DNA from: a virus
Direction: 5' to 3' (one strand)
IMG/VR virus record: IMGVR_UViG_3300008516_000171
Span: 1-32,687 of that record
Length of the DNA stretch: 32,687 nucleotides
Shown here: positions 1 through 32,687 of the stretch, piece by piece
Position numbering within the stretch: position 1 is the first letter of the stretch
How the letters are laid out: every line of letters begins with the position of its first letter
The notes under the pieces: generated by a model
Databases searched by the model: none
Told to the model about the DNA's origin: nothing
The model's input: only the letters and a program-made list of their open reading frames with translations
Translations under genes and position numbers: made by a program

Positions 1-3
1 AGC

Positions 4-50
4 TGTGGTTTCGCAATCAAAGTGGCGCACAGTTACAGTAGATGGCGCAC
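4..50 (+). other. Left terminus with transposase-binding repeats
   Basis: TGT at 4-6 is the inferred end. TGGCGCAC occurs twice, at 23-30 and 43-50, 20 nt apart (about two helical turns), with TTACAG at 33-38 between them. The same TGGC-TTACAG-ATGGCG order recurs inverted near the right end (32491-32519). In Mu-family elements the transposase binds several subterminal sites in this way. The site role is inferred from symmetry and position. Confidence 0.72.
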
Positions 51-98
51 GGGGTTTGGGTAAGATGGGTAAAATAGCCCTCAATAGACGGCAAAACG

Positions 99-147
99 AA
101 AAAAAACTTAAAAATTTTGCAAAAAAAACAAATCTTAAAAAATTTTT
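99..147. other. Phased A-tracts next to the left end
   Basis: Runs of A or A/T at 99-106, 110-118, 121-128 and 137-147 have centres spaced about 11, 10 and 18 nt, close to the helical repeat. Such phasing gives intrinsic curvature. Its position just inside the transposase sites suggests a role in bending the end DNA, but this is inference. No gene is seen here. Confidence 0.45.
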
Positions 148-189
148 ATCTTTCTCAAAATGGGGGCGGAAAAGCCCTTTTTGTAAGCC

Positions 190-220
190 GATTAAAGCCC
201 GTGTAATGTGGCTTTAAATC
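190..220 (-). terminator. Hairpin at the end of the leftward operon
   Basis: GATTAAAGCC (190-199) pairs with GGCTTTAAATC (210-220) with one bulged A and a 10-nt loop. It lies just after the last leftward coding stretch, overlapping its TAA at 214-216. There is no clean U-run directly after it on the minus strand, so intrinsic termination is uncertain. Confidence 0.35.
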
Positions 221-339
221 CACCTTTTCAGGGGGCAGGTTTCGGCGTTGATTCTGAACGACTCGGCCTTGGGGCGGGCCAAGGTTTTCCTGCTCTCTTC
301 GACATTCTCCCCGTTCAAAAATGCGTTGTGTAATTTCGA
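214..339 (-). other. Protein-like 41-codon stretch in frame after the 340 stop
   Basis: After the TAA at 342-340 the same frame stays open for 41 codons to a TAA at 216-214. The text has a natural protein look: it contains NVEESRKTLARPKAESF and ends CPLKRWI. There is no in-frame ATG; a TTG lies a few codons in. It could be a small gene with a non-ATG start, a readthrough tail of the preceding gene, or the remains of a longer C-terminus. No family is recognised. Confidence 0.3.
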
Positions 340-963
340 TTATGTTTCGTCTCCTTCTTCTACTTTTATCTTGAATCCGCCCCATCCATTCTGATGACCA
401 CAGAGGCAATGTTCAGGAACCCTTGTAACTTCATTGAGTCCTACACAATCATAATCTCTTGTAAAACTTTCAGTCCAAACTCCGCCAGAATCACAGCCTA
501 TTAACTTGATTTCGTGATAATTCCCATCATTCACTTCGAATGTAACGCTAAAAACGCCTTCAGCTCCTACCTGAACATTAAACCTTAAATTTGTCATCTC
601 ATATTCGATTGTAGGGTCGCCTGGGCAATGTATGCTTGACCATATCTGAAGTGTGCCAAAAGAACCTATATCAGCATAACCCCAAGCACATTCACCAAGA
701 TAATCTAATCCTTGTTCAAGGAGATATACACCTTCTAAATCAGGAAGATTTACTATTTTATGTGACCCTCCTCCGGCACTATAACAAATATCTGTGCACA
801 ATACAGCTTCCGAAAGGGTTACCGTAATCAATCTTGGAGTTTTTCCTACATCACAAGAGGCACAATCATCGCCATAAGGACTTGAACGCATAAGTTTGCC
901 GGTAACTGAATCTCGCATCAATTTCCCCGTGATGGGGTCTCTTTGTAATTTGTTTCGTAGCAT
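340..963 (-). CDS. Cys-rich hypothetical protein, last gene of the adsorption cluster
   Basis: About 207 aa from the ATG at 963, which lies 4 nt after the stop of the preceding gene; a GTG at 987 would add 8 residues. The N-terminus has a short internal repeat (DPITGKLMR then DSVTGKLMR), and many cysteines follow (CASC, CLCG). The rest is rich in beta-type sequence such as NLRFNVQVGAEGVFSVTFEV, suggesting an extracellular beta-sandwich. It is more AT-rich than the genes to its right. Position among probable tail-fibre genes suggests a virion tip or adsorption role, but no family is recognised and function is unknown. Confidence 0.7.
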   Translation of the reverse strand: MLRNKLQRDPITGKLMRDSVTGKLMRSSPYGDDCASCDVGKTPRLITVTLSEAVLCTDICYSAGGGSHKIVNLPDLEGVYLLEQGLDYLGECAWGYADIGSFGTLQIWSSIHCPGDPTIEYEMTNLRFNVQVGAEGVFSVTFEVNDGNYHEIKLIGCDSGGVWTESFTRDYDCVGLNEVTRVPEHCLCGHQNGWGGFKIKVEEGDET

Positions 964-967
964 TTTA

Positions 968-1636
968 TTAAGGTGGAGTGCAAACACAAATCATATCTAC
1001 ATCGAACGTCTGGATACATCGCCAATAGTCGTTCGTGCCATCGTTTATTTTCTGTACGTAAACAGGGTCGCCATCTTTTAGGCGTGGGGCGGCCTCGTTC
1101 AAATCGGTCCCCCCTTGAGCAATGGCAAAATGTACGGTTATCTCTGTCCCTGTGCTGTCTTTGTCGAGAAAGCAGACAAGAGTTTTCCCGCTACCAGCAT
1201 CGGTCTTACAATAAGCGATTCTTGTTCTGTCTGCATTTGCCTGCCTAAACGGGACACCTGCCCAACGCCATGTGCCTTCATTATCCTTTTTCTTGAAAGC
1301 TACTATCAAATCATACATAGCAAGATGTTCTACATACTCAGATTCGGGGTCGAATTCGGCGAGATTAAGAACTTCCGTGGCCACAGGGCTTGCAATATCA
1401 GCAACCTTTGGTTCACCTGTAGTGTCGTCCCAGTCCGTAGCGTCAAAGGTCTGCTCATAACAATTATAAACGCCGTCGCCGGTTGCTGCCGATTGAACTA
1501 TAAAAATCTTGAATTCAATTTTCGGATGGCGAACGGCTTTGGTTTTTTGGACTATTTCCGGCGATTGCAGCCGCTCACGCATGGCCGCGTTGTCAAAATA
1601 GCGGGCCTTGGCAGATATGTCCCTTATAGTCATCAC
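968..1636 (-). CDS. Hypothetical protein of the tail-fibre/adsorption cluster
   Basis: 222 aa, possibly starting at the second Met. It overlaps the upstream gene by 4 nt (ATGA), so the two are translationally coupled. The N-terminal 40 residues (RDISAKARYFDNAAMRERLQ) look helical; the remainder is acidic, Gly/Thr-rich and beta-like, as in phage fibre or baseplate accessory proteins. No catalytic motif or transmembrane segment is seen. The adsorption-structure assignment rests on context only. Confidence 0.75.
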   Translation of the reverse strand: MMTIRDISAKARYFDNAAMRERLQSPEIVQKTKAVRHPKIEFKIFIVQSAATGDGVYNCYEQTFDATDWDDTTGEPKVADIASPVATEVLNLAEFDPESEYVEHLAMYDLIVAFKKKDNEGTWRWAGVPFRQANADRTRIAYCKTDAGSGKTLVCFLDKDSTGTEITVHFAIAQGGTDLNEAAPRLKDGDPVYVQKINDGTNDYWRCIQTFDVDMICVCTPP

Positions 1637-2322
1637 ATCTCCTCCCAGCTTGCTCGCAGACCAGTAATCGCATCAGGGCCCTGGGCGTCAGCCACGGCGG
1701 CGACGTAATTGGTGTTATAGCTTTCCGCCTCATCTGTGTAGCTGCGCACTGCGAACTTATATAGCTGACCATCTACTAATGGTTCACTGGTCCAGTTGAA
1801 CTCTCCGGGGCCGCCAAGGCGGTTCTCCACGGTTGCAACGGGCGACTCAAAATCAAAGCCACTGCCCGAATCCATATATACCCGAAAGCCGGCTGGGGCG
1901 GTTTCTTCGCCGAGCCGGACATATCGCCATCGTAACTTAAATCGGGCGTTCGATAATCTCTCGATACTCAGGTCCAGCGGCGGATTCGGCGTCTTGCCGA
2001 GCATGTTACCGGCAGCATCTATCACCACGACACAGGCCGCCGAATCATCGCTCTCCAGACCGCAGCCGCTGACCTGGCGGCGGATATAATGCCACCTCGT
2101 CTCTGCCGGCAGGTTCTGATTTGCAACTGAGACCTGGCTATCGCCGAGCTCCATTACCGCCTGGATGTAGTCGTAATCGAAATTACCATCCTGACCACGA
2201 TAGACTGTATGGCAGCCAGCAGGCCGCATCCAGAACCAGCCCAGGCTCAGCACTGTGCCGAGTTTGAAGGAATTGGCGGTCATACCGCCAAACAGGGCGT
2301 CTTTTAGAAATTTACCCTCCAT
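1633..2322 (-). CDS. Fibronectin type III-like tail protein
   Basis: 229 aa. The C-terminal half has an Fn3-like pattern: a strand with FKLRWRYVRLGEE, then GFRVYMDSGSGF, then a YKFAVRSYTDEAESYNTN strand near the end. The N-terminal half (GGMTANSFKLGTVLSLGWFWMRPAGCHTVYRG) may be a virion-attachment domain. Fn3 domains are common in exposed phage tail proteins and may bind surface glycans. It abuts both neighbours (stop/start overlap at 2322 and ATGA at 1633-1636), so it is part of the leftward operon. Exact function is unknown. Confidence 0.72.
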   Translation of the reverse strand: MEGKFLKDALFGGMTANSFKLGTVLSLGWFWMRPAGCHTVYRGQDGNFDYDYIQAVMELGDSQVSVANQNLPAETRWHYIRRQVSGCGLESDDSAACVVVIDAAGNMLGKTPNPPLDLSIERLSNARFKLRWRYVRLGEETAPAGFRVYMDSGSGFDFESPVATVENRLGGPGEFNWTSEPLVDGQLYKFAVRSYTDEAESYNTNYVAAVADAQGPDAITGLRASWEEM

Positions 2323-2792
2323 TAGCTTGGCGTCCTTGTGATAGTTGATTCACCATCGGTCGGAGTATGAGTCAATATGGGTGTCTCTCCATCATCATCG
2401 TAAAAAGTGACTACCCCCGTACTCTTGTTCTGAACGGCTTTGTTGGCGAGAACCTTGTCGGCCGTCAACTCACCTGTGCCGGTCCACACGATTTCATTCT
2501 CCCCCAATTCTATATCACCATCTTCGGGGACCGAAGATATACGCAAAAGAGCAACAACTATATAACGTCCGGCACTGATATTGCCGGCTGCATCAAAGCT
2601 GCCCACATAATGCCCGCTACCCGTACCTATCTCGGTAAGGGCAACATCGTAATCGTCCGCATCGTGACCGTTCGCACCCCAATTCTCGAAAGATGAGCCG
2701 TCAGACAAAGCTACCTGACCGGAAAAATTAAAACGAACAAAATAATACCTCGTCTCACCGGGTCGCTCCTGGATATGTACTTCGTTAGACAT
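2322..2792 (-). CDS. Probable tail-fibre/baseplate accessory protein
   Basis: 156 aa, acidic and beta-rich. The first 30 residues (EVHIQERPGETRYYFVRF) and the central GSFDAAGNISAGRYIVV segment resemble N-terminal domains of baseplate upper or fibre proteins, in which a small beta-sandwich attaches to the tail. The C-terminus (GVVTFYDDDGETPILTHT) is also typical of phage fibre-associated proteins. It overlaps the preceding 65-aa gene by 8 nt. The role is inferred from composition and neighbours. Confidence 0.72.
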   Translation of the reverse strand: MSNEVHIQERPGETRYYFVRFNFSGQVALSDGSSFENWGANGHDADDYDVALTEIGTGSGHYVGSFDAAGNISAGRYIVVALLRISSVPEDGDIELGENEIVWTGTGELTADKVLANKAVQNKSTGVVTFYDDDGETPILTHTPTDGESTITRTPS

Positions 2793-2982
2793 TTTTCTTG
2801 CTGCCTCTCAATAATTCTATTTGATGATTTACACGTTCAACCTCTTCGCTGACCTCGTCACGCTCACGCTCGGTTTTTTTAAGCAATTCACATAAGGCCG
2901 CTTCATCGTATTCAGAGACGACACCCGTAGGATGTGTTATCATCAATTTCCCGGCTGTAAATTGTTCAGTCATTTCCGGCAT
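2785..2982 (-). CDS. Small coiled-coil protein
   Basis: 65 aa. Residues 26-60 form a clear amphipathic coiled coil (heptads around LCELLKKTERERDEVSEEVE). The first 25 residues contain an AGKLMITHPTGVVSEYDE strand-like piece. It overlaps the DUF1566 gene upstream by one base and the next gene by 8 nt. It may be a short trimerisation or chaperone-like partner for the fibre proteins; no family is recognised. Confidence 0.65.
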   Translation of the reverse strand: MPEMTEQFTAGKLMITHPTGVVSEYDEAALCELLKKTERERDEVSEEVERVNHQIELLRGSKKNV

Positions 2983-3515
2983 TACAAACCCCCTCTAACG
3001 GCACGCAAATAATACTTCGTGGTTTTTTCCCTACTATAATATGAACCTTCACTATAAGATATAGTCCTTGCATAAGTTGTCGAGAATGGACGGGTTGTAC
3101 TTGACCAATACTCACTATCATATTTAGTATTAGTAAAGCTATCCCATATTGCAGGATTGTAAATTTCGTGATTTACTATACTGCATAACTCCAAAATATT
3201 AGGTAAACGCCAATCTGTAAAATTAGCAAAATCCAGTATATTACAACATCCTAAAGCAGTACCCCAAGCAACTTTGTTTCCATTATTACAACCGGCAGCG
3301 TCTCCGTCCCTTGCCCACATCAAACCTGTTGCTAAATCTATTACTACATCATCGCCGTCAAGGGTTTTTACTACAAAGCGGGTGCGATTATTGGCGTTAA
3401 GTAAACCAAACCACCAACCGGCTTCGTGTTGACCATCATCAGTAGCGTAATATGACGTTTCTTGTCCGGTTTTAGGCAAACCACGGGACAGAATTTTTGT
3501 CGGTAATATAAGCAT
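2982..3515 (-). CDS. DUF1566 (Lcl C-terminal domain) protein
   Basis: 177 aa from the ATG at 3515, which has an AAGGTGA ribosome site 6 nt upstream (a TTG at 3518 is one codon earlier). The DUF1566 signature is plain: DLATGLMWARDGD near residue 63, TDWRLPNILELCSIV near residue 100, SEYWSSTT near residue 134 and YYLRAVRGG at the end. This domain has a C-type-lectin-like fold and is found on surface and virion proteins that bind ligands. The gene is clearly more AT-rich than its neighbours (many ATA, TTA, AAT codons), a sign of separate transfer. It probably acts in receptor binding. Confidence 0.85.
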   Translation of the reverse strand: MLILPTKILSRGLPKTGQETSYYATDDGQHEAGWWFGLLNANNRTRFVVKTLDGDDVVIDLATGLMWARDGDAAGCNNGNKVAWGTALGCCNILDFANFTDWRLPNILELCSIVNHEIYNPAIWDSFTNTKYDSEYWSSTTRPFSTTYARTISYSEGSYYSREKTTKYYLRAVRGGL

Positions 3516-3518
3516 CAA

Positions 3519-3603
3519 AAATCACCTTACGCATCAAACAGATAACCGAATACCTCGACCGCGTCTTCCGCATCCGCAGTCGCATCTCAATCTCACTTTT
3601 AAA
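3519..3603 (-). pseudogene. Non-coding gap with a possible C-terminal gene remnant
   Basis: On the minus strand, 3586-3527 is open for 19 codons between a TGA and a TAA and reads DATADAEDAVEVFGYLFDA, which looks like a natural C-terminus but has no start. It may be the tail of a lost or frameshifted gene. The ribosome site AAGGTGA of the next gene follows. Nothing else is seen. Confidence 0.22.
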
Positions 3604-3990
3604 TTACGCATTAGATAGCTTGCCGAGCAAATCAAAGGTGGCTGTGCAGGCGCTGCCGGCTGCGGTGGTCACATCAACGACAAATTCTGTACCTGCGGAA
3701 TATTCCACAATCGCCGGCGGTGTTGCATTCGGGACCGGCTGTATTTTGCAGCTCTTGCCGGCGGCGCTCAAGTTCGAGAGCGTCTGGCTGCCGACAAAGT
3801 CCGTCTTGGCCGAGCTCTGGCCCGCCGTAAGGACCGTATTGCCGGCATCGGCGGAGAGCTCTCTGGGCTTGAGGTGATCGACCACCATCTTCGTGCCCGC
3901 AGGCACAGTATAGATTGTCGTAGCGGCAACAGCATTAAGATCGACGCTCTTACTGCCCAACAGGGAAATACCTTCTTTGTTCATGTCCAT
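3604..3990 (-). CDS. Small phage structural-type protein
   Basis: 128 aa, almost free of charged clusters and rich in Ala, Thr, Val and Ser. It follows the common small phage beta-sandwich layout: LNAVAATTIYTVPAGTKMVV near residue 19, then TVLTAGQSSAKTDFVGSQTL, and C-terminal TEFVVDVTTAAGSACTATFD. Similar proteins lie in tail-fibre or head-decoration regions of many tailed phages. No enzymatic motif is visible. It belongs to the leftward fibre cluster; function is inferred only from composition and position. Confidence 0.72.
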   Translation of the reverse strand: MDMNKEGISLLGSKSVDLNAVAATTIYTVPAGTKMVVDHLKPRELSADAGNTVLTAGQSSAKTDFVGSQTLSNLSAAGKSCKIQPVPNATPPAIVEYSAGTEFVVDVTTAAGSACTATFDLLGKLSNA

Positions 3991-4006
3991 GAATAGACTC
4001 CTTTTT

Positions 4007-4528
4007 TTAAGTTTTTGTCACTACCTCATTATCCTTACAAACCACCTCGTTGTTTTTGCAAATCACGTTTTCGGCGGTCAGATTCTCACGCAAGTACTGC
4101 AGGAAGGTCTGGCCCCGCAAGTCGCGGATGGCGGTAATCTTGCCGTCACCATCAACATCAATTTCGGCCAGTTTGATATGCTCGGTATCCGGCCAGCCGT
4201 CGCCATCAATGCCTGAACCGATGGAGTTATCAGGCAAAAGCCAGATATAGGTTGTATCGTTATCGGTCGGGTCCACAGCTGAGCCCGACGAATAAGTTTT
4301 GACCTCGCCGGCGAACAGATACTTGCCGGACCGAACGTTAAAGGTGGTCGGCGAAGGGCAATAAACGCCGAGGGCCCCCGCCCAATCAAGGGCGTTCAAC
4401 AGGCCGAAAAAAAACTGTTTGAACTCCTGTATGAAGTTCGGGTTGTTCTCAGTAACCAGCTCCAAACCACGTTCGCTGAGGTAACTATCGATATCGGCCT
4501 CAGCCGGGTAACCGCCGCTCATAGTCAT
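4007..4528 (-). CDS. Probable tail-fibre N-terminal/baseplate-attachment protein
   Basis: 173 aa; GGAG lies 7 nt before the ATG at 4528. The middle (FNVRSGKYLFAGEVKTYSSG, then DTTYIWLLPDNS) and the C-terminal DVDGDGKITAIRDLRGQTFL resemble phage fibre proteins that describe a surface patch followed by IRDLRG. The DVDGDGKI segment also looks like a calcium-binding loop. The very C-terminus has a short repeat (CKNNEVVCKDNEVV). It lies directly downstream of a 91-aa gene (4-nt gap) and starts the cluster of exposed virion proteins. Host-recognition role is inferred. Confidence 0.75.
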   Translation of the reverse strand: MTMSGGYPAEADIDSYLSERGLELVTENNPNFIQEFKQFFFGLLNALDWAGALGVYCPSPTTFNVRSGKYLFAGEVKTYSSGSAVDPTDNDTTYIWLLPDNSIGSGIDGDGWPDTEHIKLAEIDVDGDGKITAIRDLRGQTFLQYLRENLTAENVICKNNEVVCKDNEVVTKT

Positions 4529-4532
4529 TTTT

Positions 4533-4808
4533 TTACTCCTTGTCGTTTTCTTTTAATGGTATCAAATTCAGATTATCGATTATGATTCGCATCTTCAGCT
4601 TCCATGCTAAAACGGTCAGTTGAGATATAGTCAGCTGCGAATTCATATCCGCCGGCCAGCTGGCCGGCAAGTCGAAACCAAGGCCAAGCTTGTCGAATCG
4701 AAAGCGGCCGAATCCAAGCTGCTCCATTCTATCCGCTATCTGTGCGTCGAGTCGGAGCCGGTCTCCCGCCGCCATTTCGATTATAACTGTCTCGCCTTTA
4801 TCGCTCAT
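4533..4808 (-). CDS. Hypothetical 91-aa protein
   Basis: The protein has an N-terminal strand-helix (GETVIIEMAAGDRLRLDAQIADRMEQLGF) and a C-terminal helix-strand (LTISQLTVLAWKLKMRIIIDNL). It has no Cys, no signal and no catalytic motif. It sits between the HNH region and the fibre genes and could be a tail-assembly or chaperone-like protein. No family is recognised. Confidence 0.65.
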   Translation of the reverse strand: MSDKGETVIIEMAAGDRLRLDAQIADRMEQLGFGRFRFDKLGLGFDLPASWPADMNSQLTISQLTVLAWKLKMRIIIDNLNLIPLKENDKE

Positions 4809-4810
4809 CT

Positions 4811-4921
4811 CTACCTACCCAATCCCTTCTCTTGCCGCACCGCAGGCACCATTTGCACCCGTAAAAAACAAGTCTCGGATACCTGACCCAGGGACTCCAA
4901 TCGTGCCAGCCAAACCGGCAT
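4811..4921 (-). CDS. Possible 36-aa small protein
   Basis: An ORF from the ATG at 4921 (MPVWLARLESLGQVSETC...) with AGGA 4 nt upstream fills the 150-nt gap between the HNH gene and the next gene, whose start is 2 nt after its stop. The frame extends upstream inside the HNH gene, but that part looks like a shadow. No family is recognised; translation is uncertain. Confidence 0.35.
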   Translation of the reverse strand: MPVWLARLESLGQVSETCFLRVQMVPAVRQEKGLGR

Positions 4922-4955
4922 AATATCCTGGTTAATTTCCTCATGCTGTTTTTCT

Positions 4956-5813
4956 CTACTCAATAAGTGAAAACCGAAAGCCGTTACATTTAGGGCATAT
5001 ATGTGGCGGTTCCCCTTCGAAATCGCAACCGCAGCCGATACATTCCCACCAGGCCTTGACAGGTGCTCTAAGCTCCTTAAGCTCTCGTTCGATGCGTTCA
5101 CGCATCCTGGCCTCGGCTTCGGATTTCCGCTGCAATTTGAGCTCGTAGTCTTTTTGCTTCAATGCTTCCTTAAAGGATTTTGCTCTCCTTGCCCTTCTAA
5201 CTCGAACGGTCTTTTTGTACGACCGAATTGCCTTTTTCTTCCAGTTGGAATTGTTTACCTTCATCAAGGCCAAGTTCCCTCTGCGGTCCACAATTTTTAG
5301 ATTACTCAAATCATCATTAAGCCTGTCGCCGTCTATATGCCGGACAAGGAAGCCGACCGGTACCGGGCCATTCGCTTTTTCCCAAAGATACTGTGCATAC
5401 GGAATCCACTTGTGCCGCGTCTGCGTTGGTCCGGCAATTGCGATGAACCGTATCGGACCCGACCTGTCTTTTCGAATCGTTATGGTCCCGAGCTCTTTAC
5501 TATTGGCGGGAAGATAACCTTTTTTGAACTCCGTAGCCGGTGACAAATGCAGTCCTTTCCGGCCTTTGCACCAGGGTATACATCCTTTCTTAAAGCGGCC
5601 AATAACTCCCCTCTTTGCAATTATCTCGTGACGAATCTTTCCCCATTCCTCTTTTGATATATTTGAAAGAATGATCCGCATCATTGTCGAATAGCGGCAG
5701 TGATACTCCTCTATTAGATGCTTAATACAGGTATCGCCCTCTCGAAGTCTGCGTATAATCTTGGCCGCATCAGCCATTACTTTATCGACATGTCCCCTGC
5801 AATTTCCCATCAT
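4956..5813 (-). CDS. HNH endonuclease with C-terminal zinc ribbon
   Basis: 285 aa from the ATG pair at 5813/5810, 4 nt after the preceding stop; the frame is open further upstream but would run into that gene. Residues 72-104 (GRFKKGCIPWCKGRKGLHLS) match the FKKG/PWNKG type of linker seen in phage HNH homing-type nucleases. The HNH core is at 135-175: WIPYAQYLWEKANGPVP, then VRHIDGDRLNDDLSNLKI with His159, Asp161 and Asn171. A basic helix (190-250) leads to a zinc ribbon with CIGC (258-261) and CPKC (273-276). It could be a free-standing homing nuclease or could act in DNA processing; it is in the early operon, not beside the terminase. Confidence 0.85.
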   Translation of the reverse strand: MMGNCRGHVDKVMADAAKIIRRLREGDTCIKHLIEEYHCRYSTMMRIILSNISKEEWGKIRHEIIAKRGVIGRFKKGCIPWCKGRKGLHLSPATEFKKGYLPANSKELGTITIRKDRSGPIRFIAIAGPTQTRHKWIPYAQYLWEKANGPVPVGFLVRHIDGDRLNDDLSNLKIVDRRGNLALMKVNNSNWKKKAIRSYKKTVRVRRARRAKSFKEALKQKDYELKLQRKSEAEARMRERIERELKELRAPVKAWWECIGCGCDFEGEPPHICPKCNGFRFSLIE

Positions 5814-5817
5814 ATAC

Positions 5818-6201
5818 CTAACCAATTCCACGCGTCGCCACTCCACAGCAAACTTTCTGCCCAAACAACAACCCCTGTCCCTTCGCATCGGCCAGCATCC
5901 TTTTACGTTTATGCGTCTCGCCAAGGACCCGCTTGGCGTCAATCTGCCTGCCCTCTAAATAATCCTTCCAAAGCTGCGAATCTTCGGTAAGCCAGTAGCC
6001 CTGTTGCAGCGTTGCCACTATCATCGAGCCGTTATCTCGCAGGTGCTCTACTATCGCCCGCACGTGCCGCCGCTGGCTCTCTCTGTTGCCGCTCAGCCAA
6101 AGTGCAGCTGCGAGCGCGGCTGCAACCATCGGCCTTTGTGCCTGCTCGAGTACTCGCAGGCACCTCGCCGCTTCTTCAGCCGTTACGTTCGGTCCAGGCA
6201 T
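5818..6201 (-). CDS. Winged-helix-like early protein
   Basis: 127 aa. Residues 8-72 look like a winged helix: two helices (AARCLRVLEQAQRPMVAAAL and a recognition-type RRHVRAIVEHLRDNG), followed by a wing MIVATLQQGYWLTED. The C-terminal part (YLEGRQIDAKRVLGETHKRKRMLADAKGQG) is basic and helical, as in DNA-binding early phage proteins. It follows the 56-aa gene with overlap and precedes the HNH gene by 4 nt. It is likely a DNA-binding regulator or replication accessory of the early operon; the specific role is unknown. Confidence 0.75.
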   Translation of the reverse strand: MPGPNVTAEEAARCLRVLEQAQRPMVAAALAAALWLSGNRESQRRHVRAIVEHLRDNGSMIVATLQQGYWLTEDSQLWKDYLEGRQIDAKRVLGETHKRKRMLADAKGQGLLFGQKVCCGVATRGIG

Positions 6202-6346
6202 TTTTAAGCTTTTGTCCTATCCAACAGAAAAAATCACACACCGCCGCAATCAGGGCATAGCAGCCATCATCGTAGCACGGATAATACCGGCCTTGCTCTA
6301 TACCCTTCTGCCAGTTCTCTCTACTAAACGGCAATAAATTATTCAT
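6176..6346 (-). CDS. 56-aa Cys/aromatic early protein
   Basis: An ATG at 6346 overlaps the end of the Gam gene, and the stop TGA (6178-6176) lies inside the start of the next gene, so this short frame fills an otherwise empty 137-nt gap with coupled overlaps on both sides. It reads MNNLLPFSRENWQKGIEQGR then YYPCYDDGCYALIAAVC and a hydrophobic CDFFCWIG segment. Four cysteines and the hydrophobic patch suggest a small metal-binding or membrane-associated protein. No family is recognised. Confidence 0.55.
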   Translation of the reverse strand: MNNLLPFSRENWQKGIEQGRYYPCYDDGCYALIAAVCDFFCWIGQKLKNAWTERNG

Positions 6347-6854
6347 ACTCTGCCGCCTGGGTTAAATCCGGCTCGACGAAAAAGACGTCCTTGCTTTCGC
6401 GCCGAGCCCCAACGCTGGTTAATTGCTCATCCGTGAGTTTGGCCAGGGCCTCTTTATCAATAGATTCTTTTGTGCGAATAAATGTGGCCGCCTTCACCCT
6501 GGAGAAGACCTGCCTTATCTTTTCGAGTGTGACTTTCTTGATTCTTATGGCCGTGCTTTTTCGCCAGCCGAGCAAACCGAAGTTGAGTTGTTTGCTCTTT
6601 TGTTTTTCGAAGTCATTCTTGTGGGTTATCGCAAAGGCCTCGAGGCTGCGAATTCGCCGTGTCATCATATCTTGTACGGGCCTTGCTTTTACTGCCAGCT
6701 CGGCCTTGATGCTCTCTATCTTTTTTCTGGCATCCTCTTCGGCCTTTTGGATTGCCCCCTGGCAGTCACCAATTTCGCGGACCAGTTTGTCCGCATGCCC
6801 CCAGTCTCTGATTTGTACCAAAGACTGCTTATCCGACTTGACTCTCTTTGCCAT
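6339..6854 (-). CDS. gam: Mu Gam-like host-nuclease inhibitor
   Basis: 171 aa, the usual length of Mu Gam. The N-terminal helix (residues 20-70: VREIGDCQGAIQKAEEDARK, EAFAITHKNDFEKQK) and the following motif KQLNFGLLGWRKSTAIRI match the Gam family, which binds linear double-stranded DNA ends, is related to bacterial Ku, and protects phage ends from RecBCD-type nucleases. GGAGG lies 8 nt before the ATG, and the gene overlaps gemA by 26 nt. It acts in the cytoplasm early after infection or induction and fits the transposition module. Confidence 0.92.
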   Translation of the reverse strand: MAKRVKSDKQSLVQIRDWGHADKLVREIGDCQGAIQKAEEDARKKIESIKAELAVKARPVQDMMTRRIRSLEAFAITHKNDFEKQKSKQLNFGLLGWRKSTAIRIKKVTLEKIRQVFSRVKAATFIRTKESIDKEALAKLTDEQLTSVGARRESKDVFFVEPDLTQAAEYE

Positions 6855-7350
6855 CCCTGGCCACCTCCATGTCCTTTTGTATCTCTTTTAGGTCTATGTA
6901 TCGTTTGCCCTGTTCCCTGCCGATGATTATCTTCAGGGCTTCGATTATGTTATATGCCTGCGATGGTGATAGACCTGCCACGCTGGTTACGAATCCGCCG
7001 GTCATTCGCTTTAGGAATCCTGCCAGCTGATGGTCGCCCCAGCCCAAATCACCGGCCAGATGCTTTATTGCCGACTGCTGTGCGAAGCTGGCCACACCGG
7101 AATGCCTAACAATTTTATCGCGATAGTAATTCTCTTCCTTACCCGGCATCCGCCAGCCGTGTGCTTCACAGATCGCCAGCAGGTCATCGAGCTGGTAGTT
7201 GTTTAGCTGCTTGCAGCTGGTGACCGGCCTGCCGTTCGGCTGCATGTACTGGCCGAGCAGCAGCCGGTACCGGCCTTCGAAGCCTTTGCCCCGTAACCCG
7301 GCTGCCCTGACCGCCGTTTGAACCAATCTAATCTGTGAATTATTTAGCAT
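6829..7350 (-). CDS. gemA: GemA-like early regulatory protein (Mu gp16 family, DUF1018)
   Basis: 173 aa. The N-terminal motif QIRLVQTAVRAAGLRGKGFE and the conserved QLNNYQLDDLLAICEAHGWR near residues 53-73 identify the GemA/DUF1018 family of Mu-like phages, thought to modulate host gene expression and supercoiling during the lytic cycle. The C-terminal half (FLKRMTGGFVTSVAGLSPSQ) is helical, as in the family. The start overlaps the stop of the preceding 72-aa gene. Gene order gemA-gam is as in other transposable phages, though in Mu itself gemA lies farther from gam. Confidence 0.92.
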   Translation of the reverse strand: MLNNSQIRLVQTAVRAAGLRGKGFEGRYRLLLGQYMQPNGRPVTSCKQLNNYQLDDLLAICEAHGWRMPGKEENYYRDKIVRHSGVASFAQQSAIKHLAGDLGWGDHQLAGFLKRMTGGFVTSVAGLSPSQAYNIIEALKIIIGREQGKRYIDLKEIQKDMEVARDGKESQVG

Positions 7351-7562
7351 TTAACTGCCTGTTTTCGCCCCTTTATCATTACCCACATCTTCTTAACCAA
7401 CATCTTCACTGAATCACATTCGAGGTAGTACATCAGCCGCCATCGCTCTTCTAATCCGAGCACTGATACGTGCGTCTTCAGCCCACTGAGAATACGGCAC
7501 ACAGGGACGCCGAGATGCCACGCGAGCCTGTTTTCGTCAATCGCTTCCATTTCCCGTCGCAT
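7344..7562 (-). CDS. Small early protein, 72 aa
   Basis: The ATG at 7562 has AAGGA 7 nt upstream; an in-frame GTG at 7589 would add 9 residues but lacks such a site. The sequence (MEAIDENRLAWHLGVPVCRI, LGLEERWRLMYYLECDS, then basic MLVKKMWVMIKGRK) looks like a small helical DNA-binding protein. It overlaps both neighbours by a few bases. No family is recognised; it is part of the early operon. Confidence 0.62.
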   Translation of the reverse strand: MRREMEAIDENRLAWHLGVPVCRILSGLKTHVSVLGLEERWRLMYYLECDSVKMLVKKMWVMIKGRKQAVKC

Positions 7563-7713
7563 CCTTCTTTCCTTGACGATACGCCTCACGCATTAAGCGA
7601 GCAATGCCCCTAATCAGGCGTGTACGCTTGTACGAATTCAGGAATTCACAGCTCCTGCTTTGACTTACGAAGCGCTTTGCTCTCGCCGTCGCATTAAAGT
7701 CTTTTTGTTTCAT
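7537..7713 (-). CDS. Small basic early protein, 58 aa
   Basis: The start chosen is the ATG at 7713, which overlaps the TGA of the 54-aa gene (ATGA); the frame extends 11 codons upstream inside that gene. The protein (MKQKDFNATARAKRF, SYKRTRLIRGIARLMREAYR) is strongly basic and helical with a Ser/Asp tail. It probably binds nucleic acid; function is unknown. Confidence 0.6.
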   Translation of the reverse strand: MKQKDFNATARAKRFVSQSRSCEFLNSYKRTRLIRGIARLMREAYRQGKKDATGNGSD

Positions 7714-7874
7714 TCCTGCCCTGCCTTTGCCAATTCTCTTTCCCAATGTTTACGCGCATCCCCAAAGGATTTTAAGGGCGTTCCGCAGCACACGCAGGCC
7801 TTGTGCATTGTGGACCGCAGCGTTACGACTATAAAACTCGAAGGCCTTTTAAGTTTGTGAATTTTACTGGCCAC
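7710..7874 (-). CDS. 54-aa CxCC zinc-finger-like protein
   Basis: A GTG at 7874 is preceded by AGGA (spacing about 4) that overlaps the stop of the B gene; an ATG 22 codons in is an alternative. The frame fills a 167-nt gap exactly and ends with an ATGA overlap into the next gene. The protein contains ACVCCGTPLKSFGDARKHWE, a Cys cluster followed by His, like half of a small zinc-binding site. Translation is supported by the overlaps; function is unknown. Confidence 0.55.
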   Translation of the reverse strand: MASKIHKLKRPSSFIVVTLRSTMHKACVCCGTPLKSFGDARKHWERELAKAGQE

Positions 7875-7879
7875 GATTC

Positions 7880-9010
7880 CTATCCCGCCTTTGCCGCTGC
7901 CTCTTTTGCTTTCGGCAGTTCCGTAACATCACGCGTATGGAACGGCATCCACACCCGGACCGGCAGATTTTGCTGTTCGATTACGGTGATGATCGCAGCG
8001 GCATCTATCTGTTTCTGTTTTACACACTTTCTCGACGTATGCAGCATTGCAACGACCGTGCTGCACGTCCGCAGCCGGCCCGACCTCGGTGTTCTGCATA
8101 TCTTACGCAGCAGGCCGACCGCATCGGCAGTTAATCGGATACCGCCGTATTCATACAAGGCCCGAACGTCCTGGCCCGTGTAAAGTCCGCTATCGCTATC
8201 ATCAGCCAGTTTATCCAGATTCAGGATATAACTCAGTCGGGAAGTAAACTGGTCCAGCGACTCACAGCCCCGCCTGGTTTTGTGCTGCATCACCGTTTTT
8301 AAGAGGTCCGCATTGCCGGCCAGAATTAAGGGACACCTGGCCTTAATCACAATAATTTGACGGAGTTGATTAAGCTGTCTAACCCCCAGGCCGGAGGCCT
8401 CGTCAAGCATAATTATTACGTGGCGATAGACCAGACTCTGTACTATTCGCTGAGCAACCTTTGCCAACGAACCCGCCGAATCAACGCCGACCACGTCGGC
8501 TATGGCTGCAAACATCGTAGTCGATGTCATAGAGTCATCAAGCTCTACGTAAATACTGTTACGGTTTGCCTTTGCATATTGCCGCAGACAGACACTCTTG
8601 CCATGCCCGCCATCACCCACGAGCAGGCCGATTTTCCCCTCGTCGTCACTTAGTACTTCGGTTTGAATGATAAGGGCGCCAATTGCCTTTGCTGCCGTCG
8701 TCTCGATATACGGCTTTTGCCTGACTCGTCTTTCTTTGCGGGTCATTGAATCAATTAACTGTAAGCCTTTATTGACGAGTTCTTCGATACCGGCCTTGGC
8801 CGTATATTTGCCCCCCAGAAATTGGTTGAGTTTAGCAGTGCCTACCCCGAGCATCTGGGCAAGCTTGGTTTGAGTTATGCCCTGCCGCCCGATAAAATCT
8901 CGCAGTTGAACCGCAACCTGAACAGCTACTTTTTTATCGATTGCCATAGGAATCCGTTCCTCTCTGACCTGAGCATCGTGTTCGAGGTCTTTAATAATGT
9001 CATTGTTCAT
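7880..9010 (-). CDS. B: MuB-like transposition ATPase
   Basis: 376 aa. The N-terminal domain (residues 35-75) is a helix-turn-helix (FIGRQGITQTKLAQMLGVGT) as in MuB. The AAA+ domain follows: Walker A GDGGHGKS at 132-139, Walker B VIIMLDEA at 198-205, and a sensor-type LILAGNADLLKTV at 228-240. MuB forms ATP-dependent filaments on target DNA, stimulates MuA and gives target immunity. The start ATG overlaps the stop of gene A (ATGA), so the two are translationally coupled. The length is somewhat greater than in Mu (312 aa) because of a longer N-terminus. Confidence 0.93.
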   Translation of the reverse strand: MNNDIIKDLEHDAQVREERIPMAIDKKVAVQVAVQLRDFIGRQGITQTKLAQMLGVGTAKLNQFLGGKYTAKAGIEELVNKGLQLIDSMTRKERRVRQKPYIETTAAKAIGALIIQTEVLSDDEGKIGLLVGDGGHGKSVCLRQYAKANRNSIYVELDDSMTSTTMFAAIADVVGVDSAGSLAKVAQRIVQSLVYRHVIIMLDEASGLGVRQLNQLRQIIVIKARCPLILAGNADLLKTVMQHKTRRGCESLDQFTSRLSYILNLDKLADDSDSGLYTGQDVRALYEYGGIRLTADAVGLLRKICRTPRSGRLRTCSTVVAMLHTSRKCVKQKQIDAAAIITVIEQQNLPVRVWMPFHTRDVTELPKAKEAAAKAG

Positions 9011-10944
9011 TCGTCTATAAAGTCCAAATCAACGTATTCCGGGTTCCGTTTAAGTAAGGTCAAATCAATATCCAGCACCGTCTCAAGCGATTCGGCACCA
9101 GCCGCTTTTTTAACGGCCTTTACGGTCTCGCGTCGTTTATGCTCGGCTATCTGCCCATCCATCGGCGTCCTGACCGGCCGAATCGAGCAGGCGGCGGCTC
9201 TTTCGGGTGGTTCTTCTGATGCTTCCTGCATCGCCTTGACAGCCAGGTCAGTCAGGTCCATATTGGCTGCTAATCGTGAATTGCGATATTGCCGGGTAAT
9301 TTTTAACGCATGTGATTTTTGACGCATCGCATCACGAAGGGCTTCTTCATTGACCGCTCCGCCGTAGCGTACAAGCTGGTTCTGCTCGGCGATTGTGATA
9401 AGCTTTAGGGTAACGGCATCGTAAATGTAGAGCTGTCGAAGGTCATCCGGGTCATAGGCAACGCGGACCTTCCTACCCTGATGCATCAACAAGTCGGTAT
9501 TATATTGGCCGTACCATATTTTCTTAAATCGCACACCGTTCTTGCCGACTGTTAGTTCCCCGCTCCAGACCCGCATCAGTAAATCCAGCACGCCTTCAAC
9601 CAAAACCCGTCTCGAGGTTCGCTGCGACAGAACCTCAGCCGGTGCTCTGCCGTTCATACCAACGCCCGTATGTGCAGCTGCGTTGTACGCCTCGATAAAA
9701 CGCCCTACCACCTGCGCAAAACTGACCAGGTCGTAAGCTTCCTTGATTGTCTTCTGACTCTTTAACAGGTTATTCAGATAATCGGGTTTGCGCTCGGTAT
9801 CCTTACCGCAATACGTCGGGACCGTCTTTGTGAATTGACGGTCGAGCGTGTCGAAGAACCGTTCAATCGGCTTCGATTGCGGGTGGTATTTAATGGCAAA
9901 TGAAACGCCTACGTCGAGCATTGCGTAAATACCGGCCACCATTGGCTCATCGATATAGCCGGCCTCAAGAGCTCGTCTTTTAACTTTAGTCGTGCCGGTC
10001 CACACCTCGCTATCGTAGTCCCTGCCGTTATCGACCTTTACCGAATCGGGCGGACCGTACTTTTCGATAGCACGCTTCATTGCCAGAAGTATCGTTGTCT
10101 GATTAGGTGATGATGATACGTGAAAGCCGACGAGCGCGCGGCTTCGCATGTCCTGCCAGGCGGTGACCCAGGGCCGAATCCATTTATTGCGATGACGAAT
10201 CCAGCAGTTAAACTGGCTATGGTCACCGACCCAGACCTGGCCGGGCTCAACGCTGTCGGGGTCAATCTGGATGTACGGAGCACATTTGGCTTCATAAGCT
10301 GCCAGGCCCTCGCGGTGGAGTACCTGAACCGGCAGCGGGATATGGTTCTTGACAAAGCGATACATAAAGTGCAGCTGCGGTATCTTCCAGCCCTTCTCCC
10401 GGTCCTTGTTAACGAAACAGATATTCTGCCAGCAGAGCTTAATGCTGAGCCGCTGCTGTGTAAGGTACATAGACTTGAACAGTTCAAAGGCGTCGGGGCT
10501 GAACATCCCGTCAATGAATCTGTCGCCGCCCCGCATATCTACCAGGCCAAGAAGGCCCTGGCCCTTGTAACGCCCAATCCAGCGCTGCAGCGACCGCCTG
10601 GCGAGGCCGGACTGGCGGCTTATGTATAAACTCAGCGCTTCGGTTCGCGTCTTTCCCTGCCGTTCAACTGTTGCAGCGAACTTCTCGAATTCCTTGACAA
10701 CCCCTAACCGTCTCAGGGCCTCATCGCGTTTGTCGGCGGGGACCTCGCCCAGCTCCTGCGAATCGATGGGCTTGTCATCGAGCTTTGTGCGTGCAAGTTT
10801 CGGATGTGCGGTCGTTGGTATCTTCCAGCGGCTGCCGACTTTAATAGCGCTGGGCAGCTTGCCCCGTATGCACATCAATCGAACACGGCTTTCCTTTAAT
10901 CCGAGTAATTTCGCCGCCTTCTTGATATCAATGTGGTTCGTCAC
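9007..10944 (-). CDS. A: MuA-like DDE transposase
   Basis: 645 aa from the GTG at 10944, which overlaps the stop of the 62-aa gene (GTGA) and has AAGG about 10 nt upstream; an ATG at 10968 adds 8 residues. Residues 4-45 form an HTH_17/MerR-like domain (IKKAAKLLGLKESRVRLMC, GSRWKIP). Further helix-turn-helix text lies near residues 100-135 (SRQSGLARRSLQRWIG). The catalytic core shows Asp241 (VGDHSQF), Asp305 (KVDNGRDYD) and Glu361 (PIERFFDTL). The D-to-E spacing of 56 equals that of MuA (336 to 392), and D-D spacing is 64 against 67. A beta-barrel and basic C-terminal tail follow, where MuA contacts MuB. It carries out strand transfer at the ends described here. Confidence 0.95.
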   Translation of the reverse strand: MTNHIDIKKAAKLLGLKESRVRLMCIRGKLPSAIKVGSRWKIPTTAHPKLARTKLDDKPIDSQELGEVPADKRDEALRRLGVVKEFEKFAATVERQGKTRTEALSLYISRQSGLARRSLQRWIGRYKGQGLLGLVDMRGGDRFIDGMFSPDAFELFKSMYLTQQRLSIKLCWQNICFVNKDREKGWKIPQLHFMYRFVKNHIPLPVQVLHREGLAAYEAKCAPYIQIDPDSVEPGQVWVGDHSQFNCWIRHRNKWIRPWVTAWQDMRSRALVGFHVSSSPNQTTILLAMKRAIEKYGPPDSVKVDNGRDYDSEVWTGTTKVKRRALEAGYIDEPMVAGIYAMLDVGVSFAIKYHPQSKPIERFFDTLDRQFTKTVPTYCGKDTERKPDYLNNLLKSQKTIKEAYDLVSFAQVVGRFIEAYNAAAHTGVGMNGRAPAEVLSQRTSRRVLVEGVLDLLMRVWSGELTVGKNGVRFKKIWYGQYNTDLLMHQGRKVRVAYDPDDLRQLYIYDAVTLKLITIAEQNQLVRYGGAVNEEALRDAMRQKSHALKITRQYRNSRLAANMDLTDLAVKAMQEASEEPPERAAACSIRPVRTPMDGQIAEHKRRETVKAVKKAAGAESLETVLDIDLTLLKRNPEYVDLDFIDE

Positions 10945-11129
10945 TTCTCTACCTTCTCGAATCGCCATATATGGCGGTAAAATACTCTGGCCATTCCGTT
11001 ACTATCGATTGCCTCGATGCGGGCCTCGCTGGTCCTTGTTGCCCTGCAGGGACAGCCGAGGGCCTTGGTATCATTCCTTCGTTTCTGATACGCATTAAAC
11101 CATTCCTTTGGCTTAGGTCTGTAGGCCAT
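10941..11129 (-). CDS. Small basic early protein, 62 aa
   Basis: The protein reads MAYRPKPKEWFNAYQKRR, then CPCRAT, and ends FYRHIWRFEKVEK. It is basic with a CPC pair and sits directly upstream of transposase A with a GTGA overlap, 4 nt after the stop of the lysozyme-like gene. It might be a small DNA-binding factor, but nothing identifies its function. Confidence 0.6.
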   Translation of the reverse strand: MAYRPKPKEWFNAYQKRRNDTKALGCPCRATRTSEARIEAIDSNGMARVFYRHIWRFEKVEK

Positions 11130-11133
11130 AGTC

Positions 11134-11763
11134 TCATCTTTGCTTTTGAATTTTCAGCCAGTACGCATCTGTACTTTTCTTTTGCCAGCCGCGAGGCCCG
11201 CCGTTGAAGATTCGCGCTGCTATCTCTTGCTTGTGGAACTCCAGCCACATCGTGACATACAGTTTTGCGATTTGTTTAGATTTGTCTAAGTCACGCCTGT
11301 CGGCATAGCTAAAGTCCATCCCGTACCGGCGGTTCACATCATCGATTACGCACTTATGTATTTGCAGCGGTCCTGCCGCCTCACCGCTGTCGCCGTCGGG
11401 CGGGTTCAGTCGTCCGCTGGATTCGACCTGCCATATCTTCTCGATAAGCTCATCGAGCCAATAATCTGGCGGGCGGGTAGTGTCACGGCGCACCTGCCCA
11501 CCCGCCGCTTCCAGACCTTGACCCCACACCCCCAAGGTGCGGGGCCCACCTTGTGTATTATGCCCCCGGCCGACGGCGGGGTTAAGCCATCGGCCGGGCT
11601 TTCTGGGAGAAACTATGGAACTATAGCTCCCCCCCTTTTTGCTTTTGCAAAAAAGCAGGGGGGGTCGGAGGAGGGTGATGAAAAGTATTAAAAAAAACAG
11701 TACGAAAAAAGTTTCTTTTTTCTTAACTTCGCCGCTCATTTTGTTATACTCTTTTTTTATCAT
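11134..11763 (-). CDS. Lysozyme-like/lytic transglycosylase-type protein in the early operon
   Basis: 209 aa from the first ATG. Residues 100-205 resemble a lysozyme-fold domain: IEKIWQVESSGRLNPPDG with Glu114 as the likely catalytic acid, GEAAGPLQIHKCVIDDVN, and near the end EIAARIFNGGPRGW. This is the E-S-G, G-L-Q-I, N-G-G pattern of SLT/goose-type enzymes that cut peptidoglycan. The N-terminus (residues 15-38) is very hydrophobic (TFFVLFFLILFITLLRPPLL) and could be a signal or signal-anchor. However, residues 38-85 are encoded by three hairpins, so the true start may be a later GTG. An early-operon location is unusual for an endolysin; an entry or persistence role is possible. Confidence 0.7.
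   Translation of the reverse strand: MIKKEYNKMSGEVKKKETFFVLFFLILFITLLRPPLLFCKSKKGGSYSSIVSPRKPGRWLNPAVGRGHNTQGGPRTLGVWGQGLEAAGGQVRRDTTRPPDYWLDELIEKIWQVESSGRLNPPDGDSGEAAGPLQIHKCVIDDVNRRYGMDFSYADRRDLDKSKQIAKLYVTMWLEFHKQEIAARIFNGGPRGWQKKSTDAYWLKIQKQR
11533..11598. repeat. Two perfect hairpins inside the lysozyme-like gene's 5' part
   Basis: CAAGGTG (11533-11539) pairs with CACCTTG (11547-11553), and CCCGGCCGA (11565-11573) pairs with TCGGCCGGG (11590-11598). With the bulged hairpin at 11629-11664 they form a run of three stems. They lie in low-complexity coding text between a hydrophobic N-terminus and the catalytic domain. Confidence 0.6.
11629..11664. repeat. Bulged C/G hairpin, copy 1
   Basis: C7 (11629-11635) pairs with G7 (11658-11664). 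The inner stem TGCTTTT (11640-11646) pairs with AAAAGCA (11651-11657), with loop gcaa and a 4-nt left bulge tttt. It has the same architecture as the hairpins at 13540-13574 and 22744-22789. Confidence 0.65.
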
Positions 11764-11833
11764 TTCTCAGGGACGGAACCCCGCTAATTTCAAACCCGCC
11801 CGGGTTCCTGCCCGGACGGGGGTTAATAATATC

Positions 11834-12046
11834 TCAGCCGGCACGCGCTGACTGAGGTGTTGAGTTCGGTTGTTGATCTTTATTGGGTTCGTTAACGTTG
11901 ATCATTAAGGCACGGAAGGCCTCGGGCAGTGATTGATAACCCTGGCGTGCAGCCCAGGCATCAAATCCGGCCCACTGCTCTTTGGATGTCATAATCCGGA
12001 CATCCCGCGTTACCGTTTCCTGGCCGTTTTTTATGAGTCGTCCCAT
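11834..12046 (-). CDS. Ribbon-helix-helix regulator, first gene of the leftward operon
   Basis: 70 aa. Residues 11-50 fit a ribbon-helix-helix fold: strand TVTRDVRIMTSKE, helix QWAGFDAWAARQGY, turn, helix SLPEAFRALMINV. The remaining Gln/Asn/Pro-rich tail is disordered. RHH dimers insert the strand into the major groove and usually repress nearby promoters. GGAG stands 8 nt before the ATG, and a TTGACA promoter lies just upstream at 12073-12101. Position at the divergent control region suggests it helps hold lysogeny or autoregulates; this is inference. No Mu c-type or Ner-type repressor is seen elsewhere. Confidence 0.75.
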   Translation of the reverse strand: MGRLIKNGQETVTRDVRIMTSKEQWAGFDAWAARQGYQSLPEAFRALMINVNEPNKDQQPNSTPQSARAG

Positions 12047-12072
12047 TTGTTTGCTCCAAGTTAATAACGTAG

Positions 12073-12101
12073 AAACTACTATATGATTCGGCAGATGTCA
12101 A
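12073..12101 (-). promoter_or_regulatory. Leftward (early operon) sigma-70-type promoter
   Basis: On the minus strand, TTGACA (complement of 12096-12101) is followed after 17 nt by TAGTTT (complement of 12073-12078). It stands 27 nt before the start codon of the RHH gene and would drive the whole leftward arm. A TATAGT lies within the spacer but is too close to the -35 to be preferred. Confidence 0.6.
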
Positions 12102-12155
12102 GGAGAAAATTAAGAAATTCTGCGTTTTTCAGTAAATTCTTAGGGAAAAAAGATT

Positions 12156-12184
12156 TTGTACGGTTGTAAGCTTAGTAGTATTCT
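12156..12184 (+). promoter_or_regulatory. Rightward promoter giving a probably leaderless message
   Basis: TTGTAC (12156-12161), 17 nt, TATTCT (12179-12184). A start point 6-8 nt downstream coincides with the ATG at 12191, and no ribosome-binding purines precede that ATG. The message of the 146-aa gene would therefore be leaderless. Confidence 0.55.
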
Positions 12185-12190
12185 GTATTT

Positions 12191-12631
12191 ATGACTTTAG
12201 AAAAAAATGAAAAAACGATAGGTGCTGACGTTCCCATTGACTTGGCAAATCGGTTTTTAGACTCAATTTCCAATCTCGGAAGGCACTATAAGAAGAAAGA
12301 TGTTTTTGAGGCATTTGCTAAATGGTGGATAAGTCTTCCATCAGAGGAGCAAAAACGTTTTTGTTCAAAGGCTTTTGATGATACAATAGAATCGTTCTCT
12401 GGATGGGTAAGGCGTCTGGTCGAACAAGAGATTCAAAATTTTGTTGATGAACTTGAAAGCGGCAAAATACGGCCGCCTCACGAGCTTAAAATGGCCGAAT
12501 CTATTGAAAATATCAAGTATTTTGTTCGATTCAAACTACCATCAGCCGCAGATAGAAAGCAGCTTCAGGCTCTACGAGATTTGCTTACCAAAGAATTGCC
12601 ATCGGCAAAACACAAAGGTAAACGAGCCTAA
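12191..12631 (+). CDS. Probable RHH-type DNA-binding protein, 146 aa
   Basis: Residues 11-60 (GADVPIDLANRFLDSISNLG, HYKKKDVFEAFAKWWISLPS, EEQKRF) follow the pattern of bacterial proteins with an RHH-like domain ending in W-x-x-LP-x-E-x-Q. The rest is acidic and helical (LVEQEIQNFVDELESG) with a basic end. It starts the rightward arm, head to head with another RHH gene, from a promoter that leaves no leader. A role as repressor or antirepressor in the lysis-lysogeny choice is attractive but inferred. Its base composition is more AT-rich than that of the structural genes, as for other cargo genes. Confidence 0.65.
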   Translation: MTLEKNEKTIGADVPIDLANRFLDSISNLGRHYKKKDVFEAFAKWWISLPSEEQKRFCSKAFDDTIESFSGWVRRLVEQEIQNFVDELESGKIRPPHELKMAESIENIKYFVRFKLPSAADRKQLQALRDLLTKELPSAKHKGKRA

Positions 12632-13365
12632 TGCAAACACAATGCTCACATTGCCAAAAAGAGCAAACTGTTCCGAAGGAATACACGGGTAAGAATATAA
12701 AATGCTTCTACTGTAAAAAGTATTTTGTTGTTAAACAGCTCATTCCAATTTTAGCTACCCACCCACCTCAGGCGATTGTACCACTCAATAATTCAGCACC
12801 AAAACTTGCGTCTCGTTGGGTTGTTCGCCGCTCCACAACGATCCTGATTGCTGCCAGCTTAATCACCATAAGTTCAATAATAAGCTTCTATTACGGCTAC
12901 GATTCCGGGCATAAAATCGGCCGGAAAAAGGGCTTCTGGAAAGGCGGGGACACAGTCATAGACATCGCAAGGACAATTTCAGAACACCAACCACGTCCAA
13001 AGCCTATCTTACAATCACCATCTTCTGCCAATTCCGAAATGCCATCCAACCAACCTGATAATACCCCCTTGCCACAACCCGGAATCGTTACATCTGCTAA
13101 ATGGCGAATCGTCGACCAAGCGTTCGATTTCACAGATATATCGTGGCAATTCAACTTTGAAAGCCTAATCACTGCCCAAGTGTGGCTCGCCTTCAATTTT
13201 TACGATTCTGATGGTTTTTTATTGCATCAATGTGGTCTTACGACAATTTGGGCTAACGTTGAAGCTGGGAAAACGTATGCTTTTAGTAATTTAACGACGT
13301 TGTCTAATCAAACTGCTTCGGAAATCGCTAATTGTGATGTGACGGTAAAGCGTTTCGATTTTTAA
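12631..13365 (+). CDS. Zinc-ribbon, single-pass membrane cargo protein
   Basis: 244 aa, coupled to the preceding gene (TAATG overlap). The N-terminus has a zinc ribbon (CSHC at 5-8 and CFYC at 25-28, with VPKEYTGKNIKC between), the type very common in Planctomycetota membrane proteins. A Pro-rich stretch follows. A transmembrane helix lies near residues 73-90 (TTILIAASLITISSIISFYY), then a basic segment, a Pro/Ser linker, and an outer C-terminal domain (residues 150-244: ISWQFNFESLITAQVWLAFN) resembling FxLYD-type beta domains. It looks like a lysogenic-conversion gene acquired from the host. Function is unknown. Confidence 0.72.
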   Translation: MQTQCSHCQKEQTVPKEYTGKNIKCFYCKKYFVVKQLIPILATHPPQAIVPLNNSAPKLASRWVVRRSTTILIAASLITISSIISFYYGYDSGHKIGRKKGFWKGGDTVIDIARTISEHQPRPKPILQSPSSANSEMPSNQPDNTPLPQPGIVTSAKWRIVDQAFDFTDISWQFNFESLITAQVWLAFNFYDSDGFLLHQCGLTTIWANVEAGKTYAFSNLTTLSNQTASEIANCDVTVKRFDF

Positions 13366-13383
13366 AAAATTCTTAAAAAACCC

Positions 13384-13411
13384 TTGACATTGCCGATAAT
13401 TACAATATATT
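13384..13411 (+). promoter_or_regulatory. Strong candidate promoter before the late region
   Basis: A perfect TTGACA (13384-13389) is followed after 16 nt by TATATT (13406-13411). It lies in an AT-rich gap just after the zinc-ribbon gene and faces the lysis/terminase/head genes. No Mor/C-type activator gene is recognised in the element, so a self-sufficient late or lysogenic promoter is possible. Confidence 0.55.
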
Positions 13412-13490
13412 CTGTAAAATCCGCGTAATCTGCGGTTAAAATTTATCCGGTGAATGTTCCTGCATCTGCCGGGGCGTGTTGATTACATCA

Positions 13491-13574
13491 GCCCGCTGAC
13501 TGAGTTGTTGAGACTTTGTTGCGGGCGTTTTCTATTTGTCCCCCGTGCCTTGTTGTCAAAGATAACAACGGGGG
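13491..13574 (+). repeat. Leader hairpins, including bulged C/G hairpin copy 2
   Basis: GCCCGC (13491-13496) pairs with GCGGGC (13521-13526), followed by GTTTTCTATTT, which may act as a weak terminator or attenuator. Next, CCCCCG (13540-13545) pairs with CGGGGG (13569-13574) around an inner stem TTGTTGTC / GATAACAA (13550-13557 / 13561-13568, one mismatch), with a 4-nt left bulge. The second matches the architecture of the copies at 11629 and 22744. Confidence 0.5.
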
Positions 13575-13590
13575 CGCCTGCCCTGAACCG

Positions 13591-13620
13591 AGAATCGTGT
13601 ATCGTGTATCGAGAATCGTG
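13591..13620. repeat. Degenerate heptad repeat, leader copy
   Basis: Repeated agaatcgtgtatcgtgtatc units, complement-related to the cgagatac units found at junctions of the tail operon. It lies between the bulged hairpin and the AAAGGA ribosome site of the 13669 frame. The region 13412-13668 holds nothing else that can be supported. Confidence 0.5.
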
Positions 13621-13668
13621 TGCCCTCTCCGTAAGGAGTCCCAAGGACTGTGGCAAGAAAGGATAGAT

Positions 13669-14142
13669 ATGAAAAAGCGAGTACTTAAAATCCTATGCAG
13701 AAGCCGTATCGTAACAACGCTTATCGCCTGGGGACAGTTGAGGCGGTATTATCTGGTATTTCTCAAGGCCGTTCAAGAAGGCGGCACAGACAGAAAAGCA
13801 CGGCCTCACATCCCGTTAGGGGCTCTGGCTCTACACCTTCTAAGCTGTCAGCCTTTGGGAGTTGCCCTTGAATGGCTTCCAAGACTACAATTGCAACGGT
13901 CGTACCTGTATGCTGGAGCCATTGAGCCAGCGAAGCGGTATCAGTCTCTCGACCCAGCTCCTCGAGACAGTCAATCACGGGTCGTACCGTTTTTTTCGAA
14001 ACGATTCCCCGCCGATCCCGTCTCGAAAATTGACATCGATAATCTTCCAGCAATTCGAGAAATGTGGGCGGAAAGAGCTCGGCATAGAGATAATCCAATA
14101 TTGCGTACCAACCGGCTTCTTCGTCAAATTCCCGAAACATAA
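13669..14142 (+). CDS. Uncertain basic ORF, alternative to the opposite-strand ORF
   Basis: 157 aa from an ATG with a good AAAGGA site 5 nt upstream and the 13384 promoter behind it. The first 38 residues (MKKRVLKILCRSRIVTTLIA...) look plausible. From about residue 45 the sequence is very Arg/Pro-rich and unlike a folded protein, as expected for the antisense of the opposite frame. It is either a real short leader-type gene with a spurious tail or a frame kept open by the opposite gene. Confidence 0.3.
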   Translation: MKKRVLKILCRSRIVTTLIAWGQLRRYYLVFLKAVQEGGTDRKARPHIPLGALALHLLSCQPLGVALEWLPRLQLQRSYLYAGAIEPAKRYQSLDPAPRDSQSRVVPFFSKRFPADPVSKIDIDNLPAIREMWAERARHRDNPILRTNRLLRQIPET

Positions 14143-14149
14143 TAATCAA
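13763..14149 (-). CDS. Possible antisense gene inside the rightward arm
   Basis: 128 aa (or from Met4). It has a natural acidic composition and helical text: EFDEEAGWYAILDYLYAELF, LELLEDYRCQFSRRDRR, VRPVIDCLEELGRETDTASL, VAIVVLEAIQGQL. No family is recognised. It is the only minus-strand candidate within the rightward arm, and no clear ribosome site precedes it. On composition it is more convincing than the plus-strand frame that covers it; on signals it is less so. Both are listed so the conflict is visible. Confidence 0.42.
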   Translation of the reverse strand: MIIMFREFDEEAGWYAILDYLYAELFPPTFLELLEDYRCQFSRRDRRGIVSKKTVRPVIDCLEELGRETDTASLAQWLQHTGTTVAIVVLEAIQGQLPKADSLEGVEPEPLTGCEAVLFCLCRLLERP

Positions 14150-14194
14150 ATTTTAACAGGAAGTTGAAATAGCACAATAGAAAGGATGCTAAAA

Positions 14195-14713
14195 ATGCAC
14201 TTCAGGGGCTTCTTGCCCGCCGTTATTTTTTTCCTGCTCTTTATCTGCGGATGTGGTACAAGTCTGCGGAACCCGTTCTATTTCAAAAAGGCCGAAGGGT
14301 CGGCTTGTAAGTCCCCGCAGCTTAACGTAGAAACGCTCTTTGCCCGGCTGCCCGAAGAACAAAAGATGCCCGCTTATACCTTCACCGTGGATAAGCTTGT
14401 CGAGGTTTTGAAGGAAGAAACGGGTCCCCGGAAGCAGCTGGCCGGGGGTATGCTCTTATACAACGGGCTGGCGCTCCTGACCGTTATGGCCGGCGTTGTC
14501 TTTTTGTTCTGGCGTTCCAAGTGGGGGGTTCCGTTAATCGCCGCAGGAATAACGGCAATGGTACTTATCAACGTATTCAGCCAAATGGCTGCGCTCATTG
14601 CATGGCTTACTGTCGGGGCTGGTTTGGCTGCTGTAGTGTACAAGGCCTGGGACTATCACACGGAGCGAGACGAAAAAATACAACAATTACAGGAAAAGGA
14701 GCAGTCGAAATGA
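14195..14713 (+). CDS. Lipoprotein-like membrane protein, possible lysis component
   Basis: 172 aa from the ATG at 14195, which has AAAGGA 8 nt upstream; an ATG at 14186 touches that site and is less likely. The N-terminus is a signal with a lipobox-like ICGC (FFLLFICGCGTSLRN). About 80 polar residues follow, then two or three membrane helices (LLTVMAGVVFLFW; VPLIAAGITAMVLINVF; AALIAWLTVGAGLAAVVY) and a charged coiled C-terminus (ERDEKIQQLQEKE). Its stop overlaps the next start. Position before the gp25-like gene suggests a lysis or envelope role, but it does not clearly match a holin or spanin family. Confidence 0.7.
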   Translation: MHFRGFLPAVIFFLLFICGCGTSLRNPFYFKKAEGSACKSPQLNVETLFARLPEEQKMPAYTFTVDKLVEVLKEETGPRKQLAGGMLLYNGLALLTVMAGVVFLFWRSKWGVPLIAAGITAMVLINVFSQMAALIAWLTVGAGLAAVVYKAWDYHTERDEKIQQLQEKEQSK

Positions 14714-15018
14714 AGCCGCAGTTGTTAAGAAAAATCGGCGTCGGCTTGCTGGGTTTGGCCTTGCTTGCGTTGTGCCTGAATCTGGTTCTCTGGTCGCTTA
14801 TGGCGTTGATGGGAGCGGGGGTTATCAGTGGGTATTTGGCTGTCCGTAAACAGCCGACTATTTCGCAATGGATTCAGGATTTGATTCGAGGGAGGGGAGT
14901 CGACCTTGCAATTATGGTAGGAATTTTTGTTTTGATATGGTTCATCGGCGGCCCGGTAATATTTCTATGGTCGATGGTTGGCGGGCTCAACGTCCATTTT
15001 AACGGTGAGAGGTGGTAA
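14710..15018 (+). CDS. Small membrane protein, holin candidate
   Basis: 102 aa from an ATG overlapping the stop of the preceding gene (ATGA). Two hydrophobic blocks are clear: residues 9-42 (GVGLLGLALLALCLNLVLWS, then LMALMGAGVISGYL) and residues 63-92 (LAIMVGIFVLIWFIGGPVIF). The size, membrane segments and place just before the terminase block fit a phage holin. This is inference: no family motif is seen. Confidence 0.65.
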   Translation: MKPQLLRKIGVGLLGLALLALCLNLVLWSLMALMGAGVISGYLAVRKQPTISQWIQDLIRGRGVDLAIMVGIFVLIWFIGGPVIFLWSMVGGLNVHFNGERW

Positions 15019-15023
15019 TAAAG

Positions 15024-15428
15024 ATGAATGTCCCTTTGTCCGTAGTGATCGCCATAGTCGGTCCTATCGTGGCCCTTGTGGGTACGTTGATTGTATTGAA
15101 TCTTCGCTCAATCAAAAGCTGTGTTCGCGGCTGGACGCAGCGTATTGACAAGCAGGACCAGCAGCTCGAGCACACAAAAAAACAGGTCACAACGTTTGGT
15201 ATCCAAATGCGTGACTGTAAAGTTGACTGCGAAAGGTCTTTTGTCAGCGCCGAGCTGTTTTTACGCGAGACCAGTTTTAGCCGCCGCAGTATGGAGACCC
15301 TGTCGGCTTCTGTAAATCGAGTCGAAGGCAAATTAACGGTCGTCGATAAGCTGCCTCAGATATGCGGTGACATATCACGAGAAATTGTAAGCCAGATGCA
15401 GAACGGAGTTAAGAATGCCGAATCCTGA
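15024..15428 (+). CDS. Mu gp25-like (DUF2730-type) membrane-anchored coiled-coil protein
   Basis: 134 aa from the ATG at 15024, with GAGGTGG 8 nt upstream (an ATG at 15012 adds 4 residues). An N-terminal membrane helix (LSVVIAIVGPIVALVGTLIV) is followed by a coiled coil with IDKQDQQLEHTKKQ and a second helix near the C-terminus. This layout and the place directly before gp26- and gp27-like genes match the DUF2730 protein of Mu-like phages. It could alternatively serve as an inner-membrane spanin. It overlaps the next gene by 14 nt. Confidence 0.7.
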   Translation: MNVPLSVVIAIVGPIVALVGTLIVLNLRSIKSCVRGWTQRIDKQDQQLEHTKKQVTTFGIQMRDCKVDCERSFVSAELFLRETSFSRRSMETLSASVNRVEGKLTVVDKLPQICGDISREIVSQMQNGVKNAES

Positions 15429-15720
15429 AGCGAGTAAAATCAAACAGGCCCGGAAAATAATTTTATCGAGCTTAAACCGAATGTATCCCACGCCCCTTTT
15501 AATACAGACCTTGTACCGGGTAATGTGCGGTTTTGATGAGTACTACGACTTTTCGCTTTTGCAAAAGGACGTTACGTATCTAAAGCAGAAGGGCTACGTC
15601 GAGTTTGTCGACGACAGGCTCGGCGGTGCCGACCGTTTCGCTGATAAATGCATCGGCCTTACCGCTGAAGGCAAGGAGATTGCGGACCGCACCCAAATCA
15701 ACGGGGCCCTGGAGATATGA
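15415..15720 (+). CDS. Mu gp26-like winged-helix protein
   Basis: 101 aa. Helices KIKQARKIILSSLNRMYPTP and LIQTLYRVMC are followed by a recognition-type DFSLLQKDVTYLKQKGYVEF and a wing FVDDRLGGADRFADKCIGLT, ending EIADR. This is the usual shape and length of the gp26-type protein between gp25 and the small terminase in Mu-like genomes. It overlaps both neighbours. It may help DNA recognition in packaging or late regulation. Confidence 0.78.
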   Translation: MPNPEASKIKQARKIILSSLNRMYPTPLLIQTLYRVMCGFDEYYDFSLLQKDVTYLKQKGYVEFVDDRLGGADRFADKCIGLTAEGKEIADRTQINGALEI

Positions 15721-16286
15721 TGTCGAAGAACAGGCGTACACACAGCACGATTGATAAGCTGCCCGCCGGGCTGCGGGAGACACTGACGCGTATGCTGGTC
15801 GATAACGAATGGCCTGATGATATTACAGGCCATTACGATGGTGACCCGCGATACAAGGACCTGGCCCTGTACTGCAAGTTGAAGGGCTATGTCGTCAGCG
15901 AATCGGCAGTAGGGCGGTTCGGTATGCGGATGCGGACCCTTGCGAGAATGAAGAACGCCGGTGTCATCGTCCGTGATGTAATGAAGGACCTGACGGCCGA
16001 GAAGGCGAGCGCGACGCAAAAGGCTGTCTCCGAGATTATTACCGCCCAGATAATCGAATTTGCATCCGAACAGAACCTGACTGCAAAAGAGATTCAGAAT
16101 GTTGCCAGGGCCGTCAAGGACTGCACGCATGTTTCTATCAACGCGGACAAGTACATCCGCGAGCAGATAAGCCAGAAGGTCACGGCCGCTGCGGCATCGA
16201 CAAAGACCAAGCTCAGCAAGGCCGGTGTTAATAGAAAACTGATTCAGGAAATCATCGATGAGCACTTAGGAGTGATAAAATCGTAG
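15717..16286 (+). CDS. DUF3486 protein, putative small terminase (Mu gp27-like)
   Basis: 189 aa, starting in an ATGATG that overlaps the previous stop; the second ATG (15720) has GGAG 5 nt away. The N-terminal half has the DUF3486 signature: STIDKLPAGLRETLTRMLVD, DITGHYDGDPRYKDLALYCK, LKGYVVSESAVGRFGMRMRT. The rest is helical (KASATQKAVSEIITAQIIEF). In Mu-like phages gp27 lies directly before the large terminase and is thought to recognise the packaging start in the element. Function in packaging follows from family and position. Confidence 0.9.
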   Translation: MMSKNRRTHSTIDKLPAGLRETLTRMLVDNEWPDDITGHYDGDPRYKDLALYCKLKGYVVSESAVGRFGMRMRTLARMKNAGVIVRDVMKDLTAEKASATQKAVSEIITAQIIEFASEQNLTAKEIQNVARAVKDCTHVSINADKYIREQISQKVTAAAASTKTKLSKAGVNRKLIQEIIDEHLGVIKS

Positions 16287-16318
16287 CTCGAACAGATACA
16301 TTACCAAGGGGTTATTTT

Positions 16319-17650
16319 TTGCCGTACCAGGTTCGCTGGATACTCGATGAATCCGAGGCGATGCTCTCCGAAAAGAGCAGACGCATAGGGATGACTTATG
16401 CCGATAGTTACAAGTCCTGCAGGGACCGCAATCGCTCCGACGTTAAGCGAGATTTATGGTTCTCCTCCGCCGACGAATCCGCCGCCTTTGAATATGCCCA
16501 ATACTGCAAGCAATGGTGCGAGTTAATGGACGTGGTATCAAAAGAAATACTCCAGCAGCTCGAGGACGATAGGGGTTACAAATACAATAACTACATCGTC
16601 GAGTTTCCCAACAGCTGCCGCATCAATTGCATGACCAGCAATCCCCGGCGGTTCCGTTCCAAAGGCGGCGACGTCGTACTTGACGAGTTCGCCTGGCACG
16701 ATAAACCGATTGAAATGCTCGATGCCGCTCTGCCGACTACTACCTGGGGATACAATATCCGGATACTTTCCACCCACAACGGGGAATCTTCCGAGTTTAA
16801 CCGTATTGTCCGCCTTATAAACCGCGTTCTGCGAGGGGAGCTCACGTTTGAGGATGCACATACTCTGGCCTGGTCGTTGCATCGCACTACTATTACCGAT
16901 GCAATCGACCAGGGAATAGCCGAGAAGGTCTATCGGCTCGGTCACATCGACCCTGCCGCCCGTGGAAAATTTCTCAAGGCCTGTCGGGCCCGGGCTCGTA
17001 ATGAGGATGCCTGGAAGCAGGAGTATATGTGTGAGCCGTCAAGTGAATCGGCTGCCCTTATTCCGTACGACCTCTATCAGGCCTGTGAAACGACCGACTG
17101 TATTGGGCCCCTTGTCCCTCGAACCGAAGCGCGCAGAGAGTATTATCTCGGCGCCGATATCGGCAGGGAGAAGCACTTAACGGTGTTCTGGGTCTGGGAG
17201 CTGCTCGGCGATATCCTAATCTGCCGCAAGGTAATAAAACTCCACAAGACCCCTTATAAAACCCAGCTTCAGGTCGCTGGTGATTTATTTGCCAATCAAA
17301 ACATTCTGCGAGGATGCATCGACGCTACAGGCATAGGCGACATGCTCGCCGAGACTCTCCAGGACCGCTTCGGCGCCCATCGAGTCGAGAAGGTCAAATT
17401 TACTGCCGGTGTGAAAGAGCACCTGGCCAGCTTAATGGTCCAGGGCTTTGAAGATAAACTCCTGCGGGTGCCGTCCGATGTCGCCGTTCGCGAGAGCTTT
17501 CACAAGGTCCGCAAGACTGTTACGGCCGCCGGTAACGTCCGCTACGATGCAGCCAGTACCGAAGCCGGGCATGCAGATGAATTCTGGTCCGCAGCTTTAG
17601 GCAAGGAAGCGGCCACCAAGGCCGTTGTACCGGAGTGTATTTTATTATGA
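16319..17650 (+). CDS. Large terminase, Mu gp28-like
   Basis: 443 aa from a TTG at 16319 with AAGGGG 7 nt upstream; the frame is open a little further up with no ATG. The ATPase domain shows a Walker A-like SEKSRRIGMT at 17-26 (the Arg-rich form of this family) and Walker B VVLDEFAWH at 119-127, followed by the coupling motif STHN at 151-154. The RNase H-like nuclease has Asp280 (GADIG), Asp335 (CIDATGIGD) and Asp420 (HADEFW). The motor packages DNA from the inserted prophage by headful cutting in Mu-type phages. It is coupled to the portal gene (ATGA). Confidence 0.94.
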   Translation: MPYQVRWILDESEAMLSEKSRRIGMTYADSYKSCRDRNRSDVKRDLWFSSADESAAFEYAQYCKQWCELMDVVSKEILQQLEDDRGYKYNNYIVEFPNSCRINCMTSNPRRFRSKGGDVVLDEFAWHDKPIEMLDAALPTTTWGYNIRILSTHNGESSEFNRIVRLINRVLRGELTFEDAHTLAWSLHRTTITDAIDQGIAEKVYRLGHIDPAARGKFLKACRARARNEDAWKQEYMCEPSSESAALIPYDLYQACETTDCIGPLVPRTEARREYYLGADIGREKHLTVFWVWELLGDILICRKVIKLHKTPYKTQLQVAGDLFANQNILRGCIDATGIGDMLAETLQDRFGAHRVEKVKFTAGVKEHLASLMVQGFEDKLLRVPSDVAVRESFHKVRKTVTAAGNVRYDAASTEAGHADEFWSAALGKEAATKAVVPECILL

Positions 17651-20049
17651 CCGAAGCTATTGTCAAAAGACGTTTAAGTCTCGAGGCCGCCGAGCTGCTG
17701 CGGCTCAGCATCGACCGACAAGTCAAATCTGCCCGCAAGGATTTTACTATAGGTCTGTCGCAGTTTCATCAGCTCTTCGATAAGAGCACCTGGGTCGATG
17801 GTGACGGCAGCTCTACTCCGAGGCGGCCTTACAGTCAGGTTGAATTGGTCTTTCGTTGTGTCGAGGAGTTGGTCAACGCCATTCAGGGTCTGTCTCTGGT
17901 CTTATCGACTGCGGACGAGAAGATAATCGAATCTGGTCCGCAGTACGACATACTGTTCAACAACCCGTTGATGAGCTGGGAGAAGTTCATCATTCAGACA
18001 GTCGGTCACTACGCACTGAGCCGTGATGTCTTCTGGGTCTTTACTGATATGGTCGGCAGTCGGCCCAAGGAGATCGCCGTCGTCTCCGGCGCCCAGATGC
18101 ACGCCCTTACTCACAATCGCCGAACCGACGGTGAGCTTATCGGCTGGGAATTTCGCGGTGCCGGCGGCCAGCGGGCCAACTATGCCCTCGACGAAGTTTA
18201 TCAGCTCAAAAACTTCAATCCGTACGACCGCTTCCACGGTGTCGGTCCCACGTCCGCCGCTAAATTAAGTATCAATTACAGCTATGCCGCCTCGCTGTTT
18301 AATACGAGCGCTCTGGACAACGCCGCCGAACCAGGTCTTATCTTGACCAGCGACCGGGGTCTAACGCCGGAGGAGGTTAGTTTCTTGCGCGAACAGTTTG
18401 ACACCCGTCATCGCGGCGCCGCCCACGCCAAGCGCACGGCCGTATTGACGGGCGGTATGGATGTCAAAACTATGGCGTTAAAGATGACCGATATGCAGCT
18501 TGCCGAAATCTCACAAGTAAAGGACAAACGAATCTGTACGACCTTCGGTGTGCCTCCGGAGATTGTCGGTTTGGGCACCGAGGCCCAGTACGCCCAGGGC
18601 CCCGCCCAGAAGGCCTTTATGTTCAATACGATAATACCGTTGGGCAATCTGATTGCCGGCGAGCTCTCTCGCGGTGTTCTTTCGTGTTTTTATTCGACCG
18701 ACGCCCGCAGCGTTGAGCTTTCCGCCGCCAAGTTCTATGGTGGTATGAGAGCCAAGTCGCTCGGCTCTCGCCGTTTTTATCGCGATGCCCGCAGCAAGGC
18801 CGCCGCCGCCAAATTAAAAATATTTGCATGGTTCGATTACGACCAGCACCCTATCGTTCAGGAGCACAAAAAGGAGACCGCTGAAAAAGTATTCAAATTT
18901 ACGCAGAGCGGTGTCACCTTGAACGATTTGATAGAGACCCACGACCTTCCCTACCAGGCACGGCCCTGGGGCGATGAATGGTGGATTGGTATGGGTCAGG
19001 TCCCCGCCAGTTATACGCTCGAAGCAGGCCTTGAAGGTCTCACCGGTCCATCCCTGCCGGAAGGCGAGCCCTCCGGCGAAGAGGAAGGCAAGGCCGCAGC
19101 CGGGACACGAGCTCCGCTTCACGCTTCACGAGAAAAGGCCGATGAGCAGCAGCAACTTCGTCTCTGGCGCAATTGGGTCGTTTCCTGGGCGGGCATCGAG
19201 CGGGAATATAAAGAAGCGCTTCGCAAATTCTTCATTCGGCAGCAGCGAATACTTATCAAAAAACTCAAAGAGGCTCTGACTGAATCTTCCTCTGCGAAAT
19301 ACGAGCGACGAGCGACAAGCGACGAAGTGATAGCCAGAATCGTTTTCGATTTGAAAGCTGAAGACGGCAAGCTCAGGGTAATCAATCAGACCTTCTTCGG
19401 AAAGGCATCCGAATTGGGCGCCCGCCAGTCGCTCTCCGAGGTCCTCGGCATCAGCGGTGACGCTATGGCCGAAGCGGTCGCCCAGGTCAAAAGGAGGCCT
19501 TTAATCAGGGCCGCCCTGACCCGCCAGTCCCACAATATAACGAAGGTAAATTCCACAACTCAAAAGCTCGTTGCCAATCAATTAACCAAGGGCCTCGAGG
19601 CGGGCGAAGGTCTAAACGACCTTGCTTCTCGAATTGGTAAAACACTCGGCTCGAACAGGTCAAGGGCGTTATCTATCGCCCGCACCCAGACTGCCGGCGC
19701 CGTCGGCACCGGTCGGCACGCCGGTATGCAGCAGGCGGGCGTTAAAAAGAAAAGCTGGGTAACTTCCGGTGATGAAAATGTCCGCGATAGTCATCGCAAT
19801 GCTGGTTCCCGTTATGCCGACGGTATCGACCTCAATATACCATATCAGGTCGGCGGTGACATGCTGATGTATCCGGGTGACCCTGCCGGCTCGGCAGCCG
19901 AAATTGTCAACTGCCGATGTGTATCTATCGCACGTGCCGCCGCCGGCAAAATATTCGATTCGGCATATTACGCCAATATGCAATTTTACTCTTATAACGC
20001 TCTGCAAAAGCTCTCTGTAAAACAGGGACAAAAAGACAAGGACAAATAA
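17647..20049 (+). CDS. Portal protein fused to a MuF minor head domain
   Basis: 800 aa from the ATG at 17647 that overlaps the terminase stop. Residues 50-430 are an HK97-type portal: YALSRDVFWVFTDM, LDEVYQLKNFNPYDRFHGVG, the typical KDKRICTTFGVPPEIVGLG and PLGNLIAGELSRG. A Pro/Glu/Ala-rich linker (about 470-500) follows. The C-terminus is a MuF/SPP1 gp7-type domain: ALSIARTQTAGAVGTGRHAG, ENVRDSHRNAG, GDPAGSAAEIVNCRCV. In Mu these are separate genes, and the Mu portal is of another family (DUF935). Heptad-repeat DNA is translated in the linker region (19114-19132 and 19292-19325). The protein forms the portal ring, and the MuF part probably goes with the injected or internal head proteins. 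Confidence 0.93.
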   Translation: MTEAIVKRRLSLEAAELLRLSIDRQVKSARKDFTIGLSQFHQLFDKSTWVDGDGSSTPRRPYSQVELVFRCVEELVNAIQGLSLVLSTADEKIIESGPQYDILFNNPLMSWEKFIIQTVGHYALSRDVFWVFTDMVGSRPKEIAVVSGAQMHALTHNRRTDGELIGWEFRGAGGQRANYALDEVYQLKNFNPYDRFHGVGPTSAAKLSINYSYAASLFNTSALDNAAEPGLILTSDRGLTPEEVSFLREQFDTRHRGAAHAKRTAVLTGGMDVKTMALKMTDMQLAEISQVKDKRICTTFGVPPEIVGLGTEAQYAQGPAQKAFMFNTIIPLGNLIAGELSRGVLSCFYSTDARSVELSAAKFYGGMRAKSLGSRRFYRDARSKAAAAKLKIFAWFDYDQHPIVQEHKKETAEKVFKFTQSGVTLNDLIETHDLPYQARPWGDEWWIGMGQVPASYTLEAGLEGLTGPSLPEGEPSGEEEGKAAAGTRAPLHASREKADEQQQLRLWRNWVVSWAGIEREYKEALRKFFIRQQRILIKKLKEALTESSSAKYERRATSDEVIARIVFDLKAEDGKLRVINQTFFGKASELGARQSLSEVLGISGDAMAEAVAQVKRRPLIRAALTRQSHNITKVNSTTQKLVANQLTKGLEAGEGLNDLASRIGKTLGSNRSRALSIARTQTAGAVGTGRHAGMQQAGVKKKSWVTSGDENVRDSHRNAGSRYADGIDLNIPYQVGGDMLMYPGDPAGSAAEIVNCRCVSIARAAAGKIFDSAYYANMQFYSYNALQKLSVKQGQKDKDK
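19114..19325. repeat. Heptad-repeat copies translated within the portal-MuF linker
   Basis: At 19114-19132 the strand complementary to the gene reads as gtgaagcgtgaagc, the unit seen at 26400-26460. At 19292-19325 the text tgcgaaatacgagcgacgag matches the start of the junction repeat at 23425. Both stay in frame and encode the polar PLHASREKAD and SAKYERRATSDE segments. Confidence 0.55.
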
Positions 20050-20050
20050 A

Positions 20051-20782
20051 ATGGAGCCTAAAATGAAATTTTTCTACCCGCACGTAAAAGCAATCAATGC
20101 AGAAAATCGCCGGATCACGGTCTGCATCTCGATGGACGAAATCGACCGGCACAATGAACGCATAGAAATCAGTGCTATAGCCGAGGCCCTGAAGGGCTAT
20201 ACAGCCAATTCTGTCGTCCTCGGCGATCACCAGCATCGATTAGCGACCGGCGAATCATCTGTCATCGGCCATGCACCGCCCGATTCATTCAAAGTCCTCG
20301 CCGATGCTGTGGATATGGACATCGTGTTTTCTACCACAAAAAACGCTGAAACCTATTGGATCAACTTTAGGGACGGCCATCAGAAGGCGGTCTCTATCGG
20401 CTTCATCGATTTGGAATGGCGATTCGAGAAAATTGACGGACGAAAAATCTATGTCACCACAAAACTTGAGCTGCTCGAACTAAGCTGCGTGGCCGTACCC
20501 GCCAATCGAGGAGCACTAATCAAGGCCAAGGGAATGTTTGACCGGCAGGCCGTTGAAAAAGACGAACAGCCATCGGCTTTTCCCGACAAACTCAACTCGG
20601 TTTTGGAGGGCATCGAGGACATCAAATCGCTTTTAATCACCGATTCGGACAGATTCGCAGAAGAGCTCTTGCTCGGTGAGCATTCTGGTCCATCTGTTCT
20701 TGCCGGTGACAATAATGCCGAGCAATCGTTTGAACGAATGAAAAATGCGTTAAATTTTGGAGATAAAGACAATGTTGACTAA
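20051..20782 (+). CDS. HK97-type prohead protease (S78/U35)
   Basis: 243 aa; a second ATG at 20063 has GGAG 6 nt upstream and may be the true start. The protease domain (residues 1-160) shows VVLGDHQHRLATGE with the catalytic His at 60 or 62, KAVSIGFI with Ser115 as nucleophile, and LLELSCVAVPANRGALI, the standard end of S78 proteases. The remainder is a scaffold-like helical region (KLNSVLEGIEDIKSLLITDS). It cuts the capsid delta domain during head maturation. The end overlaps the capsid gene start by 11 nt. Confidence 0.92.
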   Translation: MEPKMKFFYPHVKAINAENRRITVCISMDEIDRHNERIEISAIAEALKGYTANSVVLGDHQHRLATGESSVIGHAPPDSFKVLADAVDMDIVFSTTKNAETYWINFRDGHQKAVSIGFIDLEWRFEKIDGRKIYVTTKLELLELSCVAVPANRGALIKAKGMFDRQAVEKDEQPSAFPDKLNSVLEGIEDIKSLLITDSDRFAEELLLGEHSGPSVLAGDNNAEQSFERMKNALNFGDKDNVD

Positions 20783-22157
20783 CGAACAGATGGAAAAACG
20801 CCTGAAAGAGACCGCCGATATGGTGGAGAAGGCGGTAGGCGACATCAATAAGAATCTCGCCACTAAGGCCGAGGTGCTCGAGCTTATCAATACGAGGACC
20901 GGTGAGGACGGTGAGCTCGTCAAAAACAGCAGGGCCGACATTGACACCCTTAACACTGGTGTCGCAGAAGTCAAGACGGTCATCGATAAGTTGAATAAGG
21001 ACCTCCGCGACCTCAATCGCCGGAAGCTCTCGCAGCCGCCGTACTCCTCGGTCAGCGGCTATCGCGGCTACTTCTCGTCACCCCAGGAAGCCAAGGCCTT
21101 CGCCCTGCTGATTATGGCAGCCACGATGGGCGGTCACAGCCGGTTCAAAGACAGGGTCGAGCAAATCAACAAATCCCTCGAGGAGATGGGAATTGAGCCG
21201 TACCTGGTAGATGGCAACGGCCATAAGGCAATGGTCGGCTCAGGCCAGGTCTCCGGCTCTCTGGTAACGGTCGAGCAAATCCCCAGCATCCTCATGATGA
21301 TTGAGACCTACGGCAAGTACAGGGCCAACGCCCTGGTCATGCCGATGGGTGCGGGCCAGACTACCCAGCCAAAAGTTGACGGTCTGTTGACCGGCTACGT
21401 ACCTGGTGAGGGCGGCACTATTACTGAGACCGAACCGACAATTGCTGTAATAACCCTGACACCCAGGACACTCAATTTTCTGACTGGTTATTCGATGGAA
21501 TTGGAGGAAGATTCCCTGGTCGCTCTTGGTGAGATGCTGGCCGGCCTGTTCGCCCGCTCGATGGCCTATTACGAGGACCTGATTGGCTTTTTGGGCGACG
21601 GCACCAGCACCTATTTCGGTATGACCGGAATCACCGGCGCACTGCGGGCGGTCGATGCTACTATTGCCAATATCAAATCCCTCGTTGTCGGTGCCGGCAA
21701 TGCCTACAGCGAGCTGACTCTGGCTAACTTTGAGTCTCTCGTTGGAACCCTGCCCGAATATAGCGATGACGGTGACGTCAAGTGGTATGCGCATCGTTAC
21801 TTTTTCTGGACGGTTATGGTAAAGCTGGCCCTGGCAGCCGGCAGCGGTACTGCGGCCGAAATCCTTACCGGCCAGGCAGTCAAGCAGCGGACTTACCTGG
21901 GCTATCCGGTCGAGTTCACCCAGGTTATGCCCAAGGCCGAGGCCAACAGTCAGATCTGTGCACTTCTGGCGAATCTCCGTCAGGGTGCAATGCTCGGAAC
22001 CAGGGGCGGTATTGAGTTCGCCCAGAGCTCCGAGCGCTACTTCGAAAAAGGCGTCATCGCCGTCAGGGGCCGCGACCGTATCGCCGTCAATGCACACGGT
22101 GTCGGCAACACGATCAATGCTGGCCCTATCTGCGGACTGATTACCGCTGCCAGCTAA
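20772..22157 (+). CDS. Major capsid protein, HK97 fold
   Basis: 461 aa from the ATG at 20772 with GGAG 9 nt upstream. Residues 1-85 form an N-terminal coiled-coil delta domain (LKETADMVEKAVGDINKNLA, TVIDKLNKDLRDLNRRK), a scaffold normally removed by the protease encoded just before. The core follows: GSLVTVEQIPSILMMIETYG, YSMELEEDSLVALGEMLAGL, MAYYEDLIGFLGDGTSTYFG, GYPVEFTQVMPK, and the C-terminal VIAVRGRDRIAVNAHGVG, all typical of Phage_capsid HK97 proteins. It builds the icosahedral shell. This differs from Mu's own T-type capsid gene. Confidence 0.95.
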   Translation: MLTNEQMEKRLKETADMVEKAVGDINKNLATKAEVLELINTRTGEDGELVKNSRADIDTLNTGVAEVKTVIDKLNKDLRDLNRRKLSQPPYSSVSGYRGYFSSPQEAKAFALLIMAATMGGHSRFKDRVEQINKSLEEMGIEPYLVDGNGHKAMVGSGQVSGSLVTVEQIPSILMMIETYGKYRANALVMPMGAGQTTQPKVDGLLTGYVPGEGGTITETEPTIAVITLTPRTLNFLTGYSMELEEDSLVALGEMLAGLFARSMAYYEDLIGFLGDGTSTYFGMTGITGALRAVDATIANIKSLVVGAGNAYSELTLANFESLVGTLPEYSDDGDVKWYAHRYFFWTVMVKLALAAGSGTAAEILTGQAVKQRTYLGYPVEFTQVMPKAEANSQICALLANLRQGAMLGTRGGIEFAQSSERYFEKGVIAVRGRDRIAVNAHGVGNTINAGPICGLITAAS

Positions 22158-22248
22158 TCGCAGTTCGTTCGAGGGTGATGAAGAGTGTTGTGTTAATAAT
22201 GGTCGTTCCTAATGCGTAATTAGGACCTGAAATTTTAAGGAGAATAAA
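22158..22248. other. Short gap with a hairpin
   Basis: TCCTAAT (22207-22213) pairs with ATTAGGA (22219-22225) around gcgta. The ribosome site AAGGAG of the next gene follows. The preceding gagggtgatgaagagtgtt is nearly repeated at 11671, also outside the well-folded coding text. No gene is seen. Confidence 0.45.
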
Positions 22249-22722
22249 ATGGATTTACGAGCTATTTTGAAAATGCTGAAGCTCAAAACGGTCACGCCTC
22301 CGCAGCTCAAGGACGACGGCGATTTCGCCGGCAATACCTACATTGACACCCAGGGCCTGGGTGCAATTCTGTTTTTGCTTATGGTCGGGACTACCGATGT
22401 TGCAGCCGGTGACGCTATCGGCTCTACCGCCGAAGGGACCGCCCCGCTCGTCGAAGAATGTGACACCATCGGTGGCAGCTATACGGCCGTTCCCAGCGCG
22501 GTCCTGGCCGATGCCATCCAGTATAATGAGGACGACAAGCTGTTTGGTATTTATGTCGATTTGACCAAGACCCATAAGCGCTATATGCAGGTTCAGGCCC
22601 CGCACTCGGCGGCTGGCGCCGTGAACGGCTCGAACCTGGCCATTCTGGCCCTCGGCTTTCCGGTCGATGAAAGTCCCCGCGATGCCGCCGGTATGGGCCT
22701 GACTGAATTGATTGAGGCGTAA
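22249..22722 (+). CDS. Head decoration/accessory-type protein
   Basis: 157 aa with AAGGAG before the ATG. The sequence GLGAILFLLMVGTTDVAAGD, DDKLFGIYVDLTKTHKRYMQ and LAILALGFPVDESPRDAAG follows a common phage pattern: a beta-sandwich with a central strand, a KRY strand, then a short C-terminal tail with Pro. Such proteins lie right after the major capsid gene in many tailed phages and are thought to be head-surface or connector accessories. No precise family is assigned. Confidence 0.72.
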   Translation: MDLRAILKMLKLKTVTPPQLKDDGDFAGNTYIDTQGLGAILFLLMVGTTDVAAGDAIGSTAEGTAPLVEECDTIGGSYTAVPSAVLADAIQYNEDDKLFGIYVDLTKTHKRYMQVQAPHSAAGAVNGSNLAILALGFPVDESPRDAAGMGLTELIEA

Positions 22723-22724
22723 TA

Positions 22725-22790
22725 TAGCGTTTAGCATATAGTGTTCTCGCCCCCTTTTCTGTCTTCAACAGAAGACAAGGGGGCGAGAAT
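22725..22790. repeat. Repeat remnant and bulged C/G hairpin, copy 3
   Basis: The text tagcgtttagcatata (22725-22740) matches the start of the repeat at 28413. Then an 11-bp outer stem forms between TTCTCGCCCCC (22744-22754) and GGGGGCGAGAA (22779-22789). The inner stem TGTCTTC (22760-22766) pairs with GAAGACA (22771-22777), with loop aaca and a TTTTC left bulge. No U-run follows, so simple termination is unlikely. This is the best-paired copy of the family. Confidence 0.65.
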
Positions 22791-22835
22791 AAACAATGAA
22801 CAATAAACAACGAGCTAATTTAGAAAGGTAAAGAT

Positions 22836-23312
22836 ATGTGGATTAAAATGTTAAGGGACCAGGTGGGTCCGGACGGCATATTCTTGAAAGGCCAGACCGT
22901 CTCTCTGCCTACCAATATACTTAAGAAACTGGCCCCCGATTCTTACGTCGAGGTAGAGATGGACGAGGAGGCGATGCTGCGGCTCGGCGTAGAGGACCGG
23001 CTCCGTCACCTGGACTCCGAACTGGTAACACTTGACGCCGCTGTCGAATCGACCAAAGACCGGCTTGCCGACCTTTATCGAAGACGCAAAGCCATCCGGA
23101 GTAAGGTCAAACAGGCCAACGATGAGCTCAAACAGGCTGCCGAAGCCAAGGCCGAGACCGACGCCGTGCCGGTCTCGAAAGAACCGGATAAGCAGAAACA
23201 GGAGTCAAAAAATGAAGGTGGAAATCAAGAAGAATTATCGCGGCCCCCTGGGAACGTTCAGGAAGGGCCAGGCGCCGGACCTGCATCCTCGAACAGTCCA
23301 GCTTCTGCCTGA
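22836..23312 (+). CDS. Coiled-coil head/connector accessory protein
   Basis: 158 aa with GAAAGG upstream. Residues 1-40 (LRDQVGPDGIFLKGQTVSLP, TNILKKLAPDSYVEV) form a small beta domain like those of phage head accessory proteins. Residues 50-110 form a long coiled coil (LDAAVESTKDRLADLYRRRK). The C-terminus is low-complexity and Gln/Pro/Ser-rich. The N-terminal domain is clearly similar to the next small protein, suggesting duplication. Function is unknown. Confidence 0.72.
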   Translation: MWIKMLRDQVGPDGIFLKGQTVSLPTNILKKLAPDSYVEVEMDEEAMLRLGVEDRLRHLDSELVTLDAAVESTKDRLADLYRRRKAIRSKVKQANDELKQAAEAKAETDAVPVSKEPDKQKQESKNEGGNQEELSRPPGNVQEGPGAGPASSNSPASA

Positions 23313-23397
23313 AGGTGTGGCAAAAGCGGTAACTGAAAGTCCCAGAGACAAGCAGATGCGTCCGGACAAAACCGGTTCCGATTACCGAACAAAGTAA
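23212..23397 (+). CDS. Small protein paralogous to the preceding N-terminal domain, 61 aa
   Basis: The ATG at 23212 has CAGGAG 7 nt upstream and lies inside the preceding gene, overlapping it by 101 nt. The protein starts KVEIKKNYRGPLGTFRKGQA, then TVQLLPEGVAKAV. It matches the G-x-F-x-KGQ-x-x-x-L pattern of residues 9-30 of the upstream protein. The long reading frame upstream of this ATG is an out-of-frame shadow. It is probably a small head or connector protein. Confidence 0.68.
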   Translation: MKVEIKKNYRGPLGTFRKGQAPDLHPRTVQLLPEGVAKAVTESPRDKQMRPDKTGSDYRTK

Positions 23398-23400
23398 GGC

Positions 23401-23460
23401 ATAGCGTACAGCGTAAAACGAGCTGCGAAATACGAGATACGAGATACGAGCTACGAGATA
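23401..23460 (+). repeat. Heptad repeat block before the connector gene
   Basis: The block reads tagcgtacagcgtaaaacgag and then units of tacgaga (period 7) up to ATAAATG. It fills the whole junction, and no Shine-Dalgarno sequence is present. Confidence 0.75.
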
Positions 23461-23461
23461 A

Positions 23462-24412
23462 ATGAGCGAACTGATTGCAAAGACAGATTCTGCCGTCGCG
23501 GTCGATGACAGTTTGACGGTCCTTATCGACTGGGTGAATATCGAGCAGGTCTCCGGTTTTACTATTATAGTCGAGAACGCCACCGGCGGCTCGGCCAACG
23601 ACATTACCGATGTGCAAATCGACACATCGGACGATGGCGGTATAACGCCTTCTCTGGACCAGCACGCCGGCGTCCCTGCCGTCCCTGTTGCCTCAGGTTC
23701 GGCTAAGGTAGGTATATTCGCCGAGACGGCGAAATTTTTGCGTGTACGGGCCGTCTGTGCCGCCGGTGAGGATACTACGGCCAAGGCCGTCCTTTTGGCT
23801 GATTCGTCAACAGGGCGAATCTGCACGCTCACCGATGTCAAGGACCGGCTCGGCATAACCAATACCGATTTTGATGAGGCAATCAATCGTATAATTTTAG
23901 GGCTTGAGGCAATTTTTAACGGCCATACCAATCGCACGCTGCTCGTTACAGCTACCGACGTCACTGATTACTATGCCGGTATGGGCGGCATCCTGCAAAT
24001 AAAGCGATACCCGCTCGTATCTATCACTTCGATTAAGGAAGCGTTGGACTTTGATTTTGCCTCGGCGACTGCCCTGATTGCAGACACCGATTACCGCCAG
24101 TTAACCGGCGGCGAGCGTGGTATGCTCTATCGAATCTATAAGAGCTGGTCCCAGGTCCCCGACTCCATACAAATCATCTATCGCGGCGGATACTGCTCCG
24201 CCGGCCAGGCCCCCGGCGAAGGCGAGCATCAATTACCGGCGGACTTGCGAGAGGCTGCAATTGAGCAGGCATCGTTTATCTTCAAGCGCAAAGACGATAT
24301 CGGCCTTTCCGGAGTCGGCTTCGAAGGGGGCTCAATAAATAAGTTCAGTGCGATAAAATTACTGCCTATGGTCGAAGACATCCTGAAAAAATACAGGAGG
24401 CCTTCGTTATGA
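23462..24412 (+). CDS. Head-tail connector protein with an extra N-terminal beta domain
   Basis: 316 aa. Residues 1-115 are a beta-sandwich (DSLTVLIDWVNIEQVSGFTI, FLRVRAVCAAGEDTTAKAVL) similar in style to head-decoration proteins. Residues 118-310 form a connector of the gp6 type: TLTDVKDRLGITNTDFDEAI, NRIILGLEAIFNGHTNRTLL, DYYAGMGGILQIKRYPLVSI, then PADLREAAIEQASFIFKRKD. The second domain is the ring that joins portal and tail in HK97-like phages. The fusion of the two is uncommon. Its ribosome site is replaced by repeat DNA; the end overlaps the next gene. Confidence 0.82.
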   Translation: MSELIAKTDSAVAVDDSLTVLIDWVNIEQVSGFTIIVENATGGSANDITDVQIDTSDDGGITPSLDQHAGVPAVPVASGSAKVGIFAETAKFLRVRAVCAAGEDTTAKAVLLADSSTGRICTLTDVKDRLGITNTDFDEAINRIILGLEAIFNGHTNRTLLVTATDVTDYYAGMGGILQIKRYPLVSITSIKEALDFDFASATALIADTDYRQLTGGERGMLYRIYKSWSQVPDSIQIIYRGGYCSAGQAPGEGEHQLPADLREAAIEQASFIFKRKDDIGLSGVGFEGGSINKFSAIKLLPMVEDILKKYRRPSL

Positions 24413-24993
24413 TGCTCACTATTGAGACAGGCCCGAACTTTAAGCAGGTAGTGGCGGAGCTTGGCACTATGGGCGCCAGATTGGTCGAGGCCTTTGGCAA
24501 AGGACTCGCTACGGCCGGGAGTCTCGCAGCCGGCAATGTGGTCAGAGATTATCTCTCCGGCCAGTCCCTAAAAAGAAGGACCGGAGTGTTGGCGAAGGCC
24601 GTGGATTCCTGGCCCGTCGCCCCTTTGGATGTGATAGTGGGCGTACGGCCGGGCTCGGCCGTAGATAAGTATAAATGGCTCCTCTCCGACGAGCAAATGA
24701 CGATAAGGCCCAAGCGGGCGAAGTTTCTAACGATTCCCATCGGTGAAGGTCTGACGCCCGGCGGTGTGCCGAGATTCGCATCGCCCCGCGAAGTGTCGGA
24801 TGGCTTTTTTATAAAAACAAAGGGCAGCTTACTGTTCGGTCGCAAACGAGGCAAGAAAGGTAAATTCAGGGCGTTGTTTGTCCTGGTAAAGAGTGTATTC
24901 GTTCAGGGCTCCGGCGCTCTTTACGATGGTGTTACCGATTCGCTTGACGATATGAATAAAGAGATTCAAACTGAAATTGACAGGGTCAAGTAA
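24409..24993 (+). CDS. HK97 gp10-like tail-completion protein
   Basis: 194 aa. The N-terminal helix (LGTMGARLVEAFGKGLATAG), RTGVLAKAVDSWPVAPLDVI, VGVRPGSAVDKYKWLLS and C-terminal LYDGVTDSLDDMNKEIQTEI fit the HK97 gp10/Mu gpG-like tail-completion group that joins the tail tube to the connector. The middle is basic (FGRKRGKKGKFRALFVLVKS). Overlaps with the genes on both sides show it is in the same transcription unit. Confidence in the family is moderate. Confidence 0.78.
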   Translation: MMLTIETGPNFKQVVAELGTMGARLVEAFGKGLATAGSLAAGNVVRDYLSGQSLKRRTGVLAKAVDSWPVAPLDVIVGVRPGSAVDKYKWLLSDEQMTIRPKRAKFLTIPIGEGLTPGGVPRFASPREVSDGFFIKTKGSLLFGRKRGKKGKFRALFVLVKSVFVQGSGALYDGVTDSLDDMNKEIQTEIDRVK

Positions 24994-25466
24994 TGGCCAA
25001 TGACGGTGGTTTAGTCGCAAAACTCGAAGAATGGTTTGCCGCCCAGTTAGCGGCCCTGACCGATAGCGGTTCTGCCGTCTTTAAGACGGCCGAAATCTGG
25101 CGGCATCAAATCGGGGTGACCGCCGGCGGTCTCGAGGCCTTCGGCAGGTACCAGCCCTTTGCCTTTGTTTCGTACCAATCCGCCGACGGCGCTCGCGAAG
25201 GCGGTTATTCGTTGCGGCAGGTCCTGGAGTTCGCCGTTCTTCTCGGCGTCGAATCTTCAACTCCGGGCGTCGCTCGTTACGGCGACGGCAATAATCTGGG
25301 TGTCTCCAAGCTCCGTGATTTGGTAATAGAGTTATTCGACCGAAAGCACCCCGGCGGTGGGCTCAAATGTGATGAGATTTACTATACCGGCGACTTCGAA
25401 GTGCTGGATGCACCCAAAAAATACGCTATTCAAATGACGTTTGAAACGTCTTTTTTAACCAATTAA
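24993..25466 (+). CDS. Tail terminator-type protein (Mu gp37/DUF1834-like)
   Basis: 157 aa; the ATG overlaps the previous TAA. An N-terminal helix (LVAKLEEWFAAQLAALTDSG) is followed by strands and the end motif DEIYYTGDFEVLDAPKKYAI, QMTFETSF, the usual form of tail terminators, which end tube growth and join head and tail. The order of connector, completion and terminator before the tube is standard. Confidence 0.78.
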   Translation: MANDGGLVAKLEEWFAAQLAALTDSGSAVFKTAEIWRHQIGVTAGGLEAFGRYQPFAFVSYQSADGAREGGYSLRQVLEFAVLLGVESSTPGVARYGDGNNLGVSKLRDLVIELFDRKHPGGGLKCDEIYYTGDFEVLDAPKKYAIQMTFETSFLTN

Positions 25467-25478
25467 AAGGAGTTTAAT

Positions 25479-26399
25479 ATGGTAACAGTAAACAAAAGAG
25501 TAGGTCTCCCGCAGGCGTTGAGTGTCAACGGCGTTGACGCCGGAGGTCTGATGACCGCCCGCATGAATATCGGTTACGATGAGCTTTTACAGTCCGCCCC
25601 GGACGGCCTGCAGGTCCCCTTAAAGGACAAAATCACCGAGTTTTGCAGGGGCACTATCACCAGCCAGGACTGGGTCGAGTTCGTCGAGCTTTTGACCGGC
25701 ACATTAGGAACAAAGATTTTTTACGAGCGAAAGTCGGGCGAGGTCGAAGCGACCGGATTTGTCAAGCACACCATCACCAATCCGGTAATCCACCGGGTGG
25801 TAATGAATTTTGCAAAGGGCCGGTATGGCACTGCGGCTTACGATTTCGAATGTAAGGCCGCCGATGAGGCCAAGGGCATCGCCGATATGTGGGCCCAGCT
25901 TGACAGTCAGGCGGTGCCGACTTACATAACCACCGCTCGCGGCGGCTATCGAATAGCGGCCGCCCAGTTCGATTCCGCAGGGACCCCTATCGACCTCTAC
26001 CACGTCACCGGGTTCAACTTCGAGCTGCTCATGAACCTCATAAAGGAATCGAACGACGGTGACATCGGTTATACCTGCGTCGATGCCCGGCTGGACGGTC
26101 TTCGGGCCAGGGGCTCGATTACATTTCAGGATGCCGCTATCGCCGTCGGCCCACCGGTAATTATCAAGGTCCAGGAGCTGCTGACCCGCGCCAAGAGCGA
26201 TTTGGTTTTGACAATCACCCAGTCTCAGGGCGCCGCCGCCAAGACGGTAACTATTAGCGGGGTCGATTTCGATACCGCCGACAGCAACAGCGATGCAGGC
26301 GCCAACTTCACCGAATATACCCTGAACTTTGAAATCGCCAACGATGAGACCACGCAGCTGACCCTGGCGGGTGATAATAAAATTATCGCAATTACATAG
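25479..26399 (+). CDS. Major tail tube protein
   Basis: 306 aa with AAAAGGAG upstream. The beta-rich text (VTVNKRVGLPQALSVNGVDA, ITEFCRGTITSQDWVEFVEL, HRVVMNFAKGRYGTAAYDFE) and the C-terminal TKTYTI-like end (FTEYTLNFEIANDETTQLTL) fit siphovirus tail tube proteins. The central and C-terminal parts may include a second Ig-like domain (ITQSQGAAAKTVTISGVD). It lies immediately before the tape measure gene. The protein polymerises into the non-contractile tail. There is no sheath gene, in contrast to Mu. Confidence 0.83.
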   Translation: MVTVNKRVGLPQALSVNGVDAGGLMTARMNIGYDELLQSAPDGLQVPLKDKITEFCRGTITSQDWVEFVELLTGTLGTKIFYERKSGEVEATGFVKHTITNPVIHRVVMNFAKGRYGTAAYDFECKAADEAKGIADMWAQLDSQAVPTYITTARGGYRIAAAQFDSAGTPIDLYHVTGFNFELLMNLIKESNDGDIGYTCVDARLDGLRARGSITFQDAAIAVGPPVIIKVQELLTRAKSDLVLTITQSQGAAAKTVTISGVDFDTADSNSDAGANFTEYTLNFEIANDETTQLTLAGDNKIIAIT

Positions 26400-26483
26400 C
26401 GTACGGTGCACAGCGTGAAACGTGAAGCGTGAAACGTGAAACGTGTAGCGTGAAGCGAAATACGAGCTGCGAAATACGAATAA
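26400..26483 (+). repeat. Heptad repeat block before the tape-measure gene
   Basis: The block contains gtgaaacgtgaagcgtgaaa units, then agcgaaatacgagctgcgaa and tacgaataaATG. It fills the complete junction (84 nt). The start codon of the tape measure has no purine-rich ribosome site. Confidence 0.75.
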
Positions 26484-28007
26484 ATGGCCAAGGACATAAA
26501 CATACATCTAAAGACCACGGGCGCAGAGCAGACACAGCAGAAGCTCTCCGGGGTGGGCAAAAGTGCTGAGCATGTCGGCGATTCCGCCCAGCAAGGTGGG
26601 CGAAAAGGCGCTGCCGGGATGGACAAGTTGTCAAAGTCAGCCGGTTCTGCGCGGGGCCGTTTTTCTCGATTTACTTCCGGACTTTCTTCGTGGGCGGCAG
26701 GGCTTTTCGGTATAACAGCAATAATAGCTGGCGTTACACGAGCAATTCAGGTTCAAGGTGAAGCTCTTAAAGAGCATGCTCGTATTGCTGCAGAACAACA
26801 GAAAAAATTACTTGCCCTTCAAGCGATGGGGACTTTCTTCGAGGAGCACCCCGAAGCCAGAAAAGAAATAGCGGCTTATGCCGAATTCGGTCGAAGACCC
26901 ATTCCTGAAGTTACAGAGGCCTGGTATGCGCTCGAGAGCAAAGGAGCAGGCCTTACTGATGAGCAAAAGCGGGGGATTATGTACGAGGCCCTTGAGCTTG
27001 GTCGTATGGAGCCGGAGGCCGACCTCAAAGGCATAATAGAAATGTTCTCTTTGTATGCCAAAGAAACCAAGCAGAAAGACATTAATCTCATCCAAAATGT
27101 GTTAAGGATGACGTTATCAAAGGCTGGGGCCTCGCTTTCTGAGCTCAGTCAATACTTACCACAATTTCAATCTCTTGGCATTGCTGCGGGTCTGACCGGA
27201 GAAGAGGCTGCCGGTCTCTGGGCGTATGCAACAACCAGAACAGGGAGGCCGGAAAAAGCCACTGTAGGTCTGCGTAATATTTTTATGGCCTTGCAGGGAA
27301 AAGGAACTCCGGAAAGCCAGGAGCTATTGACGCAATTAGGCATTACTCCCGAGATGGGTTTTTATGAGCAAATGGGTAGATTATCAGCCCAGCAAAGAGC
27401 GGGTAAGTTTGGAGTTTCGGAAGCGGAAACAATCGCAATGAAGGAAAATGCGGCCCTTCTTCTTTCGATGTTGACGAATCCACAGGCAATGATGCGAACA
27501 ATCGGGGAAGTCTCTGCCGTAGCCAGGCCGGATATCGATATCGTCAGAGATAAGCTCGAAGAGATTATGGGCACGGACGAAGTTGCTTTTCTGGAAGAAG
27601 AAAAGCGTCGGCTTGACGTAGTAATATCCGGCATGAAGGGTCGCGACATAAGAGCTCAGCGTTGGAATATAGCTCTGAAGGAATACGAACGCCGAATGCG
27701 AGAGGCGGGCACGTCGGAAGCTATAATTAAGTGGCAATTGAAAAAATATGAGTTTATGGCTGCGTTTGGGAGAGAAATAGAACCCCATTGGCTCGTAGAG
27801 CCTTCCGGTAAATTTGTAGAATTTCCTAAAGAATATAAGCAAGGCCCTGCCGAGACCGAAGTTGAAGTCCCCGTTGAGCCGGTACCGAAGGTCGAAGAGG
27901 CTGAACCGGTCAGTATGGCCCCTCGCGTTTATCATTATTACGACAACAGTATTAAATACTATCCGCGTGCAGGAGACGACCTTGTCGGTCCCCGCTTCCC
28001 CGCGTGA
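26484..28007 (+). CDS. Tail tape measure protein
   Basis: 507 aa. The N-terminus (KDINIHLKTTGAEQTQQKLS, GVGKSAEHVGDSAQQGG) has the usual tape-measure start. A hydrophobic segment (WAAGLFGITAIIAGVTRAI) near residue 70 is followed by long helical text with TMP-type motifs (QYLPQFQSLGIAAGLTGEEA, GLWAYATTRTGRPEKATVGL, IFMALQGKGTPESQELLTQL). The C-terminus is Pro/Val/Glu-rich and ends with a Tyr-rich piece. At about 0.15 nm per residue the tail would be roughly 75 nm. It fixes tail length and enters the cell envelope during injection. Confidence 0.92.
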   Translation: MAKDINIHLKTTGAEQTQQKLSGVGKSAEHVGDSAQQGGRKGAAGMDKLSKSAGSARGRFSRFTSGLSSWAAGLFGITAIIAGVTRAIQVQGEALKEHARIAAEQQKKLLALQAMGTFFEEHPEARKEIAAYAEFGRRPIPEVTEAWYALESKGAGLTDEQKRGIMYEALELGRMEPEADLKGIIEMFSLYAKETKQKDINLIQNVLRMTLSKAGASLSELSQYLPQFQSLGIAAGLTGEEAAGLWAYATTRTGRPEKATVGLRNIFMALQGKGTPESQELLTQLGITPEMGFYEQMGRLSAQQRAGKFGVSEAETIAMKENAALLLSMLTNPQAMMRTIGEVSAVARPDIDIVRDKLEEIMGTDEVAFLEEEKRRLDVVISGMKGRDIRAQRWNIALKEYERRMREAGTSEAIIKWQLKKYEFMAAFGREIEPHWLVEPSGKFVEFPKEYKQGPAETEVEVPVEPVPKVEEAEPVSMAPRVYHYYDNSIKYYPRAGDDLVGPRFPA

Positions 28008-28037
28008 AGCGAGATACGAGATGCGAGATACGAATAA
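28008..28037 (+). repeat. Heptad repeat block
   Basis: The block agcgagatacgagatgcgag continues to atacgaataaATG and fills the junction between tape measure and the next tail gene. It is closely similar to the copies at 23401 and 28413. Confidence 0.75.
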
Positions 28038-28412
28038 ATGGCAATACCTCTAACCAACATTTTTGGTAGTGAAATCAAAGTGACCGCCGAGCCGCGTGAC
28101 ATTGCCCGGCAGTATTCTCATTTCGCCGGCTCCGACGGTCTAACGGCGATGCACATGGGTTCTCGCGGCCATCGTCTTATCGTTGAGGGCATAGTAAGGG
28201 CCGCCACGCGGCCGCTGTTGCGCTCGGCCGTCCTTGCTATCGAGGCTCAGTCATGGGCCGGTGCCGCTGATTACAGCTTCGCCGGCAATATCTATTACTT
28301 TGTCGTATGGGATAAGCTCGAGGTCCCTCGGGATGGCAGCGGCAAGAGTGTTTATTGGTCTTCTACCGGCTGCGTCTTATCGCGATTCACCGCTTACGGA
28401 AGGGCCTTAATT

Positions 28413-28415
<3 letters not shown>
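28038..28415 (+). CDS. Small tail protein after the tape measure
   Basis: 125 aa of beta-type text (IPLTNIFGSEIKVTAEPRDI, HMGSRGHRLIVEGIVRAATR, YSFAGNIYYFVVWDKLEVPR). It stands in the place of the distal tail protein in siphoviruses, between tape measure and hub, and is the size of a small distal-tail or adaptor protein. The family is not certain. It starts right at the repeat and has no canonical ribosome site. Confidence 0.7.
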
Positions 28416-28475
<60 letters not shown>

Positions 28476-30611
28476 ATGACTTTAATTGATGCAACAAGTC
28501 TGCAGCGGACAGCCCAGCGGCTCATAGTAGAGGCCAGGGCCGGCTCCGGCTCGCCCCCTTCTTATGAGCCTAACTGGCAGCCGGTCTGGGGGGCCGCCAT
28601 AGACCGCATCGTTATCAACGCCGGCTCCAAGCCCTCCTCCGCCCTTATCTGGTTCCCCGATTTGCGCTGGGACGCCTCGCCGGGCCTGGGCTCCTCGGAC
28701 ATGGTCAGGATTAGGACCGATGAAGGTTCGGTTTTGTTCGTCGGTTTTATCGTGGGCAGAAAGCCCGCCTTCTCCGGCGGCACCGAGCAGGGCAAGGCAT
28801 TCGAGCGCAACGTTATTCACCTGGCCGACCATCGATGGCTTATGGCCGCCAGCTCAGCCCTTCACGGCCAGTACGGACGAAGTCCTGACGATTATTTTAA
28901 TTATGGCCTGCCTTCTCAGACCGCCGACCCTACCAGCTGTAGCTACTTCAGCGGACGGCGTATGACCTTTAACGAAAACGGTCGGCCCAATAAAGACCCT
29001 GCCGAATTAAGTCTTTACGATTCGGCGGGTGTGTTTTTGTGTACGACCTATATCTTTGCCGACCCGCAAATGGACGAATACTGGACGGCCAGGGAGATGC
29101 TCTGTCACTGTCTCTCGATTCTCTGGAACGGGGCCTATGATTACTTTCCTATCACCAATCCTTCGGCCCTTTTAGGGCTGGACCATTCCGATTTCGATAA
29201 GGTCTTAAATCACGTTGTAGTCGAAGGTCTGAATGTCGTCGAGGCCGTCACTCTTATCTGCTCTCAGCTCGGCTGGTCGCTCCGGGAGGAATATTATTCG
29301 AACGGCTCAGTCGGCCTCGTCTTTTACAAGGTCGGGACGGCAACCTCTTACGTACGGGACGAAACTAATCCTATAATCCTGCACCGCCTCTACGCCCCCG
29401 CCGTCGGCGAGCAAATAACCGGCGCCGTAGCGGCCGGTCAAAAAATGCTCTGGGCGTTAGAGCTGGATGAGGATATTACCAAGGTGGTTAATGCCCCTGT
29501 CGGCTTAGGCGCTCCCGACCGCTTCGAGTTTACCGCCGAATTGGTCCCCGGCTGGCTTGATGCCGATATTATCCCCGACACCTCGGACGGTAACGCCAAT
29601 CTTTTTTTCACCGAGGCCGACCTTCAGGAGATGACCGACCCCAATTCTAAAAGTTATTTTAAATATTATCACCCTCGCGGCGCCGCCTTCCGCCACAAAG
29701 TCGGCCGCAAGTGGGTCTTGAATGAGACCGGCCGGTATTCTTCCGCTCGTTACGACAGGGGAGTCCCTTTTGATTTTCTTACCGTCATTCCGCCCAAGTA
29801 TGTGCTTGATATGTACGGTAAGAAATTGTTTGGCCCCTTCGCCCGGCAGCTCCTGAACGCCCTCACCCAGGACCCCGAAGGTATCAATACAATCGGCATT
29901 AAAGTAGAGTTCTCTTTCGATGGTGGCGCCACCTGGCAGTTAATCCCCGCCGCTATTATCTCTTTGGAGAAGGAGGCCGGCATCTACCTCGCCGAGGCAA
30001 ATCTGGCGGAAATGGTCGATGGGCAAAATCGAGAAATATCCGGTGGGCCTCTTGACGGTGTGCAGGTCAATTACTGGACGTCCTTATGTGACGATAAGCT
30101 TACTGTCGCATCATTCAAGCTTGGGCAATGGAAGACCCGCGTCCGAGTCACCGCAAGCATACAGCTCGACCAGCGGCTGGTTCGCTATTCGGAGCCGTCC
30201 TGGGCGTCGGGCTCGCCTTTTTTCCATCGCGAAATCTACGACTTTTCCGAGCGGTACGGTATCGTTAAAAGGACCGATTCCTCGGTCCTCTCAGGCCTTC
30301 CGGCGTACGAGATGGATATGTCGGGCATTATGCAGTCTCATTTAGATGCGATTCGCCGGGCCAATGAGGACATGAGCGTCTCCGGACTTTTCACCCTCGA
30401 GCGGCTGTGGCTCGGGGACGGCTCCGGTTTCGTCGAGTTCGCCCCCGGCGACTGCATCGAGGCGATAGACGGCCGCTGTTACAATCTTACGGTCTCTACC
30501 GGCTCGGAAATCCTGCATCCGGAGATTATTCAAATCATTTATCTGCCGGAAAAGCAGAAGCAGCAGCTTATCACCCGCGACCTTCGCTTCGCGGAAATTG
30601 GTGAAGCGTAA
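28476..30611 (+). CDS. Tail hub/Tal-type baseplate protein
   Basis: 711 aa. The N-terminus (residues 10-130: TAQRLIVEARAGSGSPPSYE, INAGSKPSSALIWFPDLRWD, DMVRIRTDEGSVLFVGFIVG) has the pattern of tail-tip hub proteins that begin with a beta-barrel like gp27/Tal. A middle part (VLNHVVVEGLNVVEAVTLIC, SQLGWSLREEYYSNGSVGLV) follows the hub fold. The C-terminal half has several beta domains (FDGGATWQLIPAAIISLEKE, RLWLGDGSGFVEFAPGDCIE). It closes the tail tip; no lysozyme or protease motif is seen. Function follows from position and size. Confidence 0.8.
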   Translation: MTLIDATSLQRTAQRLIVEARAGSGSPPSYEPNWQPVWGAAIDRIVINAGSKPSSALIWFPDLRWDASPGLGSSDMVRIRTDEGSVLFVGFIVGRKPAFSGGTEQGKAFERNVIHLADHRWLMAASSALHGQYGRSPDDYFNYGLPSQTADPTSCSYFSGRRMTFNENGRPNKDPAELSLYDSAGVFLCTTYIFADPQMDEYWTAREMLCHCLSILWNGAYDYFPITNPSALLGLDHSDFDKVLNHVVVEGLNVVEAVTLICSQLGWSLREEYYSNGSVGLVFYKVGTATSYVRDETNPIILHRLYAPAVGEQITGAVAAGQKMLWALELDEDITKVVNAPVGLGAPDRFEFTAELVPGWLDADIIPDTSDGNANLFFTEADLQEMTDPNSKSYFKYYHPRGAAFRHKVGRKWVLNETGRYSSARYDRGVPFDFLTVIPPKYVLDMYGKKLFGPFARQLLNALTQDPEGINTIGIKVEFSFDGGATWQLIPAAIISLEKEAGIYLAEANLAEMVDGQNREISGGPLDGVQVNYWTSLCDDKLTVASFKLGQWKTRVRVTASIQLDQRLVRYSEPSWASGSPFFHREIYDFSERYGIVKRTDSSVLSGLPAYEMDMSGIMQSHLDAIRRANEDMSVSGLFTLERLWLGDGSGFVEFAPGDCIEAIDGRCYNLTVSTGSEILHPEIIQIIYLPEKQKQQLITRDLRFAEIGEA

Positions 30612-30633
30612 TGCGAAATACGAGATACGAGTT
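30612..30633 (+). repeat. Short heptad repeat block
   Basis: The text tgcgaaatacgagatacgag leads to ttATGAG and fills the 22-nt junction. It is the shortest copy at a gene junction. Confidence 0.65.
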
Positions 30634-31107
30634 ATGAGTGCAAATATTACCATAGAATTTGTAGTGCCGGCCGGTCACCAAAAGGGTGACTATGCCAGGT
30701 TGCATGGTAACGGCGGCTCCGGCGATATCGACTGGGACGGGCCCGTCTCCGGTATGATTTACAGGCTGTTCCCCAACGGCGCTGGCATCTTCGGCTGGGG
30801 CCACGCCCCCTGGGGCCGTTTCCGCTGGGGGCATGCCCATAGCATGAGATGTTCGGGCTGGGGACACGCCCCCTGGGGTCACTATCCCTGGGGTCATGGT
30901 TCGGCCCTGATAACGGCGAGGTATAAAGTTGATTATTGCGGTGATTATAAGTTCGGCTTCGGATGTTACGATGCCGCCGGCAATCTGCACGAGGGCAGCC
31001 CGGAAGAGGTGACCGTCAACGTCCACATCGCCCCGCCCGCCCCGACCGGCCTGGTAAAAAATAGCTACAACCCCGAAACCGACGTCCTAATTCTGGATGC
31101 GGCTTAA
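30634..31107 (+). CDS. Tail-tip protein with Trp-Gly-His repeats
   Basis: 157 aa from the ATG at 30634. The N-terminal 50 residues form beta text (SANITIEFVVPAGHQKGDYA, DIDWDGPVSGMIYRLFPNGA). Residues 54-89 contain a remarkable block: two GWGHAPWG units about 21 residues apart, each followed by a further WGH (RFRWGHAH and HYPWGHGS). The C-terminal 60 residues are an Fn3-like strand set (ALITARYKVDYCGDYKFGFG, then VNVHIAPPAPTG). It is the last structural gene. The His/Trp-rich block could bind metal or carbohydrate, like the HxH iron knots of tail spikes; this is inference. Confidence 0.75.
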   Translation: MSANITIEFVVPAGHQKGDYARLHGNGGSGDIDWDGPVSGMIYRLFPNGAGIFGWGHAPWGRFRWGHAHSMRCSGWGHAPWGHYPWGHGSALITARYKVDYCGDYKFGFGCYDAAGNLHEGSPEEVTVNVHIAPPAPTGLVKNSYNPETDVLILDAA

Positions 31108-31112
31108 TAGAT

Positions 31113-31126
31113 TTGTTCTTTAACAA
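31113..31126 (+). promoter_or_regulatory. boxA-like antitermination sequence
   Basis: TGTTCTTTAACA at 31114-31125 differs by one base from the E. coli rrn boxA (TGCTCTTTAACA), which binds NusB-S10. It lies in the leader between the tail genes and the methyltransferase, 33 nt before a structured RNA. The flanking TTGTT...AACAA also forms a short inverted repeat. Confidence 0.45.
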
Positions 31127-31158
31127 GTTAATATCTTGCTCGTAATTAAAAAAAACTC

Positions 31159-31232
31159 ACCGGCGCGGGCGGACACTCGGTTTAACCGCCTGCTCTGGCA
31201 GTCCCCGCTGCCAGGCATTTTTTCGCGCCGGT
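31159..31232 (+). ncRNA. Three-way-junction structured RNA upstream of the methyltransferase
   Basis: P1 is 9 bp: ACCGGCGCG (31159-31167) with CGCGCCGGT (31224-31232). P2 is 5 bp: GGCGG (31168-31172) with CCGCC (31186-31190), loop 13 nt. P3 is 7 bp: CTGGCAG (31195-31201) with CTGCCAG (31208-31214), loop tccccg. The junction strands are 0, 4 and 9 nt, the last being gcatttttt. All pairs in the three stems are Watson-Crick. The strand is assumed from the downstream gene; the structure could also form on the other strand. It matches no RNA class recognised here; a leader regulator, an attenuator or a recombination hairpin are options. Confidence 0.6.
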
Positions 31233-31282
31233 ACTTCCAGTCGTAAAAAGATACCAAAAACGCTCGGAGAAATCGAGAACGA

Positions 31283-32035
31283 ATGGCATGGATGCTCATA
31301 CCGACAACAGGTTACGAACGCTCAGTCTCTTTTCCGGAATCGGAGGTATTGACCTCGGCCTCCGGCAATGGTGTAAAACTGTTTGCTATTGTGAAATTGA
31401 CCCATACGCCATCGGGGTACTCATCAAGAACATGGTTTGTGGCACTTTGGATGTTGCGCCTATTTGGGACAATATTAAAACTTTCGGACAGGCCGAAGCT
31501 AAACAGTTTTTTCCGGTCCACTGTATTACCGCAGGATTCCCTTGTCAGGACATCAGTGGACTCGGGAAAAGAGCAGGTATCAAAAAAGGGACGCGGTCGG
31601 GATTGTTCTATGAACTCATGCGTGTTGTTCGCCTGGTTAAACCCCAAGTTATCTTCCTGGAGAACGTATACAGATTGCTCCCGCGAGGGATGGACATTGT
31701 ACTCCGAGAGCTTTCCAAAGCAGGGTATAATGCAGTGTGGAAAGTGTTATCGGCAGGCCAGCTTGGATACCCCCATCGCAGGAAAAGAGTCTGGATACTT
31801 GCCTACCCCTGTAGCAAGCGATTTAATAGGAATGTGGTGCTCCGCACAGCTTCTTGTAAAAGGCAAAACAAAACGCAGATCAGGAGCTTCAATCAGAATG
31901 AATTTGTGCTACTTACTGGCAAAGTGGCACCTGCAAAATGGCGGAGTAAAGGATTCAATAATCCCCAACCCATCTTTGTACGAAGTGATAATAGGATTCC
32001 CTCTCAACTGGACAAGCTTAGACTTAAAACCTTAG
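31283..32035 (+). CDS. Overlapping second-frame ORF in the methyltransferase gene
   Basis: 250 aa from an ATG 5 nt before the methyltransferase start, open in the other frame for 753 nt. From about residue 88 the text resembles a recurrent class of phage proteins annotated beside or within cytosine methylases: SLVRTSVDSGKEQ, LNPKLSSWRTYTDCSREGWT, ESFPKQGIMQCGKCYR, GYLPTPVASDLIG, IIPNPSLYEVIIGFPLNWTS. The segment coding FPCQDIS in one frame codes SLVRTSV here, and ILAYPCSKR overlaps YLPTPVASD. The N-terminal 85 residues are less convincing, so the real start may be internal. Its function is unknown; it may also be a shadow kept open by constraint on the main gene. Confidence 0.45.
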   Translation: MAWMLIPTTGYERSVSFPESEVLTSASGNGVKLFAIVKLTHTPSGYSSRTWFVALWMLRLFGTILKLSDRPKLNSFFRSTVLPQDSLVRTSVDSGKEQVSKKGRGRDCSMNSCVLFAWLNPKLSSWRTYTDCSREGWTLYSESFPKQGIMQCGKCYRQASLDTPIAGKESGYLPTPVASDLIGMWCSAQLLVKGKTKRRSGASIRMNLCYLLAKWHLQNGGVKDSIIPNPSLYEVIIGFPLNWTSLDLKP

Positions 32036-32163
32036 GTAATACTGTTGTCCCACAGTGCGCAGGATTGGCTTTTAAGCTCTTACTGGAAGAAACTTTTGTA
32101 TCCAGAAGAAAACGTGGACGTAAATTGATAATAGCAAATTACCCGCTGCCGAAGCGGCGGTAG
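31288..32163 (+). CDS. C5-cytosine DNA methyltransferase (Dcm family)
   Basis: 291 aa from the ATG at 31288; a weak GAGAA site lies 8 nt upstream. Motifs are in order: I, SLFSGIGGIDLGL (13-25); IV, GFPCQDIS with the catalytic Cys; VI, ENV; VIII, QLGYPHRRKRVWILAYP; a short variable target-recognition stretch; and X, LGNTVVPQCAGLAFKLL. The end is basic (RRKRGRKLIIANYPLPKRR). It transfers methyl from S-adenosylmethionine to C5 of cytosine in phage DNA, presumably protecting it from host restriction. It occupies the right-end place where Mu has com/mom. The target-recognition region is short for this family, and almost the whole gene up to 32035 is overlapped by a second frame. Confidence 0.92.
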   Translation: MDAHTDNRLRTLSLFSGIGGIDLGLRQWCKTVCYCEIDPYAIGVLIKNMVCGTLDVAPIWDNIKTFGQAEAKQFFPVHCITAGFPCQDISGLGKRAGIKKGTRSGLFYELMRVVRLVKPQVIFLENVYRLLPRGMDIVLRELSKAGYNAVWKVLSAGQLGYPHRRKRVWILAYPCSKRFNRNVVLRTASCKRQNKTQIRSFNQNEFVLLTGKVAPAKWRSKGFNNPQPIFVRSDNRIPSQLDKLRLKTLGNTVVPQCAGLAFKLLLEETFVSRRKRGRKLIIANYPLPKRR

Positions 32164-32201
32164 TTATATACTGTTTAGTAATATACTTTAAGGTAAATAT
32201 T

Positions 32202-32230
32202 TGCCGGCACACGCAAATGCCGTGCCGGCA
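32202..32230. repeat. Perfect 9-bp hairpin after the methyltransferase
   Basis: TGCCGGCAC (32202-32210) pairs with GTGCCGGCA (32222-32230) with an 11-nt loop. A second small CCGGC/GCCGG stem follows near 32250-32260. The stretch 32164-32490 has no convincing gene; the ORF at 32201-32434 lies in it but looks non-coding. Confidence 0.5.
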
Positions 32231-32295
32231 TCACAATATAGTGTTGTCTCCGGCTTGCCGGACGCGACCGGTTCTTTGAGAAACCCTCGAAAATC

Positions 32296-32329
32296 GGGCG
32301 CTTGTTTTTTGCGCCCCCCGTGTTTTTTG
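32296..32329 (+). terminator. Rho-independent terminator for the rightward arm
   Basis: GGGCGC (32296-32301) pairs with GCGCCC (32311-32316), followed by CCCGTGTTTTTTGT. It lies about 130 nt after the methyltransferase stop and is the best intrinsic terminator at this end. Confidence 0.55.
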
Positions 32330-32490
32330 TATAACCACTTAACTCTAATCGTTATTATGTGCGTTTTAAACGTTAAGGATTTATGGATATTGAATGTTTT
32401 TTTAAGTTTTCAGGGCTTTCGGGTTTTCTCCTAACCCCCCTTAGAACGCCTTATAAACCATTCTTAAACGGCTTAAAGAAATCTAATAGT

Positions 32491-32519
32491 GGACGCCATT
32501 TAGCTGTAATTAAATGCCA
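32491..32519 (-). other. Right subterminal transposase site pair
   Basis: On the minus strand, reading inward, TGGCATTTAATTACAG is followed by CTAAATGGCGTCC. This shares TGGC, TTACAG and ATGGCG, in that order and with nearly the same spacing, with 23-50 at the left end. It is most likely the second binding site pair for the transposase. Confidence 0.65.
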
Positions 32520-32622
32520 ACTACCCCCCAAAAATGATTATTGATGACATCTGGTTAAATATCCAGAATTGACTATTCCCGCCCCCTCAAATCCCTATTC
32601 TCACCTCTAAAACCCACGTTTT

Positions 32623-32645
32623 CCCCTTATTTCCCGCCCTTTCCC
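32623..32645 (-). other. G-quadruplex motif near the right end
   Basis: On the minus strand four G-runs occur, GGG-AAA-GGG-C-GGG-AAATAA-GGGG, meeting the simple G3+N1-7 rule. The stretch 32577-32650 is strongly pyrimidine-rich on the plus strand and lies between the two right transposase sites. Confidence 0.45.
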
Positions 32646-32662
32646 ACCGCCTGTCGTGTTAT

Positions 32663-32685
32663 GCCATTTTAAGTATCAGTTTACA
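32663..32685 (-). other. Right terminus with transposase site
   Basis: Read inward from 32685, the end begins TGTAAACTGATACTTAAAAT and then GGC. The TGT start and the AAA-x-TGGC motif at offset 19 match the left end. Two bases of flank remain. Confidence 0.7.
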
Positions 32686-32687
32686 AT

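Follow-up and report, generated by a model that had tools for sequence, protein, structure and literature searches.

A phage cytosine methyltransferase locus with two overlapping reading frames, probably a two-polypeptide enzyme

Lee et al. 1995 reportedly found that the small-subunit gene of the methyltransferase M.EcoHK31I lies within the large-subunit gene, in another reading frame, and that both polypeptides are needed in vitro. M.EaeI is grouped with M.EcoHK31I (YGGCCR). C5-methyltransferases consist of a large domain with the catalytic motifs and a small domain with motif IX and the variable region, and the enzyme can reassemble from separate fragments (PMC3404938). The large subunit of M.EcoHK31I comprises motifs I-VIII, motif X and the predicted recognition domain, and its small subunit comprises motif IX; M.AquI is another natural two-subunit C5-methyltransferase (PMC3404938). 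In mycobacteriophage methylases, the ShiLan element is an out-of-frame HNH endonuclease (PMC11855218). Here, we analysed a viral cytosine methyltransferase gene in which two long reading frames overlap on the same strand.

The locus and its two reading frames

The window, that is, the whole stretch of DNA analysed, comprises the 32,687 nucleotides of virus record IMGVR_UViG_3300008516_000171. Its gene content, which includes an HNH endonuclease, assigns it to a Mu-like phage, and the regions concerned are as follows:

4959-5942, minus strand: Mu-like phage gene region, listed with the transposition and head regions
7880-9007, minus strand: DNA transposition protein, MuB-like (phrog_296)
9010-10968, minus strand: transposase (phrog_310)
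16319-24409, plus strand: terminase, portal and major head protein

The methyltransferase lies at the right end of the window, the position that mom occupies in Mu. A T run and an intrinsic-terminator-like hairpin stand directly upstream, at 31194-31215, so the two frames may have their own promoter. An ORF at 30598-31107 contains a tryptophan-glycine-histidine-rich repeated stretch (GWGHAPWG/FRWGHAHS/PWGHG) and is possibly a tail-end protein. The methyltransferase frame is called alpha below, and the frame at +1 relative to it is called beta:

31288-32163, plus strand: alpha ORF, C5-cytosine methyltransferase, 291 amino acids (PF00145, TIGR00675, phrog_363)
31321-31347, plus strand: alpha motif I, LSLFSGIGG (translation; invariant alignment columns)
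31534-31557, plus strand: alpha motif IV, GFPCQDIS; +1 reading DSLVRTSV (translations, alignment)
31657-31668, plus strand: alpha motif VI, LENV; +1 reading (S)WRT (translations, alignment)
31768-31800, plus strand: alpha motif VIII, YPHRRKRVWIL (translation, alignment)
32032-32055, plus strand: alpha motif X, LGNTVVPQ, at whose start beta terminates (translations; beta stops of relatives)
31283-32035, plus strand: beta ORF, 250 amino acids from the first ATG, frame +1 relative to alpha (phrog_1008)
31520-32032, plus strand: conserved part of beta, from about codon 80 to the end (alignments; stop depletion in relatives)
31610-31756, plus strand: beta N-terminal core, FAW..SSWRT..YSESFPKQG..CGKCYRQ (AlphaFold2, predicted beta strands)
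31799-31822, plus strand: start of the beta LPTPVASD module (translation, alignment)
31967-32017, plus strand: beta motif IX, NPSLYEVIIGFPLNWTS (near-invariant or invariant N, P, E, G, P and T in the alignment)

The translations and the PF00145 match bear out the coordinates, the two open frames offset by +1 and the motif readings given in a preliminary description of this DNA. Alpha matched PF00145 (E=3.5e-35), TIGR00675 (1.8e-33) and phrog_363 (4.5e-53). Besides these profile matches, alpha contains motifs I, IV (PCQ), VI (ENV), VIII (RxR) and X. Its full complement is motifs I-VIII and X without motif IX, which is found in beta rather than in the same polypeptide, and HhaI and HaeIII align to alpha over motifs I-VIII only. 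The alpha variable region is polar, with a hydrophobic fraction of.19 (canonical recognition regions,.30; alpha IV-VIII,.38), and conservation of the alpha frame across it is weak. The DNA of motif VIII reads RVWILAYP in alpha and SGYLPTP in +1, and the DNA before motif X reads IPSQLDKLR in alpha and GFPLNWTS in +1.

The +1 frame had been described as a protein type recurrent in phages, and the searches agreed: the phrog_1008 profile matched residues 80-183 of the window beta (E=6.7e-9; other betas down to 1e-64), and the window +1 ORF matched 41 phage records by tblastn. A profile search found no Pfam family for beta, a PDB sequence search returned chance matches only, and an IMG/VR search with the window beta alone gave no match because this beta is too divergent. 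Up to about codon 80, the +1 ORF is open but not conserved. Overall AlphaFold2 confidence was low for the window beta and for a typical beta (pTM 0.35 and 0.31), and neither of these low-confidence models gave a PDB structural match; the N-terminal core was mostly of high confidence, with 10-residue pLDDT means of 70-93 over model residues 31-90.

Between motifs VIII and IX, beta carries LPTPxxxD modules. The window has a single module, the aligned viral sequences have as many as four, and certain phages exceed that number. The modules occupy the position of the target-recognition domain, but the module region is only moderately hydrophobic (0.228 versus 0.298 in canonical recognition regions). 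The most conserved element of beta, NPxFVEWLMGFPxGWT, is a form of motif IX (canonical examples for comparison: RRLTPRECARLMGFP). A motif-IX-like pattern was present in 203 of 254 beta ORFs versus 4 of 254 alpha ORFs.

Candidate starts for beta are the ATGs at 31283 and 31292, beside the start of alpha, or an internal codon. Upstream of motif VI, the open +1 frame contains a start codon in 198 of 200 non-redundant relatives (127.7 expected) and an ATG in 187 (67.9 expected). In scans of the relatives for Shine-Dalgarno sequences and start codons, neither the ribosome-binding site nor the start of beta proved to be conserved. The start-codon enrichment is compatible with internal initiation.

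Selection on the two frames

Loci were gathered with alpha alone, by searching viral contigs and bacterial genomes with only the beta profile, and from phage records. As a null model for a mere shadow of the methyltransferase, each alpha gene had its synonymous codons permuted, with protein and codon usage fixed. In the window, the +1 frame contains no stop over 164 codons from motif IV, compared with 6.3 expected, and none of 500 permutations was open. Among 94 distinct relatives picked by the alpha frame only, with no beta-fetched loci, 92 had no stop in the +1 frame between motif IV and the sequence immediately preceding motif X (2.1 expected); below 50% GC this frame was open in 31 of 32 such alpha-selected loci (0.06 expected).

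We also counted stops by region in 175 non-redundant alpha genes, a set that includes loci fetched with beta. The +1 frame had 12 stops over motifs IV-VIII (465 expected), 0 in the variable region (96 expected) and 13 before motif X (95 expected), while motifs I-III had 320 against 320 expected, and the +2 frame of the same genes was near the null over IV-VIII (578 versus 645 expected). The depletion begins just before motif IV, and beta stops cluster just before motif X. Similarity to beta exceeded the null by 80 (IV-VIII) and 88 (pre-X) standard deviations, figures that are not probabilities because the sequences are related. With beta fixed instead, stops in the alpha frame numbered 0 versus 455, 9 versus 383 and 4 versus 56 expected, which shows that alpha is also held open throughout the overlap. 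In 51 ordinary bacterial C5-methyltransferases used as a control, the +1 frame had 653 stops versus 629 expected and was open in none. The permutation tests and this control therefore indicate that the overlap is a property of this clade and not of C5-methyltransferases. In three relatives (L003, L013 and L088), alpha is broken by a single in-frame stop between VIII and X and beta is open.

The codon phase of substitutions differed along the gene. In 62 independent close pairs, rates at alpha codon positions 1/2/3 followed the usual pattern in motifs I-III (.108/.061/.322) and after motif X (.133/.068/.406), and were.118/.066/.234 over IV-VIII. Before motif X they were.250/.100/.116, and beta is better kept there. 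In beta-aligned pairs, which were filtered on beta identity and so favour beta, rates at beta codon positions 1/2/3 were.150/.113/.316 in the modules and.058/.054/.178 in motif IX; over IV-VIII they were.047/.170/.092, which is the pattern of alpha. These phases, together with the polar and weakly conserved alpha variable region, indicate that alpha is the master frame over the catalytic motifs and beta over the recognition region. Selection in the methylase frame only, named in the preliminary description as evidence against a coding second frame, was not the pattern found, since the beta phase rules the variable and motif IX regions.

Judged by these codon statistics, both ORFs are protein-coding in this gene family; they show that both frames are under selection and that the alpha/beta arrangement is kept across many phages and prophages. 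Because the searches gave no close relative of the window pair, this evidence of selection concerns the family rather than the window copy.

Forms of the locus among relatives and the proposed enzyme

The great majority of relatives have the nested form seen in the window. In a split form, alpha stops beyond motif VIII, and the beta frame continues past motif IX to include motif X (YungJamal gp7/gp6, Orcanus gp40/41, Upyo gp54/53 and ArV1 067a/067b). In a single-ORF form, the LPTP modules and motifs IX and X are in frame with motifs I-VIII (L346, L391, L382, L383, Ramsey gp69, Babsiella gp54, prophiGD91-2 gp27 and Gudmit gp58). Enzymes of this single-protein kind, with the beta sequence placed in frame between motifs VIII and X, occur in some actinobacteria and phages. 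L383 has stops in its +1 frame, and there the sequence WPxxG...LPTP...motif IX stands outside any overlap (beta profile positions 66-216, domain E=1e-13), so that homologues of the second frame do exist clear of methylase shadows; the C-terminal domain of L383 matched 568 phage records by tblastn, 437 of them Mycobacterium phages. In Ramsey gp69 and Babsiella gp54, MMGWPAGWV is collinear with canonical motif IX, directly before motif X, with weak scores.

Intermediate arrangements were also observed. Ramsey gp69 has its first module in +1 and its later modules in frame 0, so modules can belong to either chain. L074, L151 and L156 have motifs IX and X in alpha and the modules in +1. In L047 and L053 (Llama gp74/gp75), an indel moves alpha and beta together, and because it shifts both frames, the N- and C-terminal halves of alpha lie in successive frames.

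Several further observations concern annotation and neighbouring genes. Both nested ORFs of Escherichia phage K1ind2 (L410, gp32/gp33) were annotated as DNA methyltransferase by the depositors, and Babsiella gp55 (L409) is a +1-frame fragment inside gp54. Of 5426 complete E. coli genomes, 68 contain DNA resembling a portion of the methyltransferase gene of K1ind2, annotated as DNA cytosine methyltransferase among the matches listed. In L111, a second, more distant cytosine methyltransferase ORF (3537-4230) directly follows the nested pair.

We consider it highly likely that the locus encodes a two-polypeptide C5-methyltransferase, with alpha as the catalytic large domain and beta as an overprinted target-recognition small domain. 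Alpha would contribute the AdoMet site, the PCQ nucleophile, ENV and RxR, followed by a poorly conserved polar linker and motif X. Beta would consist of the N-terminal beta-strand core, at least one LPTP module at the target-recognition position, and motif IX. It would be translated separately from its own start and bind alpha to give an active heterodimer; because it would thereby supply target recognition and motif IX, the two chains would form one active enzyme. This enzyme would modify phage DNA, probably against host restriction. Weighing against this reading are the low-confidence beta models with no PDB match, the scans in which no start signal for beta was conserved, the only moderate hydrophobicity of the module region, and the published placing of the predicted M.EcoHK31I recognition domain in the large subunit. 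The preliminary description had suggested overprinting or a frame-switched target-recognition region, and both ideas gain support from selection on +1, from motif IX and the LPTP modules in beta, and from the single-ORF relatives with these elements in frame.

Other readings were weighed against this one. In all 254 sequences first classified with profiles of both frames, the beta match overlaps a methyltransferase in +1 and none lies apart, and several beta motifs are +1 readings of alpha motifs, as would be expected of untranslated text that looks family-like only as dictated by the methyltransferase. Stand-alone beta genes were likewise absent from the loci fetched with the beta profile, where in-frame fusions were found instead. 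An artefact of this kind is nevertheless hardly credible: stop counts and beta similarity lie far beyond the alpha-fixed nulls, canonical enzymes have no comparable +1 openness, and in the variable region and at motif IX, substitutions follow the beta phase. Beta copies also occur in frame outside any overlap, and beta is not merely a shadow because single-ORF enzymes carry its sequence in frame. That beta is an independent protein, such as a regulator or an anti-restriction factor, which merely overlaps the methyltransferase gene would agree with its own conserved N-terminal core and its lack of a Pfam family. We regard this as very unlikely, since beta ends in the motif IX that alpha is missing, and since single-ORF enzymes have it fused in frame between VIII and X and split ones have it joined to X.

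Programmed frameshifting would require no separate beta start, as a +1 shift out of alpha would yield an alpha-beta fusion. Beta has no clear start signal, frames swap in relatives L047, L053, L141 and L164, and methyltransferases are among the frameshifted genes in PRFect (PMC10885494). However, a shift after motif VIII predicts a free +1 frame over IV-VIII, where strong constraint was found instead, and a shift before motif IV would cost catalytic motifs. Constraint on +1 begins at motif IV rather than past a shift site, alpha stays open in its own frame to motif X, and 198 of 200 relatives have the start codon described above. We therefore judge frameshifting improbable, and the idea that a shift near 31780 is needed for one longer enzyme is not supported: alpha keeping motif X in its own frame, with beta constrained through IV-VIII, fits two separate proteins.

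As to the origin of the two-polypeptide enzyme, it is possible, if rather doubtful, that the target-recognition small domain was born by overprinting on the catalytic domain, in its +1 frame, and later moved in frame behind motif VIII. The WPxxG and LPTP motifs of beta would then be +1 readings of motifs VII-VIII, and a new +1 protein would have become a specificity subunit before appearing in frame in actinophage and actinobacterial enzymes. If true, an essential domain of an enzyme could be traced to a de novo origin within the gene of that same enzyme. The nested, split and single-ORF series makes the origin and frame-switching of this domain directly testable.

In double-stranded DNA phages, it is rare for two conserved proteins to be encoded by a long overlap on the same strand. 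The alpha/beta overlap extends well over 100 codons and is spread over phages and prophages from many groups of bacteria, and such loci are often annotated as only one of the two genes. By implication, tests of many "orphan" phage cytosine methyltransferases would fail if the annotated ORF were cloned alone.

Comparison with known systems

M.EcoHK31I, compared here by its published description (PMC3404938), is the closest precedent. As in that enzyme, the large polypeptide of the window has motifs I-VIII and X without IX, and the small polypeptide has motif IX (NPSLYEVIIGFPLNWTS). The predicted recognition domain of M.EcoHK31I has been put in the large subunit, whereas selection and the in-frame relatives place the recognition region of the window pair in beta. 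The small subunit of M.AquI contains the distal variable region and motifs IX-X, whereas motif X of the window stays in alpha; the Corndog, Orcanus and Upyo relatives, whose small part carries motif X, are closer to M.AquI.

The family phrog_1008, annotated "DNA methyltransferase", is the beta family, and its annotation is silent on the alternative frame inside another methyltransferase gene. The ShiLan element is an inserted homing endonuclease and is unrelated, while the second frame of the window would encode part of the methyltransferase. The literature searched (open-licence papers) contained no description of this overprint across phages. The principle is already known, as in M.EcoHK31I; the breadth, the selection in both frames, the recognition region in beta and the frame-swapped forms appear not to have been described. 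Ramsey gp69, Babsiella gp54, L383 and L346 carry the same modules and motif IX between VIII and X, but unlike the window they have the modules in the methyltransferase frame, within one polypeptide.
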